Positions 1-64,000 of a stretch of DNA of 64,000 nt are shown in pieces (the first letter of the stretch is position 1; every line of letters begins with the position of its first letter). The position numbers and the translations under genes are program-made. The notes below the pieces were generated by a model that was not told where the DNA came from, made no database searches, and saw nothing but the letters and a program-made list of their open reading frames with translations. Source of the DNA: an uncultured Flavobacteriaceae bacterium (GTDB lineage Bacteria > Bacteroidota > Bacteroidia > Flavobacteriales > Flavobacteriaceae); the NCBI GenBank assembly GCA_947500385.1, contig CANMSA010000002.1, positions 186,001 through 250,000 on the forward strand. Reading direction: 5' to 3'.

Positions 1-3000
1 TGAGCAGGTAGTAATAGGTGGCTACCGGCAACGGATTTCCTTGGTTAGAGCCATACCAATTGTTTTGATAATTATTGGTTTCATATACTTTACTTCCCCA
101 GCGGTTGTAAATAATCAAACGACAGTTCGGATAGGCTTCAATACCTTCTATGTAAAACATGTCATTGGCCCCATCCCCATTGGGCGTCATAGTATTGGCG
201 ATGCGCACAGGACCTTCTTCGGGAAGCCCTTCCTGACAATCTGCAGGGCTCCCGATTACATAGGGCCCTGCTATGGCTCCACATCCAAAGGCATCGATGA
301 CCTGCAAGGTGTATGTGCCTGCGCCCACCCCATCTAGGGCCAATGTGTCACCTACTGTTGTGCCCAGTGCATCCGTCCAGCTGAAAACCGCTGCGACCTC
401 TTCTCCAATGTAAGCGATTCCCGAAATGCTGCCAGTTCTACCCTCACAGGTCGTATTGGTGAGTTCAAGACCCGTGTCGTCCAGGTCCGGTGGCCCTGAT
501 TCGTTCACCATAAAGGTCAGCGCACGTTCGCAGCTCGTATCTTCTGTTACCGTGAGCGTATAACTACCCAAGCCCACATTTGGCAAATCTAGCTGCATAC
601 CGATGACCATGCCGTTGCCATTTGTCCAAACATAGCTTTCATTACCACTACTTCCGGTAACCGTTATGCCCGTAATGCCGCCGTCATTGAGCTGGCAGGT
701 GGCATCAGTGATACTTCCTCCCGATAGCATTAACGGGCAGTTGGGGTCGACCACTGTAATCATTACCGCATCGGTCGCAGTACATCCACCACCAAAATCG
801 GTAGTAACGGTATACAAGGTGGTCATTGTAGGACTGGCCATAGGATTCGCTATGGTAGCATCATCCAAACCAGTGGTAGGAGTCCAGCTGTAAGTAACCG
901 GAGTACCACCGGTTGGCAATGCTTCCAATTGGGTGCTCTCCCCCGCGTTGATGGTAACATCGGGACCCGCATTTACGGCCAGTGTTCCAAGCGTTTCCGT
1001 TACCGAAACATCGTCAATGAAATAATAGCTGATAACATCATTGTTAGTTCCGGGTGTTTGCTGGGTAACCTGTTGTGTGTCGTCAATCGTTCCACTATTG
1101 AAACGCCCTATCGTCAAAAACGCTTCGCCTCCTGAAGCAACAAAAGTTCCTGTTACCTCGATCCAATCGTTCATCTCAGTGATATTGATCGTTGTTTCAA
1201 TATTCGGTGTAACTTGGATCATGGAAAATCCCGTTCCTTGGACCTGAGCGGATGAAAAATAGGCCCCCAAAGAAGTGGCTACCTGAGAGATATCACTTAA
1301 GTTGACATAAAAGCGCACGGTGTACTCCAGGTTAGCGGTCAATGGGTTTGCCAGTTGTATGGTGATATATTCAGAATAGTTATCTATTCCCGGGTCATAG
1401 GACAAGGAAGCGTAAGTGTATATTCCGGCGTGGTTTGTTCCCGTCCTGGACGCTTGTACACTGTTGGCCAACCGATACTCCTCTCCGACCGGAGTCATCA
1501 AGGTAGAGGCGGCGGCGCAAGGGGCGCTAATAATATCAGGGGTGGCGGGGGTCGCATTGATCCATCCTTCTGCAAAACACAAATTGTTATGATATTCCCA
1601 AGTTGGATCTGATGGATGACAACCGGGCCCTAGAGAGCTTCCCAAAGGACAGTCATTTAAATTTTCGAAACTTGGATTCATAACCAGGTTGGTCCCTGAG
1701 CAATTCACGGGAGGGTTATTCACCGATACCGTAACCATGTCCGTAGCTATACATCCACCACCAAAATCGGCAGTTACCGTATACGTCGTAGTAACCGTGG
1801 GGCTGGCTGTAGGGTTGGCCAGCGTGGCATCGTCTAATCCCGTGGCCGGGGTCCAACTATAACTTATTGGGGTGCCAGTAGGAGTTGCCGCCAATGAGAC
1901 ACTGGCACCGGAGTTGAGGTTTACATCTGCACCGGCATTAATAGAAAAACCGTTAGTAGTCCCGACAGTCCAGGTTCTTGAACGCTGGCATCCTCCTCCC
2001 TGATCTACGGTGAGTGTATATTCCCCTTGCGGAACATTGGAAAGCACCAGGCTATTGCCTACCAACATACCATTACCGTCGGTCCAAGTGTAGGTTTCGC
2101 CAGCAATACCATTGAGTACCGTAATATTCTCTACCCCACCGTCGTTACTGCCGCAGCCTGAATCTACTACGGTACCATCGAGGAGTTGTATGGGACAGGC
2201 GGGGTCGTTTACAATCACCGTAATACTACCGGATCTGATACATCCGTTACCGAAATCAACTTCTACCGTGTAGGTGGTCGTTGCTGTAGGAGAAATGTTC
2301 GAAAGTATTTGGAACAGATGAAAGTCGGGGTTCCCTGAGGTACTCCATGCATAATCGGCATTCGCAAGGGATACGGAGGAACTTACCCCGGCATATAACG
2401 ATACGGTATCCCCTAAATCGATTACAAACGTACCCACATTGTCCCGGTCGTTATTTGCATACGGTTCTACGGTTATAAGGCCTGGACAATTGTCGCTACA
2501 TATTCCGTTTTCGGTTAAATCAAAGGTTCTACTTATACTGCAAAATCCCGACGTACCATTCGTGTAGGTTACGGTATATATTCCAGCTCCCAGATTGTTA
2601 ATTCCGCCGCCGTTGCCCAAAATGGTTCCCGACTCATCGGTCCATACATAGGTTCCCCCAATAGGGAATCCGGTAATACCGGAAATATACCCATCGTTAT
2701 TTCCCGAAGTAGGGCACGACTGTTGTAAAACGCCCTCTAGAAAAGAAAGGCCTTGGTCTCCATCCACACCCCAAGAAATGCGTTCCTCGCAATTGGGGCC
2801 ATCGGATACCACCAAATCATAACCACCGATACCCACATTATTGAGAATAAGCTGATTGCCTACGACGTTCCCATAAATATCGGTCCAGGTGTAGGTAGCC
2901 GACGGGCTAGCGTTGTTCACAACGATTCCTGTAATATCGGTTTGCGCCAAGTTACAGTCTATAAAACCACTGGTGGCATTGGTGATATCAATAGTTAAGC

Positions 3001-4132
3001 TACAAGGGTTGACGGTGATGGTAATCTGATCAGTAACAGGACAACCATCCCCAAAGTCAACGGTTACCGTATACGTAGTTGTTTCCGTTGGAGAGGCAGT
3101 TGGCGAGGGGAGGGTAGGATCATCCAATGAGTTAGCGGGAGTCCAAACATAGGACACGGGAGACGTCCCTGTTGTACTTGTAGGAATGGCATAACTGTCC
3201 CCTTCGTTAAGGGTGCTATCCGGGCCGGCATCTACAGTATTTACAATGGGTTCTTCTACCACAGAAACATCATCGAGCATGTAATAGGCGTATTCCGTAA
3301 TTTGAAAAATGGGTTCCACCACTTGATCGGGATATCTGGAGAAATCCGTACTGGCGTTGCGTACCAATTCAAAATTCGTCTCGTTGTTGTACCTGAAATT
3401 TCCTATGGTCATATATTCTTCTCCCCCTGCGGCAATAAAGGAACCGCTGATCAGAACCCAATCCTCGGCTTCGGTAATGGGCGCGCCTATATATTCAATT
3501 TGGGGTTCCACGTCAATAACCGTATTTAAGGGATCCAATGTATAGTCGGTCATTGGGCCGTTGGAAAAGTATGCCCCGATTTTATCGGTTCCAAAAATCC
3601 GGAAATTGTAATTAAAATAAGCGGTATTGGAAGTGTAGACCACTTCGGCAGGCTCAAAGGCGGCTAGATTTACATAAAAACTAACATGGTACCGCGTTCC
3701 GGCGACCAATGGAGCCGTTAATTGTACCTGCATGTATTCCCGGTAGTCGGCCTTTATATTGTCTTGTGGGTCCGAATCGCCATAGCTTAAAAAACCGGCA
3801 TGGGCCGTACTTCCGATCCTAACGTCCTGAACATTGTAAGTACCGCCGGCCGAGGTAACGGGAGGGGTGTAACTTACGGAACCTGTGCAGGAATTGTACC
3901 AGTCGGGCGTGGCATTGGTAGGGTTGTACCAATTGTCAAGCGTGGGAGATTGACTAATGTTGTGAACGGAATATAATTCCAAAGGGGTTCCCGCGGGAAT
4001 ACCGCACCTTCCCGTTTCAAAACCGGGATTGGGCACTAAGTTAGGGTTGCATTGGCCTGTACCGCAGACGGGTATTAGTATGACCCCAAGCATAAAAATT
4101 AGGAGAACATTTTGTGGGGATGTTATTTTCAT
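1..4132 (-). CDS. Large modular T9SS type B sorted surface protein (3' end outside the window)
   Basis: I checked the frame triplet by triplet from the ATG at 4132 to the window edge: it is open for at least 1,377 codons. An N-terminal signal peptide (hydrophobic run ending near VCGTGQC) is followed by a discoidin/CBM-like module ending in a FIDDVSV-type strand, a PKD-like module (TTTYTVTVDFGDGC), several SprB-like repeats, a second CBM-like module, another PKD module and more SprB-like repeats. Near the edge comes the type B (gliding-associated) C-terminal domain with TPNGDGANDMF and IIYNRWG. Such proteins cross the outer membrane through the type IX system and act as adhesins or gliding-associated surface proteins. 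It lies 41 bp downstream of a PorP/SprF gene, the usual partner family for type B substrates. The ligand is unknown. About 15-20 residues are probably missing beyond the edge, judged from the paralogue at 5183-8446. Confidence 0.9.
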   Translation of the reverse strand, partial: MKITSPQNVLLIFMLGVILIPVCGTGQCNPNLVPNPGFETGRCGIPAGTPLELYSVHNISQSPTLDNWYNPTNATPDWYNSCTGSVSYTPPVTSAGGTYNVQDVRIGSTAHAGFLSYGDSDPQDNIKADYREYMQVQLTAPLVAGTRYHVSFYVNLAAFEPAEVVYTSNTAYFNYNFRIFGTDKIGAYFSNGPMTDYTLDPLNTVIDVEPQIEYIGAPITEAEDWVLISGSFIAAGGEEYMTIGNFRYNNETNFELVRNASTDFSRYPDQVVEPIFQITEYAYYMLDDVSVVEEPIVNTVDAGPDSTLNEGDSYAIPTSTTGTSPVSYVWTPANSLDDPTLPSPTASPTETTTYTVTVDFGDGCPVTDQITITVNPCSLTIDITNATSGFIDCNLAQTDITGIVVNNASPSATYTWTDIYGNVVGNQLILNNVGIGGYDLVVSDGPNCEERISWGVDGDQGLSFLEGVLQQSCPTSGNNDGYISGITGFPIGGTYVWTDESGTILGNGGGINNLGAGIYTVTYTNGTSGFCSISRTFDLTENGICSDNCPGLITVEPYANNDRDNVGTFVIDLGDTVSLYAGVSSSVSLANADYAWSTSGNPDFHLFQILSNISPTATTTYTVEVDFGNGCIRSGSITVIVNDPACPIQLLDGTVVDSGCGSNDGGVENITVLNGIAGETYTWTDGNGMLVGNSLVLSNVPQGEYTLTVDQGGGCQRSRTWTVGTTNGFSINAGADVNLNSGASVSLAATPTGTPISYSWTPATGLDDATLANPTASPTVTTTYTVTADFGGGCIATDMVTVSVNNPPVNCSGTNLVMNPSFENLNDCPLGSSLGPGCHPSDPTWEYHNNLCFAEGWINATPATPDIISAPCAAASTLMTPVGEEYRLANSVQASRTGTNHAGIYTYASLSYDPGIDNYSEYITIQLANPLTANLEYTVRFYVNLSDISQVATSLGAYFSSAQVQGTGFSMIQVTPNIETTINITEMNDWIEVTGTFVASGGEAFLTIGRFNSGTIDDTQQVTQQTPGTNNDVISYYFIDDVSVTETLGTLAVNAGPDVTINAGESTQLEALPTGGTPVTYSWTPTTGLDDATIANPMASPTMTTLYTVTTDFGGGCTATDAVMITVVDPNCPLMLSGGSITDATCQLNDGGITGITVTGSSGNESYVWTNGNGMVIGMQLDLPNVGLGSYTLTVTEDTSCERALTFMVNESGPPDLDDTGLELTNTTCEGRTGSISGIAYIGEEVAAVFSWTDALGTTVGDTLALDGVGAGTYTLQVIDAFGCGAIAGPYVIGSPADCQEGLPEEGPVRIANTMTPNGDGANDMFYIEGIEAYPNCRLIIYNRWGSKVYETNNYQNNWYGSNQGNPLPVATYYYLL
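717..3240 (-). repeat. Internal PKD-like and SprB-like module repeats of the surface protein
   Basis: A PKD-like module is encoded about three times at DNA level (roughly 735-975, 1717-1935 and 2995-3235), with a more diverged copy near 2190-2440. The same module occurs in the neighbouring gene near 6805-7035. All carry the sequence for GGxPVxYSWTP, ANPxASPTxTTxYTV and FGxGC. CBM-like modules lie at about 980-1690 and 3240-4050. Boundaries are approximate. Shared module sequence could allow recombination between the two genes. Confidence 0.7.
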
Positions 4133-4173
4133 GGATTCCGGTTGTTGGATATGTGAAAGATTTTCTTGGAGGA

Positions 4174-5178
4174 TTACATAGAGTACTGTGGGCATCCGCA
4201 TTTTTGATTTCCGAACTGAAACCGATATCCGAGCACTATTTCGTGTGTTCCGGATTGTTGTCCGCTAAAATCGGATAAGGACCAATCATAAGAGTAACTC
4301 AACAAAAAATTATTTCCCAGATTCAATCCTGCCATGACCACTATGGCATCCTGGTTGCGGTACGAAAGCCCTCCCCAGAATTTTTCGTCGTATACGAGTT
4401 TTGAATTGATATCCCATTGTATAGGGGCATTGGATACCGCCTTCAAGAAGGTAGACGGGACTATTTCCCAAAGATCGTTCAGGGGGATCCTGCTGCCCAG
4501 AAGCAGGTTGAAATTTCTGTTGAAACGCCCCGTTGTAGTCAAGGTGTTATTGGTCACCTCATAGGGGATTTCATTGTTCAGGATGTGGTTTGCCGCAATG
4601 CCCGCGAAAAGGTAATCGGAGTATAGGTAGACCCCTAGACTCATATCCAAATCGATGCTCGAGACCGTTTGAATTAAAATATCGGTTGGGTTTTGCACTA
4701 ATACCGCTTCACTAGCATCGTACTTAAATTGTGTGGCCCCGATAAATGTACCCAGGGAAACCAGCCACTGATCTGAAACTTTTAAATGATAAGCATAACT
4801 GCCATAGAAACCACCTCTTTTTATCGGGCCGGTATCATCGGTGTATACAAAGGCGCCTACGCCTTGATGGGTATCGTCTTCGCGTACCGATGATTTTGAG
4901 GATAGTAAATATGTGGGGGTGTTGAAGCTAAAGGTAGCCGTTTTTGGGGCACCTTCGAAACCCGTCCATTGATTGCGATAGGCTGCGGTAAGTTCGAGAT
5001 AGGATTCTACGCCTGTCATTCCCGGATTCACGACAAACGGATTTTGAAGGTATTGTGAGAACTGCGGGTTTTGCTGCCCAAATAGTGGTGCGGCAAGACT
5101 GGCCAAACAACCTACAAATAGTGCAAGAAGTACGGGTTGAAAGCGATCGGATATCATAACAGGTCTTTGATGGTACAT
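4174..5178 (-). CDS. PorP/SprF family type IX secretion system outer-membrane protein
   Basis: A 334-residue protein with signal peptide (hydrophobic core ending at LFGQQ) followed by the family opening QQNPQFSQYLQNPFVVNPG and alternating beta-strand segments ending in an aromatic strand, as in outer-membrane beta barrels. PorP/SprF proteins attach or export cognate type B C-terminal-domain proteins at the cell surface. Length fits the family (about 300-340). The ATG at 5178 lies 4 bp after the upstream stop; an in-frame ATG at 5157 would also leave a signal peptide. It sits between two type B substrates (gaps of 4 and 41 bp), so all three are probably one operon and this barrel serves both neighbours. 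Confidence 0.9.
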   Translation of the reverse strand: MYHQRPVMISDRFQPVLLALFVGCLASLAAPLFGQQNPQFSQYLQNPFVVNPGMTGVESYLELTAAYRNQWTGFEGAPKTATFSFNTPTYLLSSKSSVREDDTHQGVGAFVYTDDTGPIKRGGFYGSYAYHLKVSDQWLVSLGTFIGATQFKYDASEAVLVQNPTDILIQTVSSIDLDMSLGVYLYSDYLFAGIAANHILNNEIPYEVTNNTLTTTGRFNRNFNLLLGSRIPLNDLWEIVPSTFLKAVSNAPIQWDINSKLVYDEKFWGGLSYRNQDAIVVMAGLNLGNNFLLSYSYDWSLSDFSGQQSGTHEIVLGYRFQFGNQKCGCPQYSM

Positions 5179-5182
5179 TTTC

Positions 5183-8100
5183 TTATTTTAAAAGGGTAAT
5201 GGCTCCTTTGAAGCTTGTGTTTTCGGAATCGCCCAAATGGAGGAGGTAATAGTAGGTAGCTACAGGCAACGGATTTCCTTGGCTGGTACCATACCAATCA
5301 TTTTGATAATTATTGGTTTCGTATACTGTACTTCCCCAACGGTTATAGATGATCAAATTGCTATTTGGATAGCTTTCTATACCTTCAATGAAAAACATGT
5401 CATTGGCACCATCTCCATTTGGGGTCATGGTGTTCGCAATTCTTATGGGAAGTCGAGAATCAATGGCTTCCTCACAATTTTCGGGTAGCGCTATCGTAAA
5501 GGGCCCAATGCTATTTTCGCAATCTTCATCACTGACGCGGAGTGAATAGCTTCCCGCTTCTACTTCCATTAAATTGATTGAAGTGCCTACGACAGTGCCT
5601 TCCGAATTGGTCCATTCATACAAGGCGTCAGTCGTGATCCCTGTTACCAAAATTCCTTCGATGGCACCCGTTACGTTATCGCAAGTAGCCTTTTGTATTT
5701 CCAAATTGGTGTCATCCAATACAATATCGGTACAAGAATCGATGCAAAGTACCGAGGGAGGCAATCCCAATTTGGCAAGATTGCCACCCAAATCTATAGC
5801 GTCTGGCAGGTAACCTGCAGCGAGGCCCCCGAGATTCGGATTTTCGATGACACCCAAGGCATCTTGATTGTAAACCGAGTGGTATATTCTTCCGTCAGGT
5901 CCTATTTGAAGGGCTCCTCCAGACCTTGGAGTGTTACTAAGAACTACTTGTGAACTTTGTATTTGTGCCATACCTCCGGCGTCTAGATCATATTGAAATA
6001 CACGACTACCGTCGGCTATGGATCCACTTTCCCCTACATACAGAAACCTGTCATTGGGAGAAAATTCTACACCATAGGGTTTAAACAGTCCGGTAAGGGT
6101 TTGGGGGTTTGCCAGCTGGCCATTGGTATTATCGAAATCGAACAGTTGAACGTTTCCGGTTTCAATGAGGGTATTCGCGATACGGCTTCCCTCAGAATTG
6201 ACTTTCATCGTACCGTATTTTCCCAAAATATTGAGAGTTTCGCCCACGGTGCTGGTTATGGGGGTAGTGCTGACACCCGTTGCAGTGACCAAAAAACTTA
6301 AAAACTCGTTGGATTGCCAACGATGCACCAGTATCCAAATATCGCTGCCATTCGCATGTGGTATCGCGATAAGCTTTTCGGTTATCTTAGCTACCAGTTG
6401 TACATTTTTGACCGAAGTAACATCCCCTAAACCTCCCTCTAAACCCATATCCACTTCAGAGTATTGAAGCCCGTTAAAATTACCGGCCTCCTCAGAGGTG
6501 AAAATATAATACCGGTCGGTACTGCCTGGTTTTTGAAATATGATGGCACTTTGTGCGCTGCTACTCCCTCCTTTTAGGTCGGTGGCGTTTGGCATGATGC
6601 TGCCATTGCGATTATACGCCCTGATACCATCAGTGTAAAATAAGATTTCTCCATTTTCATTGCTGATGGTGGCGGTGCCTTCATCGGTGGATAATTGGCC
6701 ATCCGTAAGTACGGTAACTGCGCCATTATTGAAGGTTAACCCGGCATTTGTTCCGAAATACCAATTGTTGTTTATTCCTGAGCAGTTTTGAAAGTTCGAA
6801 TCTTCGGGGTTATTGACGGTAACGGTTACCGTATCGCTACTCATACAGCCATCTCCAAAATAGACGGTTGCGGTGTAGGTAGTGGTGGTTGCAGGATTTG
6901 CAATGGGGTTGGCAATAGTGGTATTGTTAAGACCTAATGCCGGGGTCCAACTATACGAAATCGGGGTGCCTCCTGTCGTGATTGCTTGTAAAGACGTGCT
7001 ATCACCGGCATTAATGGTAACGTCGACTCCGATATCTAAGGTTGCGTTGGTTTGCAATTCCCTTACTGATACATCGTCTATAAAGTAGTAGGCGTAATTG
7101 TCCAAGGAATTGGATATTTGTTGTGGACCGTTATTGTGGAAAGCTCCAATAACTACAAAACGCTCACCTCCGTTTGCGGTGAAAGTGCTGGTTGCCAAAC
7201 CCCAACTTTCCTTGTTGTTGAGATAGTTTCCGGTAGGAGTAACAAGTTGAGGAGTTGCCGCTAAATAGGTGTCGCCAGGGGCATAATTGTTAGGTTCTGT
7301 CGTTGTCAAGAACATTCCCAATTCGTCAGAAGCAAAGGCTGCCGTATTCGCAAGACTATAGACAAAGGAAATTTGATATGATCGTCCGGTTATTAAAGGG
7401 GTGGTCAGTTCTGTTATCAAGTACTCTCTATTGTTTTCAGCGCCCGAGGTATAGGTATGCACCCCCGCATACCCCTCACCCGAATAAGCGTAGCGCCCGC
7501 CTCTATAATTTCCTCCCGTGTTCACGAAATCTGACCCTATTAGAAAGGGTGCACAGGAATTGAAGTAGTCAGGTGTGCTGCCGGGAACTACGGCGGGAGC
7601 CCCCCAACCGAGGGCGTTGTTTAGTTGTCCCGAATCGTCCGGGCACGTTACAAAGCTTTCGAAATCAAAATTTTGTACCAATTCCGGACCATTACAGTCG
7701 CCGTTGACCAAACAACTGGGATTTGAGCGCATAAATTCCCAAAGCATTTGGGCAGCACCCCGATTAGAGTTCGATGCAGGTGTTGTATAGCCTGAAGTAT
7801 AGTACTCCGTGGCGATTCCCAAACGACCACCAAAACCAGTATCCCAATATGCTTGATATACTCCCACCCCTATGGAAAGGGACAGGGCATTGCTTAGTGC
7901 ATCGCCTGTAATTGCCCCTCCGGTGGCAAACGAGACGCGTTCTGGAATACAATTTGAAAGTGAACCATTCACAAGAATGGAAGGAGCAGTATCTATGATG
8001 GTTTGATTGAAGAGGGTCATTTCGATACTTGGCTGCCCAACTGACGATAGTAACTGATTGATGTTGTCTTCTTGAAAAGTTTCTAAGTTGGGGATGCCTA

Positions 8101-8446
8101 CGGTGGCCGGATCGACCTCAAAAAAAAGGCTGCCCCCTTCTTTGATATAATCGGTCAAGCTTGTAATGAACGCATTGTTGAATGCCGAATACAGCCCTTG
8201 AACCATCACGAGGTCATAGTTGGAAAGATTCATCATACAAGACGCCGGAGCAACATTCGTTGGGAGAGATCTATCAAGTCGGCAAACCGAAAAATTGGCA
8301 ACGGTTCCGTATAGCTCCTGAACATTTTCGAATTGAAAACTATCTGAAAAATCACTGTCCACGGTAAGAATCAGCACCTCATTTTGGGCGATTGAGTGGC
8401 AAGTGAACAGCAACGAAAGAAAAAGGGCATATAAATACTTTGTCAT
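5183..8446 (-). CDS. T9SS type B sorted multidomain surface protein
   Basis: The start is placed at the ATG at 8446 because it opens directly into a signal peptide (MTKYLYALFLSLLFTCHSIA), giving 1,087 residues; an upstream extension would put 20 polar residues before it. Order of parts: a ThuA/glutamine-amidotransferase-like region (residues about 25-210), a CBM/discoidin-like module ending YYFIDDVSV (about 245-460), a PKD-like module, a beta-propeller-like region rich in repeats of displayed-data type (about 550-900), one SprB-like repeat, and the type B C-terminal domain with TPNGDGANDMFF and IIYNRWGS. Its last 60 residues are about 80% identical at DNA level to the end of the first gene. 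It is the first gene of the operon with the PorP/SprF gene 4 bp downstream. Probable surface adhesin or gliding-associated protein; substrate unknown. Confidence 0.88.
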   Translation of the reverse strand: MTKYLYALFLSLLFTCHSIAQNEVLILTVDSDFSDSFQFENVQELYGTVANFSVCRLDRSLPTNVAPASCMMNLSNYDLVMVQGLYSAFNNAFITSLTDYIKEGGSLFFEVDPATVGIPNLETFQEDNINQLLSSVGQPSIEMTLFNQTIIDTAPSILVNGSLSNCIPERVSFATGGAITGDALSNALSLSIGVGVYQAYWDTGFGGRLGIATEYYTSGYTTPASNSNRGAAQMLWEFMRSNPSCLVNGDCNGPELVQNFDFESFVTCPDDSGQLNNALGWGAPAVVPGSTPDYFNSCAPFLIGSDFVNTGGNYRGGRYAYSGEGYAGVHTYTSGAENNREYLITELTTPLITGRSYQISFVYSLANTAAFASDELGMFLTTTEPNNYAPGDTYLAATPQLVTPTGNYLNNKESWGLATSTFTANGGERFVVIGAFHNNGPQQISNSLDNYAYYFIDDVSVRELQTNATLDIGVDVTINAGDSTSLQAITTGGTPISYSWTPALGLNNTTIANPIANPATTTTYTATVYFGDGCMSSDTVTVTVNNPEDSNFQNCSGINNNWYFGTNAGLTFNNGAVTVLTDGQLSTDEGTATISNENGEILFYTDGIRAYNRNGSIMPNATDLKGGSSSAQSAIIFQKPGSTDRYYIFTSEEAGNFNGLQYSEVDMGLEGGLGDVTSVKNVQLVAKITEKLIAIPHANGSDIWILVHRWQSNEFLSFLVTATGVSTTPITSTVGETLNILGKYGTMKVNSEGSRIANTLIETGNVQLFDFDNTNGQLANPQTLTGLFKPYGVEFSPNDRFLYVGESGSIADGSRVFQYDLDAGGMAQIQSSQVVLSNTPRSGGALQIGPDGRIYHSVYNQDALGVIENPNLGGLAAGYLPDAIDLGGNLAKLGLPPSVLCIDSCTDIVLDDTNLEIQKATCDNVTGAIEGILVTGITTDALYEWTNSEGTVVGTSINLMEVEAGSYSLRVSDEDCENSIGPFTIALPENCEEAIDSRLPIRIANTMTPNGDGANDMFFIEGIESYPNSNLIIYNRWGSTVYETNNYQNDWYGTSQGNPLPVATYYYLLHLGDSENTSFKGAITLLK

Positions 8447-8686
8447 GGGTCGGGACCATTTGCATTGTACAATATGCGCCGTGCTTGGGAATATCATAAC
8501 GCTCAAGATCCGGATGTAGTATACCGCTTTTAAAGAATTGGATAAACGGGCATGACCGGCAAGGAGTTTGTTAAATATTGAAACTGGTTTTTGGGACGGT
8601 ATGTCGAAAATCGGTAGGGAATTTTCAAAAACTTACAGTTTTTTGCTACCTTCCATGGTCTCTAATCATTATTTGTTCTTCAAATC

Positions 8687-10870
8687 ATGCGGCCACACAA
8701 TTGCCATTTACGGCTACTAAATCGTTTTTTACTAGGGTTTTGTTTGCTAGTGGTCAATACACTTGCCGCGACAACGAACGATCAAATCGGTTCCTCGAAA
8801 GACATTGAGAAACTACTTGAAAAAGGAGAGGAGTTATTGAGCAAGAACGGGCATGAGCGTTTGTATCAGATTGATTCGGTGATTGCTGCGAACTTACATC
8901 TGGCCGATTCCCAAAATCGAATTCGTTACTATTTGTTCAAGGGCGGTTTTTCCCAAAAACTTTTGGATTTTAAAGCCTCAAAAGGACATTATGAAAAAGC
9001 ACTGAGCCTTACCGGAAAGAAGGATTATAGAAATTTGGCGATCGGTCATTTTGGGATATCGATGTTTCATAAACACTTCAAAAACCCGGATATTCAAGAA
9101 ACCTACCTTCTAAAGGCCTATGCGTTTGCTAAAATGGCAGAGGATCGTTTTTGGACCCTGCACGCTGCCCTTGGCTTGGCGGCACTTAGCGATTCCCGTA
9201 ATGAATATGAAAATACCAAAGAGTATCTTTCTCAGTGTATTGCTATTGATTCTTCGAATGGCGCCGTTCGTTTACGAAGAGCGAACCTGTACTTCAAAAA
9301 TGACCGGTTTCGCCTGGGTATGGAGGATTTATGGGAAGTTGTTCTAAATGACCCTGGGTTCGAAAACCAAGTAACCATGTATGCGCTTTTTAATGTGATT
9401 TCTGTACATATTGATATGGAAAGCTATGAAAAGGCCCGGGAGATTTTGACCATTGTTTTGGAAAACCCTGAAAAGTATGACAAAAAAGTTGTCGGGTATT
9501 ATACCTTTTATGAAGGCGTGCTTTTACAGAAAGAAGGGTTCGATGATGCCGCTAAAAAATATTTTTTGAAGGCACTGACCATCTATTCCGATAAAAAATT
9601 ACAGGAAAATGTGCTTCGATGTCTGTTTCCTATTGACAGGGACAACTGGCATGCGAGGTACCTTGAGGATTTTATAGAAAATGGTTTGGTAGGCAAGGGA
9701 TTTGTAGAGACAGCGTTAGGCAAGATGATACAATTGGTGCTGGTTTCCAATGAGGCCACAATCCAGGGCAAGCGACACGCGATTGACCGGGCATTTGCCT
9801 TTATGTCCGATAATCAAGCGCTCAGCCCATCTTATCAACTGTGGTTGCTGAATAGGTTGAAAGAGACCAATGATGGGCGCCTATTTTATCGGAAAAACGA
9901 AATACAGGAAACAATAGATTCATTGCTAACGGTAGAAAAACGAAATAAGCAAACCATTGTAGACAATTACGTTTATGTAAACAATAAGAGCTTTAACAAG
10001 CGTATCGAGGAGGGCAAGTTGCTCCTAAATGAAAAAGAGGATATCATCGCCCAAGAGAAAAAGACCAACGATTTCATTACCAATGTTGTGTTGATTATGC
10101 TGGTGGTGCTATTGGTTATTAGTGGACTTTTATGGAAAATCTTCAAAGATCGCGATAAGATCAAAAAATTGAACAAGGTAGTACTGGCTAAAAACTTGAG
10201 CTTGCAACACTATGGGAAAGAGTATGAGGATCTATTAATGATTTTGGGGCATCAAGTAAAAAAACCGGTCAACCACCTTCATTATAGTTTTTCGGAAATT
10301 ATTGATAAAACAAGAGTCTTAGAGGATGCCGAACTCGATTTGATTCTCTCTACGGTTTCGAACAACACAGAAGAACTATCCAATCGCATCAAGATAATTT
10401 TAACCCTGATCAGATGTAGAATCGAGGATATCGCCATTACCACCTCCAAGGTGAACATTTATAATTTGATCAAGGAACGACTTCATTTTTTTGAACCGTA
10501 CTTCAATAATGCCAATTTGCGTTTTAATTTTGAAGTGGATACAACTTTGTGTACCGAAAACAATTCAGAATCTCTGGCGATTATTTTCGATAATTTGTTT
10601 GAAAACATTAAGAAGTATGGTCTTCCAGGGAATATAGTAAATCTTCGTTTGAGCCAAACCCCGGAAGGGATACTAATGGAAATAGAGAATTCGTTTTCGA
10701 AGCAACTTCAAAACCAGTTGTTGTCCCAAAAGATCGATGCTAAAAAGACGAGTCATAGTTTTGGCTTGGGAAATAAGATCATCAAAGCCCTGTGCGACCG
10801 TCTTAAGATCGACTTTGAGTTTGTGCAACGGAACAATACCTATGCTACTCGCTTGCTCTTCAAAAGCTAA
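8687..10870 (+). CDS. TPR-containing membrane sensor histidine kinase
   Basis: A 727-residue protein: hydrophobic N-terminus (signal peptide or anchor, residues 1-28), a long helical region with TPR character (about 35-400), one transmembrane segment (about 464-485), a short coiled coil and a kinase core. The H box reads GHQVKKPVNHL with His522, an H-x4-P arrangement like HisKA but with Gln after the His. The N box (IIFDNLFENIKKYG) and a G box (SHSFGLGNKIIKALC) of the ATPase domain are visible. TPR kinases of this layout in Bacteroidota usually pair with LytTR regulators, and a LytTR response regulator is encoded convergently 250 bp downstream. Signal sensed is unknown. Confidence 0.87.
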   Translation: MRPHNCHLRLLNRFLLGFCLLVVNTLAATTNDQIGSSKDIEKLLEKGEELLSKNGHERLYQIDSVIAANLHLADSQNRIRYYLFKGGFSQKLLDFKASKGHYEKALSLTGKKDYRNLAIGHFGISMFHKHFKNPDIQETYLLKAYAFAKMAEDRFWTLHAALGLAALSDSRNEYENTKEYLSQCIAIDSSNGAVRLRRANLYFKNDRFRLGMEDLWEVVLNDPGFENQVTMYALFNVISVHIDMESYEKAREILTIVLENPEKYDKKVVGYYTFYEGVLLQKEGFDDAAKKYFLKALTIYSDKKLQENVLRCLFPIDRDNWHARYLEDFIENGLVGKGFVETALGKMIQLVLVSNEATIQGKRHAIDRAFAFMSDNQALSPSYQLWLLNRLKETNDGRLFYRKNEIQETIDSLLTVEKRNKQTIVDNYVYVNNKSFNKRIEEGKLLLNEKEDIIAQEKKTNDFITNVVLIMLVVLLVISGLLWKIFKDRDKIKKLNKVVLAKNLSLQHYGKEYEDLLMILGHQVKKPVNHLHYSFSEIIDKTRVLEDAELDLILSTVSNNTEELSNRIKIILTLIRCRIEDIAITTSKVNIYNLIKERLHFFEPYFNNANLRFNFEVDTTLCTENNSESLAIIFDNLFENIKKYGLPGNIVNLRLSQTPEGILMEIENSFSKQLQNQLLSQKIDAKKTSHSFGLGNKIIKALCDRLKIDFEFVQRNNTYATRLLFKS

Positions 10871-11058
10871 AGGTGTGCGGTTCCGATAAATAAACCTGGT
10901 TTACCGAAAAATGTCCAAACCACGCGGTTGAATAGTTGCTTCTTGTTTGAGCGCGCTACTATCCCTTTATTTATGGTGTTAATTATTCAAATTTTGCGCA
11001 GTTCTGTGGAGTGCTGTTCAAAAAAATGCGCTTGGTTGTAGTGACCTGGTGCTTGGGA

Positions 11059-11089
11059 GGGCCATCATACTGCAAAGTGTCGATGGCCC
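11059..11089. terminator. Hairpin between convergent kinase and regulator genes
   Basis: A perfect 8-bp stem (GGGCCATC at 11059-11066 and GATGGCCC at 11082-11089) with a 15-nt loop lies between the converging genes. There is only a weak T-rich tail, so it may be a poor bidirectional terminator or a structured 3' end rather than a strong intrinsic terminator. Confidence 0.4.
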
Positions 11090-11119
11090 GTGCTTTTATG
11101 GTTATTTCCCTTATTTTGG

Positions 11120-11863
11120 TTAGCCAAATATAGCCGCTTCAAAGGTGCTTTTTTTCGCACGGGATACATCCAATACATCGCCATTATACATCATTACCTG
11201 TGGTAAGCGTGCTTTGATAATTTTTTTCACTTTGTTCTTATTGATCAAGTGTGATTTATGAATGCGAACAAAGTTCGTATCGTTTGATAGCAGTGTATCG
11301 TACTCTTTCAAGGTTTTTGATACCAGAATTGGTTTTTGATCTTCGAAAAAAATACGACAATAGTTCACTTCTGCCTTGAAGTATAGAATAGACGTTACAT
11401 CTACCAATTCTACAAACTGTTCTGTGGGAATGGCCAACTTTTTAGGTTGCCGATTGAAGTTTAAATGCGCCAGAATATTCTGTATCTGATGTTGTTGTTG
11501 TCGGTTTTTGGTGAATTTTTCGATGGCCCCTTTTAGTTCGTCCATATCCACTGGTTTACTAATGTAGTCCAAGGCACTTAACTTTATGGCCTTCAGGGCG
11601 TACTGTTCAAAGGAGGTAATAAAAATGATACCGAACTCATAGGACTCCAGTTGGTCCAACACTTCGAAGGAAGAGCCCGGATCTAGTTCAATATCGGTCA
11701 ATAAAAGTGCCGGTTTTGTATTGTTGATACCCACCACGGCATCTTCTACGTTGGTAGCGGTACCAACAATCTCTATCCAAGGGCATTCTTTGACGACATT
11801 TTTCACGAGCCAATTTAGCGCTAGGACATCATCTTCGATAATGAAACAGGATGTGGGAACCAT
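11120..11863 (-). CDS. LytTR family response regulator
   Basis: A 247-residue two-domain regulator. The receiver domain (residues 1-120) has the acidic pair (IIEDD), the phospho-acceptor Asp57 in LLTDIE, Thr/Ser in FITSF and the conserved Lys in YISKPV. The C-terminal LytTR DNA-binding domain (about 150-245) has the family signature FVRIHKSHLINKNKVKKI. Autophosphorylated kinase passes phosphate to Asp57 and the LytTR domain binds direct repeats upstream of targets. The likely partner is the TPR kinase encoded convergently at 8687-10870. The start ATG at 11863 gives a normal family length. Confidence 0.92.
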   Translation of the reverse strand: MVPTSCFIIEDDVLALNWLVKNVVKECPWIEIVGTATNVEDAVVGINNTKPALLLTDIELDPGSSFEVLDQLESYEFGIIFITSFEQYALKAIKLSALDYISKPVDMDELKGAIEKFTKNRQQQHQIQNILAHLNFNRQPKKLAIPTEQFVELVDVTSILYFKAEVNYCRIFFEDQKPILVSKTLKEYDTLLSNDTNFVRIHKSHLINKNKVKKIIKARLPQVMMYNGDVLDVSRAKKSTFEAAIFG

Positions 11864-11948
11864 AGAGTTATTGAATGTGTTTTGCTAAAAGTAGCCAAAT
11901 TTAGAGGAATGACCACTATTAACTCCACTCACCTACCTAACGGAATGG

Positions 11949-13391
11949 CTAATGCTTCAATTGCAACGAGACTTTTTCAAAACGGCTTTTCGGAGCTTCG
12001 CATACAGGACAGGTGTAGGTATTTGGAAGGGAATCAAAAGGTGTTTGCTTTGGAATGTCGTGTACCATATCACCGTAGGCCTCATCATAGATTGTGAGAC
12101 AGTCACCACATTGATATACTTCCTGAACGGTGTTCTGGGAATTCCGCTTTTTCACTTTTTTTTCCACTCTTTCATGCCCGAGACCTTCGAAGTACTTTTT
12201 GCTCAGCTCCATTAGAAGCCCGGGCAGTTCGATCTTATCTACATCTTGGGCGTAGGCTTCATATTGCTGCGTATTGGGGTCGAAGGCTTTGAAGTGCAAT
12301 ACATTAAAAGTAGGCCGCACCTCGAAGTCTTTTACAATAGTGGGCGCATGGTTCTTCTCTATGATTACTGAGGCGAAATGCGCACGTTTCCCAACATCGT
12401 TGCTGATGCCAAATGTGAGCCCGTAGGTGCTAATATCATTTTGATCAAAACTCCGCACGAGAAATTTTTTCAACTCCAAGGCCTCGATGTCATCGACGGG
12501 TATATGCCAGTTCATCTCAAGTTGTGAGTGCCGTACATTAATGCCCCATTGTCCTAAAAACCGTTCCAATAGCGGCCTACTTTGCTGTTTGATTCCTTTT
12601 ACTATAAAGGACTTCCAAGGTGTGATACAAATTTTTCCAATGCTATTGTCCAGACAGAAACCACAGAATTCTTTTAGAAAGTCGAGGTCGTAGCGGTTGT
12701 TTCTCCAGTATAGCCCCAACCAATACTGATCCAAACCCATACGGTTCATGCCCTCGTAATAGGGAAAGGTGGTATATGGCACCTGCAACGCCGTTTCAAA
12801 GGTCTTGTTGTTCGTAGTAAGTTGCTTGTTTAAAACAAAAAAAAGCTCCTCGATATCTTGAATGTCATCATAGATGTCTTCGATCGCCTTTGAAATAGTC
12901 ATGATATCCCAGCTATAGATCAAGACAGGGTAATAGGCCGATTCTGACCAATGCGGCAATTGAATGTTCAAATACCAGTAATCTTCGCTGTTCGAGGCTA
13001 TAAAATTAAGGTTGCCACTAAAAATAGGCACCAAGCGCTGTTTGGGGTCGGTGATATTGATCTTCAGCTGTGGGAGGTAATCGAAACCTTCCAAAATATA
13101 TAGATAGGTAGAGCCCTTTAGCCAATGGGTCATGTCAAATATATCCGCGCAGACGTAGGAGCATACAATGTTTTGATAGGAGCGTTGCCCAATAATATCA
13201 GTATTGAATTTTGATATGTTCTCGAGCTGTTCTTCATCGCTATCTTTCAGCGGAAACAATAAGTCCTGTCTGGAACCAAAGTATACTTCCTTGAGGCCCG
13301 CAGCTTCGAGCATCGAAATAATATCCTTAAGTTCCCCGGGAGATGTGACCCCTCCTTTGATGAGTATTCTATACAGATCAATATCGTTCAT
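11949..13391 (-). CDS. Rubredoxin-domain protein with degenerate nitrite/sulfite-reductase-like halves
   Basis: A 480-residue protein. The last 55 residues are a rubredoxin domain with both iron-binding pairs (YQCGDCLTIYDE and YTCPVCEAPKSRF). The first 400 residues resemble two ferredoxin-like half-domains of nitrite/sulfite reductases (LEAAGLKEVYFGSRQDLLFP; LDNSIGKICITPWKSFIVKG) but lack the cysteine motifs that hold the 4Fe-4S/siroheme centre. Its ATG at 13391 shares one base with the TAA of the nitrate reductase (TAATG), so translation is probably coupled; upstream in-frame starts would overlap that gene. I infer a one-electron carrier or assembly partner for the nitrate reductase. The similarity of the N-terminal part is from pattern reading and should be treated as tentative. 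Confidence 0.8.
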   Translation of the reverse strand: MNDIDLYRILIKGGVTSPGELKDIISMLEAAGLKEVYFGSRQDLLFPLKDSDEEQLENISKFNTDIIGQRSYQNIVCSYVCADIFDMTHWLKGSTYLYILEGFDYLPQLKINITDPKQRLVPIFSGNLNFIASNSEDYWYLNIQLPHWSESAYYPVLIYSWDIMTISKAIEDIYDDIQDIEELFFVLNKQLTTNNKTFETALQVPYTTFPYYEGMNRMGLDQYWLGLYWRNNRYDLDFLKEFCGFCLDNSIGKICITPWKSFIVKGIKQQSRPLLERFLGQWGINVRHSQLEMNWHIPVDDIEALELKKFLVRSFDQNDISTYGLTFGISNDVGKRAHFASVIIEKNHAPTIVKDFEVRPTFNVLHFKAFDPNTQQYEAYAQDVDKIELPGLLMELSKKYFEGLGHERVEKKVKKRNSQNTVQEVYQCGDCLTIYDEAYGDMVHDIPKQTPFDSLPNTYTCPVCEAPKSRFEKVSLQLKH

Positions 13392-16300
13392 TAGGCGGGC
13401 TTTAGTTGTTGGTTTAACAGTTCTTTTACTTCCGGCTTGCAACTACCGCACCCCAAGCCGGCGCCGGTTTGGGAGCACAGAGCGTTAAATTCGGAACAGC
13501 CACCTGCAATGGCTTCCAAGACGTTGCCTTCGCCTACCTGACTGCAGGAACAGATCAACCTACCCTTTAAGGGCGTAGTATTGGTGGCCCCCCGAAGCAA
13601 TTCGTTTCTTTTTTCCGAAAGTTCGATTTCTTCCTCTATCAAGCGTTTGAATTCTGCGAACTCATTTTTATCCCCTATAAGAATGGCTCCTTTCAAAGTA
13701 TCGTCTTTTACAATGCATTTTTTGTAAAAACGCTGGCTTACATCCATCAAAATAATCTCTTCATAACTGTGGTCATTGGCAGGGGTGTTCACCATGCCGA
13801 TGCTACAGAGGTCTAGGTTTTCGAACTTTAAGATGTTCATGAGTACCGAACCATTGTATATACTACTAAGATCACCAAGAATAAAGCGCGCAGCGCTATC
13901 GGCCTGTTGTTCGGCGGCCGAGGTAATACCGAAAAGCTGATTCTTGAATTCGGCAATCTCTCCGAGGGCAAAAATGTTCGGATCGCTGGTCTGTAGATAG
14001 GGGTTTACGATGACACCACGCCTTGTTTCCAGATTCGATTCTTGCGCCAAGGCAATATTGGGTTTGGTGCCAATGGCATAAACAATGGCGTTGCATTGAA
14101 GTGTACGGCCTGTTTTGAGATTTACCAGTAAAGAGTGGGGAGTATCCCTTTCCTCGAAAACCGTACTGACCTCATTGTCAAAATAAATTTGGATTCCACG
14201 CTCGGTCACATCCTCGGCCAAAAGCCTACTGGCCACCTGATCCAATTGCCGTTCCATGAGTCGTGGTGCACGCTGTACTATGCTGATGTTAATGTTTATT
14301 TTTTTGAGGGCGGCAGCCAGTTCCAGCCCTAAAAGTCCGCCGCCTACAATTACGACATGCTGTGAAGGTGCGGGCAATTCAGTGGCTTCCAAATACTGTC
14401 TTAAACGATCGGCATCGCCCCGTTCCCGCATAGTGAAACGCCCTGGTAACTTCATCTGAACTTCGCTAGGTACAAAGGCACTGCTTCCCGTTGCCATGAC
14501 CAAAAGGTCGTAGGCATGCTGGTTTCCCGCGGTATCGGTTACTTTTTTGGCCGCAGCGTCTACCTTCGTAATCCCAATTCCCGCATGCAGGGTAATCTGC
14601 AGCTTTTCAAGCGCTCCTTTTTTGAGCTTTTTCAATGCTTCCCAAGAGAGCTCGTTGCTCACATATTCTGGAAGCAGAACCCGATTGTAAAAAGGGTCTT
14701 TTTCTTTGGAGAAAACAAGAATGGGATCTTTCTTGTTCGTTTCACGATAGGTTTGGACAAAGCGATAGGCCGCGGCCCCGGCCCCGATGATCACTATTTT
14801 CTGGGCAGGCTTTACATATTTTTCGACCTGAACCGCGCAATATTTAAAATCGGGTTCTTTGGAAATGGGATCTACCAGATCATTGGTAATGTTATTGGCT
14901 CGTGCAAAGTTGCTGTTCAAAATTTTGCCCCAATGCATGGGTAAAAACACGACCCCATCTCGAATCTCTGTGCTAATTTTCACTTTCACCTGTACTTTTC
15001 CCCGACGACTTCGAATCACGGCCACATCCCCTTCTTTTAACTTTCGTAGATAGGCATCCACTTTGGTTATTTCTAGATAAGGCATGGGTATGTGGGTAAG
15101 CAACCGTTTCACTTTTCCAGTCTTGGTACGGGTGTGCCACTGATCCCGCACACGACCGGTATTCAGTATTAGCGGAAAATCAACATCGGTTTTTTCCGAT
15201 TCATTGTAGGTACTGGTAGGGGCATTAAAATGTGCTTTTTGATCCGCCGTGTAAAACTGGAGGTCCGTGAAAAGACGAGCCGTACCCGGGTGATCTTTAT
15301 GTGGTACCGGCCATTGAAAACTTCCTTCCTTTTTCAGCCGATCATAGGAGAGGCCCGAAATATCAATATTCGTGCCCTTGGTAAGCAAACAATGTTCCTC
15401 GTATACCTCGCCTGCGTTACGATAGTCGAAACCTTTGAAACCCATTTTTTGTGCAAAACGCCATAAAATTTCAACATCGGGCAATGCTGTTCCGGGGGCG
15501 TCGATTACTTTGGGCAGGTAACTGATCCTACGTTCAGAATTGGTCATGGTACCCTCTTTCTCGAGCCAGCCGGCGGCTGGCAAGAGCAGGTCTGCGAACT
15601 GCGTGGTTTCCGAATGATGCGAAATATCCTGAACCACCACAAAAGCAGCATTTTTCAGGGCCTTGTCTATCTTATGGGCGTTGGGCATGCTCACCGCAGG
15701 ATTGGTACAGATAATCCAAATGGCCTTTAGTTTACCATTTTCCAATGCATCGAACATTTCTGTTGCGGTATACCCCGGGGTCGCCTTGATAGGGCCGCCG
15801 CCCCAAAAGTCTGAAACTTCTTTTCGGTGATCGGGATTACCAAGGTCTTTATGAGCGGCCAATAAGCTGGCCATACCGCCCACTTCCCTTCCTCCCATGG
15901 CGTTCGGTTGGCCGGTCAAGGAAAACGGACCAGCACCTGGTTTCCCTATTTGCCCTGTGAGAAGTGATAGGTTTAGGAGCGAAACGTTTTTAGAAACACC
16001 GATGACACTTTGGTTGAGTCCCATGGTCCACATGCTAATGAACTTGCTGGCATTCCCGATGTAATCCGCTGCTTTTCGAATTGCCGCGGCCTTTATTCCG
16101 CACCTGTCGGCAGCCTGTCGGATGGATAGGCTAAAAGCACTTTCCTTGCATGCTTCAAAATTGGACGTATGTTTTTTTATAAAGCGTTTGTCAACTTTTC
16201 GCTTCTCGATCAACCATCGGGCGATAGCATTAAAGAGAATCACATCGGTCCCCGGTAAAATTTGCAGGTGAAGATCGGCAGAAGCACAACTCTGTGTTTT

Positions 16301-16912
16301 TCTAGGGTCTACCACGATAATTTTTACGTTGGGGTTGGTTTCCTTGCGTTTTTCCAGACGTCGATATAGGATTGGATGACACCAGGCAGGGTTGGCGCCT
16401 GCGATCAAAAAACAATCGGCTAGTTCAATATCTTCGTAGGAGATGGGCACCGAATCTTCTCCCAAGGTTTTTTTATAGCCCACTACGGCCGAACTCATGC
16501 AAAGGCGTGAATTTGTATCGATGTTATTGGTACCAATAAAACCTTTGGTCAATTTGTTTACCAAGTAATATTCCTCGGTAAGGCACTGCCCGGATACGTA
16601 GAAACCAACGCTGTCCGGACCATGTTTTGCAATAATGCTTTTGAACACCGCCGCAGCGCGCTCCAGGGCAGTATCCCATGATACTTTTTGGCGCGGGTGG
16701 TTTCTGCTCCAACGCATTTGAGGATGTAATATACGGTCGCTGGTGTCTTGCGCTACGTAGTTGAGGTTTTTCCCTTTGGAACATAACATCCCTTGGTTGG
16801 TGGGATAGTCGGGATCCCCTTCTACCGAAAGCGTGCCCTTGGTATCTTTGGATACCAAAATACCGCATCCCACACCGCAATAGGAGCATACTGTTTTTTC
16901 TGTTTTCTGCAT
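13391..16912 (-). CDS. Assimilatory nitrate reductase fused to FAD/NAD reductase and BFD [2Fe-2S] domain
   Basis: A 1,173-residue cytoplasmic enzyme reducing nitrate to nitrite. It begins with a 4Fe-4S motif (Cys9, Cys12, Cys16, Cys44), then the molybdopterin oxidoreductase body (about 55-560) and the dinucleotide-binding domain (about 570-690, with NTGRVRDQWHT). A complete pyridine-nucleotide/FAD oxidoreductase follows (about 700-1010, KIVIIGAGAAA and VIVGGGLLGLELA), then a BFD-like [2Fe-2S] domain with CxC and CxxC at 1121, 1123, 1155 and 1158. The added modules resemble the first half of NirB, so electrons from NAD(P)H can enter in one polypeptide. No signal peptide or TAT motif, which fits assimilation. 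Moco synthesis genes are not in the window. A regulatory palindrome lies 54 bp upstream. Confidence 0.95.
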   Translation of the reverse strand: MQKTEKTVCSYCGVGCGILVSKDTKGTLSVEGDPDYPTNQGMLCSKGKNLNYVAQDTSDRILHPQMRWSRNHPRQKVSWDTALERAAAVFKSIIAKHGPDSVGFYVSGQCLTEEYYLVNKLTKGFIGTNNIDTNSRLCMSSAVVGYKKTLGEDSVPISYEDIELADCFLIAGANPAWCHPILYRRLEKRKETNPNVKIIVVDPRKTQSCASADLHLQILPGTDVILFNAIARWLIEKRKVDKRFIKKHTSNFEACKESAFSLSIRQAADRCGIKAAAIRKAADYIGNASKFISMWTMGLNQSVIGVSKNVSLLNLSLLTGQIGKPGAGPFSLTGQPNAMGGREVGGMASLLAAHKDLGNPDHRKEVSDFWGGGPIKATPGYTATEMFDALENGKLKAIWIICTNPAVSMPNAHKIDKALKNAAFVVVQDISHHSETTQFADLLLPAAGWLEKEGTMTNSERRISYLPKVIDAPGTALPDVEILWRFAQKMGFKGFDYRNAGEVYEEHCLLTKGTNIDISGLSYDRLKKEGSFQWPVPHKDHPGTARLFTDLQFYTADQKAHFNAPTSTYNESEKTDVDFPLILNTGRVRDQWHTRTKTGKVKRLLTHIPMPYLEITKVDAYLRKLKEGDVAVIRSRRGKVQVKVKISTEIRDGVVFLPMHWGKILNSNFARANNITNDLVDPISKEPDFKYCAVQVEKYVKPAQKIVIIGAGAAAYRFVQTYRETNKKDPILVFSKEKDPFYNRVLLPEYVSNELSWEALKKLKKGALEKLQITLHAGIGITKVDAAAKKVTDTAGNQHAYDLLVMATGSSAFVPSEVQMKLPGRFTMRERGDADRLRQYLEATELPAPSQHVVIVGGGLLGLELAAALKKININISIVQRAPRLMERQLDQVASRLLAEDVTERGIQIYFDNEVSTVFEERDTPHSLLVNLKTGRTLQCNAIVYAIGTKPNIALAQESNLETRRGVIVNPYLQTSDPNIFALGEIAEFKNQLFGITSAAEQQADSAARFILGDLSSIYNGSVLMNILKFENLDLCSIGMVNTPANDHSYEEIILMDVSQRFYKKCIVKDDTLKGAILIGDKNEFAEFKRLIEEEIELSEKRNELLRGATNTTPLKGRLICSCSQVGEGNVLEAIAGGCSEFNALCSQTGAGLGCGSCKPEVKELLNQQLKPA

Positions 16913-16965
16913 AACTGGTCTGTTTGATGGAGCATCATCAAATTAGAACAAGCAAATTAGAAAAT

Positions 16966-16981
16966 TACGTATAAATACGTA
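16966..16981. promoter_or_regulatory. Palindromic operator upstream of nitrate reductase
   Basis: The 16-mer TACGTATAAATACGTA is an inverted repeat TACGTA-N4-TACGTA ending 54 bp before the nitrate reductase ATG. The identical 16-mer occurs before nirB (39166-39181), and near variants lie before nrtA, the globin gene, narK and the orphan response regulator. Geometry (5-bp half-site, N4, G third from the centre gap) is that of Crp/Fnr-family sites. Binding by the FNR-like protein encoded at 35932-36690 is inferred. Confidence 0.75.
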
Positions 16982-17214
16982 GTGTAAATATGGTAATAGT
17001 TAGGGCTTTTTTTGGGGTATTGGTAATTTAGAGGGACTCTCATTGGGATTAATGGAATGGGGCGTTCGTAGTATGGTTATTGGGTACAAGCTTCAAATTG
17101 TATGACAGTGTTGTTGCATGGCACTTGTTTTTTAAGAATAACCGGGTCTATTCCATGTACTATAGACGCTTACTACTCATAAAGGTGCCATCTGAAGTTC
17201 TCGAATTCTAATAC
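16982..17214. other. Intergenic stretch between nitrate reductase and phosphoesterase-like gene
   Basis: Apart from the operator just described I see no gene, convincing hairpin or repeat here. Confidence 0.5.
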
Positions 17215-18084
17215 TTACGGGAGCACATAGTCTTCCAGTTTTCCCAAAGCATTGATGTCATCCCCGTTAAGCGCTATTAATCTAAAGGAAACGGTCTTGT
17301 CTTCCATTACATCGGCAATTACAATATTATCTCGGCTTTCCCCTCCCATTCCACTGGCTATAAATGTAATGTTCTCATAGGTATGATACATAAATTCAAA
17401 TCCATTTGGGAAAGCACCCACATCCCCCGCAAACATGTATGTATTGTTGGGGATAGCTCTAAACAATGGTTCAACCTCATCCCAAAAGTTAATAGAATCA
17501 GCTCTGCCGGAAAGTGAATTCAAGGTGAAGTTTTTGTAGGCATTGTCAGGACTCCACCATAACAGCTGGTGAAAGAACACAAATATATTTTCCACTTCTT
17601 GGTGGTTGTTATCTAAAACACTTTCAAGAAATTGCAATTGATTACCCGAAATATTCCAATTATCTATGTTAGGGTCTAGGATTATAAATAGATCAGAATT
17701 GTGTATAAAACTGCTGTAGGTTTTACCATATCTTGATTCAAATAAATCTCTGTTTGTCATATCATGATTACCGGCCGCAAAATATATTGGGCGGCTGATT
17801 AGCGCTACATCTGCATCAATTTCATCCCAATTTTTTTCCGTTCCAGTAAGGACTATATCACCGGTAAAAACACCAAATTCTATAATCTCTTGATTCCTAA
17901 TGAAATCGAATTTATTTTTAAAAGGCGGGTGAACTCCGATATTATCTATAACGGGTTTACCATAGGTATGGCCAGCAACAAAAAAGGAGTAGGGGGAATA
18001 GGAATCCGTATTGATCGCCACGTTATCACTTTTGCATCCAAACAACAACAAAAATACAATTGAAATGCCGGTAGTCGCTTTCAT
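17215..18084 (-). CDS. Metallophosphoesterase-like lipoprotein
   Basis: A 289-residue protein with a lipoprotein signal (LLLFGC lipobox, Cys17). Calcineurin-like phosphoesterase motifs follow: FTGDIV, the invariant AGNHD, a later histidine in VFFHQLLWW, and AGDVG where the family usually has GHxH. The first metal motif (normally DxH) appears only as VAGHTYG, so part of the usual metal shell is absent or moved. It may still bind a dinuclear metal, or have become non-catalytic. It faces the periplasm or is surface-anchored. It is monocistronic in an AT-rich stretch of accessory genes; substrate unknown. Confidence 0.75.
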   Translation of the reverse strand: MKATTGISIVFLLLFGCKSDNVAINTDSYSPYSFFVAGHTYGKPVIDNIGVHPPFKNKFDFIRNQEIIEFGVFTGDIVLTGTEKNWDEIDADVALISRPIYFAAGNHDMTNRDLFESRYGKTYSSFIHNSDLFIILDPNIDNWNISGNQLQFLESVLDNNHQEVENIFVFFHQLLWWSPDNAYKNFTLNSLSGRADSINFWDEVEPLFRAIPNNTYMFAGDVGAFPNGFEFMYHTYENITFIASGMGGESRDNIVIADVMEDKTVSFRLIALNGDDINALGKLEDYVLP

Positions 18085-18427
18085 ATTTTAAAAAAGTTAG
18101 TGGCCAGAATTACGTATTTCTAGCATAAATTAGAATCAAAGCAAGCGCCAAGAACAATCTGGAAGTAAGATAATTTTAATGACGTAAAAATAGCACTAGG
18201 AACTTGCCATGTATTTAACAAAGATAGCATTATGAATGTAATTTTGGGATGTTTATCTACTCTTGCAAAGTATTGTTGTCAGCATTTAATTCACTACTTC
18301 TACTTCACCCCAATTTATACATTTTTTCATAAGGGACGCATTAATGCAGGCATTACACTAATATAACATGGAAGTATTACCCCATCGCAAAAAGGGATGA
18401 GAGCGGAAGAAGAATGGAATAAAAACC
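18085..18427. other. Non-coding AT-rich stretch
   Basis: No supported gene, RNA or clear terminator. An open frame on the plus strand beginning in this region runs antisense across the VOC gene and is a shadow. Confidence 0.45.
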
Positions 18428-18808
18428 TTAACCCAACGTTTGATGCAGGGCAATTCTATTTCCTTCACTGTCCTCGAATTCTGCTACATACCCCAAATCC
18501 CCATTGGATGTTTTGGGGTACAACGTTTGCCCTCCATTGTCGCCCGCCATTCGTAAGGTCCTGTCTATATCTTCCGTATTAAAATAAACGATGACACCTT
18601 CATTGGTTGGTTTGTAGATTTCTCCCTTTGCCAATGCTCCTGAAATTCCTTCATTTTCTGCTACTAAGGGAAATATTGCCATTTCGATACGGTCAATTAC
18701 AGTTCTTTCAAATACAAAGTTAAATACGTTAGTATAAAATTTAATGGCGCGGTCCATATTGGTCACTGGAATTTCAAAATAAACCACCGGATTGTATTTC
18801 TTCGCCAT
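18428..18808 (-). CDS. VOC (glyoxalase/bleomycin-resistance) superfamily protein
   Basis: A 126-residue single-domain protein of the paired beta-alpha-beta-beta-beta fold: it opens with VVYFEIPVTNMDRAIKFYTN, the hallmark start of VOC proteins, and ends with the second module (GYVAEFEDSEGNRIALHQ). Size and layout match small stand-alone VOC proteins, which bind a metal through His/Glu and act on diverse small molecules, or sequester antibiotics. The His that often sits in the first strand is absent (YFEIP), so metal binding is uncertain. It stands alone with more than 120 bp on each side. Substrate cannot be inferred. Confidence 0.88.
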   Translation of the reverse strand: MAKKYNPVVYFEIPVTNMDRAIKFYTNVFNFVFERTVIDRIEMAIFPLVAENEGISGALAKGEIYKPTNEGVIVYFNTEDIDRTLRMAGDNGGQTLYPKTSNGDLGYVAEFEDSEGNRIALHQTLG

Positions 18809-18936
18809 TTTTCTATAATCTAATCGGTTTGCTTCATTTTATAGCGAGCACAAAGTTGTGCTATAATTAAAAACAACAAAATGTTGAATGTTGTTCGATT
18901 TTTTTTGCCAATGATCGTAAAGTGTTGGTGGTCGCG

Positions 18937-19587
18937 TTATTTTTTACTCTCTAGATATTGGTTTATTTCTACTAGGCAGTCTCTATATTTTTGAACCCTG
19001 TTTTGGCTGGTACGATAGTAGGCGCCTAAAATATTATGGAACTTCTTGGCGGTATATATTTCCTCTTCCTGAATAGTACTGTTCAAAAGATCAAAGTTGT
19101 CCCGTAAGTAAGGATAGTAGTCGCTGTTGTAAAGATTCATCGATATCTCGTTAAAGGCCTCTACCCAAGCGTAGTACTCGTATAAGTTGACAATGCGTTG
19201 CTTTTCCTCATAGTTTTTGATAAAACGAATATCTCCCGTTTCTATTAGTGTTTGGTAGGCATTTTTTCGGATGTAAACGCCCCCAAGACTTAACAGTGTA
19301 AATGATAGTTGATTAATTTTTGAAAAGTCCTCTTTTGCTTCTATAAGCGTAAAGAGCGTATCCATCTTGGAAAGATTCAACTCATCGTACTTGATGGCAT
19401 CTTCGAACGCCTTTTTATTGTAATTGGTTTCTTTGATAATTTCGGCGGTATGAATATCGATGATAGAACGTTGTTCTTTTTCAGAAGAGCACTTGTTTAA
19501 TTGAAAAGCAATAAGAATGCCGATTAGTACAACACTAAATTCCAAAGCGTGGTTCAACCAATCAATTTTGCGTTTTTTTGATGTCAA
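18937..19587 (-). CDS. DUF6090-like single-pass membrane protein
   Basis: A 216-residue protein with a short positive N-terminus, one transmembrane segment (about residues 14-32, FSVVLIGILIAFQLNK) and a charged, largely helical domain containing LIETGDIRFI, a pattern common in Bacteroidota DUF6090 proteins. The function of this family is unknown. Only a TTG at 19587 fits the start: there is no in-frame ATG before the membrane segment. It sits alone in an AT-rich region. Family assignment is from memory of the motif, so moderate certainty. Confidence 0.72.
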   Translation of the reverse strand: MTSKKRKIDWLNHALEFSVVLIGILIAFQLNKCSSEKEQRSIIDIHTAEIIKETNYNKKAFEDAIKYDELNLSKMDTLFTLIEAKEDFSKINQLSFTLLSLGGVYIRKNAYQTLIETGDIRFIKNYEEKQRIVNLYEYYAWVEAFNEISMNLYNSDYYPYLRDNFDLLNSTIQEEEIYTAKKFHNILGAYYRTSQNRVQKYRDCLVEINQYLESKK

Positions 19588-19759
19588 AATCTTCTGTATT
19601 GTAACTTTTTAGGGGGTTTTTAGAACGTCGTTTTTTGTCTGACTACCTTTGTGATATGGTGTAAAGGACAACTTCATTTATAAAGATACATCAAAAGTCA
19701 CGAATGTACCCCTTTCTATTTGAGTGGTTCTTTTCTTCCATTGACAGTACCAATGAGGT

Positions 19760-20245
19760 TCAATTTTGTCCCCTCAGATTGAATACTCCGCCTACTTCCA
19801 CCATTCGAGTATCAAGAACAACGTTGATTAGGATGTTCCAGGAAGCATTGCTAATTTGAGTTCCCGATATAGCGCCTCGATTTACTTTTTCCATTATCGA
19901 GAATTCGGAATTACTGGTAAAAAAATAGCAGTTGATGTTCTCTAGTTCTTGGTTTGTAAATTCAAAAGAATCTAACATAGGGCCTATTTCAAAAATAAGG
20001 CGGGTTGAAGTTTCGTCATCTACAACCAATTCATCGGAAGATTTAGTGAAAACCCCGTACTCAAACACCAGGTTTTCCCCATTTTGAATAGTTGGGAACT
20101 GCATGTCATCGCCAGTTTCTACAATAATGGTTCTATTTTCAAAAAAGTCAAAAGATTCAACTACAATAGTTTCTGCCGTAGCAGCATCATTATTACAGCT
20201 GTTCAAGAGGAATAAAATTGACAAAAGGAAAACTATTTTTCTCAA
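19760..20245 (-). CDS. Hypothetical lipoprotein
   Basis: A 161-residue protein with a lipoprotein signal (FLLNSC lipobox, Cys17) and a mostly beta-stranded domain with no motif I recognise. The probable start is TTG at 20245, since no in-frame ATG precedes the signal peptide. The next gene upstream on the same strand (20298-20668) is a frameshifted lipoprotein of similar style, so this may be a small two-gene accessory cassette. No function can be proposed. Confidence 0.65.
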   Translation of the reverse strand: MRKIVFLLSILFLLNSCNNDAATAETIVVESFDFFENRTIIVETGDDMQFPTIQNGENLVFEYGVFTKSSDELVVDDETSTRLIFEIGPMLDSFEFTNQELENINCYFFTSNSEFSIMEKVNRGAISGTQISNASWNILINVVLDTRMVEVGGVFNLRGQN

Positions 20246-20297
20246 TACGTTTTTTTAGCTCGGCGAAACATTAGGCAAGGTTGCCCATGATATTTTT

Positions 20298-20668
20298 TCA
20301 GTAAGTAGGACGATCGAATTTCACAATAGTGGTATCCTTTTCCACCACATAGTCAACTCTTTGTTCAAGAGTACCTCCGTTCGTATAATATCCACTTTCG
20401 TTTAATTCTTTCTGTCCGTTCGCACGTGGAAATGTTAGTGTATAGGCCCCGTCAACTTTATTGCTCCGCATCGATAAGAATTCAGTAACGGTTTCATTTG
20501 GTTCGATTCGGCCGATTTTTATTTTTCCAGCTTTTCGGTAGTCGTAAATTCCACACTGGTTATCGCTTGGGTTGATTCATTTTTGATCTTCATTTCAATT
20601 CCTTTTTCTTCAAACATAAAACAAGCATTCAAAGTAAGGATTATCAATAGTACAGGCAGTTTATGCAT
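20298..20668 (-). pseudogene. Frameshifted small lipoprotein gene
   Basis: From the ATG at 20668 a lipoprotein signal is read (LTLNAC lipobox) and 49 codons follow before a TAA near 20522. The -1 frame picks up exactly there and continues as a plausible protein (IKIGRIEPNETVTEFL through VVEKDTTIVKFD) to the TGA at 20298. Adding one A in the A run of codons GAA AAG (about 20533-20537) joins both parts into one protein of about 123 residues. This is a real single-base deletion in a homopolymer, a sequencing error, or, least likely, programmed slippage. Confidence 0.7.
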
Positions 20669-20976
20669 GTTTCAGAAATGGTCGGGCCAAGGTTCGTGTC
20701 TGTAAGTCGTTCTAGACCCCGATGTTTGGATGCAAACGATTCTAAAGATAGTTTTTTTCACTTAATTTTTATTGGTCCCTGCTGTTTTATGGCAATCCTA
20801 AAAAATGTTGCCCTTTGTTGTACGTTCTATTTTGCTTCTCTTTTTTGGAGGCATAACGAATAGATATCCCGGATAATTACTTTCTACATACCGCACTTTT
20901 ATTCGGAAAGTATCTTTTTTATGGCAACGAAATAAATGGTAAAACCTTTGTAGTGACGTACGAGGTGTGTCGAGGC
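20669..20976. other. Non-coding stretch
   Basis: No supported gene. A 66-codon plus-strand frame here has no recognisable features and poor coding character. Confidence 0.45.
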
Positions 20977-21648
20977 CTATACCAGCTTAAATTCTTGTGC
21001 CTTTCTAGAAAGATCCATCAGGTTTTTGACCTCCATCTTACGCATCAAATTAAAGCGATGGGTTTCAATAGTGCGTTTGCTGTTGGCCAGTTTTTCCGAG
21101 ATTTGCTTATTGGTAAGCCCTGAAAGCACCAATTCTAGCACCTGCAGTTCTTTGTTGGTTAGATCGAACGGGTGCGCCCCAATCGATTTCTGTTTACCGT
21201 CTACTTGTACTTCTTTGGTGGGGTTCAGCAAATTGTTGACCAAAACGTTCGAAATATCCCCGCTGAAATACTTGCCGCCTTGTATAACGGTATGTATGGC
21301 CTTTAAAAATTCGGTTTTATCGGTGTCCTTTAAAAGATATCCATTGGCCCCAGCACTGACCGATTTTAAGATATATTCTTCCGAGTCATGCATCGAAAGA
21401 ATGATGGTTTTGACCGCGGTTCCCGCACTATTTAAGGCTTGTACGGCATCAATACCGTTCATTTCGGGCATCCGGATATCGATGATAAGCAAATCAGGTT
21501 TTTTTTCATGAACCAAGGCAATGGCTTCCTTGCCGTTGGCGGCTTCCCCAATCACTTCAAGGTCGCCTTCCGTCTCTAAAAGTGCCCGAATGCCATCCCG
21601 TACTAAGGAATGATCGTCTGCTAATACAATAGTGGTTATTTGGTTCAA
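20977..21648 (-). CDS. NarL/LuxR family response regulator, orphan, probable nitrate-signalling partner
   Basis: A 223-residue regulator: receiver domain (residues 1-125) with VLADDH, phospho-acceptor Asp57 in IIDIRMPEMNG and Lys in LLKDTD; C-terminal LuxR-type helix-turn-helix (about 150-215) with LTNKELQVLELVLSGLTNKQ and SKRTIETHR. Start is TTG at 21648; no in-frame ATG exists upstream before a stop. No kinase is adjacent. The HisKA_3 kinase at 42838-44679 is the only NarX-type kinase in the window and lacks a neighbouring regulator, so the two probably pair. A copy of the nitrate-cluster palindrome lies only 4 bp before the start codon, tying this gene to the same regulon. Confidence 0.9.
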   Translation of the reverse strand: MNQITTIVLADDHSLVRDGIRALLETEGDLEVIGEAANGKEAIALVHEKKPDLLIIDIRMPEMNGIDAVQALNSAGTAVKTIILSMHDSEEYILKSVSAGANGYLLKDTDKTEFLKAIHTVIQGGKYFSGDISNVLVNNLLNPTKEVQVDGKQKSIGAHPFDLTNKELQVLELVLSGLTNKQISEKLANSKRTIETHRFNLMRKMEVKNLMDLSRKAQEFKLV

Positions 21649-21652
21649 AATA

Positions 21653-21668
21653 TGCGTAGTTATACGTA
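21653..21668. promoter_or_regulatory. Operator-like palindrome at the response regulator start
   Basis: TGCGTAGTTATACGTA, that is GCGTA-N4-TACGT with one mismatch to the palindrome found before the nitrate genes. It lies 4 bp from the TTG start, so bound protein would more easily block than activate, unless the transcript is nearly leaderless. Confidence 0.45.
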
Positions 21669-21983
21669 CAAATATAAACTTCTGAACAGGAAGTACAAAG
21701 TGAAATAAGGGAGTTTCCTATGGGTCGCTACATACCTGTTTTTTAAGGTATCCATGACAAAGGCACTCTTCTTGATACTTTGTTCAGAATACATGTTGGT
21801 TTTATGGCGTATGTTTCAATAATGGGAGCGTCTTTTACCTGAACTCCAAAAAAACCAGCCGACAATACTTAAAAGTAAATAGTGTTGAATTATGAGGTAT
21901 ATTGCTTTTTATTGGTAACAACTTATCTATTTTTAGCATCTCTTATAAAAAGGGAATACCATATTTAAGTTTAAAGATTTTCA
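21669..21983. other. Divergent intergenic region
   Basis: It lies between the response regulator and the AraC-type gene and must hold both promoters. I see no further repeat or hairpin of note. Confidence 0.4.
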
Positions 21984-23117
21984 ATGACCCTATTTGTTGA
22001 CTTTGTCTTAGTTGGTGGGATTTTCGTAACACTGCTTATTCTGTTTCTTTTATTCAAAGCAAAAAAGAAGAAACTCCCTCAAAAACTTCTTATTCTTTTT
22101 TTTGGGATATTGGTTTCTTTTTTACTTAACAGCTATGCGGACATTCATGATATTTCCGCACTGTATGTACTTACCTTTCTTACCAGCGATTGTATTGAAA
22201 TCTTTTTAGGCCCCATTATTTTGCTGTACTTGAAATCATTGTTCGAGGAGCATCGGACACTAATCAAAAAGAACTGGTTTCATTTTATACCTGTTCTTTT
22301 GTACGCGGGTTTTATATCCATTCCGTTTATCGTCTCGATTTTTATTGATAGGTATTGGTTTGACTATCTAAGAGTCTTAAATGAGAATAGTGAAATAGCT
22401 GTTTGTGTGCTGATGTTTTATTTGATTTGCTATTTGTTGCTGTCTTTAAAGTTGTTTCGTAAATATCGAAGAGCGATGTTGGGAAATTTTTCTACCATTG
22501 AAGAAGGTGATGTCAAATGGGTGAAAAGAATGCTTCTGGGTACCTTGCTAGTTTCTTGTATCGATCAATTGGTAAGCTTTTACGAATTGTTTTACCAAGC
22601 GCTGGAATGGGATACCCAATACATAACGTTGGTGTCGGTAATTGTGTTAATTTGGTACTTAGGATATTACGGAATCAATCAGTCCAAAGTTCTTTTGCCA
22701 GATTTTTTAATTCAGACTACACCTTTAACGGTTAAGTCAAAGGGAAAAATAGACCCCCTTTCCAATTACACCCAACCTGAAATCGAAGAACTGAAAACAA
22801 GATTGGAACACGTGCTGCTTGCGAAGAAACCGTATTTAGATGAACAGCTGACCCTAGGTAAATTGGCAGACCTGGTCGATACTACCGATAAGAAGCTGTC
22901 GGCGCTGCTGAATCAACGAATGAATACTACATTTTATGACCTCATTAATAAATATAGGGTTCGTGAAGTAAAGGCAAAATTAGCGTCAAATGACGCAGAG
23001 AACCTTACGTTGTTGGGGATTGCCTTTGAAAGTGGTTTTAAATCAAAGACCAGTTTTAATCGGATATTCAAACGTGAAACCGGTCTTTCCCCTTCCGAGT
23101 ATAAAAAAAACCACTGA
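21984..23117 (+). CDS. AraC-family transcriptional regulator with membrane-spanning N-terminus
   Basis: A 377-residue protein: about seven hydrophobic segments in residues 1-245 and a cytoplasmic AraC-type DNA-binding domain in the last 100 residues (LGKLADLVDTTDKKLSALLN as first helix-turn-helix, GIAFESGFKSKTSFNRIFKRETGLSPSEY as the typical second half, quoted here beyond the core FKSKTSFNRIFK). Such membrane AraC regulators are common in flavobacteria and link a membrane signal directly to transcription. The carboxypeptidase-like gene 91 bp downstream, on the same strand, may be a target or co-transcribed. The signal is unknown. Confidence 0.88.
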   Translation: MTLFVDFVLVGGIFVTLLILFLLFKAKKKKLPQKLLILFFGILVSFLLNSYADIHDISALYVLTFLTSDCIEIFLGPIILLYLKSLFEEHRTLIKKNWFHFIPVLLYAGFISIPFIVSIFIDRYWFDYLRVLNENSEIAVCVLMFYLICYLLLSLKLFRKYRRAMLGNFSTIEEGDVKWVKRMLLGTLLVSCIDQLVSFYELFYQALEWDTQYITLVSVIVLIWYLGYYGINQSKVLLPDFLIQTTPLTVKSKGKIDPLSNYTQPEIEELKTRLEHVLLAKKPYLDEQLTLGKLADLVDTTDKKLSALLNQRMNTTFYDLINKYRVREVKAKLASNDAENLTLLGIAFESGFKSKTSFNRIFKRETGLSPSEYKKNH

Positions 23118-23208
23118 TTTTTTTAATAAACTGCGTTCCACTGCATCCAAAGGAGCGTTTGGTCTTCACAAAATCCGGTGATTTGCACGGAGTTTATTCA
23201 ATCAATTA

Positions 23209-24024
23209 ATGAAGGCACTAGTTGTTTTGCTGGGCCTAACAGTCTTAGGACTAAAGGGTCAAACATCCATTTCCGGAACCATAAAGACGGCCGTATCGAA
23301 AGAAGCTTTGGCCTATGTCAACATCGGAATATTGGGAGCGGGCGTTGGCACCGTTTCAAATGAAAATGGGTCGTTTCGTATGGATATCAGAAAAAAGTAC
23401 TATCAAGATTCCTTAAAGATCTCTATGATCGGTTTTAGGAGTAAGACTTTTCTAGTCCAAGATTTTATACAGCTATTGGAGAAAGAAAAGGTTGTTTACT
23501 TAAGCGAAAAAGTGTTGGAATTGGAAGAGGTGGTGCTGGTGAACAGAAAATTAAAAAATCGTACACTAGGCAATAGAACTACCTCCAAAATTCTTAGCGA
23601 CGGTTTTGATTCTGACCAATTGGGTAACGAAGCCGGCTTGGTGATCCGTATTAAAAAGAGCCCCACCTATGTTCAAAGTTTTCATGCGTCTGTTGCCAAA
23701 AATGAGCACAAAGAATTAAAATTCCGGCTCAATTTTTACAACTTAAAAAACGGTCTTCCTTATCAGAACATCCTGAAGGAGAATATTATCGTAACCAGTA
23801 CCCTTGCAAGTGGAATACTATCCGTAGATCTCAGAAGGTACGACATTGTTATGGAAGAGGATTTCTTTGTTTCGTTGGAGTGGATTGAGGATTTTGGAGC
23901 CGGTGACCTTCGATTTTCCATCGGGTTTTTAGGAAGTCCTGTAATCTATAGAGAGGCAAGCCAGGGGCGTTGGACAGTAATAAATGGTGTGGGACCGGGT
24001 TTTAGGGTAAAAGTGAAACAATAA
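23209..24024 (+). CDS. Exported carboxypeptidase-like regulatory domain protein
   Basis: A 271-residue protein with signal peptide (residues 1-18, LGLKGQ) and an N-terminal CarboxypepD_reg-like beta-sandwich (about 20-110: ISGTIKTA, LAYVNIGILG, GTVSNENGSFRMDI). The remaining 150 residues are beta-rich and not recognised. Proteins with this opening in Bacteroidota are usually periplasmic or outer-membrane associated. It lies between the AraC regulator (91 bp) and a small lipoprotein (32 bp), possibly one unit. Confidence 0.75.
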   Translation: MKALVVLLGLTVLGLKGQTSISGTIKTAVSKEALAYVNIGILGAGVGTVSNENGSFRMDIRKKYYQDSLKISMIGFRSKTFLVQDFIQLLEKEKVVYLSEKVLELEEVVLVNRKLKNRTLGNRTTSKILSDGFDSDQLGNEAGLVIRIKKSPTYVQSFHASVAKNEHKELKFRLNFYNLKNGLPYQNILKENIIVTSTLASGILSVDLRRYDIVMEEDFFVSLEWIEDFGAGDLRFSIGFLGSPVIYREASQGRWTVINGVGPGFRVKVKQ

Positions 24025-24056
24025 AAAAATAATAAACAATCAAAAAAGTAAAAATC

Positions 24057-24449
24057 ATGAAAATAGTTAAAATTTGGTGGCTGGCAAGTATCCTGTTTTT
24101 TTTGAACGCGTGTTCATTGACAGTTGATATTGATGACGAAGATGAACAGGGCAAAATAACTGCAAATGCTATCGGAAGCAATTCGGACGGCACCCTTTCG
24201 CTTGGAGGTAATTTAGATGTGGAAATAAGCGTATTCGATAGAGATGGTATTGCTTCCATACAAATTGAAATTCCTGCATTGAACATCGATGTTCTTATCA
24301 ATTCCGATACAAGCGTTTCGAGTCAAAAGGTATATCAATCATTTACCATAAATGAAATTGATTCCAATGTATCAAAAATCATCTATGTTACCTTGACTGA
24401 CAACGATAATAATAGCTACACCAAAACCATTGCGTTTGCCGTAAAATAA
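24057..24449 (+). CDS. Small lipoprotein, hypothetical
   Basis: A 130-residue protein with lipoprotein signal (FFLNAC lipobox) followed by an acidic linker (DIDDEDE) and a beta-sandwich-like domain (LGGNLDVEISVFDRDGIASI; YVTLTDNDNNSYTKTIAF) resembling extracellular Ig-like or DUF4625-type domains. It is 32 bp after the carboxypeptidase-like gene and may act with it at the cell envelope. No function is assignable. Confidence 0.7.
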   Translation: MKIVKIWWLASILFFLNACSLTVDIDDEDEQGKITANAIGSNSDGTLSLGGNLDVEISVFDRDGIASIQIEIPALNIDVLINSDTSVSSQKVYQSFTINEIDSNVSKIIYVTLTDNDNNSYTKTIAFAVK

Positions 24450-24612
24450 TGCCATAGCACTATAGTAAAAGGGAGCCACTGACACTGTTTTAATGCTTGT
24501 GCACTGGTTTCGCATATGCTTTTTTGTTATCGGTGCCATCGTCGGGGAAGACCCTCTTGAACCATAACGGTTCCCAACAATAATTTCAATGACTTTTAAA
24601 CTAAACTTGGGT

Positions 24613-26136
24613 ATGAATAGATGCTTGATTCCTATAATATTGACTTTTTTGACTCACATGCCCAGCTTTTCGCAAGATGAGTTCCAATTAGCGATTGGTA
24701 AAAAAGTTATCAAAACCATCGCGTTAAACGACAAGCACGATTACTCTATTGAACTTGAGAAAGGGGAATTTGCGTTACTGAATGTGGCACAACGGAAAAT
24801 GGATGTGAAAATAGGTACGTACGACCCAGAGGGTACTGAAATAGAGGAGTTCGATTCATTAAATGGCAGTGTAGGAGATGAATTGGTATTAATAGATGCC
24901 AAGAGGGATGGAAAATATCGTCTTGCGATTACCCCCTTGGGAGAACGGAAAAAGAATAAGAAGGGGGCCTATGAAATTCAACTTATCGCCGTTAATCGGG
25001 ACATTCGCGAACACTTAAATCAGGTATTGCAGACCTTGAAAGATCGGAGCACCTTGCCCGGTTTCGCGGTGGGGATCGTTGGCACGGATACCCTACTCTA
25101 TACGAATGCCAAAGGCTATGCTCGCGTGGAAAACAAAACACCCTACACGCCTGAAACGGTTCAAAACATCGCGTCGATCTCAAAGACCTTCATTGGCATT
25201 TCATTGATGATGTTGGTCGAGGAGGGAAAGCTCACCCTGGATTCGGCAATCAACGATGTATTGCCTTTTGAGGTCACGAATCCGTACTTTCCGGAAAAAA
25301 AGATTACCATACGCCATTTGGCGACGCATACAAGCACGATCAACGATTTCCCCATTTATTATACCAAAGCTGGCACTTTAAAAGGAAGCCTTCCTGTAGA
25401 AAAAACCAAGTATTCAAAAGAAATTCAAAAACTAATAAAATTGGCAGGTGAAAATGAAGACATGACCATGGCCGCATTCCTCACCAGTATGTTGACCAGA
25501 GAAGGCAAATGGTATAAGAAAAAGAACTTTTTAAAACGCGCCCCCGGCGAGGAGTGGTTATACTCAAATGTAGGCGCAACATTGGCGGCCTATATCGTTG
25601 AGTTGGTAAGCGGTACACCGTATAACACTTTTGTGGAGAGACGTATTCTAGCGCCGTTACAGCTGAAAAGTGCCGGCTGGGGATCAGATACCATCAGTAT
25701 GCAAAAACAAGCCACTGGCTATGCAACCGGTAATTTGCCGTTACCACAATACAACCTAATTACCTACCCCGATAGCGGTATCTATTTGAATTCGAAAGAC
25801 CTCGGAAGGTACTTAATGGTATTGATGAAAGGGTATGAAGGTGAAAATGGGATTATTTCCGCAGCCTCGTTCCAAGAAATAATGAAAGTACAATATGAAG
25901 AAAAGCAAGGCAACCATAAAGGCACGAAGAACGGTCTTTTTTGGTGGCAAAATGATGATGGCTTTATGGGGCACAATGGCGGTGATACGGGGGTAATCGC
26001 AATCATGAAGTTCAACCCGACTACACGGCTGGGAATCACTTTTGTAAGTAACATGGATCCTACGGAAACAGACGAGTCGTTCATACCCTTTAAAAAGGTA
26101 TTGTTTGCCCTCAAACGGTACGCGGGTCTATTATAA
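24613..26136 (+). CDS. Exported beta-lactamase-family serine hydrolase
   Basis: I prefer the ATG at 24613 because it opens the signal peptide (LIPIILTFLTHMPSFSQ); an ATG at 24589 adds eight residues. The 507-residue protein has a small N-terminal beta domain (about 20-130) and a class C beta-lactamase/DD-peptidase-like domain with the catalytic SISK tetrad (S-x-x-K), the tyrosine motif YSN and the third motif HNGGDTG. Such exported hydrolases act on D-amino-acid peptides or esters; real beta-lactam resistance is unlikely to be the main role. It stands alone, converging on the porin gene. Confidence 0.85.
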   Translation: MNRCLIPIILTFLTHMPSFSQDEFQLAIGKKVIKTIALNDKHDYSIELEKGEFALLNVAQRKMDVKIGTYDPEGTEIEEFDSLNGSVGDELVLIDAKRDGKYRLAITPLGERKKNKKGAYEIQLIAVNRDIREHLNQVLQTLKDRSTLPGFAVGIVGTDTLLYTNAKGYARVENKTPYTPETVQNIASISKTFIGISLMMLVEEGKLTLDSAINDVLPFEVTNPYFPEKKITIRHLATHTSTINDFPIYYTKAGTLKGSLPVEKTKYSKEIQKLIKLAGENEDMTMAAFLTSMLTREGKWYKKKNFLKRAPGEEWLYSNVGATLAAYIVELVSGTPYNTFVERRILAPLQLKSAGWGSDTISMQKQATGYATGNLPLPQYNLITYPDSGIYLNSKDLGRYLMVLMKGYEGENGIISAASFQEIMKVQYEEKQGNHKGTKNGLFWWQNDDGFMGHNGGDTGVIAIMKFNPTTRLGITFVSNMDPTETDESFIPFKKVLFALKRYAGLL

Positions 26137-26197
26137 AAGAGCTACCACAACCAAAAAACGGTCATGATAGCCCTCATCGAAGCTTCGTTGAATTTCT

Positions 26198-27490
26198 TTA
26201 CTCTTTTGCGGTATTTAAAAACTTTGGCTTGATCACCAACATGGCCCAAGCCCAGTTTTGACTGCTTGCCGCATCTGCTTCCGAAACACCTTTTAGTTCG
26301 TACATACCATCGCTGGCAAACAATTGGGAGTAACCAATCTTAAGTCCATATCCCTTGAATGATTTGGAAAACACCAAGTCAATTTCAGTACCAAGTGACT
26401 TCTCCCCGCTAGGCAGTTCTTGTTCACCGCTAAAGTTCAATACTTTGACGAGCAGGCTCGATTTTTCGCCCAGTTTAAAATTGGCGCTTGCGTGTATATC
26501 GAACAAGCCTATAGAGTTCGCATGGTTGCCCACGTAGAAATAGTCCATGAATCCGTTAAACTTATGATTGGTACCATAAAGAGGGAAGAAAGCCTCCGTT
26601 TTATCGGTCGTATCGGCCTTGTTCCCGCTAATCAGTTCGGTACCGATGCCCAGGCCGATTTTATCGGTAGCTTTGAAAGAAAGTTCCAGACCAAGTAGGT
26701 AGGCACTGCTCACTTCCACGCTGTTTTGACGCTCCCCTGTTTGTAAAAATGCGTTCAAACTTGCTCCAAAGCCTCCTTTTTTATAGTTGAGGTGTGTTCC
26801 CACGGTTTGTAAGTTGCTAACACCATCTGCCACGCGGGCATCTGCTTCTCCCGTGAAGTTTTGAAACCCATTGTTTAACAGCAACAAACTTCCGGAAAAG
26901 CTGTTCCATTTTTGCTTTAAATAAAGGTATTGCATGGTTTTGTATGTAAAGAAACCAGCAGTATTGAAAGCGGTTCCCACGGATTGAAAGCCAGTAGGAT
27001 TGTCGAAATCCTGACTAAAGGCGAGGCCAACATCCATCATGAATTTTTCGTTGGCATATCTCAGCAAACCGGCATCGTGGTTACGACCTTGCTGAGCCCA
27101 ATCCAAACCTCCAAAAATACGTTGATCGTCATATGAAATAACCTGCCTCCCCAGTTTGGTAGACCAGCCTTTACCGAGATTCAATTTGGCCCATGCCTCA
27201 AAAACGGCGAAAGAATTGTTTTCATCATCAGGGCGTACTTGCCTGTTTTCTCCCCAGACCAATACGTCTTGTAAACTCACATAAAACTCATAAGAATCGA
27301 ATTTGTAACCCGTATTCAAGCGCATTCGGGTAGAAATGGCATATCCGGCGTCGGCGGCATCGGGAATGATACTTCCGAAACCGTGGCGGTATTCGGTTCT
27401 TGGTCTAAACTGCCCATCTAAGGTAAATTGGGATTGGGCAAATTGTATTCCTGCCATTAGCAGGGTAAATAGTATGTATTGCTTTTTCAT
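26198..27490 (-). CDS. Alginate-export-like outer-membrane porin, probable nitrate/nitrite channel
   Basis: A 430-residue protein with signal peptide (AGIQFAQSQF) and a beta barrel of alternating aromatic strands, resembling alginate_exp (AlgE-type) porins: GQFRPRTEYRHG, RMRLNTGYKF, LGRQVISYDDQR. It is the last gene of the nrtABCD-like set, 38 bp after the second ATPase gene and on the same strand. There are no alginate genes nearby, so the most economical reading is an outer-membrane pore feeding nitrate or nitrite to the periplasmic binding lipoprotein. The family is known; this substrate is inferred from the operon. Confidence 0.8.
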   Translation of the reverse strand: MKKQYILFTLLMAGIQFAQSQFTLDGQFRPRTEYRHGFGSIIPDAADAGYAISTRMRLNTGYKFDSYEFYVSLQDVLVWGENRQVRPDDENNSFAVFEAWAKLNLGKGWSTKLGRQVISYDDQRIFGGLDWAQQGRNHDAGLLRYANEKFMMDVGLAFSQDFDNPTGFQSVGTAFNTAGFFTYKTMQYLYLKQKWNSFSGSLLLLNNGFQNFTGEADARVADGVSNLQTVGTHLNYKKGGFGASLNAFLQTGERQNSVEVSSAYLLGLELSFKATDKIGLGIGTELISGNKADTTDKTEAFFPLYGTNHKFNGFMDYFYVGNHANSIGLFDIHASANFKLGEKSSLLVKVLNFSGEQELPSGEKSLGTEIDLVFSKSFKGYGLKIGYSQLFASDGMYELKGVSEADAASSQNWAWAMLVIKPKFLNTAKE

Positions 27491-27528
27491 CGTTTGTTTT
27501 AATTTAAGAGTTAGGATTTAGTAAATGC

Positions 27529-28356
27529 TTAGTGTTCTAAGAAGTCAATTAGGTGTTTTCGATAGGTATAGTAATCGGGGTGGTCCAAGACCGATTTTCT
27601 TGTTCGGGGTCTTTGGAAATCAATGTTTAGGATATCCCCTATTTTAGCCCTTGGGCCACTGGTCATCATGACCACGCGATCGGCAAGAAAAATAGCTTCA
27701 TCAACGTCATGGGTAATCATCACGGCCGTTATCTTCTCTTTGTTCCAGATTTCGATAAGGATGTCCTGTAATTCGCCCCTTGTCAATGAATCGAGCATCC
27801 CAAAAGGCTCGTCTAGCAACAGTACTTTTGGTTTAATAGCAAAGGCTCGAGCGATCCCAACACGCTGTTGCATTCCTTGGGAAAGTTCAGAAGCCTTTTT
27901 ATTAAAAGCCCCATCCAAGCCTACCTTATGTAGGTAGTATTTGGCAATATCTTTTCGTTGTGCTTTGGTTGCATGGGAGAACACCTGGTTAACTCCCAAT
28001 AGTACGTTCTGAAGTGCCGTCATCCAGGGCATTAGACTAGGTGATTGAAAGATAACCCCTCTATCGGGTCCTGGCCCTTTCACGGGATTTCCCAGGACGG
28101 CGATATTGCCCCCGGAAATCGGATTTAAACCGGCAATCATGGATAGCATCGTAGTTTTTCCACAGCCCGAATGCCCAATAATGGTCACAAATTCTTCCTT
28201 CATGATTTGAAGATCCAAGTCTTCGAGGACGACATAGTCTCCCTTAGGGGTGGGGTATACTTTTTTAAGTTTAGAAAGATCCAACATTACTTTGGAAGGA
28301 TACAAAATGCCATTTTCCGAAGTTCCCCGGGCCGTATCGATAGTTGCTGTATTCAT
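27529..28356 (-). CDS. nrtD: Nitrate ABC transporter ATP-binding protein (NrtD-like)
   Basis: A 275-residue ATPase with Walker A GHSGCGKTT, signature ELSQGMQQRVGIA (Gln in place of the usual Gly), Walker B VLLLDEPFGMLD and a normal switch histidine in MITHDVDEAI. It belongs to the nitrate/sulfonate/taurine class of importers. It partners the second ATPase (28374-29213), the permease and the binding protein, all on the same strand with short gaps. Unlike cyanobacterial NrtC there is no binding-protein-like C-terminal domain. The nrtC/nrtD labels of the two ATPases could be swapped. Confidence 0.88.
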   Translation of the reverse strand: MNTATIDTARGTSENGILYPSKVMLDLSKLKKVYPTPKGDYVVLEDLDLQIMKEEFVTIIGHSGCGKTTMLSMIAGLNPISGGNIAVLGNPVKGPGPDRGVIFQSPSLMPWMTALQNVLLGVNQVFSHATKAQRKDIAKYYLHKVGLDGAFNKKASELSQGMQQRVGIARAFAIKPKVLLLDEPFGMLDSLTRGELQDILIEIWNKEKITAVMITHDVDEAIFLADRVVMMTSGPRAKIGDILNIDFQRPRTRKSVLDHPDYYTYRKHLIDFLEH

Positions 28357-28373
28357 CTTGTTTTCTTTTAGGG

Positions 28374-29213
28374 TTAGGCTACAAAGCTTTTGGGGGCAAT
28401 CTCGGGCAATACGTATTCTGTGGCGCTGACCGATTTTCGCTCTTCTCCGATATCCATCAAATACGCGATAATGGCGTTTCGTGTTTTTTTATAGTTCGGG
28501 TTGTCGTTCAGGGCGGTCTTGTCCCTGGGGCGATCAATAGCTATCTTGAATTCGGGCCCTAAAGTGGCATTTGGCCCTGGTTTCAAGGGGATGATACGAT
28601 CTGCCATATAAATACCCTCATCCACATCGTTGGTAATGAGCAGGGCGGTGCGTTTGTCCTTGCTCCAGATGTGCAAGATTTCATCCTGTAGATTACCCCT
28701 TGTCAAGGCATCCAAGGCGCCTAGCGGTTCGTCCATAATGATCATCTCGGGGTCCATGGCGAGCGCCCTTGCGACCGCGACTCGTTGGCGCATACCCCCG
28801 GATAACTCTTTGGGCCTTTTGTTGAAGGCAGGAGTGAGGTTCACCATGTCGACATAGTCTCTTACCCGTTGGTTCAAAACACTTTTTTTCTCTTTGGGAA
28901 AGGCCTCTTTTACTGCCATATACACATTTTGGCCCACCGTAAGCCAGGGCAAGAGGGAGTAATTTTGGAAAATGACCCCCCGTTCGTGACTGGTGTCAAT
29001 GACCGGCTTTCCTTTAAACAGTACCTCTCCGCTGGTGGGTTTTAAGAGGCCGTTGATAAGATTTACCAAGGTCGTTTTTCCACTGCCGGTAAAGCCGACA
29101 ATTGCTACAAATTCGCCTTCTTCGATTGTGAGGTTTATATTTGATAGTACTTCGGTACTATCTGTTCCTTCCCCATAGGTTTTATAAACATTGTTAAGCT
29201 CTAAATATGCCAT
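28374..29213 (-). CDS. nrtC: Nitrate ABC transporter ATP-binding protein (NrtC-like, switch His replaced by Asn)
   Basis: A 279-residue ATPase with Walker [10 protein letters not shown], a canonical signature [13 protein letters not shown] and Walker [13 protein letters not shown]. The switch (H-loop) position reads [10 protein letters not shown], Asn where almost all ABC ATPases have His (codon AAC on the coding strand). The partner ATPase keeps His but has an imperfect signature, so the pair looks like an asymmetric heterodimer with one strong site. It drives nitrate import in the NrtABCD complex on the cytoplasmic face. Gap to the other ATPase gene is 17 bp. Confidence 0.88.
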
Positions 29214-29306
29214 GCTGTTTTGTTTTTGAATGTTGCAAAGTCTTTTTTAAGCCTCATACTGTGTTCGCCAGTCCTGTTTGAAGGCACAGGGGCTCAATTG
29301 CTCATT

Positions 29307-30407
29307 TTAAACGGCCTCATTTTTGTTGAACGATACCATATTCTGAACGGTTAACATGAATCTGTCTAACAAGAAACCAATGATACCGATGACAAACATG
29401 GCCACGATAATTTTTGAGTTTGAATCGTTGGCGCCGTTTTGAAACTCTTCCCATACAAACAATCCCAAACCTTGGCTTTGCGCCAAGAGTTCAATGGCGA
29501 TCAATACCATCCATGCAACCGAAAGCGTAATGCGCAATCCTGTAAAGATCAAGGGCAGGGAGGAGGGAAGAATCACCTTAAAAACTTTTTGAAATGTCCC
29601 TAGCTTTAACACTTTGGCAACGTTGATATAGTCTTTGTCTACCGAGGATACGCCCATTGCAGTGTTTACCAAGGTGGCCCACATAGCGCACAACCCAACG
29701 CTGATAAAGGAAATGACAAAGGCATTGTCCGTGCTGTCCCCGATATACAGGGTTTTTACGATCATGAAAACCAACAAATACCAAACCACGGGCGATACGG
29801 GTTTGAACACTTGAATAAACCAGTTGAACGCACTTCGTAGTGGAGCACTCAGTCCAATGATTATACCAATCGGTACTGCTATTAGCAATGCCAGTAAAAA
29901 GCCTGCAAAAACGGTTCTAATACTGGTGAAAACAATGTCGATAAAGGAGGCCCTACCGGTGTAGACGATGGGGTCTTTCCCCTTGGCCGTAAGCTTGGCA
30001 TTGGTAGCGGCCATTTTTTCTACAAAAGCAGCCTTGTCCGCTTTGATGATTTTATGGTCCGCAATCAGCGATTGCAGTGAGGCCCATACCTGTGAAGGGG
30101 AAGGCAAGGTATTTGGCTGGCAACTACTATCTCCCGACGCGATACAGGCCCGTTCGGCGGCAGCGGCCTCGGCTCCTCGCTCGGTCAATGCTTTTTCAAT
30201 CTTATAATCGGCCTCCACATCGTAGAGCGCTTTTGCGCCCCAGTGCCAAAGGCCTATGAATAGTAGAATTGAAATAACGGTGATACCGGTTTTCTTTAAA
30301 GACCCCAATAGGTCGCCTCGATTGAATTTTGGCGTGAGCTTTGCCACCAGTGGCTTTACGAACGAAAAGGGTTGACGGTCTTTTTTTAAGATGATTTCTT
30401 GCTCCAT
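29307..30407 (-). CDS. nrtB: Nitrate ABC transporter permease
   Basis: A 366-residue integral membrane protein of the BPD_transp_1 class. It has an N-terminal transmembrane helix (about 38-55), an 80-residue periplasmic insert with two cysteines (CIASGDSSC), then the usual five- to six-helix permease core with an EAA-like loop (VAKVLKLGTFQKVFKVILPSSL) for ATPase contact. The insert makes it longer than cyanobacterial NrtB (about 280). The gene lies between the binding protein (32 bp gap) and the ATPase genes (93 bp gap), completing the importer. Confidence 0.9.
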   Translation of the reverse strand: MEQEIILKKDRQPFSFVKPLVAKLTPKFNRGDLLGSLKKTGITVISILLFIGLWHWGAKALYDVEADYKIEKALTERGAEAAAAERACIASGDSSCQPNTLPSPSQVWASLQSLIADHKIIKADKAAFVEKMAATNAKLTAKGKDPIVYTGRASFIDIVFTSIRTVFAGFLLALLIAVPIGIIIGLSAPLRSAFNWFIQVFKPVSPVVWYLLVFMIVKTLYIGDSTDNAFVISFISVGLCAMWATLVNTAMGVSSVDKDYINVAKVLKLGTFQKVFKVILPSSLPLIFTGLRITLSVAWMVLIAIELLAQSQGLGLFVWEEFQNGANDSNSKIIVAMFVIGIIGFLLDRFMLTVQNMVSFNKNEAV

Positions 30408-30439
30408 GATGTTATTTTTTTGCTTCGATTTGTACTTTT

Positions 30440-31825
30440 TTAATCCTTGTTTCCGATGGTGAAACTGTTGATGTACCCGATAGGGTCTTTGGCGTCATAG
30501 GCGGTACCGTCTATAAAGTCGGTTGTTGCAGGCTTATATCCATCGGTATCTGGAATATCGCTTGCCGGGATTTGCCCTTCGGCGACCAATAGGTCGGCAG
30601 CTTTTTTCCAGATGTCGGGTCGGTAAATGTCCTTGATGGTCTCGCTGTACCATTCGGCCGTTTTGGTTTCTGGGATTTGCCCCCACCGACGCATTTGGGT
30701 AAGGAACCAGATACCATCGGAGTAGAACGGATATGTGGCGTTGTACTTATAAAAAACATTGAAATCCGGCATAGATCGCTTGTCCCCTTTTTCAAATTCG
30801 AAGGTACCGGTCATTGAATTGGCCAATACTTCTTCGGGAGCACCTACGTATTGAGACATTGACAGGATTTTAACTGCCTCGGGGCGGTTCGCGGGATCGT
30901 CTAACCATTTCCCTGCACGAATCAAAGCCTTGGTTACGGCAATGGCGGTATTTGGGTTGTCTTCTACAAATTTCTTGGTCATGACAAATACTTTTTCTGG
31001 ATTGTTTTTCCAGATGTCGTAGTTGGTGGTCACCGGCACCCCGATTCCTTTGAATACCGCTTGCTGGTTCCAAGGCTCACCTACACAATACCCATAAATG
31101 GTTCCAGATTCCAAGGTGGCCGGCATTTGGGGTGGCGGGGTTACCGATAGCAATACTTCGGCATCTATTTGACCCTGTACATTTTCGGCCGTATACATCC
31201 CGGGATGAATACCGGCGGCCGCCAACCAGTATCGTATTTCATAGTTGTGCGTGGAAACAGGGAATACCATTCCCATTTTAAAAGGCTTCCCGCTATTTTT
31301 GTAGCTAGTAATTACTGGTTTTAAGGCATCTGCTTTAATAGGGTGTATGGGCTTACCTGCATCGTCCTTGGGAACATTTGGCTTCATTTTAGACCAAACA
31401 TCGTTGGAAACCGTAATACCGTTTCCGTTTAGATCCATAGAGAAGGGAGTCACCAGCTCGGCTTGTCTTCCAAATCCGGCACCAGCGGCAATGGGCTGCC
31501 CGGCTAGCATGTGCGAACCATCTAATTGACCATCAATAACACGGTCTAACACATTTTTCCAGTTGGATTGTGCTTCTACGGAAACAAACAGCCCTTCCTC
31601 TTCGAAGAACCCTTTTTCTTTCGCAATGGCCAAGGGGGCCATGTCCGTTAATTTGATGAACCCGAACGAGAGTTGTGGTTTTTCGATATCCAAGGTGGCG
31701 GTCTGTGAGGTACTTTCCGTGGTTTCTTCTGTGGCTTCGGCCTTTTTGGCCTCTTTCCCTCCGCAAGCGAATAACGTCATCGCTAGCAAGGCTATCATGG
31801 TCGCTTTTGTCAAGGTTGTCTTCAT
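30440..31825 (-). CDS. nrtA: Nitrate-binding lipoprotein of the CmpA/NrtA family
   Basis: A 461-residue lipoprotein (MTLFAC lipobox, Cys21) followed by an acidic, Thr-rich linker and a two-lobe binding fold ([21 protein letters not shown] at the start; the core [13 protein letters not shown] is typical of CmpA/NrtA). Tethered in the periplasm, it captures nitrate or nitrite for the permease. It is the first gene of the operon nrtA-nrtB-nrtC-nrtD-porin. A palindromic operator sits 22 bp before its ATG, matching those of the nitrate and nitrite reductase genes. Bicarbonate (CmpA) specificity is unlikely given the neighbours. Confidence 0.92.
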
Positions 31826-31847
31826 TTTTGAGTGGTTTTTAATTAAC

Positions 31848-31863
31848 TACGTATTTATACTTA
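31848..31863. promoter_or_regulatory. Palindromic operator upstream of nrtA
   Basis: TACGTATTTATACTTA: TACGTA-N4-TACTTA, one half identical to the nitrate reductase and nirB sites and the other to the globin site. It lies 22 bp upstream of the nrtA start. A further TACGTA half-site occurs at 31879-31884. Confidence 0.65.
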
Positions 31864-32129
31864 TTTTAAGCAAATGTATACGTAATGCGACTAGCGGTTT
31901 ATGGAATTCACCATGAAGAAGTAGGCTTTTACACCATGGAAGTAACTTCCACAATGCATATTAAAACCTGCTATAAAACAGTTTTTGTGTGTAGGTGTTT
32001 GAAAGTCAGATTGTTATTTGGTTTATCGCGATGTTACCCAAAACACTTAGAACTACGTAGTAGTAACAATCGCCATGTTCCGTGAGGGTTTTTGGGTTTT
32101 CGTATGTTGAAAGAAGTTGTTTTTTGGAA
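31864..32129. other. Intergenic region between nrtA and the cytochrome operon
   Basis: It holds the nrtA promoter and the end of the cytochrome operon. The 10-bp palindrome ACTACGTAGT (32051-32060) contains another TACGTA core. No gene is supported. Confidence 0.4.
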
Positions 32130-32840
32130 CTACTGTTTTTGTAGTGTTTTTATCCATTCAGGTTCAGAAAGTCCAAGGTATTTTTTGTTGGTCCCGAAGG
32201 GGTCTTTCCCCCCGTCAAGATACACTTGAATTGTACGAAGTGGAATAGTGTCTTTAAGATTTTTAGGAACATCGTAGGTATGATTTCCATGAAAATCATG
32301 GCATTGAATACAAGTAGACCACTGGTTTTGGGCAACAAGTTGTACATGGGATACATCAAGGGGGTCGTCCTCGATTTGAAGATCTTGATGACAGTTCATG
32401 CAGTAGTCGATAGGGTAGATCGTAACGCGCTTCTCTTTGTGTTCGGTATGACACGTAATACAGGTGGTTGCATTTACCACCCGGATGGCTTCTTTGAATC
32501 GGGGCTCCGAAAACCGGTAGGTAGGGTGACGATCGTTAGGTCGGTCATGACAGGCAAGGCAGTTGGCCACCGTAACGTCCTGTGTTCCGAAATCAACAGG
32601 GTTTTTACGCATACCTAAGGTATGTGCCAAATTGGATTGTAGCTGTTGTGATAGATTCCCCTTTGCATCGACATGACAGGCAACACATGATAGCTCTTCA
32701 TGCCCTGTATTCAGAGGTCCCAGTGAAACATATTGCTCAGAAGAATCCAAGGACAGCAGTCCGAAAAGAACAAGCCCTACAAAGCCGCCGATCATACCTC
32801 CCCAGAATTGTCTTTTGCGTAATGGATTTACCTTAAACAT
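32130..32840 (-). CDS. Membrane-anchored pentahaem cytochrome c
   Basis: Start is set at the ATG at 32840, 13 bp after the upstream stop, giving 236 residues beginning MFKVNPLRKRQFWGG. A cytoplasmic stub and one transmembrane anchor (GGFVGLVLFGLL) precede a periplasmic domain with five CxxCH haem sites: CVACH, CLACH, CITCH, CMNCH and CIQCH, plus extra histidines for bis-His ligation. It resembles NapC/cytochrome c3-type electron carriers. It is the last gene of the globin operon, so it probably takes electrons from the dihaem b protein and FAD reductase encoded just upstream. No catalytic haem site (CxxCK) is visible. Confidence 0.88.
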   Translation of the reverse strand: MFKVNPLRKRQFWGGMIGGFVGLVLFGLLSLDSSEQYVSLGPLNTGHEELSCVACHVDAKGNLSQQLQSNLAHTLGMRKNPVDFGTQDVTVANCLACHDRPNDRHPTYRFSEPRFKEAIRVVNATTCITCHTEHKEKRVTIYPIDYCMNCHQDLQIEDDPLDVSHVQLVAQNQWSTCIQCHDFHGNHTYDVPKNLKDTIPLRTIQVYLDGGKDPFGTNKKYLGLSEPEWIKTLQKQ

Positions 32841-32853
32841 CACTATCAGTTGA

Positions 32854-33882
32854 TTAAACGGCAATAACAATATGTTCACTTGCCGGATAACTCACACAGG
32901 TAAGTATTTTACCGGCATCTACCTCTTCTTCCGATAACAAATGTCCTTCGGTCATTGTTATTTCTCCCGAGAGGCATGTAGCCTTGCAGGCAGCACACAT
33001 GCCAGACCTGCACGAATAGGGAAGTGCTACGTTCTTGGCCATGGCCGCCTGAAGAATAGATTTGTTCCCTGCAATTTGTAGTTGATGGTTGTTGCCCTTC
33101 AGTCGAATCTCTACCTGACTCAAGGGTTTTTTACCACTTTTTACGAGGGTAGGGCGTTTGAAAAGTTCCACCTTAATTTTATTTGGGGAGACCCCGTTCA
33201 CATGAAGTATGCTTTTTACCGCTTCCATAAAACCAAATGGACCGCAAATCATATACAAACCATCATCGAAAGTGAGGCCATATTCCGTGAAGAGCTCTTC
33301 GACAAGTGCATCGGTAATAAAACCCTTGAAGTAGTTGGTGCCGCTCATGGTGCTATGGGAGAGCAGATGTGCAACTCGCAGGCTACCCTTATATTTTGCC
33401 TCCAGTGCCTGCAATTCCTTTCTGAAAATAATGGCTTCGAGATTATGGTTGGCATAAATGAGGGTAATCTTTGATTTGGGCTCCCTTGTTAGGATCGAAT
33501 TAATAATCGAAAATATGGGAGTTATGCCACTACCCCCCGCAAAGAACTTATATTCACGTTGTTGTTTTTTTGCAGGTTCAATAAAGAAACTTCCATTTGG
33601 CCGCGCTACCAAAAGTGAGTCCCCTATTTTAAGTTCGTCATGAATATAGTTGGACACGAGTCCTTTTTCGACCCTTTTAACGGTAATTTTTAGGTCCTTA
33701 TCTGTAAATGGGTTGCTGCTAAAAGAGTACGCCCTTTTGTGCACCTGCCCAGCAATGTTAAAATCGAAGGTCATGAACTGACCGGGTTTATAGCTCAGTT
33801 TCTTGAACAGACGGCCATTCTTAAAACAGACACTAACCGTATCTGCCGTCTCCCTTATGATATCTTTGATGACTAATTTCAT
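32854..33882 (-). CDS. FAD/NAD(P) reductase with plant-type [2Fe-2S] ferredoxin domain
   Basis: A 342-residue soluble flavoprotein. FAD site RAYSFSS (about 50-56), NAD(P) site FFAGGSGITPIFSIIN (about 113-128), and a C-terminal plant-type ferredoxin with YSCRSGMCAACKATC and a last cysteine in ILTCVSYP (C-x4-C-x2-C). This order matches phenylacetate-hydroxylase-type and HCP-type reductases. In flavohaemoglobin (Hmp) an FAD/NAD module is fused to a globin; here a separate globin gene starts the same operon, so it may reduce the globin, the dihaem b protein (8 bp upstream), or both. Which acceptor is used cannot be told from sequence. Confidence 0.9.
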   Translation of the reverse strand: MKLVIKDIIRETADTVSVCFKNGRLFKKLSYKPGQFMTFDFNIAGQVHKRAYSFSSNPFTDKDLKITVKRVEKGLVSNYIHDELKIGDSLLVARPNGSFFIEPAKKQQREYKFFAGGSGITPIFSIINSILTREPKSKITLIYANHNLEAIIFRKELQALEAKYKGSLRVAHLLSHSTMSGTNYFKGFITDALVEELFTEYGLTFDDGLYMICGPFGFMEAVKSILHVNGVSPNKIKVELFKRPTLVKSGKKPLSQVEIRLKGNNHQLQIAGNKSILQAAMAKNVALPYSCRSGMCAACKATCLSGEITMTEGHLLSEEEVDAGKILTCVSYPASEHIVIAV

Positions 33883-33890
33883 AGCGCTGT

Positions 33891-34370
33891 TTATTTATAG
33901 TAAAATACCGTTCCAACGTGGAAGAATACTAAGATGGTGATCACTGCGGAAAAAGCGACGTGGGCAATCATCCATCCTTTGAACAACCATTCTTTCTCAT
34001 TTTTGATGAGGTCAAGATTTATATATCCCAAGAGGGTATTCGTGAGAAATAGATATGCCAATAATGCCAGATATCCATATCCAAGGCCCATACTATGGAG
34101 GTAAAAAAGAAGCGGACTTAAAGCGCCTGCCCATTTATGCATTTGGTTCATTTTTAGTGCATGCCGCCTTAGTTTTTTTACTACCCTGCTCATACTTAAA
34201 ACCCATTGAAAGCAAATAAAGAGGGCTAGCAATAAACCTGACCATCTTTTATATGATTCTTCTTGTTGTAAGAACCATAACCATGACCATTCCCATTGGA
34301 AGAAATACTGTGCTAAAAAGAGGGCCATTAAAATCAACCCGATGAGGGAGGTTAGCTTCGTATTTTTCAC
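33891..34370 (-). CDS. Four-helix dihaem cytochrome b-like membrane protein
   Basis: A 159-residue protein, almost entirely four transmembrane helices. Two helices each carry a histidine pair with identical spacing: HKWAGALSPLLFYLH and HVAFSAVITILVFFH, both H-x13-H. That is the bis-histidyl dihaem pattern of cytochrome b and ferric-reductase-type membrane domains, so two b haems stacked across the membrane are expected. No flavin domain is attached, but an FAD/2Fe-2S reductase gene follows 8 bp downstream. The start is GTG at 34370. Expected role: carry electrons across the inner membrane to periplasmic c haems. Confidence 0.8.
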   Translation of the reverse strand: MKNTKLTSLIGLILMALFLAQYFFQWEWSWLWFLQQEESYKRWSGLLLALFICFQWVLSMSRVVKKLRRHALKMNQMHKWAGALSPLLFYLHSMGLGYGYLALLAYLFLTNTLLGYINLDLIKNEKEWLFKGWMIAHVAFSAVITILVFFHVGTVFYYK

Positions 34371-34409
34371 AGCGGTCGCTTTAAGGGTTAATGTATGGCC
34401 TCGGCGCGC

Positions 34410-35240
34410 CTATTTGCCGGCTACCAAGGCTTTCATCGTCTCATAGGAAGATAGTTTGCGAACACTGTCTAGAAATACTTCAGGAGAAGGAAGGTAATTC
34501 CCCTCCGCGGGCCATTTATCACCTATACTGGGTTTTTTAGCAGTTTTAAAAGCCGCTATCTCATCTAAATAGGCCATATAGATATCTACGGTACCTTTGG
34601 CATAAGCATTTAACACTTCTACCGTCGCTTTATAAGTGAGAGAGTCCTTGGGGTATTGCCAAGTGGTCGCCCCCATGACATCACCGAGCTTCCAATCTGA
34701 CTTTGCAGTTTGCGGATGCTCGTTGTGGCAGGTTACACACGCTTGAGCACTTGCAAGGTCGGCGAACATGGCGGTATGCAGTTTTTGGGAATCGTCAAAA
34801 AAGAATTGTGGTTCTTCCGTTTCTTTGATTTCCGAGAAGAGCTCGGCTTGTTGCCCTTCAAATTTATTGGCATTGTTAATTGGGAAATCGGAACCCAGAT
34901 ACAACCCCAAGGGCACCGGGCTTTTTCGAATGCTCGTAGCTACTCCTCTTAGGAAAAGTGCCGGCAGAGGTCCGGCTTCCACTTCGTCTTTCCGCCAGTC
35001 CTCATCGAACTTCATGCCTTGAAGCTTTCCTTTCCCCACGATGGCCTTTGTATATAAAGTTCGAGTAACATCATTTTCCTTGGCCACCATTTCGAGCACT
35101 TCGGCTACTGAAAATACATTTTCTTCTGCCATGTTGTTTTCAGAGGTCTCCTCGGGGACCCCTCCACAAGCGTTTAGAAGTAAGTAGCTAAGTACAAGTA
35201 CGGTAATGGTGATTATAGGTTTTTTCTCCAGACTTTTCAT
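34410..35240 (-). CDS. DUF3365 (Tll0287-like) haem c lipoprotein
   Basis: A 276-residue lipoprotein (LLLNACGG lipobox) with a DUF3365 domain: the haem c site ACVTCHNEHP followed by SDWKLGDVMGA, the family signature. Such domains bind one c haem and are thought to sense redox state or gases, or to pass electrons. Located in the periplasm or on the membrane face, it is encoded 30 bp after the globin gene and 39 bp before the dihaem b gene. It could be the periplasmic sensor/acceptor of this chain. Family function is not settled. Confidence 0.87.
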   Translation of the reverse strand: MKSLEKKPIITITVLVLSYLLLNACGGVPEETSENNMAEENVFSVAEVLEMVAKENDVTRTLYTKAIVGKGKLQGMKFDEDWRKDEVEAGPLPALFLRGVATSIRKSPVPLGLYLGSDFPINNANKFEGQQAELFSEIKETEEPQFFFDDSQKLHTAMFADLASAQACVTCHNEHPQTAKSDWKLGDVMGATTWQYPKDSLTYKATVEVLNAYAKGTVDIYMAYLDEIAAFKTAKKPSIGDKWPAEGNYLPSPEVFLDSVRKLSSYETMKALVAGK

Positions 35241-35270
35241 AAGCGATAGATTTTTAAGTTGAACAATGGG

Positions 35271-35684
35271 TTAATTTGCAGCGCCTATCATTACCGAGGA
35301 CATGGTTCCGTATACCTGGGTCCATGCTTCTTTAACTTCTAAAGTAAAATCATCTCCCAATCCGGTTTCCAAGGTGCCTAAAAGAGCGGCCCCCACAGTT
35401 GCATAATGCGAAGGCTCCACCTTGTATTCCACATGGCGTTTTCCTAGACTTTCCAGAACCGGGACCAACATGTCCAAATCGTTTAATCCGGCCACTGCAC
35501 TGGCCAACATGCTCATGAGTTTGTTTCCCTGTGAAGCCATGGCTTCGTCCCCTGAAGGAAACAGCGCCTCTAAAGAAGGGTCTAATTCAAAAAGTTTGCT
35601 ATAAAATATTTTAGCTGCCGTAGGTGCGATCGGTTTTACTTTTTCAAAGGATTTCTGAACAAGGTCAATGGTGGTCTGTTCCAT
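35271..35684 (-). CDS. Single-domain globin of the flavohaemoglobin type
   Basis: A 137-residue globin without signal peptide. The proximal haem ligand is His84 in GKRHVEYKVEPSHY. The distal pocket has Tyr28 (B10, KIFYSKLF) and Gln52 (E7, ASQGNKLM), the pair used by flavohaemoglobins to turn NO and O2 into nitrate. It lacks the reductase half, which is provided by a separate gene in the operon. First gene of the globin-DUF3365-dihaem b-reductase-pentahaem operon; a perfect operator palindrome lies 40 bp upstream. Likely role: NO removal during nitrate/nitrite reduction. O2 delivery, as for Vitreoscilla globin, is the alternative. Confidence 0.92.
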   Translation of the reverse strand: MEQTTIDLVQKSFEKVKPIAPTAAKIFYSKLFELDPSLEALFPSGDEAMASQGNKLMSMLASAVAGLNDLDMLVPVLESLGKRHVEYKVEPSHYATVGAALLGTLETGLGDDFTLEVKEAWTQVYGTMSSVMIGAAN

Positions 35685-35724
35685 AGTGTTTTAGATTTAA
35701 GATTGGACGAAATGATGTTTTGAC

Positions 35725-35740
35725 TAAGTATAAATACTTA
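35725..35740. promoter_or_regulatory. Palindromic operator upstream of the globin operon
   Basis: TAAGTATAAATACTTA is a perfect inverted repeat TAAGTA-N4-TACTTA with the same spacer and geometry as TACGTATAAATACGTA before nitrate reductase and nirB. It ends 40 bp before the globin ATG and is the only strong palindrome in the 247-bp gap. Confidence 0.68.
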
Positions 35741-35931
35741 TTTATGGAAGCAAATATAGGGACACGTCTAACTATCTTTTATGGGTTAACGCAGGCGTTA
35801 AAGCTCTTTTTTCCATAGAAGTTCCTATGAATAATCAGGTTTTAACAGTTTGGGAAACAGCAATATTGCAAACCCTGTGTGTGGAGTATGTTCCTTGAGA
35901 CCAAATTGAAAAAGTAAGTAGGGGAAAGCGC

Positions 35932-36690
35932 CTAACTATCGAGGTAGAAATTGTGTTCGGAAATTTCTTTTTTGAGCAAAGCAAGGTGTACAATACCGAT
36001 ACGTTTGCCCTTTGTAGTAATCAGTTGTTCTTTTTTTAGCGCCGATAAAACCCGAATTACCTGCTCCTCGGTGGTACCGGCATAATCGGCATATTCTCGT
36101 CTGCTCAAGACCAGGGCAATAAAGCCGTTCTGTTGCCCAAACTTTCGGTTAACATACAATAAGGTGTCGATGACCCGCTCGCGAACGGTCATTTGCGAAA
36201 GTGATTTTACCTTGGCTTCGCTTTTGTTTAGTTCATTGGCATAAAAGAGCATAAGATCATAGGTAAAGGTCGGGGCAGTATGCAGCACTTCTTGGAGTAG
36301 ATCTTTTGAGAAGTAGCAAAGTAAGGAGTCTTCCAGGGCAATGGCCCCGATAGGATAAGATTCTTCTGTGCCAAAACCGCGATGGCCGATTACCTCCCCC
36401 TCTTTGGCGAAGCGTACAATTTGTTCCTTACCATGTAACCCGGTGCGTAATACTTTTACCGTACCCTTTAACAAAAAGAAAAGCCCTGTGACCGGCGCCC
36501 CTTCCATAATGAATTGCTGCCCCTTTTTACAGCGTATTTCTTTTCGGTGTTTTGTAAAGATCCTAACTACGGGTGAAGGAAGGTTTTTGTTGATCAAACA
36601 TTTCTTGTTTGTGCAACTGGTACATGCAGTGGTAATCAAAGAGGTTTCCCGTTGATCGATCGAGGCGCTATTTGAATAGGATGATATCAC
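35932..36690 (-). CDS. FNR-like Crp/Fnr regulator with complete iron-sulfur cysteine set
   Basis: A 252-residue Crp/Fnr protein. N-terminal Cys23, Cys26 and Cys31 (ACTSCTNKKC) plus Cys125 (ALEDSLLCYFSK) align with Cys20, Cys23, Cys29 and Cys122 of E. coli FNR in both spacing and local context, so an O2- or NO-sensitive [4Fe-4S] cluster is expected. The cyclic-nucleotide-like fold (about 45-150) and a winged helix follow, with recognition helix TTEEQVIRVLSAL keeping the Glu and Arg that contact the G/C pair of FNR sites. GTG start at 36690, 14 bp after narK in one operon. Probable regulator of the palindromes in this cluster. Confidence 0.88.
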   Translation of the reverse strand: MISSYSNSASIDQRETSLITTACTSCTNKKCLINKNLPSPVVRIFTKHRKEIRCKKGQQFIMEGAPVTGLFFLLKGTVKVLRTGLHGKEQIVRFAKEGEVIGHRGFGTEESYPIGAIALEDSLLCYFSKDLLQEVLHTAPTFTYDLMLFYANELNKSEAKVKSLSQMTVRERVIDTLLYVNRKFGQQNGFIALVLSRREYADYAGTTEEQVIRVLSALKKEQLITTKGKRIGIVHLALLKKEISEHNFYLDS

Positions 36691-36704
36691 TGCAAATACT
36701 AGGA

Positions 36705-38126
36705 TTATTTATCAAAGGCCATTTGAGGTGTGAGCGGTTTTTTGGTTTCTTGTATCGATGCATGTTCCTCTGCAGGTGAAAATCGAATGGTCAAGGAAAT
36801 GAGGGCGGCAAAAACCACAAAAAGGCCAATGGCGAAATATCCGCCTGAAACGGCACTTGCAGCTGCTGCGGATTGTGCGGCTTTCATGGCTTCTTCCCCT
36901 AATAAGGCATTGTTTGCCAAGGCATTGGTCTCTGCAACCGCCGCTTGTGATTTTAACAGCATCGCTGCTAAAAAGGCGCCCACATTACCACCGGCTCCTA
37001 CGATTCCGGAAATAGACCCGATGGCTTTTTTATTGATAAAGGGAACGACTGAAAAAGTGGCCCCCTCGGCCATTTGCACCGAAAGACTGAATGCTATCAG
37101 GAATAAGATACCGATCGCAACACTGGTCGTAGTAGAAAAAATGGTCAACACCACACCTTCTATGGATAAAATCAACGCTAAAAACAATACCCTGCCCCTA
37201 AGGCCTTTTAGCTTACCAAACCGGTCACCGAAAAATCCCCCAAGAGTTCTGGCGAAGATGTTCATCAGGGCAAAAGAGAGTACCAAGTTCCCCGCCGTTG
37301 ATCGGCTTAGGCCAAAAGTGTTCTGTAAATAGTCGTCCATGGTTCCGTAAACGGTCAGTTCCATTCCGAAACAAGCGGCATAGACTAAGAAAAGTATCCA
37401 AACGCGGTAATCTTTTAAAACAGTTGCGAAGGCCACCTCGTCTTTCTTTAGAGTGGGCATTTTTCCAGATTTTTTGAGCTCTGCAAAATTCCCTTCGGGG
37501 GTATCTTGGGTAAAGAAATAATACACAAGCCCCATCAGCATGGCCACCATACCGGCAATGATCATCGAATACCTCCAGGCGACTTCATCGGCTACTCCAA
37601 AGCTTACGACGGCCGCTGCAATCAAAGGCATGCCCAAGCGATTGGCACCACCACCAAGGTTGCCCCATCCTGCCGAGGTGGCATTTGCGGTTCCAACGAT
37701 GTTGGGGGCAAACATAATGGACGTATGGAACTGGGTAATAACAAATGAAGCCCCAATAAATCCAATAAACAATCTACAAATCAAAAACTGTAAAGGTGTC
37801 TGTACAAAACCGATCAGGATTACAGGAACTGCTCCGAGTATCAATAAGTAAGTGTAGCAAAGGCGTGGGCCATACCGATCACATAATTTTCCAATGGCCA
37901 AACGTGCAAAGACAGTGCCCGTTACCGCCAATATAATGGAATTCCATTTTTGGGCCGGACTAAGGCCTAAATCTTTTACCACATCGGGCATGAAAGGGAC
38001 AATGCCAAACCAGGCAAAGAAGCAGATAAAGAACGCGATGGAAGTAATCCAGAACGTACGGATCGGCATACTTTTGAAATCCAATAATTTTAAGGAGGTT
38101 GCCTTTTGGGCATTAGTAGTCTTCAT
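36705..38126 (-). CDS. narK: NarK/NasA-type nitrate/nitrite MFS transporter
   Basis: A 473-residue, twelve-helix major facilitator protein. It carries the nitrate-porter glycine motif SAGWGNLGGGAN and the Arg-containing RLAIGKLCDRYGPR loop of NarK/NasA proteins. It moves nitrate in or exchanges it for nitrite across the inner membrane. A long Ala-rich loop before the last helix is unusual but not disabling. Together with NrtABCD it gives two uptake routes, probably low and high affinity. It is followed after 14 bp by the FNR-like gene and preceded at 37 bp by an operator palindrome. Confidence 0.94.
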   Translation of the reverse strand: MKTTNAQKATSLKLLDFKSMPIRTFWITSIAFFICFFAWFGIVPFMPDVVKDLGLSPAQKWNSIILAVTGTVFARLAIGKLCDRYGPRLCYTYLLILGAVPVILIGFVQTPLQFLICRLFIGFIGASFVITQFHTSIMFAPNIVGTANATSAGWGNLGGGANRLGMPLIAAAVVSFGVADEVAWRYSMIIAGMVAMLMGLVYYFFTQDTPEGNFAELKKSGKMPTLKKDEVAFATVLKDYRVWILFLVYAACFGMELTVYGTMDDYLQNTFGLSRSTAGNLVLSFALMNIFARTLGGFFGDRFGKLKGLRGRVLFLALILSIEGVVLTIFSTTTSVAIGILFLIAFSLSVQMAEGATFSVVPFINKKAIGSISGIVGAGGNVGAFLAAMLLKSQAAVAETNALANNALLGEEAMKAAQSAAAASAVSGGYFAIGLFVVFAALISLTIRFSPAEEHASIQETKKPLTPQMAFDK

Positions 38127-38163
38127 AATTTTTGCTTCGATACATCAAACATACGTATTAAAA

Positions 38164-38179
38164 TACGTAGTAATACGTA
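38164..38179. promoter_or_regulatory. Palindromic operator upstream of narK-fnr
   Basis: TACGTAGTAATACGTA: TACGTA-N4-TACGTA, both halves perfect, 37 bp before the narK ATG. A third TACGTA copy lies at 38152-38157 with a 6-bp gap, so two overlapping or adjacent sites are possible. As the FNR-like gene is second in this operon, autoregulation is likely. Confidence 0.72.
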
Positions 38180-38313
38180 GTAAAGATGAGAAATCTACTT
38201 TTTTTAGGACATTCTAAAATTGAACGGTAAAAAATCGAGGATTTCGAAAAAAGAGGTTTGTTTTTTGGGAATTCAATTTTTGAAAATGGCATATCGCCGG
38301 TCGTCAGGGTATC

Positions 38314-39087
38314 CTATAAATAGGAATGTACCACACGCTGTACCTCTTCTTCGAAAAATGTTGGATGTTCCGCGACTACATTTCCTATAACAATAATGCC
38401 CGGCTCGGAAGTAGTAATCGATGGAGGTGAGGAAACCATCGTATCAAGGGTAGCAATGGCACACTTTTCATTGGCCATGGTACCATTTTGAATAAGAGCA
38501 ATAGGTGTGTGGGAACCTCGATACTTACTCACTTCTATAGCAATCTCCCGTAGTTTCCTCACCCCCATTAAAATCACCATGGTGGCCGACGATCTGGCCG
38601 CATGCTCCAGGTCGTTTGAAAAGGAACCATCTCTTTTCGTAGCGGTCATTACCCAAAAGCTGCTGCTAATACCACGGCTGGTCATAGGAATTCCTTGGCT
38701 TGCCGGAACGGCAATGGCACTTGAAACCCCTGGAACCACTGTGACCGGAATCCCAAAAGATTCCACATAGTTGATTTCTTCCGAAGCCCTGCCGAATACC
38801 AATGGATCGCCGCCTTTTAAGCGTGCTACAGGACCATATTGGAATGCAGTCTGTATCAAAAGCCGATTGATCTCGTCCTGTGTTCGAGAGTGTCTGTCAC
38901 AACGTTTGCCTACGTATATTTTCTTAATAGAGGTGTCTATTTCATTTAGAAGTTGAGGACTCACCAACGCATCGTAAAGGACCGCTTTTGATGCTTGTAA
39001 AGCACGCAAACCCCTAATGGTAATAAGATCATGGCTTCCAGGTCCGGCACCGATTAAAGTAACTTTTGGTTCTAATGCTGCTTTCAT
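38314..39087 (-). CDS. cobA: Uroporphyrinogen-III C-methyltransferase
   Basis: A protein of 257 residues from the ATG at 39087 (an ATG at 39108 would add seven). It makes precorrin-2 from uroporphyrinogen III with two SAM methylations, the first step to siroheme. Motifs: VTLIGAGPGSHDLITIRG at the start, the YVGKR loop, RLKGGDPLVFGRASEE, and VVPGVSSAIAVPA. Size matches stand-alone SUMT enzymes. It is divergent from nirB with a shared operator in between, and the second siroheme enzyme is encoded at 44680-45273, so siroheme supply is co-regulated with its user, nitrite reductase. Confidence 0.94.
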   Translation of the reverse strand: MKAALEPKVTLIGAGPGSHDLITIRGLRALQASKAVLYDALVSPQLLNEIDTSIKKIYVGKRCDRHSRTQDEINRLLIQTAFQYGPVARLKGGDPLVFGRASEEINYVESFGIPVTVVPGVSSAIAVPASQGIPMTSRGISSSFWVMTATKRDGSFSNDLEHAARSSATMVILMGVRKLREIAIEVSKYRGSHTPIALIQNGTMANEKCAIATLDTMVSSPPSITTSEPGIIVIGNVVAEHPTFFEEEVQRVVHSYL

Positions 39088-39165
39088 AGTATCAATCGTT
39101 AGGGTCATATTTTACCAAATCCACAACAAGAATACGTAATTATTCCGATATAATTACTAATAAAA

Positions 39166-39181
39166 TACGTATAAATACGTA
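39166..39181. promoter_or_regulatory. Palindromic operator in the cobA-nirB divergent promoter
   Basis: TACGTATAAATACGTA, identical over all 16 bases to the site before nitrate reductase at 16966-16981. It lies 29 bp before the nirB ATG and about 80 bp before cobA, so one bound dimer could act on both. A TACGTA half-site also occurs at 39133-39138, nearer cobA. Confidence 0.75.
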
Positions 39182-39210
39182 ATATTGCTTTGTAGATTTA
39201 ATAAAAGTGT

Positions 39211-41715
39211 ATGAAAACTATTATTGTCGTTGGAAATGGAATGGTCGGGTATAAGTTTTGTGAGAAATTTGTAGCACAGGCACCCAAGGAGGACTATCAA
39301 TTGGTGGTATTTGGAGAGGAACCTAGGGTCGCCTATGATCGGGTACATTTAAGTGAATTCTTTGAAGATGGCGATGCAGAACGATTGTTATTGGCGCCCA
39401 AAACCTGGTACGAAACCAATGGTATTCAATTGCATATTCAGGAACAGGTGACCGATATAGATCGTAGTACCAAGACTATTAGTACCTCTAAAGGTGTCAA
39501 CTACCAATACGATACGCTGATTTTGGCCACTGGGTCCGTCCCGTTTGTACCGCCCATACGGGGGGTTGAGAAAAAGGGCGTTTTTGTGTACCGGACCATC
39601 GAGGATTTGGAAGAGACCTTGGCCTACGCCGAGACGGTTAAAGGTGGTAAGGCGGCCATCTTAGGAGGCGGACTTTTGGGTCTAGAAGCCGCAAAGGCGG
39701 TCATGGATATGGGATTGGAACCCCATGTGGTGGAGTTTGCTCCCAAGTTAATGCCCCGCCAATTGGATACGAGAAGTAGTAAGGTACTGCAAGTGAAACT
39801 TGAATCGATGGGAATCAATGTGCATCTGAGTAAGGCGACCAATCAAATTTTAGGTAACGGCGCTATCACGGGGATGGAATTCGGCGAGGATGATATACTC
39901 GATGTAGTTATGCTGGTCGTTTCGGCGGGTATTCGCCCGCGGGATGAACTGGGCAAAAATGCAGGTCTTGAAATGGGTACTCGCGGAGGAATTGTGGTGA
40001 ACGATCAAATGCGGACCTCCGACCCGAATATTATGGCAATCGGGGAAGTGGCACTATACAATCAAATGATATACGGTTTGGTAGCTCCTGGCTATGAGAT
40101 GGCGCAGGTCGCCGTGGACCAAATTCTTGGGAAAACAGCTTCTCGAATGGCTGCCGAGATAGACATGTCTACCAAGTTGAAATTGATCGGGGTCGACGTG
40201 GCCAGTTTTGGAACGCCTTTTATGCCGGCGGAAAAAGGCCACTCCATCATTTTTGAAAATAAGACCGAGAGTCTTTATAAAAGGATCAATGTTACCCATG
40301 ATGGGAAAAAGTTGTTAGGGGGTATTTTGGTGGGGGATGCCACGGACTACAATATGTTGTTACAGCTGTATCAAAACGAAATGGCATTGCCCGAAAACCC
40401 CGAGGACCTGATTCTGGGAAGTCGTGGAGGAGGTGCCCCTGCTTTTGGAAGTGTAATGGACCTGCCCGATACGGCTGTGGTATGTTCTTGTGAAGCCGTT
40501 ACCAAGGGCGACATTTGCTGCTCGGTGCTGGAAGATGGAAACGAAAGTGTAAAGGCGGTTTCCAAAGCGACCAAGGCAACTACAGGGTGTGGTGGTTGCA
40601 AACCCATGGTGGTAGATTTGGTAACCGAAAGTCTCAAGAGTTTGGGCAAAACGGTAAAAGTGCAGCTCTGCGAGCATTTTGAATACTCCAGACAAGAGCT
40701 TTTTGATATTGTGAAACTGAAAGATATTCAGGACTATGATGAATTGCTCGATTTGGTGGGAAAAGGACATGGCTGCGAGGTATGTAAACCTGCCGTTGCC
40801 GCTATTTTTGCAAGTATTTACAATGAAACGGCCAATAAACAACCGGCTATTCAGGACACCAATGATCGCTATTTGGCCAACATACAACGAAATGGGACCT
40901 ATTCGGTAGTGCCCCGAGTTGCGGGCGGCGAGATTACCCCGAAACAGTTGATGGCTTTGGGACGCATAGCGCAAAAATTTGATCTATATACGAAAATTAC
41001 GGGGGGGCAGCGCATTGATATGTTCGGGGCGCAGTTGCACGAACTCCCTTTGATATGGGAAGAGTTGATTGCAGAAGGTTTTGAAACGGGCCAAGCCTAT
41101 GGAAAATCTTTGCGTACCGTGAAAAGCTGTGTGGGGTCTACTTGGTGCCGTTACGGGATGGATGAAAGTGTGAGCTTTGCCGTGGAAATCGAGCACCGGT
41201 ATAAGGGTATACGCTCTCCTCACAAGTTTAAGGGGGGTGTTTCCGGTTGCATTCGGGAATGCGCGGAAGCCCGTTGCAAGGACTTTGGTTTTATTGCTGT
41301 AGAAGGTGGGTGGAACGTCTATGTTGCCGGGAACGGCGGGGCCAATCCCAAACATGCCGAATTACTTGCCGAGAAGGTCGATAAGGAAACGGCCATTAAA
41401 TATATTGACCGTTACATTATGTACTACATAAAAACTGCACAACCCCTTACGCGAACAGCCGCGTGGTTGGAAAAGTTGGAAGGCGGTATTACCTATTTGC
41501 AGAATGTGGTCATCAACGATTCACTTGGGATCGCAGCATCTTTGGATGCTGAAATGCAAGCGTTGGTAGATTCCTATAAATGTGAATGGAAGGAAGCGGT
41601 AGAAACTCCGGAAATACGAGCGCGTTACGCGCACTTTGTAAACTCGGATGCCCCTGATGATTCCATCGAATTTGTCTCCTTACGAGAACAAAAGATGCCC
41701 AAGGAATGGGCCTAA
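39211..41715 (+). CDS. nirB: NADH-dependent nitrite reductase large subunit
   Basis: An 834-residue cytoplasmic enzyme, normal NirB length, reducing nitrite to ammonium with six electrons. Order: FAD/NAD reductase (1-400; VVGNGMVGYKF, AAILGGGLLGLEAAKA), two BFD-type [2Fe-2S] domains (about 424-485 with CSCEAV and CGGCKP; about 490-545 ending GCEVCKP), a ferredoxin-like half-domain (about 555-620) and the siroheme/4Fe-4S domain with CVGSTWC (about 640) and GCIRECAEARC (about 679). It leads the operon nirB-nirD-DUF4202-kinase-siroheme synthase. Siroheme comes from CobA and the bifunctional enzyme nearby. Confidence 0.97.
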   Translation: MKTIIVVGNGMVGYKFCEKFVAQAPKEDYQLVVFGEEPRVAYDRVHLSEFFEDGDAERLLLAPKTWYETNGIQLHIQEQVTDIDRSTKTISTSKGVNYQYDTLILATGSVPFVPPIRGVEKKGVFVYRTIEDLEETLAYAETVKGGKAAILGGGLLGLEAAKAVMDMGLEPHVVEFAPKLMPRQLDTRSSKVLQVKLESMGINVHLSKATNQILGNGAITGMEFGEDDILDVVMLVVSAGIRPRDELGKNAGLEMGTRGGIVVNDQMRTSDPNIMAIGEVALYNQMIYGLVAPGYEMAQVAVDQILGKTASRMAAEIDMSTKLKLIGVDVASFGTPFMPAEKGHSIIFENKTESLYKRINVTHDGKKLLGGILVGDATDYNMLLQLYQNEMALPENPEDLILGSRGGGAPAFGSVMDLPDTAVVCSCEAVTKGDICCSVLEDGNESVKAVSKATKATTGCGGCKPMVVDLVTESLKSLGKTVKVQLCEHFEYSRQELFDIVKLKDIQDYDELLDLVGKGHGCEVCKPAVAAIFASIYNETANKQPAIQDTNDRYLANIQRNGTYSVVPRVAGGEITPKQLMALGRIAQKFDLYTKITGGQRIDMFGAQLHELPLIWEELIAEGFETGQAYGKSLRTVKSCVGSTWCRYGMDESVSFAVEIEHRYKGIRSPHKFKGGVSGCIRECAEARCKDFGFIAVEGGWNVYVAGNGGANPKHAELLAEKVDKETAIKYIDRYIMYYIKTAQPLTRTAAWLEKLEGGITYLQNVVINDSLGIAASLDAEMQALVDSYKCEWKEAVETPEIRARYAHFVNSDAPDDSIEFVSLREQKMPKEWA

Positions 41716-41769
41716 AAGCAATCCTCGGAAAAGTAGAAGGAAAGAACTAACACTCTAATCGTATTTCAA

Positions 41770-42135
41770 ATGAACACTCAGGAACCCATAGAAGAAGTAG
41801 CTGTAAAAACCTGGTTCAAAGCAGCACCTACAGAAAAGTTCCCAAAGAATGCCGGGGCCTGCATAAAATATAAAGACCAACAGGTTGCGGTGTTTAATTT
41901 CACCCGTGAAAACAAGTGGTTTGCCTGTCAAAACCTGTGTCCGCATAAGATGGAAATGGTACTCTCCCGCGGAATGATCGGAGAGGAGAACGGTGTCCCG
42001 AAAGTAGCTTGCCCACTGCATAAGAACACCTTTTCACTAACGACCGGGGAATCGCTCACGGGCGCCTGCGATGCCATTACCACCTTTCCCGTTAAAATTG
42101 AGGATGGGTACGTATGGGTCGGTTTTTCTGATTGA
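41770..42135 (+). CDS. nirD: Nitrite reductase small subunit with complete Rieske site
   Basis: A 121-residue Rieske-fold protein, 54 bp after nirB. The [2Fe-2S] ligands are all present: CPH in QNLCPHKM and CPLH in VACPLHKNTF. In E. coli NirD these ligands are lost, so here the subunit may carry its own cluster. It joins NirB in the cytoplasmic NADH nitrite reductase. Length and position leave little doubt about identity; the role of the retained cluster is open. Confidence 0.94.
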   Translation: MNTQEPIEEVAVKTWFKAAPTEKFPKNAGACIKYKDQQVAVFNFTRENKWFACQNLCPHKMEMVLSRGMIGEENGVPKVACPLHKNTFSLTTGESLTGACDAITTFPVKIEDGYVWVGFSD

Positions 42136-42193
42136 AATTTCAGGATAAGGGGACATAAAAAAAGAATAAATCCATTTCAAAACAGTCTCTTAG

Positions 42194-42201
42194 TATCTTT
42201 G
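42194..42201 (+). promoter_or_regulatory. Possible Bacteroidota -7 promoter element
   Basis: TATCTTTG matches the Bacteroidota -7 consensus TAnnTTTG exactly and lies 18 bp before the ATG of the DUF4202 gene. The -33 element is weak. It could be an internal promoter for the downstream half of the nirB operon. Confidence 0.35.
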
Positions 42202-42219
42202 AAAAAAGAAACGAAGCGT

Positions 42220-42810
42220 ATGGCATCCTCCGAATTATTGCAAAAGGCATTTTACCTCTTTGACAAGGCAAATGAAAAAGACCCTAACAAAGAGGAATAT
42301 TTGGGAACAATGTATTCCAAAGAATTACTCTACGCCCAACGGATGACCGAACAATTGGATTCATTTGCCCCAGAGGCCTCGGTGGCCTTGCAACTAACCG
42401 CACGCTGTCAACATATTCGTCGTTGGGAAATTCCGCGCGATTCGTACCCTATGAATCGGGAAGGATATCTGCGATGGCGCCAAGACCTAAAAAAGTTTCA
42501 TGTATCAAAAGCCACAGCCTTGTTGACCGAAGTGGGCTACGACAACGAAACAATTGATCAGGTTGCCTTTTTGCTTTCCAAGAAACAGCTTAAAAAAAAT
42601 CAAGAAACGCAGACTTTGGAAGATGTAATATGCTTGGTTTTCCTTGAGTATTATTTTGAAGCGTTCGCAGCAAAGCATCCCGATGACAAGACCATTGCTA
42701 TTTTACAAAAAACGTGGCGCAAAATGTCTGAAAAAGGACAGCGGGCGGCTTTGGCACTTCCACTATCGGAAAAAGCGACCGACCTTGTGAAACGTGCTTT
42801 GAGCAACTAG
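42220..42810 (+). CDS. DUF4202 family protein
   Basis: A 196-residue protein from the ATG at 42220 (a TTG 21 bp earlier is less likely). It has the family core ARCQHIRRWEIPRDSYPM and the region LEDVICLVFLEYYFEAFAAKH, rich in conserved His, Arg and acidic residues suggestive of a metal or anion site in a helical fold. DUF4202 genes are often found beside assimilatory nitrite reductase genes, as here (84 bp after nirD). The function is not established; regulation or maturation of nitrite reductase is a guess from context. Confidence 0.85.
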   Translation: MASSELLQKAFYLFDKANEKDPNKEEYLGTMYSKELLYAQRMTEQLDSFAPEASVALQLTARCQHIRRWEIPRDSYPMNREGYLRWRQDLKKFHVSKATALLTEVGYDNETIDQVAFLLSKKQLKKNQETQTLEDVICLVFLEYYFEAFAAKHPDDKTIAILQKTWRKMSEKGQRAALALPLSEKATDLVKRALSN

Positions 42811-42837
42811 GGAATTATTAGGGATACGATCAGATCA

Positions 42838-44679
42838 ATGACCAACGGGAAACATAACGGATCACTCGATACGGCCACCTTTTTAAGGATCCGTAAATGG
42901 TACCTTTGGGCATTGGCCGCGATTGCGTTGACCATCATCATTGCCCAAGTATTGATCCAGTTACATCTAAATTCCCAATTGAACGACTCCCGGGTCATTA
43001 ATGTAGCGGGACGGCAACGGGCATATAGCCAAAAACTGGTTAAGGAGGCCTTATTGCTGCGAAAAACAACCAACAGTGATGAACGTAGCATGGTAATCGC
43101 TGAAATTCGTAAAACGCTTACTGTTTGGAAAGCCTCGCACGAAGGACTTCAATTTGGCGCCGATAGTTTAAACCTGCCCGTTGAGGACGATGCCATTATT
43201 TTAAGTTTGTTTACGGCCCTGGAGCCCCATCATTCAGCAATGGTCGCAGCGGGGGAACAGCTCTTGAATGGGGAAGATTCCGGCAGCAACATGCCCGAAG
43301 AAGCCTTTGATTCGTATGTCTCCGTGCTTTTGTCGAATGAGCGGCCGTTTCTACGGTTGATGGATACCATAGTGAACGAGTATGACATCCGTAGTAAGGA
43401 ACAATTACAAAATTTAAAACAGAAGGAATATTGGTTGTTGGCATTTTCATTGTTACTGCTGTTGCTCGAAATGCTTTTCATTTTTAGGCCTTTGGCGATT
43501 CAAATACGCAATACGATTACCGATTTAATGCGCAGTCGCTTAAAGTCGGATGCCCATGCCAATGAGATTCAAGAACTGTTTACCGAAAAAGAGAAATCCT
43601 TAAAGGAACTTCAGGAGCTAAACTTTGTGATAGACAATGCAGCGCTATTTGCCAGCGCCCGGAAAGACGGGAGCATTGTATTTATGAGCAAAAAGTTTAT
43701 GACCCTGCTCGGATTGTCGGAAGAAGATCTATCCAAAAAACTATCCGAAGTACTCACTATCGATGAGGGGCAGCAAGCGTATCTCAAGGAAGTATTAAGA
43801 GCCAATCGAAAGAACGTAATACGTACCGAAGAAATAAAGGTCACGGCTGTTTCGGGAGCGGAGTTTTGGTTGGATATGTCTATCGTACCCATCCATCAAT
43901 CTAGTCGAGAGCAGAGTATCTTAATTCTCTGCTCCGATAGTACCGAACGAAAAAGAAATTTGTTGAAAGTGGAGCAGCTTACCCAACAGAATTTTGAAGA
44001 ACGCATGCTACAGAAAAAGCTGCAAGCGAGTCAAATTGTAGAAGGGCAAGAAGAAGAACGAAAACGCATCGCCAAGGATATTCATGACGGCATCGGCCAG
44101 ATGCTTACCGCCTTAAAGTTTAATATCGAATCCATTGATCCGGGTAATACTGAAAAAACCACCGAGAAAATAGCATATCTAAAGGAGCTTACTTCCGATT
44201 TGATCAAAGGGGTTCGCACAGCGACTTTCAATTTGACCCCGCCCGAACTAAGCGATCACGGCATTTTCCCGGCACTTCATAAAATGACCGTAGAATTGTC
44301 GAAACTGACCGGAAAAACAATTCTATTTGAAAACAAGACCGCCGAAAACATCCGTTTTGATTCCCTTGCGGAAACAAATATTTATAGGGTTACCCAAGAA
44401 GCTGTGAACAATGCGATCAAGTATTCGCATGCGAATTATATCTTAGTCACCATCAACTATAAAGATGCGATTTTAAGTGTGCTTATAGATGATGATGGGA
44501 AGGGCTTTGATGCGAATATCCTAGAAGAAGTTCCCAAAAACAACAGTGAAGGCGGTATGGGTCTTTTTTATATGAAAGAACGCATCAGTTATATCAATGG
44601 GCGTTTGTTCATTCATTCCGAACCGGGCAAGGGTACTCGTGTCACCATCAATTATAAAACTGAAAAAAGAACGAATTAA
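42838..44679 (+). CDS. NarX-like nitrate/nitrite sensor histidine kinase (PilJ-type sensor, PAS, HisKA_3)
   Basis: A 613-residue membrane kinase. Transmembrane helix 1 (about 22-44) is followed by a periplasmic four-helix domain starting RVINVAGRQRAYSQKL, matching the P-box of NarX/PilJ-type nitrate sensors. Then come helix 2 (about 197-219), a coiled coil, a PAS domain (about 260-375), the HisKA_3 dimerisation motif ERKRIAKDIHDGIGQ with His416, and the ATPase domain (TQEAVNNAIKYSHAN, DDDGKGFD, GGMGLFYMKERI). It should sense periplasmic nitrate or nitrite. No response regulator is adjacent; the orphan NarL-type regulator at 20977 is the best partner. Its stop abuts the ATG of the next gene. 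Confidence 0.93.
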   Translation: MTNGKHNGSLDTATFLRIRKWYLWALAAIALTIIIAQVLIQLHLNSQLNDSRVINVAGRQRAYSQKLVKEALLLRKTTNSDERSMVIAEIRKTLTVWKASHEGLQFGADSLNLPVEDDAIILSLFTALEPHHSAMVAAGEQLLNGEDSGSNMPEEAFDSYVSVLLSNERPFLRLMDTIVNEYDIRSKEQLQNLKQKEYWLLAFSLLLLLLEMLFIFRPLAIQIRNTITDLMRSRLKSDAHANEIQELFTEKEKSLKELQELNFVIDNAALFASARKDGSIVFMSKKFMTLLGLSEEDLSKKLSEVLTIDEGQQAYLKEVLRANRKNVIRTEEIKVTAVSGAEFWLDMSIVPIHQSSREQSILILCSDSTERKRNLLKVEQLTQQNFEERMLQKKLQASQIVEGQEEERKRIAKDIHDGIGQMLTALKFNIESIDPGNTEKTTEKIAYLKELTSDLIKGVRTATFNLTPPELSDHGIFPALHKMTVELSKLTGKTILFENKTAENIRFDSLAETNIYRVTQEAVNNAIKYSHANYILVTINYKDAILSVLIDDDGKGFDANILEEVPKNNSEGGMGLFYMKERISYINGRLFIHSEPGKGTRVTINYKTEKRTN

Positions 44680-45273
44680 ATGGAGCGTAACGAACTGTAT
44701 CCTGTGTTTTTAAAAGTGTCCCAACTGAATGTACTGATTGTGGGTGGGGGCAATGTAGCCTTGGAAAAACTTACATTTTTGCTAAAATCGAGTCCAAATG
44801 CCAAAGTAGAGATGGTTTCTTTAATGTTTCGGGAAGAGACAATCGCCCTTGCGGAAAAATTTGGCATTAAAATGCATATCGATGCTTACAAGGCCGATTA
44901 TTTGGAAGGAAAGCATATGGTAGTCGCCACAACCGACAATGTTCCCGTGAACGAACAGGTGTATCATGATTGTAGGGCGCGTACCATTTTGGTGAATGTG
45001 GCGGACAACCCTCCGTTCTGTGACTTTTATATGGGAGGAATCGTCACCAAAGGAAATGTAAAAGTAGCTATTTCCACCAACGGGAAATCGCCGACTACCG
45101 CAAAACGATTGCGGCAGTTTTTTGAAGATGTAATTCCCGATAACATCGATGATTTGGTACAGAATTTGAACGAGTTCAGAAAAACGATCAAAGGAGATTT
45201 TGAAGAAAAAGTAGAGACCTTGAACGAGTTTACAAAAGGGTTGGTACAAAAGAAAGAGCAAGATGAAAATTAG
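44680..45273 (+). CDS. Precorrin-2 dehydrogenase/sirohydrochlorin ferrochelatase (siroheme synthase)
   Basis: A 197-residue Met8p/CysG N-terminal-type enzyme. It oxidises precorrin-2 with NAD (VLIVGGGNVALEKL nucleotide motif) and inserts iron to make siroheme; the typical ATTDNVPVNEQV, NVADNPPFCDFYMGGIV and AISTNGKSPTTAKRLRQ segments are present. The methyltransferase half of CysG is supplied separately by CobA at 38314. The gene begins immediately after the kinase stop (no gap), pointing to translational coupling within the nitrite reductase operon. Confidence 0.94.
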   Translation: MERNELYPVFLKVSQLNVLIVGGGNVALEKLTFLLKSSPNAKVEMVSLMFREETIALAEKFGIKMHIDAYKADYLEGKHMVVATTDNVPVNEQVYHDCRARTILVNVADNPPFCDFYMGGIVTKGNVKVAISTNGKSPTTAKRLRQFFEDVIPDNIDDLVQNLNEFRKTIKGDFEEKVETLNEFTKGLVQKKEQDEN

Positions 45274-45625
45274 AATAAAAGGAAATTCGGTGCGCTATAG
45301 GCTTACAAAAAGTGAGGTGCAAACCTTCTGTGAAACAGGATTCTTTAAGGAAACAACGGCATTTGGGGATCGGACATTCACCTATGCGATCGCAACCAGT
45401 GCGGGCGGGGAATTAATGAAGGCCATTTTCGAAGACTCGGGAATAACGCTCTTTCTGGATGAGGCGGCTTGCAAGGGTTGGGCCAATAGTGCGCAAGTTG
45501 GTTTTCGGCATACCATGCCATTGGACGATGGGAAGGAACTGGCCCTCTTGTTAGAGAAGGATTTTGTTTGTATGGATGAAACCATCGAAGACCAATCGGA
45601 TAATTATCCAAACCCACGTGCTTGA
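45263..45625 (+). CDS. Small conserved protein, DUF7009-like
   Basis: A 120-residue protein opening MKIRIKGNSVRYRLTKSEV, a pattern I associate with a conserved Bacteroidota family (DUF7009). It overlaps the siroheme synthase gene by 11 bp, so it belongs to the same operon. It is beta-rich with no catalytic motif seen. The function is unknown; its position suggests some link with siroheme or nitrite reduction, but the family may simply be a frequent passenger. Confidence 0.78.
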   Translation: MKIRIKGNSVRYRLTKSEVQTFCETGFFKETTAFGDRTFTYAIATSAGGELMKAIFEDSGITLFLDEAACKGWANSAQVGFRHTMPLDDGKELALLLEKDFVCMDETIEDQSDNYPNPRA

Positions 45626-45846
45626 GGTTGTTTATGGGAAAACCCGTATGCCAAATCATACCTTGAGGAGTTGGGATTATCGCAAATGTTTCGATAGAAA
45701 AGGAAAAAGCACTGGTTCAGGCGTGGCCTTTAGCGGTCGGCCGGCATGAAAAGGCATTGTATTGGCAACGGAAAAAGACGATTCTAATCTAACGATATTC
45801 CGGACAAACCTTCAAAAGGCAAAGCTTTCCAAATAGGAGCACAGAT
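45626..45846. other. Non-coding stretch after the nitrite reductase operon
   Basis: Short open frames exist here but none has a recognisable product. The region ends at the terminator at 45847. Confidence 0.4.
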
Positions 45847-45880
45847 AAAAGGGCTTGCACCAACGGTGACAAGCCCTTTT
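45847..45880. terminator. Bidirectional intrinsic terminator
   Basis: A perfect 11-bp stem (AAAAGGGCTTG and CAAGCCCTTTT) with a 12-nt loop, ending in T4 on one strand and, by symmetry, on the other. It lies between the convergent nirB operon and the susD gene and can stop both. Just beyond it the 10-mer ACTAACTCAA/ACTAACTCGA is repeated in tandem (about 45883-45902). Confidence 0.85.
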
Positions 45881-45917
45881 GGACTAACTCAAACTAACTC
45901 GAAATACACTATTGTTT

Positions 45918-47249
45918 TTAGTCTTCGGGATATCCGGGGTTTTGGGTCAAGTTATCCGACACTTGTAGCTCACTTCTTGGAATGGGCAGTACCCGTCTGA
46001 ATGCTTCCAACGCAAGAACGGTTTCGGCCCTACCGGTCCGCACCAAATCGAAAAATCGATGTCCCTCGAAATTCAGTTCCGCTCTGCGTTCGTATAGCAA
46101 AGCATCCAAATAGGCATCGGTATCGGCAAAAGCTCCTAAATCTCCAAGCCCTGCCCTGTTGCGAATGGTATTCAGGTCGGCGGTGCCTGCGTCCGGGTCG
46201 TTGTTTGCGAATACGGCTGCTTCCGAACGGATCAGATATACTTCTGCCAAGCGAATGACCTTTGCATTGTTGGCATTGGTATTGTCTGGATACTTGGCTG
46301 TACGATCACGCCCTCGGGCTTCTGTAAAAAGGGTACTTCTTGCATCGCCATCCTCGAAAAATGCCAACACATCGGGGTCTGCATTGTATTCATCTCTCCG
46401 AATGGTAAAGGTGTTATACGAACTTTGGTCCTGTTCATTGAATACCACCTCAAAAATCGATTCGGAAGAAGGGTCTGTCGTATCATACACATTGTTTAGA
46501 TCTGCTTCCAGTGCATAGCCGCCCTCATTGATAACGCGGTCTGCATCTGCAAAGGCCGCCGCATAGTTTTTACGATATAGATTTACACGGGCCCGCAGAC
46601 TCAAGGCAGCGAAAAAGTTCATTCGACCGGCATCGGCACTTCCATCCGATAGGCTTACCGCTGTGTCAAGATCCTGTAGTATTTGATCATAGGTTTGTGC
46701 CACCGTGCTTCTGGCCAAATCCGGAATTTGGTTAAAGTCGTTATCGGGAATCAAATCTACTAGCAGCGGGAGCCCAAATTGGGAACTGTCATCATAATAC
46801 TCCCCAAAAATGCGAAGCAGATCAAAATACGCCAATGCGCGTATCGCATAGGCTTCCGCTAATACGGCATCTTTATCCAAATTGGCATCATCAACGGCAT
46901 CTACGCCGCTAATCAATAAATTGGCGGTATTGATAACAATGTAAATATCGGGCCAACAGTTTCCGATCCAAAGATTGGTAATGGGTACTGCTTTCTGATC
47001 CAGTTCCAATTGCGAATCAAAAAAGCCTTCGAATACCGAGTTATCGGCCAACAGGTCCGGATTCAACGTATATTGCAATCCATAATAATCTTGGTCTTGC
47101 ATGAGTGAATAAGCGCCCAACAATACCCCTTGTACAGAGGTGGCATCTACCAAGGCCCCATCGGTGTTCAGGGAGGTCTGTGGTTCGGGCTCTAGAACGT
47201 CGCATGATACTATCAACAAACAGGCGAGTAGTAATTTTAAATTTTTCAT
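45918..47249 (-). CDS. SusD/RagB family nutrient-binding lipoprotein
   Basis: A 443-residue lipoprotein (LLIVSC lipobox) with the SusD pattern: N-terminal DVLEPEPQT, TPR-like helices (AYAIRALAYFDLLRIFGEYY) and the C-terminal ELNFEGHRFFDLVRTGRAE and NPGYPED ending. It caps the SusC barrel on the outer surface and captures the substrate. The gene is 12 bp after susC. There are no glycoside hydrolases beside it; instead amine and amino-acid catabolic genes and an Lrp regulator adjoin, so the cargo may be a peptide or nitrogenous compound rather than a glycan. Confidence 0.94.
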   Translation of the reverse strand: MKNLKLLLACLLIVSCDVLEPEPQTSLNTDGALVDATSVQGVLLGAYSLMQDQDYYGLQYTLNPDLLADNSVFEGFFDSQLELDQKAVPITNLWIGNCWPDIYIVINTANLLISGVDAVDDANLDKDAVLAEAYAIRALAYFDLLRIFGEYYDDSSQFGLPLLVDLIPDNDFNQIPDLARSTVAQTYDQILQDLDTAVSLSDGSADAGRMNFFAALSLRARVNLYRKNYAAAFADADRVINEGGYALEADLNNVYDTTDPSSESIFEVVFNEQDQSSYNTFTIRRDEYNADPDVLAFFEDGDARSTLFTEARGRDRTAKYPDNTNANNAKVIRLAEVYLIRSEAAVFANNDPDAGTADLNTIRNRAGLGDLGAFADTDAYLDALLYERRAELNFEGHRFFDLVRTGRAETVLALEAFRRVLPIPRSELQVSDNLTQNPGYPED

Positions 47250-47261
47250 GATATCTATTTT

Positions 47262-50200
47262 TTAAAGTCCGATGTTAATTCCAAGTGCAAAACTCTTCGA
47301 TTGTGGCAGGGTTCCAAAGTCGGATCCTGCTTGTCTGGGATCTCGTGAGTTTTGGCTTACTTCGGGATCCAATCCGGTATAATCGGTAAACGTTAACAAG
47401 TTTTGAGCTTGTACGTAGAAGCGCAGTTTATCGATTCCGACTCGAGAGGTGACCTTATCTGAGAAATTGTAACCAATATTGAGGGTTTTAAGGCGAAGGA
47501 AAGAACCGTCTTCCAACCAACGGGTCGAATACTCCCTCCAGTTGAGGTTTTCCAACGAAGCTCTTGGAATATCGGTTATATCTCCCGGTTGTTGCCATCG
47601 ATTGTTGGCAAGCGCATGGTTATTTCCGTCCGGCAAGGGAAAGCCGGTGCCGATGCGGCTCCAACCAAGATTTTCATAGGAGGCCCTACTGTGATTAAAA
47701 ATTTCGTTTCCTACCGAAAACTGGAACAAAAAGCTCAAATCGAATCCTTTAAAGCTAAAACTGTTGTTCCACCCTCCGAAGTAATCGGCCTGTGCATTCC
47801 CAACGATTTGCCGATCACCGGAGTTGATGATTCCATCGTTGTTAAGGTCGTCCCAAATAATATTTCCTGTCTGGGGATCAACCCCGTCCTGGTCGATCAG
47901 GAAGAACGTTCCGATCGGGTTGCCTTCCGCTAATATATGGGAATCTGAAATCACCTGTTCGTCTACGGCCAGTTTCTTGACCTCATTGTCGATGAACGAA
48001 ATATTGAAGGAAGAATTCCATTTCAAGTCGCCCGTTAGAATGGCACCATTAATGGAGAACTCAAATCCCTTGTTTTCCACTTCCCCGATATTGTCTATCA
48101 CGGTTCCGAAACCGGATATGCCGGGAATTACGCGGTTTAGGAGCAGATCATCGGTCTGTTTTAAGAAGTAGTCGGCGGTCATGGTGAGTCTGTTGTTCCA
48201 TAACCCAAGGTCAACACCAACGTTGAATTGGGAGGTATTTTCCCAACTCAGATTTTGATTGCTCAATTGCGTAGGAATCAAAGTAGCTCCCGCTCTGTAG
48301 TTGCCTACGCCGAAAAGGCCACGAGAGGCAAAATTACCGATGCCGTCCTGATTTCCTGTGATACCGTAACTGGCACGGAACTTAAGATCGGACAAGCCAT
48401 CAACCTCTTTCAGAAAGTTCTCTTGACTTACCCTCCAAGCGACCGAACCGGATGGAAAGAAACCAAATCGATTTTCGCTACCAAAACGAGAGGAACCATC
48501 GGCCCTGCCGGTTAGGGTGAATAAGTATTTGTCGGCCAGGCCGTAGTTGGCCCTAAAATAGTAAGAAGCCAATCCCCACTCTGTACCACTTGTAGAAGCA
48601 CTGGTGACTTCCGCAGCGGCCGCCAATTTGGTGAATTGATCACTAGGGAAGCCTTGAGCATTGATACTGCTGAAATTTCTTTTAGAGGCTTGATACGATG
48701 TTCCCAAAACTAAATTTAGATTGTTGTTATCCCCTAGATCCGGGGCGAATGTAAAGTAGTTTTCAGTGATCCAAGTAAAATCCTCCGTACTTCCGTACAC
48801 GCCTAATCCATTGGCATTTGCATTGGAAGATTCCCTGGAAATGATCGGGGTATACGACTCGTCGGTCAGGTTGGTATAATCAATAGAGGTTGCACTTCTA
48901 AAGGACAACCCTTTGAATAGCTGCACATCGGCAAACACGCTGGCAAGACCTCTGGTATTTCTGGTGAACCTGCTGTATTCGTTGGCAATCAACACGGGAT
49001 TGTCCAACATCCACCATCCAAAATAATTAAAGGGATCGGCATAGGTACCATCTTCTTCCCGTACGGGCATCAAAGGGTCTCCCGCAATCGTATTGATGAC
49101 TACCCCGTATAAGGAGTTATCGTTGATGGTTCGGTCCTGAATGGTTCTATTGATAGAGACATTGGCGCCAATTTTCAACCAGTCTTTTACTTGGGTATCG
49201 AGATTGACCCGCCCGCTGATTCTTTCAAAACCAGTGCCTAGTTGTACCCCTTCCTGATTAAAATAGGCCAAGGAGGTATAGTACTGTGTACGCTCGTTTC
49301 CTCCTGAGATCGAAACGTCATGGCTTTGAATGGCCGCCGTCCTGAAGATTTCACCATACCAATCGGTATTTCGAAGTTCGGGGTCGTTGGGGTCAAATCC
49401 CCAGAGGTCCGAAACATAGTTCTCGGCATAGCTGGTACCCAGGTCCCGATTGTCTTGTGCGGCCGCGTCGTTCATCAGCTCTAATTGTTCTCTTGAGCTG
49501 AGCATATCGATTGTATTGGTAACATTTTGAAATCCGTAATAAGAGTTTATTTCCACTTTTGGATCGCCGGTCTTCCCTCTTTTTGTAGTTATCAATACTA
49601 CCCCGTTGGCACCCCTAGAACCGTAAATCGCGGTAGCAGAGGCATCTTTCAATATTTCAATCGATTCGATATCGGATGGATTTATATCGGCAATGGAGTT
49701 GGTTCGTTGCCCACCACTAAAAAGGTCCGATAGGTCTTCCGGTATCATTGGGATACCATCAATAACGTATAAGGGTTCACTGCTTGCGGTCAACGATGAA
49801 TTTCCCCGTATTTGTATGGTCATCCCGGCCCCCGGTGTTCCTGAGGGAGAGCTTACAAAAGCACCGGCCGCACGCCCTTGTAAGGCATTGTCGACACTAG
49901 CTACGGGCAGACGGGCAATTTCACTACCCTTTACACTGGCCACCGACCCGGTGAGGTCACGCTTCTTTTGGCTACCGTATCCCACAACGACTACTTCTTC
50001 AAGTGCCTGGGCATCTGCTTCCATTTTAACATTGACGGTCTGGGAGGCCCCAACGGTTACTTCTACCGTCTTCTGCCCCAAATAGGAGAAAATAAGGGCA
50101 TCTCCGTTGTTGGCATTGATGGTATAGTTACCATCAAAATCGGTTTGTGTCCCTACCGTAGTTCCTTTAACGACCACATTCACTCCCGGAAGGGGCAAGT

Positions 50201-50303
50201 TGTCGTTATCGGTCACGGTACCGGACACCTGTTGTGCATAACCTACTGCCGTAAACAACAGCAGTAGGGCATACATGAGAATTTTGGTTGGTAATTTTAG
50301 CAT
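47262..50303 (-). CDS. SusC/RagA family TonB-dependent outer-membrane transporter
   Basis: A 1,013-residue receptor: signal peptide (about 1-23), CarboxypepD_reg-like domain (VSGTVTDNDNLPLPGVNVVV), TonB box EEVVVVGYG, plug domain with LQGRAAGAFV, and IEILKDASATAIYGSRGANG, followed by the beta barrel ending with FALGINIGL. It imports substrates of up to a few kDa using the proton motive force. Paired with SusD 12 bp downstream and preceded by an Lrp/AsnC regulator gene on the same strand (80 bp). Specificity is not readable from sequence. Confidence 0.95.
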   Translation of the reverse strand: MLKLPTKILMYALLLLFTAVGYAQQVSGTVTDNDNLPLPGVNVVVKGTTVGTQTDFDGNYTINANNGDALIFSYLGQKTVEVTVGASQTVNVKMEADAQALEEVVVVGYGSQKKRDLTGSVASVKGSEIARLPVASVDNALQGRAAGAFVSSPSGTPGAGMTIQIRGNSSLTASSEPLYVIDGIPMIPEDLSDLFSGGQRTNSIADINPSDIESIEILKDASATAIYGSRGANGVVLITTKRGKTGDPKVEINSYYGFQNVTNTIDMLSSREQLELMNDAAAQDNRDLGTSYAENYVSDLWGFDPNDPELRNTDWYGEIFRTAAIQSHDVSISGGNERTQYYTSLAYFNQEGVQLGTGFERISGRVNLDTQVKDWLKIGANVSINRTIQDRTINDNSLYGVVINTIAGDPLMPVREEDGTYADPFNYFGWWMLDNPVLIANEYSRFTRNTRGLASVFADVQLFKGLSFRSATSIDYTNLTDESYTPIISRESSNANANGLGVYGSTEDFTWITENYFTFAPDLGDNNNLNLVLGTSYQASKRNFSSINAQGFPSDQFTKLAAAAEVTSASTSGTEWGLASYYFRANYGLADKYLFTLTGRADGSSRFGSENRFGFFPSGSVAWRVSQENFLKEVDGLSDLKFRASYGITGNQDGIGNFASRGLFGVGNYRAGATLIPTQLSNQNLSWENTSQFNVGVDLGLWNNRLTMTADYFLKQTDDLLLNRVIPGISGFGTVIDNIGEVENKGFEFSINGAILTGDLKWNSSFNISFIDNEVKKLAVDEQVISDSHILAEGNPIGTFFLIDQDGVDPQTGNIIWDDLNNDGIINSGDRQIVGNAQADYFGGWNNSFSFKGFDLSFLFQFSVGNEIFNHSRASYENLGWSRIGTGFPLPDGNNHALANNRWQQPGDITDIPRASLENLNWREYSTRWLEDGSFLRLKTLNIGYNFSDKVTSRVGIDKLRFYVQAQNLLTFTDYTGLDPEVSQNSRDPRQAGSDFGTLPQSKSFALGINIGL

Positions 50304-50383
50304 AGCACTGTAATTAAGAGTTAATAACTAATTTTAAATTTTTGTTAGAACGTCCATGGTGGTATGACCGGACTACTGAGGAG

Positions 50384-50875
50384 CTACCCCAGCTCATCTT
50401 CGATTATTTTTTGTTCTTGTTTTAAGTTGCTTACATCGTGTGAAGCCCATTTATATACGCTATAGTATATAGTGGAGCTTGTGTTTTTTACTCCATTGAT
50501 CGTGAAGATTTTTTTGCGCATCACTTCAAGTAAATGACTGTTGTTTCTACAGATAAGGTTGATCTCTACATCGGTAGGGCCAGAAGTAAGTGCCAAAAAA
50601 GAGACTTCCTCAACTTTGGAAAGCTCCTCGACCACATTATCCAACAAGCTCGAAGGACTTACCTCCAGTGTTACACGGTTATACGCATTGTAGCCGGTTT
50701 TGGTAGGATCTACCCATCCTAAAATATGAAGTAGGCCATCTTCAACCAGTTTGTTGTAGCGATTGCTCACGGTTGAAACGGATACTCCCAGTTTGGAGGC
50801 AACTTCTGTAAAAGACATTCTACCATCTTTTTTTAATAGATCTACCAGTTTGTGGTCAAAATCGTTTAGAGACAT
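50384..50875 (-). CDS. Lrp/AsnC family transcriptional regulator
   Basis: A 163-residue protein from the ATG at 50875 (MSLNDFDHKLVDLLKKDGR). N-terminal helix-turn-helix (about 5-55: MSFTEVASKLGVSVSTVSNR) and a C-terminal RAM-like ligand domain (about 65-145: VSPSSLLDNVVEELSKV, LALTSGPTDVEINLIC). Family members sense amino acids or related amines and control catabolic and uptake genes. It sits between an aminotransferase operon and susCD on the same strand, so it probably controls both. An inverted repeat 65 bp upstream is a candidate autoregulatory site. Confidence 0.93.
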   Translation of the reverse strand: MSLNDFDHKLVDLLKKDGRMSFTEVASKLGVSVSTVSNRYNKLVEDGLLHILGWVDPTKTGYNAYNRVTLEVSPSSLLDNVVEELSKVEEVSFLALTSGPTDVEINLICRNNSHLLEVMRKKIFTINGVKNTSSTIYYSVYKWASHDVSNLKQEQKIIEDELG

Positions 50876-50939
50876 AGTGTTTTGTAAAAATTTTGGTTTG
50901 AAGCTCAATAAATGAATAAATTTGTTAAATACAATTATT

Positions 50940-50970
50940 AAATCGAATAATTTTTACATTAATTCGATTT
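50940..50970. promoter_or_regulatory. Inverted repeat upstream of the Lrp/AsnC gene
   Basis: AAATCGAAT at 50940-50948 and ATTCGATTT at 50962-50970 form perfect 9-bp arms with a 13-bp AT-only spacer, about 65 bp before the lrp start. Arm spacing of about two helical turns suits an Lrp dimer or octamer site. Binding is inferred. Confidence 0.5.
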
Positions 50971-51076
50971 TATTAAAAAAATTACAATTTTACTAGCAAT
51001 TCTTTATTTTGAGAAGTGAAATTTTTGGAAGTTCACTTTTTTCTTGAATGGAGAGTCGTTTCTATAGGAGCACTTG

Positions 51077-52339
51077 TTAAGCATCAATACCCTTCAATGC
51101 CCCTTCGAAAATGGACAAGGCATGCTGTAATTGCTCTTCGGAAACGACCAAGGGAGGAATAAAGCGAACTACATTTTTGTAGGTTCCACAGCTAAGTAGC
51201 AACAAGCGCTGCTCCAAACACTTGGTCAGTACTTTTTGGGTCGTGGTGGAATCCAAAAATTCTACCCCGATCATTAAACCAGTGCCTCGAACATCCGTAA
51301 TCTTAGGGTAGTTCGTTTGGAGCTTTTTCAATGCTTGGAGGAGATAATCCCCCTGTTTTTTCGCCTTTTCTACCAGGCCTTCTTCTTGGATGGTTTCAAT
51401 GGTGGCAATTGCCGCCGCCGCGGCTATAAGACTACCGCCGCCATAGGTACCACCATGGGTGCCGGGCTTCCAACGACTCATTAAGGTCTCTGAGGCTGCG
51501 ATGGCGGAAATGGGCAGGCCACTTCCTAAACCTTTGGCCATTACCAGTATATCGGGCTTTATTTGTGCTTGCTCAAAACAGAAAAACGTACCTGTTCTTC
51601 CAAAACCACTTTGTACTTCATCGATGATCAATAGGATGCCATGTTCATCGCATAATGTTCGAAGCTGCTTCAAAAAGGAAATTGGTGCGGGTACGTACCC
51701 ACCTTCTCCCAACACGGGTTCTATAATAATCGCTGCGGTTTCGTGTGGCGCTGTTTGCCCTTGTAACAAATAATCTAATTGTTTCAAGCAAAAATCAACT
51801 GTTTGCGCTTCTTCCCAACCGTAGAAATGGCTGTGGGGAAAGGGCGCAACAAAGATACCCGTGGGTAGTGGTTGAAACCCCTCCCGGTAGATGGTTTTTG
51901 AGGTGGTCATAGCCATGGTCAAATGTGTTCTTCCGTGAAAGCTTCCTTGAAAAACAATTACGTTGGTTCTTCCGGTAGCTGCTTTTGCCAATTTGATACT
52001 GGCTTCGGTGGCTTCTGCCCCGCTATTGGAAAAGAAGAACCGGTTTAAATGTTCCGGGGTAACATTGTTGAGCTTTTCCGCTAAACGAACGGTGGGTTGT
52101 GGAATAACACAATTCATCTGGGCAAAGAGTAGATTTTGTGCCTGTTCCTGAATCGCTTTTACCACTTTTGGATGGCAGTGCCCCGTATTAATGACCCCAA
52201 TGCCCGAAGTAAAGTCAATATATTCCTGATTCTCGGAATCATACAGGTAAATTCCTTTTCCGCGCACGGGTTGTATTTGTGTCAAGTGGGTCCATACACT
52301 GGAAAGTAATTCAATCGTATGCGCTGCCAGCTCTTTCAT
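51077..52339 (-). CDS. Class III aminotransferase, 4-aminobutyrate aminotransferase-like
   Basis: From the ATG at 52339 (10 bp after the aldehyde dehydrogenase stop) the protein has 420 residues, the usual size; a longer upstream frame overlaps the preceding gene and is rejected. PLP-enzyme motifs: TSGIGVINTGHCHPKVV, SNSGAEATEASIKLA, FQGSFHGRT, the aspartate in LLIIDEVQSGFGRTG and the Schiff-base Lys in MAKGLGSGLPISA. It fits GabT-like enzymes turning GABA into succinate semialdehyde. As last gene of the carbamoylase-ALDH-aminotransferase operon it would finish amine breakdown. Ornithine-type activity is an alternative. Confidence 0.88.
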   Translation of the reverse strand: MKELAAHTIELLSSVWTHLTQIQPVRGKGIYLYDSENQEYIDFTSGIGVINTGHCHPKVVKAIQEQAQNLLFAQMNCVIPQPTVRLAEKLNNVTPEHLNRFFFSNSGAEATEASIKLAKAATGRTNVIVFQGSFHGRTHLTMAMTTSKTIYREGFQPLPTGIFVAPFPHSHFYGWEEAQTVDFCLKQLDYLLQGQTAPHETAAIIIEPVLGEGGYVPAPISFLKQLRTLCDEHGILLIIDEVQSGFGRTGTFFCFEQAQIKPDILVMAKGLGSGLPISAIAASETLMSRWKPGTHGGTYGGGSLIAAAAAIATIETIQEEGLVEKAKKQGDYLLQALKKLQTNYPKITDVRGTGLMIGVEFLDSTTTQKVLTKCLEQRLLLLSCGTYKNVVRFIPPLVVSEEQLQHALSIFEGALKGIDA

Positions 52340-52349
52340 TTCGTCTTTT

Positions 52350-53840
52350 TTAATAGTTGAACCAAACGGCCTTTTCTTTTGTATAGAGTTCCAACGCGCT
52401 CTCGCCCATTTCTTTGCCGATACCACTTTGTTTAAAACCTCCGAAGGGCACGGAGGGATCGAACTGATCATACCCATTGATCCAAACGGTCCCAGCATCC
52501 ATCCGGTCGGCAAATCGAAGTGCTTTTCCGCTATCTTTGGTCCATACCGCGGCCGCGAGGCCATAATTGGAATCGTTCGCCCGGGCTACTACCTCATCAA
52601 AGTCTTCAAAAGCCGACACCACGACGACAGGGCCAAAGATTTCTTCTTGTACTATTGTTAGTCGGTCGTTGTCATGGCTGAAAATGGTGGGTTCAAGAAA
52701 GTAACCATCATGCAGGTGGGCTGCCGCACAACGTGTACCACCAAGTATAATTTCACCCCCTTCTTTTTGTCCCGCCGCTATGGAATGCTGTACCCTATTC
52801 ATTTGTTGTTGACTGATCAAAGGGCCCAGGTCGGGGTTCGCCAAGCCTGAATCTATGCTTAGTTTTTTGGTGTTTTCAAGCAGGGTGTCCACGACTTGTT
52901 GATAGGCTTTTTTTTCGATGTAAATTCGCGAGCCCAAAGTGCATTCTTGCCCTGAGTTGTAAAAGCTACTCCAATGGAGGGCTTGTAGCACCTTGTTCAT
53001 AGGGGCGTCGGCAAAAATAACATTGGGAGATTTGCCTCCCAGTTCCAAGGAAACACTTTTAAGGTTGCTTTGTGCCGCCTTTTCCATGATACGTTTGCCT
53101 ACCGCGGTAGAACCGGTAAAACTTATTTTGTGCACGTTTTGATGTGCCACCAAAGCTTCTCCAGTAGGGTGGCCTGGACCGGTAACAATGTTCACTACTC
53201 CTTTGGGAAACCCCGCTTCTGCAATTAAATGACCAAGGTAGAGTGCGGTTAACGAGGTTTGCTCTGCGGGCTTTAGAATACAACAATTACCACATGCCAG
53301 GGCAGGTGCCAGTTTCCACGCGCACATCATTAATGGAAAGTTCCAAGGAATGATCAGGCCAACGACCCCAAGAGGCTCCTTTTTAGTATATACCAATCGG
53401 TCTTGTGATGAGGGAAGGGTACTACCGGCTATTTTGGTGGCCCAGCCGGCATAGTACCGAAAATGATTGATTGTTGATTTTACATCGTATTCGGCCTTGC
53501 CAATGGGTTTGCCATTATCAAGGGTCTCCAGCTCCATGAATACCTGAATATCACGTTCTATAAGATCGGCCAACCGCCAAATCAATATGGATTTATCGGC
53601 TGCCGCGAGTGTTTTCCATGCAGTATCAAAAGCATTTTGAGCGGCGGTAACTGCCCTATCAACATCGGTTTCGTCCGCCAAGGGAATTTCGGTCAGGATA
53701 CTTCCATTCGAGGGGTCTATACTGTCAAAAGTGTTTCCTTTTATAGAAGAGACCCATTCCCCGTCGAGGAACATTTTTTGGGGCGTCTTAAGGAAATCCA
53801 AAGTCTTTTGGTGTAACGAGACGTTCGAAGGGAGTTTCAT
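52350..53840 (-). CDS. NAD(P)-dependent aldehyde dehydrogenase (aminoaldehyde type)
   Basis: A 496-residue ALDH with PWNFPLMM (catalytic Asn), the general-base Glu in LELGGKSPN, and the nucleophilic Cys in NSGQECTLGSR, all intact. It is closest in feel to betaine/aminobutyraldehyde dehydrogenases, and oxidises an aldehyde to the acid in the cytoplasm. Between carbamoylase (10 bp) and aminotransferase (10 bp), it would convert 4-aminobutyraldehyde to GABA, succinate semialdehyde to succinate, or both. The exact substrate is inferred from neighbours only. Confidence 0.92.
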   Translation of the reverse strand: MKLPSNVSLHQKTLDFLKTPQKMFLDGEWVSSIKGNTFDSIDPSNGSILTEIPLADETDVDRAVTAAQNAFDTAWKTLAAADKSILIWRLADLIERDIQVFMELETLDNGKPIGKAEYDVKSTINHFRYYAGWATKIAGSTLPSSQDRLVYTKKEPLGVVGLIIPWNFPLMMCAWKLAPALACGNCCILKPAEQTSLTALYLGHLIAEAGFPKGVVNIVTGPGHPTGEALVAHQNVHKISFTGSTAVGKRIMEKAAQSNLKSVSLELGGKSPNVIFADAPMNKVLQALHWSSFYNSGQECTLGSRIYIEKKAYQQVVDTLLENTKKLSIDSGLANPDLGPLISQQQMNRVQHSIAAGQKEGGEIILGGTRCAAAHLHDGYFLEPTIFSHDNDRLTIVQEEIFGPVVVVSAFEDFDEVVARANDSNYGLAAAVWTKDSGKALRFADRMDAGTVWINGYDQFDPSVPFGGFKQSGIGKEMGESALELYTKEKAVWFNY

Positions 53841-53850
53841 CTTATAAGGG

Positions 53851-55092
53851 TTAATGGTTAAAATCGCTGTTTAAATTCAAGATGGCCTGTAACAGCACAT
53901 TGGTCCCATTTACGGCATCCTCCTTGGTAATCGACTCACTTTCGTTATGGCTTATGCCGTCTTTACAGGGAATAAAAATCATACTGGTCGGCATTATTTT
54001 AGAAAGGTACACCGCATCATGACCCGCGCCGCTGACCATTTCCAAAGAGGGGACTTCCAAGGTTTTTACGGCGGCGCGCACTGCATTGATACAATGGGTA
54101 CTGAATTGAACCGGAGGGGAATGCCATACCTCCTCCAAAGCAACTGAAATACCATCGGTTTCATGTGCCTGTGAGGTGATGATTTGCAGTTGATTGTGCA
54201 TCTTTTCAAGGATCTCCGGGTCTGGGTGGCGAACATCTACGGTTACGATTACCTTGCTAGGGACGGTATTCCGAACCCCCGGTACGGCATTGATATCACC
54301 TATCGTGACCCGGGTATCATTGCCAAAAATTGTTACTAGTTCATAAACCTCTTGTAGCAGGCCGATTGCCTTTTGAACTGGATCTTTCCGCAGTTCCATC
54401 GGACAGGGACCGGCATGGGTCTCTACCCCCGTAACGATTAAATCATACCAACGTATGCCTTGCACTCCTGTAACGACGCCTACCGATTTCTGCGCTGCTT
54501 CCAGAATAGGTCCTTGTTCTATATGCAATTCGAAGGAGGCGAAGTAAGTGTTTTTGGCTATTGGTTCTTGGCCTTTATAGCCGATTCTCTCTAGTTCTTG
54601 CTCGACTGTTTTCCCTTCCTTGTCGGTTCTTCCATAGGCATATGCGAGGTCGAACACACCGGCAAACACGCCTGAGGAAAGCATTGCGGGGGCAAAACGG
54701 GCACCTTCCTCATTTGTCCATGAGACCAGCTCAATAGGGAATTGAGTCGTAATTTCATGGTCATTCAGGGTTTGGAAAATTTCCAAACCGGCCAACACCC
54801 CATAGGCGCCGTCATATTTACCTCCCGTAGGTTGGCTATCTAAATGGCTTCCAATTAACAGCGGTGGTAAATGCTCTTGAACACCTGCTCGCCGCGCAAA
54901 AATATTGCCCAATAGATCCACCCGTATCGTGCAACCAATTGCTTCACACCATTCTATGAAAAGATCCCTCCCTTTTTTATCCTCGTCCGTTAATGCTACG
55001 CGGCATACACCTCCTTTTTGGGTAGCACCTATTTGGGCCATGGTATGAATTCGGTCCCATAAGCGATTTTCATTAATACGAAGAAGTTTCAT
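53851..55092 (-). CDS. M20-family amidase (hydantoinase/carbamoylase type)
   Basis: A 413-residue metal-dependent hydrolase of the N-carbamoyl-amino-acid hydrolase/allantoate amidohydrolase family. Metal and catalytic residues are visible: His83 (GSHLDSQ), Asp94 (GKYDGAYG), the Glu pair in WTNEEGARF, His in ELHIEQGP, and His in ISHNESE; the dimer-contact His is in GVETHAGPCP. Such enzymes remove a carbamoyl group as CO2 plus ammonia. In this locus N-carbamoylputrescine or beta-ureido acids are the likely substrates; allantoate is less likely with no other purine genes present. First gene of its operon, divergent from 55339. Confidence 0.9.
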   Translation of the reverse strand: MKLLRINENRLWDRIHTMAQIGATQKGGVCRVALTDEDKKGRDLFIEWCEAIGCTIRVDLLGNIFARRAGVQEHLPPLLIGSHLDSQPTGGKYDGAYGVLAGLEIFQTLNDHEITTQFPIELVSWTNEEGARFAPAMLSSGVFAGVFDLAYAYGRTDKEGKTVEQELERIGYKGQEPIAKNTYFASFELHIEQGPILEAAQKSVGVVTGVQGIRWYDLIVTGVETHAGPCPMELRKDPVQKAIGLLQEVYELVTIFGNDTRVTIGDINAVPGVRNTVPSKVIVTVDVRHPDPEILEKMHNQLQIITSQAHETDGISVALEEVWHSPPVQFSTHCINAVRAAVKTLEVPSLEMVSGAGHDAVYLSKIMPTSMIFIPCKDGISHNESESITKEDAVNGTNVLLQAILNLNSDFNH

Positions 55093-55182
55093 AAATATGG
55101 TTGGTCTTTAGATGGAGCCTTGAAAACCCCTCAAACGAGTTTTTGCCAAAAAAGGAATACTTAGAATTTTTCAAAATAAATG

Positions 55183-55193
55183 GCAATAATTGC
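55183..55193. promoter_or_regulatory. Short palindrome in the divergent promoter region
   Basis: GCAATAATTGC is a perfect 11-bp palindrome between the two divergent catabolic operons, followed by TGCAATATTT and, at about 55245-55260, a related ATGCAATTGAAATATTT. The AT-rich, phased repeats suit Lrp-type binding, but no consensus was established. Confidence 0.35.
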
Positions 55194-55338
55194 AATATTT
55201 TGTAAATCTACCAAAGAATATTAAATTATTTTTGAAATGTGACATGCAATTGAAATATTTTTGATTTAATTCGTACATTGAAAAATCTTCCGTAATCAAT
55301 CACATTTCACAGGAACAAGGCAAGCAGCATATAGCATC

Positions 55339-56745
55339 ATGAGTTTAAATTCATCTACCGATACTGACAAGAAAACCGAGCTTTGGCGCAAGGACAAAGA
55401 TCACTTTTTTCATCCCTATACCGATTTCAGCAAATTTGATTCCCAAGGGTCTACCATTTATTCCAGCGGAAAAGATCATTTCATTTATGATGAGGATGGT
55501 ACCCGGTATTTGGACGGTATCGCGGGCCTATGGTGCGTAAACATCGGTCATGGAAACAAAGAGATGGCCGACCATATAGCAGAGCAGGCGGCAAAACTGG
55601 CCTACTACAACACTTTTGGAGGTGCCTCTTCCCCTCCGGCCGCCCGGTTGGCGGAGAAACTAGCGGCAATAGCACCGGCTACATTGAACAAGACCTTTTT
55701 TGGCACTGGAGGGTCCATGGCCAATGATACGGCCATTAAGATTGCCCACTACTACTTTAACCAGCTTGGAAAAACAACCAAAAAGAAAATCATCTCGCGA
55801 AACCTAGGGTACCATGGCAGTACCTACTTAGCACATGCCCTTACCGGGATTGAATCGACCCATATTGGTTTTGACTTGCCCATAGAGGGACTTATACATC
55901 ATGTGTCGGCGCCCTACCCCTACAGGAAACCACCAGCTGCGGAAGGGATTGATTTTTGTGATTTTCTAGTGAATGAGCTTGAGCGGACGATCCTGGAGCT
56001 GGGTGCCGAAAATGTTGCTGCTTTCATTGCCGAACCCATTATGGGTGCCGGGGGAGTGATTGTTCCACCGGAATTGTATAACAAACGAACTTGGGAGCTC
56101 TGCAAGAAGTATGAGGTGCTTTATATCGCAGATGAGGTAGTTACCGCTTTTGGTAGGCTGGGACATATGATCGCTTCCGAGGCGGTCTTTGGTGTTGTTC
56201 CGGATATCCTGGTGCTCGCCAAGGGAATCTCTTCGGGATATGTTCCCTTGGGCGCAACGATGATATCGGATACTATCTACGAGGTAATCAGCGCCCCAAA
56301 AGATGCAAATCCCTATTTTACGCACGGTTTTACATATTCAGGGCATGCATTGTCATGTGCAGTGGGCCTTAAAAATATTGAAATCATGGAACGGGAAGGT
56401 TTTTGCCAACATGTGCGGGAACACGGCCCCTATTTTGAGGAGCGTTTGCGGGTTTTAGAAAAATATCCCATCGTGGCGGAAGTTCGAGGAAGCCATTTTA
56501 TGTTGGGAATCGAATTCGTAGTCGACAAAAAAACGAAAACCGCCTTTGACCCGGATGTTTTTGACGTTACGGATCGCATTTTTAAACATTGTAAAAACCT
56601 AGGTGCAATTGTGCGCCCCGTAGGACCGGTCGTGGTATTGTCGCCCCCGTTGACCTTCGACCGGGAAGCCATTGATTTACTCGTGGAAATTCTTAGCAGG
56701 GCCATAGAGCAGGTACTTCTCGAACTAAAAGAAATGGGCATATGA
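55339..56745 (+). CDS. Class III aminotransferase, omega-amine/putrescine-pyruvate type
   Basis: A 468-residue PLP enzyme. Motifs: LDGIAGLWCVNIGHGNKEM, FGTGGSMANDTAIKIA, LGYHGST, the aspartate in LYIADEVVTAFGRLGHM and Schiff-base Lys in LAKGISSGYVPLGA. The length and the GLWC motif match omega-amino-acid or putrescine (SpuC-like) pyruvate transaminases. It would turn putrescine into 4-aminobutyraldehyde, feeding the divergently encoded aldehyde dehydrogenase. Its TGA overlaps the next ATG by 4 bp (ATGA), so the two are translationally coupled. Confidence 0.91.
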   Translation: MSLNSSTDTDKKTELWRKDKDHFFHPYTDFSKFDSQGSTIYSSGKDHFIYDEDGTRYLDGIAGLWCVNIGHGNKEMADHIAEQAAKLAYYNTFGGASSPPAARLAEKLAAIAPATLNKTFFGTGGSMANDTAIKIAHYYFNQLGKTTKKKIISRNLGYHGSTYLAHALTGIESTHIGFDLPIEGLIHHVSAPYPYRKPPAAEGIDFCDFLVNELERTILELGAENVAAFIAEPIMGAGGVIVPPELYNKRTWELCKKYEVLYIADEVVTAFGRLGHMIASEAVFGVVPDILVLAKGISSGYVPLGATMISDTIYEVISAPKDANPYFTHGFTYSGHALSCAVGLKNIEIMEREGFCQHVREHGPYFEERLRVLEKYPIVAEVRGSHFMLGIEFVVDKKTKTAFDPDVFDVTDRIFKHCKNLGAIVRPVGPVVVLSPPLTFDREAIDLLVEILSRAIEQVLLELKEMGI

Positions 56746-58076
56746 GCGATCAGGGGCATAGGTGGTATCCTCAACGTATTGCTTTGTTGTTACTTCTACT
56801 AAGTATCAGTTGCGAGGATTCCCAAAAAGCGGTTAAAGAGGAACAACCAACAAATAAAATGGATTCTGTCGCAGTATGGCAACAACCTGCGGAATATGAA
56901 GCACAAGAAGCACTTTGGTTGATATGGAACCCGTTTGACCATAAAGAAGGGGCATCCAATGCGGCGGTGGTGAAAGAGCTGGTAACGACCGTCTCAAAAT
57001 ATCAAAAAGTGGTGCTTGCCGTAGCCGATTCTTCGGCCTATAAAGATGCGATGGCGCAGCTGCCCCAAACCTTGATGGACGCTTCCAATGTGCAGGTTGT
57101 CACTATCCCATCCGTACAGTTCTGGGCACGTGACATGGGGCCTTCTTTTGTAAGGCTCAAGAACGGGGAATTGGCGGTGGCCGATTTCAATTTTAATTCC
57201 TGGGGATATGCGCCGGTCGATGACCCGGACAATCAAATAGAAGAAGCTTTTGATAGATTGGCCGCCAAGCACTTGAAAATGCCCGTGGTCAGTTCAAAAA
57301 TGATCAGCGAAGGCGGTAATAGGGAAGTGAATACCAATGGCGTATTGTTGACAGTAGAGACCGTGGAAAAAGGAAGGAACCCTTCCATGAGCAGAGCGGA
57401 AATGGAAGCGGAGTATGCAAGAATGCTAGGCGTACAAAAAACCATTTGGTTAAAGGAAGGTCTAAAGGAAGACGAACACACTTTTTTGGGGCCTTTGGAA
57501 ACGGGGGAAGATTTTAAGGCCTATACCGTGGTAACCACGAACGGACACGTTGACGAGTTTGCCCGTTTTGTGAACGACTCAACCATTCTTTTGGCGGCCG
57601 TTGATAGTGTACAACTGCATTCGGGTGACCCCATAGCCTTGGAAAATCACCGACGGTTAGAAGAAAACTTCGAAATCTTAAAAGAAGCGACCAATACCGA
57701 TGGTACCCGCTTCCATATTGTTCGATTCCCAATGCCAGATCCCATTTATAGCACTATGGGACCGGGAGATGAGGTATATGAATACATCAAGACCTTGGAT
57801 TATAGTGAGGCTGCTAGCAACTTTCCCAAGGGAGAAGAAATCCGGGTCATCGCGGCGGCAAGCTATCTGAATTTTATTATAACCAATAAGCTGATCATGG
57901 GACAGAAATATTGTACAACAGACTGTTCCGAACGGGCCCGGGAATTGGATCGCAAGGCGGAAAGTACCTTAAAAAGGTTGTTTCCAAAAAAGGAGGTAGT
58001 TATGATCGATGCCTTGGCTGTTAACTTGGGTGGCGGTGGCGTACACTGTATCTCAATGCACCAACCCAAGAAATAA
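56742..58076 (+). CDS. Exported agmatine deiminase family protein
   Basis: A 444-residue protein of the guanidine-modifying (agmatine deiminase/Porphyromonas-type peptidylarginine deiminase) family. Residues 1-24 form a hydrophobic leader ending LSISC, an imperfect lipobox, so it is probably a periplasmic lipoprotein. Active-site signatures are intact: RDMGPSF, ADFNFNSWG, SEGGNREVN, NGHVDEFARF, and the catalytic Cys436 in LGGGGVHCIS. It hydrolyses agmatine (or a related guanidine) to the carbamoyl product plus ammonia. Overlaps both neighbours (ATGA before, TAATG after). Cytoplasmic agmatine deiminases lack a leader, so location is the odd point. Confidence 0.88.
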   Translation: MSDQGHRWYPQRIALLLLLLSISCEDSQKAVKEEQPTNKMDSVAVWQQPAEYEAQEALWLIWNPFDHKEGASNAAVVKELVTTVSKYQKVVLAVADSSAYKDAMAQLPQTLMDASNVQVVTIPSVQFWARDMGPSFVRLKNGELAVADFNFNSWGYAPVDDPDNQIEEAFDRLAAKHLKMPVVSSKMISEGGNREVNTNGVLLTVETVEKGRNPSMSRAEMEAEYARMLGVQKTIWLKEGLKEDEHTFLGPLETGEDFKAYTVVTTNGHVDEFARFVNDSTILLAAVDSVQLHSGDPIALENHRRLEENFEILKEATNTDGTRFHIVRFPMPDPIYSTMGPGDEVYEYIKTLDYSEAASNFPKGEEIRVIAAASYLNFIITNKLIMGQKYCTTDCSERARELDRKAESTLKRLFPKKEVVMIDALAVNLGGGGVHCISMHQPKK

Positions 58077-59398
58077 TGAATAATTACCGTCTACGTTTGG
58101 GGTTTGCATTGGCAATACTTGCATATTTTACGACCATTTTTTTGGGATGTAGACAACAGGGGATAAAATCACTGGAATCCTCAGAACCAAATAGCAAAGG
58201 GAATGCTCTTGACAAGCAGCTGAAAAAGGTCGTTGACGAGTTCGGTCTTGTGGGGATGTCGGTTGCGCTGATCCATGAGGGAGCTGTTGGCTGGCAAGGG
58301 CATTATGGGAAGGCCAATGTTGGGAAGGGTACCAAGATAGATGGGAATACCAAGTACCGCATTGCCTCTATTTCCAAAACAATTACGGCCCTAGCGGTCA
58401 TGCAATTGCAAGAACAAGGGAAACTGAACTTAGATACCGATATCGGCACCTATTTAGGGTGGAAGGTAAGAAACCCTAATTATCCTGATACCCCTATTAC
58501 CTTGCGGCAGTTGATGAGCCATACCAGTAGCCTACGCGATGGCGGCGGATATTTTGATTTTTCAAGGGAAATGGTTGCCGGGGAACTTTCGATTAAAGAA
58601 TTGTTTTTACCCGAAGGTGCTTATTTTACGGAAGATTTGTTTGCAGATCATCCGCCGGGAGCCTTCTTTACCTATACCAATTGTAGTTGGGGGCTGGTCG
58701 CCTCGATCATCGAGAAGGTAAGCGGATCGTATTTCGATGTGTATTGTCAGAAATACATTTTTGACCCAATGAAGTTGACCGCCACTTTTAATGTAACACA
58801 ATTGCAAAGTACCAAAGAATTGGCAGCATTGTATAGATTTGAAGCGGATGAGTGGAAAGCACAGGTAGATGACTATGGAGATGGAGAACGGGTCGAACGT
58901 CGCTTTAGTTCCTATGTGGTAGGTCAAAATGGATTGCTGTTCGGTCCGCAAGGCAGTCTTCGTGCTTCCACCAAGGATTTGATAGCTTTTGCACAACTGT
59001 TCTTTAACCATGGAACATACAAAGGGGTGCGCATTTTGAGTCGGGAAAGTATCAAAACAATGCAAACCCCCCAATGGATATTTGATGAAAAAAACGGAGA
59101 TACATGGGAAAGTTTTTTTAATGCATATGGGCTAGGGGTGCATTGTATTTTGAACAAGCCGAACGGAGATGTTATTTTTCCTGATCGAAAAATGATCGGC
59201 CATCCGGGGATTGCCTACGGGCTTTTAAGCGACCTCTATTTTGACCCACTGACCAAAACAGGGATTGTTTTTATTACGAACGGAAGCAAGCAACCCTATA
59301 CCTATGGAAAAGAAACCTCGTTTTATGGGGTAGAAGAAGCCGTTTTTAAAAAGGCATACCCATTTCTTGTTCATTTGGAATCTGAAAATAAGAAGTAA
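58076..59398 (+). CDS. Lipoprotein serine hydrolase of the beta-lactamase/DD-peptidase family
   Basis: A 440-residue protein with hydrophobic leader ending FLGC (imperfect lipobox) and a class C beta-lactamase-like domain: IASISKTITAL (S-x-x-K nucleophile), YTNCSWG (Y-x-N) and HPGIAYG near the C-terminus. Known relatives hydrolyse D-amino-acid peptides, esters or beta-lactams. Its start overlaps the deiminase stop, and the transporter gene starts 2 bp after its end, so it is a true part of this operon. It may release the amine or amino acid from a larger imported molecule in the periplasm. Confidence 0.87.
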   Translation: MNNYRLRLGFALAILAYFTTIFLGCRQQGIKSLESSEPNSKGNALDKQLKKVVDEFGLVGMSVALIHEGAVGWQGHYGKANVGKGTKIDGNTKYRIASISKTITALAVMQLQEQGKLNLDTDIGTYLGWKVRNPNYPDTPITLRQLMSHTSSLRDGGGYFDFSREMVAGELSIKELFLPEGAYFTEDLFADHPPGAFFTYTNCSWGLVASIIEKVSGSYFDVYCQKYIFDPMKLTATFNVTQLQSTKELAALYRFEADEWKAQVDDYGDGERVERRFSSYVVGQNGLLFGPQGSLRASTKDLIAFAQLFFNHGTYKGVRILSRESIKTMQTPQWIFDEKNGDTWESFFNAYGLGVHCILNKPNGDVIFPDRKMIGHPGIAYGLLSDLYFDPLTKTGIVFITNGSKQPYTYGKETSFYGVEEAVFKKAYPFLVHLESENKK

Positions 59399-59400
59399 CA

Positions 59401-60756
59401 ATGCAAGAGTACGGTGTAATAAGTTTGGTACCCACTTTGATCGTGGTGTTATTAGCGCTCTTTACCAAAAGAACCTTTGAGGCCCTTTTGGGAGGCAGCC
59501 TTGTAGGATTTCTTATTTTATCCCCGCTTGACTTTTTTACCAGTTTTACGAACACTTTGCTAGAAGTATTGCAAGATGCTACCATCGCCTGGATCGTATT
59601 GGTGTGCGGTCTCTTTGGTTCCTTGGTACATTTATTAACTTCCTCAGGAGGTACCAAGGCCTTTTCTGACTACCTCTTGCGTTATGTAAAGGGAAGAAGA
59701 AGTGCGCTGTTGGTTACTTGGGCGATGGGGTTGTTGATTTTTATTGACGATTATTTAAATGCCCTTACGGTAGGGGCATCAATGAAAAAAGTCACCGATA
59801 AATTCAAGGTACCAAGGGAAATGCTTGCTTACATTGTCGACTCTACAGCTGCCCCCATCTGTGTGTTGATACCCTTATCTACGTGGGCCATTTACGTGGC
59901 AGGACTTTTAGAGAGTGAAGGTGTTGCGGCCTCGGGTGAGGGCATGATCGCTTATATACAAGCGATTCCCTTTATCTTATATGGGTGGATTGCCGCCATC
60001 ATGGTGCCTTTTGTAGCCTTGGGATGGATTCCCGCCTTGGGTGCGATGAAAAAAGCGGAGAAACGTGCAAAAATGGGAATATTGATTCCCCCAAACTCAG
60101 TTTCTATCGCGATGAATGCCCCGGAGGTTACAAACGAACACCCAAAGATGAAGCATTTTGCGCTCCCGATCATCGTTTTGATCGCTGCAACGATCTTCTT
60201 TGAAATCGATGCCTTAAAGGGAATCATCTTCGCATTGGTATTTACGGTTGTGTACTATGCGATCGCGAAAGTCAGTAGTTTTATTGATTCAATGGAGGGC
60301 GTTTTTTCAGGCTTTAAAAGTATGATCTATGCCCTGGCCATCGTCGTAATGTCATTTGTGTTGAAAGATGTGAACGATTCCTTGGGGCTGACCACCTATA
60401 TTGTAGAATCGGTATCACCGATTTTAAGCAAAGAACTATTGCCTGCAGTAGCCTTCGTTTCCCTGGCATTGGTTACTTTTTCTACGGGGTCTTTTTGGGG
60501 GGTGTACGCCATTTCACTGCCTATTATGATACCCCTTTCCGAAAGTATGGGTGTGAATACTTTTTTGGCCGTCGGTGCCGTCATAAGTGCAGGCGCATTT
60601 GGTTCCCATGCCTGTTTTTATGGGGATTCTACAGTACTGAGTGCTAGTGCCACGGGCTGCAATAATATTTCACATGCCCTTACACAGTTACCCTATACCT
60701 TGGCGTGTGGTGCACTGAGTGCCATCTTTTATTTGGTACTGGGCTATATGTTATAG
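59401..60756 (+). CDS. NhaC-family Na+-coupled antiporter/transporter
   Basis: A 451-residue integral membrane protein with about eleven helices and the conserved NhaC-type segments FIDDYLNALTVGASMKKVTD (core DDYLNALTVG), DSTAAPICVLIPLSTWAIY, and FGSHACFYGDSTVLSASATGC. Family members swap Na+ for H+ or for organic acids and amines (for example malate/lactate). Placed 2 bp after the serine hydrolase gene at the end of the agmatine-deiminase operon, it more likely moves the pathway substrate or product than serves pH balance. Which direction it runs is unknown. Confidence 0.9.
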   Translation: MQEYGVISLVPTLIVVLLALFTKRTFEALLGGSLVGFLILSPLDFFTSFTNTLLEVLQDATIAWIVLVCGLFGSLVHLLTSSGGTKAFSDYLLRYVKGRRSALLVTWAMGLLIFIDDYLNALTVGASMKKVTDKFKVPREMLAYIVDSTAAPICVLIPLSTWAIYVAGLLESEGVAASGEGMIAYIQAIPFILYGWIAAIMVPFVALGWIPALGAMKKAEKRAKMGILIPPNSVSIAMNAPEVTNEHPKMKHFALPIIVLIAATIFFEIDALKGIIFALVFTVVYYAIAKVSSFIDSMEGVFSGFKSMIYALAIVVMSFVLKDVNDSLGLTTYIVESVSPILSKELLPAVAFVSLALVTFSTGSFWGVYAISLPIMIPLSESMGVNTFLAVGAVISAGAFGSHACFYGDSTVLSASATGCNNISHALTQLPYTLACGALSAIFYLVLGYML

Positions 60757-60872
60757 ATTCTACTTACATCAGGATTGTATCAAAGGCTTCCAATCCTGTT
60801 TTGTTTAAAAGTGGTTTGGGTCAATGCCCATTTTTGCCTACATTATCAGTGGTTCATAAAGTTCCTTTTGCC

Positions 60873-61592
60873 ATGAAAAAGATAATCTTGCCCGTTTTGT
60901 TTTTGATCTTGATCACACCCTGTTCCCCATGCATTGGGCAGAAAACTAGTACTTCGGAAGGGTATACCTTCAAACAGGGCGACCCCTCGGGAATCGGAAA
61001 ATGGTATATGGGTCGGGAAATTGCGCTTGTTATGGGCTTTCAAGGCATGCGTTGGTTGGAAAGGGGCGAACGCGAAAAAGAAGAGAACACCTCTAAGCTG
61101 CTTCGTAATATGGAAATCAAAGCAACCGATACCATTGCCGATATTGGTGCGGGATCGGGCTACCATGTATTCAAGATGGCTAAAATGGCGACGGAAGGCG
61201 CGGTATATGCAGTAGATATTCAGGAAGAGATGTTGGCGGCCCTCCGAAAAAAAAAGATAGCCCGGAATGTACTGAACGTAAAGGTGGTAAAAGGAGAAGA
61301 GCAAAAAATAGGTCTTCCCGAGAATTCAATGGACAAAGTTTTGTTGGTAGATGTATATCATGAGTTTAGTTTTCCTATAGAGATGATGACCGCCATAAAA
61401 AAAGCGTTGCGCGCCGACGGAAAGGTATATTTAATAGAATATAGAGGGGAAGACGCCAGCGTTCCCATTAAACGGTTACATAAAATGACCGAAGCACAGG
61501 CCGTAAAGGAAATGAAAGCGGTCGGTTTGAAGCTAGACCGTAATATTGAGAACCTCCCATGGCAACACTGTATGGTATTTTCGAAAGAGTAG
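60873..61592 (+). CDS. Class I SAM-dependent methyltransferase with N-terminal signal-like segment
   Basis: I place the start at the ATG at 60873, where a hydrophobic leader begins (MKKIILPVLFLILITPCSPC); the longer frame overlaps the transporter gene. The 239-residue protein has the Rossmann methyltransferase core: IADIGAGSGYHVFKMA (SAM motif I), VYAVDIQEEMLAALR, and KVLLVDVYHEF. The segment WYMGREIALVMGFQGMRWLER is typical of a flavobacterial subgroup. The leader suggests export or anchoring although SAM is cytoplasmic. The gene is 116 bp after the transporter and may have its own promoter. Substrate unknown. Confidence 0.85.
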   Translation: MKKIILPVLFLILITPCSPCIGQKTSTSEGYTFKQGDPSGIGKWYMGREIALVMGFQGMRWLERGEREKEENTSKLLRNMEIKATDTIADIGAGSGYHVFKMAKMATEGAVYAVDIQEEMLAALRKKKIARNVLNVKVVKGEEQKIGLPENSMDKVLLVDVYHEFSFPIEMMTAIKKALRADGKVYLIEYRGEDASVPIKRLHKMTEAQAVKEMKAVGLKLDRNIENLPWQHCMVFSKE

Positions 61593-61681
61593 TCGTCACA
61601 GTGTATGTTAAGAAGGTAGGGCATATCGCAAAGTAGCTGAACCCTACAACACAGACGCTTTTAAAAAACTATTTTGTGGAA

Positions 61682-61717
61682 TAAAAATATAAATTAGTTA
61701 AACAATTTATATTTTTA
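61682..61717. promoter_or_regulatory. Perfect 14-bp inverted repeat upstream of the photolyase gene
   Basis: TAAAAATATAAATT at 61682-61695 and AATTTATATTTTTA at 61704-61717 are exact reverse complements separated by AGTTAAAC. The stem is almost pure A/T, so it is a weak terminator but a good dimer-binding shape. It lies 43 bp before the photolyase start. A light- or stress-linked operator is plausible but unproven. Confidence 0.55.
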
Positions 61718-61760
61718 CAAGGAATGATTGTGGTTCTTCGACAGTCTTTACTGAAATAAA

Positions 61761-63212
61761 TTGAATTCGAAACCCCTGAATATCGTATGGTTAAAACGTG
61801 ATCTTCGTTCCCAAGATCAAGTGCCTTTGCACCTTGCCGAGAAGGCAGGGACTCCCTATCGCATCATTTATATTTTTGAGCCAAGTATCATTACCTATCC
61901 CGATACCAGTCTTCGGCACTTACAGTTTATTTTTAATTCGATTGAAGTACTGAACAAACAACTAAAGCAGTACAATAGGCAGGTAGAAATATTGTATGGG
62001 GAAGCTATAGAGGTATTTTCTTTTCTACATCAAAATAACACTATTTCGCAACTCTTCAGTTACCAGGAGAGTGGTACTAAAACCACTTGGTGTCGGGATA
62101 AAGAGATAAAAGTGTTTTGTCGTGAACATGAAATTTCCTGGACAGAATGCCAACGAGATGGTATCATTCGAGGATTAAGAAACAGACATGACTGGAACAA
62201 ACGCTGGCACCAAACCATGCATAGGCCCATCACTAAAAACAAGTATACTTATTCGAACCTGCCTAGGTTTGAACATCCCTATCCATTACCCAAAGAATTG
62301 AGGATACAGTTATCTGTGTATCCCGAACACTACCAGCCGGCCGGTGAAGTAAATGCTTGGCGTTACTTGATGTCTTTCACCAAAAAAAGGGGATTCAATT
62401 ATCACCGACATATCTCTAAACCTACGGAAAGTAGAACGGCCTGTAGCAGATTATCACCCTATTTGGCATGGGGAAATATCAGTATCAAACAAGTGTTTCA
62501 CTTTGTTGGTACACATCCCAATGGCACAACACATGATCGTGCCTTTTCTGGAATGTTGACACGTTTGCACTGGCACTGCCATTTCATTCAAAAATTTGAA
62601 GTAGAATGTACCTATGAAACCCATTGTATCAATAGAGGGTATGAGTTATTGGAACATGACAAGAACAATCGGTTTCTCAGCGCATGGAAGGAAGGAAAAA
62701 CTGGATATCCCCTCCTTGATGCCTGCATGCGCGCCGTGACCCAAACAGGATGGATCAATTTTAGAATGCGCGCAATGTTGGTATCTTTTTTAGCCCTGAA
62801 TCTAGATCAGGATTGGCGCGATGGGGTGTACCATTTGGCAAGGCTTTTCTTGGACTATGAGCCTGGTATCCATTATCCTCAATTTCAGATGCAAGCAGGA
62901 ACTACCGGGGTGAACACGATACGACTTTATAACCCCGTCAAGAATTCGGAGGAACATGACCCAAATGGCACTTTCATCAAAAAATGGGTGCCAGAACTGA
63001 ATAAGGTACCACCGAATTTTATACATGCGCCGTGGATAATGACTCCCATGGAACAAGAGTTTTGTGGGGTAGTCATTGGTGCTGACTATCCTTTACCTAT
63101 CGTAGATTTAAAAACCAGCTCAAAACTGGCAAGAGACAAAATATGGGGGCATAAAAAGCACCCTGCAGTGGTCGCGGAGAAAAACAGGATTTTGGCGACC
63201 CATGTCAACTAA
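61761..63212 (+). CDS. Cryptochrome/DNA photolyase family protein
   Basis: A 483-residue flavoprotein. N-terminal antenna/Rossmann domain (1-130: [19 protein letters not shown]) and C-terminal FAD-binding helical domain with the [17 protein letters not shown]-like core ([20 protein letters not shown] in part), [15 protein letters not shown], and [17 protein letters not shown]. These are the flavin and DNA-contact segments of light-driven pyrimidine-dimer photolyases. The only suitable start is TTG at 61761; a stop lies just upstream. Whether it repairs CPD or (6-4) lesions, or signals as a cryptochrome, cannot be settled here. It stands alone behind a perfect inverted repeat. Confidence 0.9.
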
Positions 63213-63643
63213 AGTGTTGAAGCTTCATTGCAATCATTTTTTTGAATAACACTTCGATTTTTATGCATGGTTGGAAAGCCGTACGCCATAAAACCTTCCA
63301 AATTCTAAGATTGGCCATTTATCGAATCGTACCGGGCCTATTTTCTTCACCTGAAAAATGTTTTTGAAAAACAGCGGAAATTTATCAACATGAAAACGTT
63401 GTAACGAAAGGCTTCAATTATTTGTAAGATTTTTTATAATAATTTACAGAATGCTCAAAAAAGTGGTTGTGCATTTTGCCATGTTTTAAACACCATGTTT
63501 GGTCTTTAAGGGATTGATAGCCTTTTATTTATGAAAATATGAGGCCTTGGGTAACGGACATTTCATTTTCGCAGGTACTTTTTAAGCCTTTTGAACTTCT
63601 TTGAACATTAACCACCCTTTTTCAGGGATTAAAATTTAAAAAA
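63213..63643. other. Intergenic region upstream of the alpha-amylase gene
   Basis: No gene seen. CCATGTTT occurs twice (63479-63486 and 63493-63500), 14 bp apart, around a small palindrome TGTTTTAAACA (63482-63492). This could be an operator for the amylase gene, but support is weak. Confidence 0.35.
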
Positions 63644-64000
63644 ATGAAAAAACACCCCATTTTAATGAGCTTACTGTGTTTCCTATGCCTAATAGGGCTG
63701 CAAGCACAAGACGAAGATGTTTTGTTCCAAGCATTTGATTGGAATGTACAAAACCAACCTGCAGGGCAAACTTGGTACGATGTTGTATCTGCGAATAGAA
63801 ATACGATCGGCGATGCCGGCATTGATTTGATATGGATGCCCCCGCCGAGCAATTCGGCTGCGCCCCAGGGCTACCTGCCAAGAAAGATCAATGATTTTAA
63901 CAGCGCGTACGGCACGGCCGATCAACTAAAAACACTCATCGACCAGTACCATGATTTGGGAATGAAGGTTATCAGCGATATTGTGATCAATCATCGTGTG
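63644..64000 (+). CDS. Alpha-amylase (GH13), N-terminal part only
   Basis: The first 119 codons are in the window. After a signal peptide (MSLLCFLCLIGLQAQ) the GH13 barrel begins: VLFQAFDWN, then ITx-type strands with AGIDLIWMPPPS, and the first conserved GH13 region I in MKVISDIVINHRV (the DxVxNH core reads DIVINH). It hydrolyses alpha-1,4-glucans outside the cytoplasm. The opening QAFDW and the WMPPPS segment match bacterial secreted alpha-amylases. The catalytic residues lie beyond the right edge. Confidence 0.9.
   Translation, partial: MKKHPILMSLLCFLCLIGLQAQDEDVLFQAFDWNVQNQPAGQTWYDVVSANRNTIGDAGIDLIWMPPPSNSAAPQGYLPRKINDFNSAYGTADQLKTLIDQYHDLGMKVISDIVINHRV

Follow-up and report, generated by a model that had tools for sequence, protein, structure and literature searches.

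The window analysed here is a stretch of 64,000 nucleotides from an uncultured Flavobacteriaceae bacterium (contig CANMSA010000002.1). A block of five genes, in the order glb-Tll-b4-FNR-cytc5, lies on its minus strand at positions 35684-32130, among genes for nitrate uptake and assimilation (Table 1). All five gene positions given in an earlier note on this DNA were borne out, and the Pfam domains agree with them. The start of cytc5 is most likely the ATG at 32840 (MFKVNPLRKRQ, as in aligned relatives), and not the GTG at 32879 listed by the ORF finder. With this ATG the intergenic gaps are 30, 39, 8 and 13 bp; with the GTG, FNR and cytc5 would overlap. Scans for sigma-70-type promoters and for terminators gave no excess over shuffles.

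Table 1. Features of the five-gene cassette and of its nitrate neighbourhood (window coordinates; a dot marks features without strand).
Feature	Position	Strand	Description	Basis
glb	35271..35684	-	Single-domain globin, 137 aa	Pfam Globin 1.7e-18
Tll	34410..35240	-	Tll0287-like (DUF3365, sCache_heme) lipoprotein, 276 aa, one CxxCH	PF11845 6.7e-08
b4	33891..34370	-	Predicted membrane di-haem b protein, 159 aa	Motifs, structure model, loop charges
FNR	32854..33882	-	FAD / NAD(P)H / 2Fe-2S reductase, 342 aa, PaaE-like	FAD_binding_6, NAD_binding_1, Fer2
cytc5	32130..32840	-	N-terminally anchored periplasmic pentahaem cytochrome c, 236 aa	Multihaem c families, five CxxCH
Operator before glb	35726..35739	.	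7-2-7 palindrome AAGTATAAATACTT, in TAAGTAT-NN-ATACTTA
Operator before nrtA	31849..31862	.	Same 7-2-7 palindrome as before glb
Weaker operator copy	39167..39180	.	Between diverging nirB and cobA	10/12
Weaker operator copy	16967..16980	.	Before nitrate reductase gene	10/12
crp	35932..36690	-	Crp/Fnr-family regulator, upstream cassette border	N-terminal CxxCx4C
nrtABCD and porin	26198..31825	-	Nitrate-type ABC transporter and outer-membrane porin, downstream cassette border	NMT1_2 3.9e-97; BPD_transp_1; ABC_tran twice; Alginate_exp
NasC-like enzyme	13391..16912	-	Probable assimilatory nitrate reductase fused to NirB-like NADH-reductase part	Molybdopterin, Pyr_redox_2, Fer2_BFD; NCBIfam formate dehydrogenase 577 bits, NasC 523 bits, both below cut-off
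narK	36705-38126	-	NarK	305.2 bits, cut-off 311.7
cobA	38314-39108	-	CobA	Above cut-off
nirB	39211-41715	+	NirB	Above cut-off
Histidine kinase	42838..44679	+	PilJ-type
Response regulator	20977-21648	-	LuxR-type

The closest solved chain to the globin is 3s1i (1.3e-31), with 1vhb among the other matches. Globins of the flavohaemoglobin type carry the residue set Tyr B10, Gln E7, His F8, Tyr G5 and Glu H23. A haem pocket of this type (Tyr28, Gln52, His84, Tyr94) is invariant in 14/14 aligned sequences; position 134, which we take to be Glu H23, is not conserved, being Gly in the window protein and Glu in 7/14. The gene is not fused to an FAD/NAD reductase (78.7 bits with the Hmp model, whose cut-off is 432), and among the loci examined none had a globin-reductase fusion.

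The Tll lipoprotein scores above the PF11845 cut-off (33.5 versus 24.1 bits); the domain was found at E<=0.01 in 19/19 relatives, and the CxxCH haem c motif is invariant in the same number. Studied stand-alone members of the sCache_heme (Tll0287/DUF3365) proteins have Cys/His haem, according to the available text of PMC12889525, whereas the cassette protein, which shares PF11845 and one CxxCH with them, contains no Cys besides the lipobox Cys and CxxCH. The axial Cys of the Cys/His redox subgroup is likewise absent from the relatives: none of the 19 has a Cys beyond the N-terminal region and CxxCH. The haem of Tll may have an open site. The same source, in its accessible part, describes a tested NO-binding sCache_heme protein without axial Cys. 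It also reports that removal of the Cys from a P. putida protein gave no tight NO binding, so the absence of Cys is not sufficient. In that text NO sensing is the role of Tll0287 domains that are joined to signalling modules, and stand-alone domains of this type are given redox roles, not NO. The structure model of Tll has a mean pLDDT of only 72; a fold search against the PDB gave no match at E<=0.001, and a sequence profile found no solved chain better than E 0.68.

The third gene had been described as encoding a four-helix protein with two H-x13-H pairs. The pairs (H78/H92 and H137/H151) are present and invariant in 24/24 aligned sequences; the helix count has to be revised, since an AlphaFold2 model (mean pLDDT 86.6) and loop charges predict five membrane-spanning helices. 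The model places the first pair in helix three (65-92) and the second in helix five (127-157), and model and loop charges fit an N-in, C-out topology with both H-x13-H helices running from inside to outside. Of the features of the NOX / ferric reductase domain superfamily, the two bis-His pairs at spacing 12-14 in two helices (definition from PMC5676040) are present, whereas five helices are predicted in place of six; the dehydrogenase, fused C-terminally in NOX proper, is encoded here by a separate gene, and the C-terminus of b4 is predicted outside. Ferric_reduct (PF01794) reaches 14.3 bits in the window protein (cut-off 28, E 0.044) and is found at E<=0.1 in 20/24 members, at best with 4e-05. 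An hhalign profile comparison with five local PF01794 members was negative (0.5%), the fold search against the PDB gave no match at E<=0.001, and the sequence profile matched no solved chain. We consider b4 to be probably a five-helix, split relative of NOX/MsrQ, with weak homology.

FNR carries a 2Fe-2S domain, and its highest score, 243 bits, is with PaaE-type reductases (cut-off 420.8). The only fusion partner seen for it is the pentahaem cytochrome: at locus L043, in genome G229, which has no such globin, the two form one chain of 571 aa beside b4 and Tll. Apparent fusions of the same kind at L048 and L080 were artefacts of alignments that ran past a stop codon, and L043 alone is real. Eleven His of cytc5 are invariant in 16/16 aligned sequences; five of them lie within the five CxxCH motifs and six are free as possible distal ligands. 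No solved chain was matched by its sequence profile.

Related loci were sought with two conserved strings, so distant relatives outside the family may be missed. Strains of Maribacter, Algibacter and Tamlana are among the named loci. The 103 loci with b4 included same-genome duplicates, and a recount gave 87 distinct loci. The earlier note had suggested a search for conservation of the five-gene order, and the full set was found in order in 73 of the 87; the last four genes (Tll, b4, FNR, cytc5) are in order in 13, and one locus is divergent and rearranged, with the reductase-pentahaem fusion. Among 299 genomes of the family, b4 and Tll occur in the same 24 (Fisher 6e-36, relatedness not corrected). 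Gene order and this co-occurrence bear out the view of one co-inherited gene set. NrtA is present in 54 of the 299 genomes, including all 24 with b4, and every one of these 24 also has NirB and the NasC-like enzyme (in two pieces in G271).

The cassette usually sits between the FNR-type crp and nrtA. We examined 19 cassette-free relatives, and in 13 of them the crp-nrtA junction is empty; the others have a globin alone (L135), a 3.7-kb gap (L146) or, in four cases, no crp match in the stretch. On the NrtA tree the cassette is scattered, with 12 changes, at least four of them forced by well-supported branches. A single-domain globin is found in 23/24 genomes with b4 and in 2/30 genomes with NrtA and without b4, and the globin is thus tied to the chain by co-occurrence; over independent branches of the NrtA tree there were only four supported pairs (p 0.125). 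In G229 the chain is present without a single-domain globin and away from the nitrate genes. Hmp-length globin frames, counted by frame length only, do not differ (3/24 with b4, 2/30 without), and the cassette is therefore not a simple Hmp replacement.

The globin and reductase genes sit within the nitrate-assimilation regulon, between crp and nrtA and under a common operator. In the window alone, two sites lie within one mismatch of AAGTATNNATACTT, and 4/100 shuffles reached two. In the relatives, an operator matching at 11/12 or better precedes glb in 57 of 79 distinct cassette loci and nrtA in 56 of 67, against about 1% of mononucleotide-shuffled upstream regions. Thus, the claim of an operator shared with the nitrate genes is correct, but relatives were needed to show it. 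The PilJ-type kinase and the LuxR-type regulator make up a NarX/NarL-like pair that probably reads this operator. All 92 loci in which crp was matched at 50% identity or more (duplicates included) have the FNR-like CxxCx4C motif, and crp and the operators persist in relatives without the cassette.

We tentatively read the block as an optional, nitrate-regulated cassette, with a transmembrane electron-export core and a cytoplasmic globin beside it, for NO defence; taken whole, this is quite possible. In general terms, five genes within the nitrate-uptake genes of some marine flavobacteria probably cope with NO from nitrate use. The architecture is well supported, while the NO function is presumed. 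Sequence comparison gives the domains, conserved ligands, gene order, co-occurrence, gain and loss of the cassette, the operator and one reductase-pentahaem fusion; we infer the topology, the direction of flow, the order of the chain at its periplasmic end and NO as substrate. Electrons would pass in the cytoplasm from NAD(P)H to FAD and 2Fe-2S on FNR, and then to the inner (H78/H137) and outer (H92/H151) b haem of b4, a putative NOX/MsrQ-like core of five helices that lacks both the sixth helix and a fused dehydrogenase. From there they would move on to the periplasmic side, to the anchored bis-His pentahaem cytochrome and, presumably, to the single haem of Tll, which lacks the Cys ligand known from Tll0287. 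A route from cytoplasmic NAD(P)H over b haems to c haems had already been put forward, and it is supported by motifs, topology and the reductase-pentahaem fusion. The globin would form a second arm that binds O2 and NO and remains cytoplasmic; Tll haem and globin might act on the two sides of the membrane, protecting against NO or related nitrogen oxides arising during nitrate uptake and assimilation. A narrower version, a mobile nitrate-regulon block for two-compartment NO defence in which the Cys-less periplasmic sCache_heme protein is an NO scavenger or reductase, driven by NAD(P)H over the split NOX-like core and the pentahaem cytochrome, and the globin removes NO in the cytoplasm, appears rather doubtful to us.

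In the literature searched, no complex described so far consists of exactly these parts, as the earlier note had stated; it did not mention near precedents, however: MsrQ/Fre and bacterial NOX for the chain, and Bjgb/Flp for a nitrate-assimilation operon with a globin. As set out in the available portion of PMC5676040, MsrQ with Fre is a two-component NOX-like system feeding MsrP, and it resembles the cassette in its separate soluble flavin reductase, membrane di-haem core and periplasmic acceptor. The membrane core of the cassette has one helix fewer (five predicted against six), the operon includes a reductase with a 2Fe-2S domain, and the acceptors are c-type haems where MsrQ/Fre has a molybdoenzyme. 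In bacterial NOX (SpNOX), too, helices three and five carry the bis-His pairs, and cytochrome c can be reduced directly (PMC5676040, same portion); there, however, one chain comprises six helices together with the dehydrogenase, whereas the cassette is split and ends in dedicated cytochromes. The Bradyrhizobium narK-bjgb-flp-nasC operon combines a single-domain globin, which protects against NO, with a flavin reductase; its description in the accessible sections of PMC4724949 includes no membrane haem chain. In those sections Flp also serves the nitrate reductase, while the nitrate reductase gene of the window has its own NirB-like part. Vgb, Cgb and Hell's Gate globin I are similar to glb, as seen from the 3s1i and 1vhb matches and the Tyr, Gln, His, Tyr pocket, but glb is co-inherited with a membrane chain. 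Tll differs from the studied sCache_heme proteins also in standing beside an electron chain.

The Bjgb/Flp precedent, the co-occurrence of globin and chain, and the presence of globin and FNR in one putative operon in 73/87 distinct loci would all suit a split flavohaemoglobin, in which FNR mainly serves as the globin's reductase, in the way proposed for Flp with Bjgb, with the membrane proteins as something separate. We find this unlikely. FNR has a 2Fe-2S domain and is PaaE-like, in G229 it is fused to cytc5 and not to a globin, and 13 of the 87 loci have FNR and the chain with no globin upstream in the available stretch (at least L045 and L107 of these begin too close to a contig end for a verdict). 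The reductase-pentahaem fusion ties FNR to the chain, and 'split flavohaemoglobin' is hence the weaker half of the title under which the earlier note described the block. The chain could feed the periplasmic respiratory nitrate and nitrite reductases NapA and NrfA, each present in 14/24 genomes with b4; in several relatives crp is adjoined by NapA-NapB-NapG-like-NrfD-like genes, or by NrfA and a cytochrome c assembly gene. Since 7/24 of these genomes, including that of the window, have neither enzyme, we rank this reading low, as quite improbable; moreover, Nap clusters occur in some cassette-free relatives (L136, L145), and they have an NrfD-like quinol module of their own.

A role as a redox or NO sensor relay, with Tll as the receptor and electron flow signalling to the FNR-type Crp or the kinase, would be in keeping with the signalling fusions of Tll0287 domains mentioned above (PMC12889525, in part) and with crp, which is the immediate neighbour in most loci and has the FNR-like cysteine motif. 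However, a sensor would not need a pentahaem wire together with an NAD(P)H reductase, the cassette has no signalling domain, and crp and the operators remain where the cassette is missing, so we give such a relay little chance. Still less probable in our view is general electron export, in which extracellular acceptors, ferric iron or, as in NOX, O2 would be reduced. The NOX/MsrQ-like motif layout and the multihaem cytochrome point in that direction, as do related membrane parts in iron reduction (PMC8238504, available text), but the tie to nitrate genes is constant (24/24) and an outer-membrane multihaem conduit was not noticed in the cassette.

If NO defence by the cassette is the right reading, a NOX-like machine would have a dedicated c-haem relay as its output and not O2 or a molybdoenzyme, and a stand-alone Tll0287/DUF3365 protein would have a defined electron donor. 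It would also suggest an NO defence on either side of the membrane in marine bacteria that assimilate nitrate. Since the block is there in some relatives and missing from the same site in others, its function can be tested with near relatives or one clean deletion.

Among 395 genomes of the phylum, the pentahaem profile at E<=1e-12 found the window's own genome alone, and the b4 profile gave five further weak, partial matches. One of these, at L128, was a chance match in a different frame; the other four are a longer H-x13-H protein beside multihaem cytochromes.

The block comprises, as the earlier note had it, five closely spaced genes, encoding a single-domain globin (glb), a lipoprotein (Tll), a 159-residue di-haem membrane protein (b4), a separate reductase (FNR) and an anchored pentahaem cytochrome c (cytc5). 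The gaps in this order are 30, 39, 8 and 13 bp when the cytc5 start is set by alignment of relatives, within the 8 to 39 bp claimed. On its upstream side lie a Crp/Fnr-type gene (crp), narK and cobA, with nirB divergent, and on its downstream side nrtABCD and a porin. We use 'NasC-like' for the nitrate reductase as our own label, since its NCBIfam scores fall below the cut-offs of both formate dehydrogenase and NasC. The ferredoxin-half/rubredoxin gene adjoining it also stands beside the nitrate reductase gene in several relatives, and the DUF4202 gene, located between nirB and the PilJ-type kinase gene, is kept in relatives. The crp product may sense O2 or NO; it carries an FNR-like CxxCx4C motif, seen in all 92 loci whose crp match reached 50% identity, duplicates included.

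Positions of the block and of associated genes in the window
Feature	Position	Strand	Remark
Globin (glb)	35684-35271	-	
Tll0287-like lipoprotein (Tll)	35240-34410	-	
Small membrane protein (b4)	34370-33891	-	
FAD/NAD/2Fe-2S reductase (FNR)	33882-32854	-	
Pentahaem cytochrome (cytc5)	32840-32130	-	start set by alignment of relatives
crp	35932-36690		
Ferredoxin-half/rubredoxin protein	11949-13442		nitrite/sulfite-reductase ferredoxin half domain, C-terminal rubredoxin
Nitrate reductase	13391-16912		molybdopterin enzyme and NirB-like reductase part in one protein
LuxR-type response regulator	20977-21648		
DUF4202 protein	42199-42810		
PilJ-type histidine kinase	42838-44679		

Of the family's 299 genomes, 24 encode b4, and a Tll search (query, the most divergent copy; E ≤ 1e-06) returned exactly these genomes and no others. 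A genome-collection scan gave 92 stretches with a b4 relative, of which 80 were retained; the record titles name Flavobacteriaceae nearly throughout, L056 and L107 being labelled only as Bacteroidia or Cytophagales MAGs. The total of 103 b4 loci reduced to 87 distinct ones. Conservation of the five-gene order, a check the earlier note had called for, was complete in 73 of these; 13 have Tll-b4-FNR-cytc5, some of them (L045, L107) beginning close to a contig end, and one has a reductase-cytochrome fusion followed by Tll and b4. Several Aquimarina loci (L082, L106, L111, L117) have these four chain genes and two nearby globin genes on the opposite strand.

The nrtA gene is more widespread (54/299 genomes, including 24/24 with b4). 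We examined its surroundings in 19 of the 30 nrtA-bearing genomes devoid of b4: in 13, nrtA comes next after crp, 244 to 439 bp away, with no block gene in between, L135 has a lone globin there, L146 a 3.7-kb gap, and four have no crp match. In two cassette-bearing sets, crp upstream and nrtA downstream border the block in 18/23 and 46/80 loci; many cassette loci lacking these borders are rearranged or interrupted by contig ends. In genome G229 a variant block lies apart from the nitrate genes on the same contig. Judged from a tree of 39 NrtA proteins, the block has been repeatedly gained or lost, since its presence needs 12 changes, at least four of them forced by well-supported branches. Twelve changes are not fewer than is usual with shuffled labels (mean 13.4; 139/500 as low).

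The two H-x13-H pairs proposed for b4 held, all four histidines being invariant in 24 sequences; the four-helix description did not, as the predicted model has five helices, all long and hydrophobic, of which the third and the fifth each hold one His pair. The stretch that joins helix 2 to helix 3 averages a net charge of +4.6, which would place H78/H137 inside and H92/H151 outside. PMC5676040 describes a like layout, in the third and fifth helices, for bacterial NOX; b4, however, has neither the sixth helix nor a fused dehydrogenase. PF01794 scores below cut-off on the window's b4 and reaches E ≤ 0.1 in 20/24 members (best 4e-05), a comparison of the b4 profile with five local PF01794 proteins was negative, and a Foldseek search with the model gave no significant matches. 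b4 is a putative member of the NOX/ferric reductase superfamily. In other Bacteroidota a longer H-x13-H protein, which shares the last 30 residues (92.6%), stands beside multihaem cytochromes. The module there (L125, L126, L127, L129), different from the block, combines a Crp-like/4Fe-4S protein, the H-x13-H membrane protein and a large multihaem cytochrome; two of these membrane proteins, examined by Pfam, gave zero matches.

The 11 invariant histidines of cytc5 would be enough for five bis-His haems. In L043, the cassette locus of G229, reductase and cytochrome form one 571-residue chain, the strongest single sign that the two work together. The electron-export architecture, taken by itself, is quite probable.

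Tll belongs to PF11845 (19/19 relatives), the Tll0287 family renamed sCache_heme in a 2026 preprint (PMC12889525). The preprint reports that a signalling protein of the family that lacks the axial Cys binds NO and that a stand-alone member with this Cys shows redox behaviour; even with the Cys removed, NO binding by the latter was weak. The block's Tll resembles the NO binder in lacking the Cys but differs from it in being stand-alone. Since it has no Cys for the haem, an open haem site is possible. The globin pocket is Tyr/Gln/His/Tyr, and the usual Glu is variable among relatives (Gly in the window). Such single-domain globins are present in 23/24 genomes with b4 vs 2/30 nrtA-bearing genomes without it; Fisher's test for globin and b4 gave 6e-12 with genomes counted regardless of kinship, and independent branches offered four supported pairs only (p 0.125).

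The genes that accompany the block suggest a role in nitrate assimilation more than in respiration, because nitrate uptake, the NasC-like enzyme and NirB each occur in 24/24 genomes with b4, whereas NapA and NrfA occur in 14/24 each and neither is found in seven. Near crp, L031, L033 and L025 have napA-napB-tetrahaem-NapG-like-NrfD-like genes, or nrfA and a ResB/CcsA-type cytochrome c assembly gene. According to PMC4724949, nitrate assimilation in Bradyrhizobium yields NO, which a single-domain globin and a flavin reductase oppose. By this analogy, NAD(P)H would supply electrons to the block, which would counter NO on both sides of the membrane; as a whole, we offer this NAD(P)H-fed NO defence tentatively, at a little short of an even chance. 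Our search of open-licence literature recognised no prior description of this gene set.

A shared operator with the nitrate genes had also been suggested. In the window, the palindrome TAAGTAT-NN-ATACTTA precedes glb by 55 bp (outer edge) and nrtA by 37 bp, with weaker copies before nirB/cobA and the nitrate reductase gene (10/12 each) and before narK (9/12). From the window alone the suggestion is only borderline, but across relatives the sequence evidence is strong. Inverted heptamers spaced 7-2-7 resemble NarL sites, and the palindrome may be linked to the PilJ-type kinase and the LuxR-type regulator. These two form a NarX/NarL-like pair, their genes lying about 21 kb apart.
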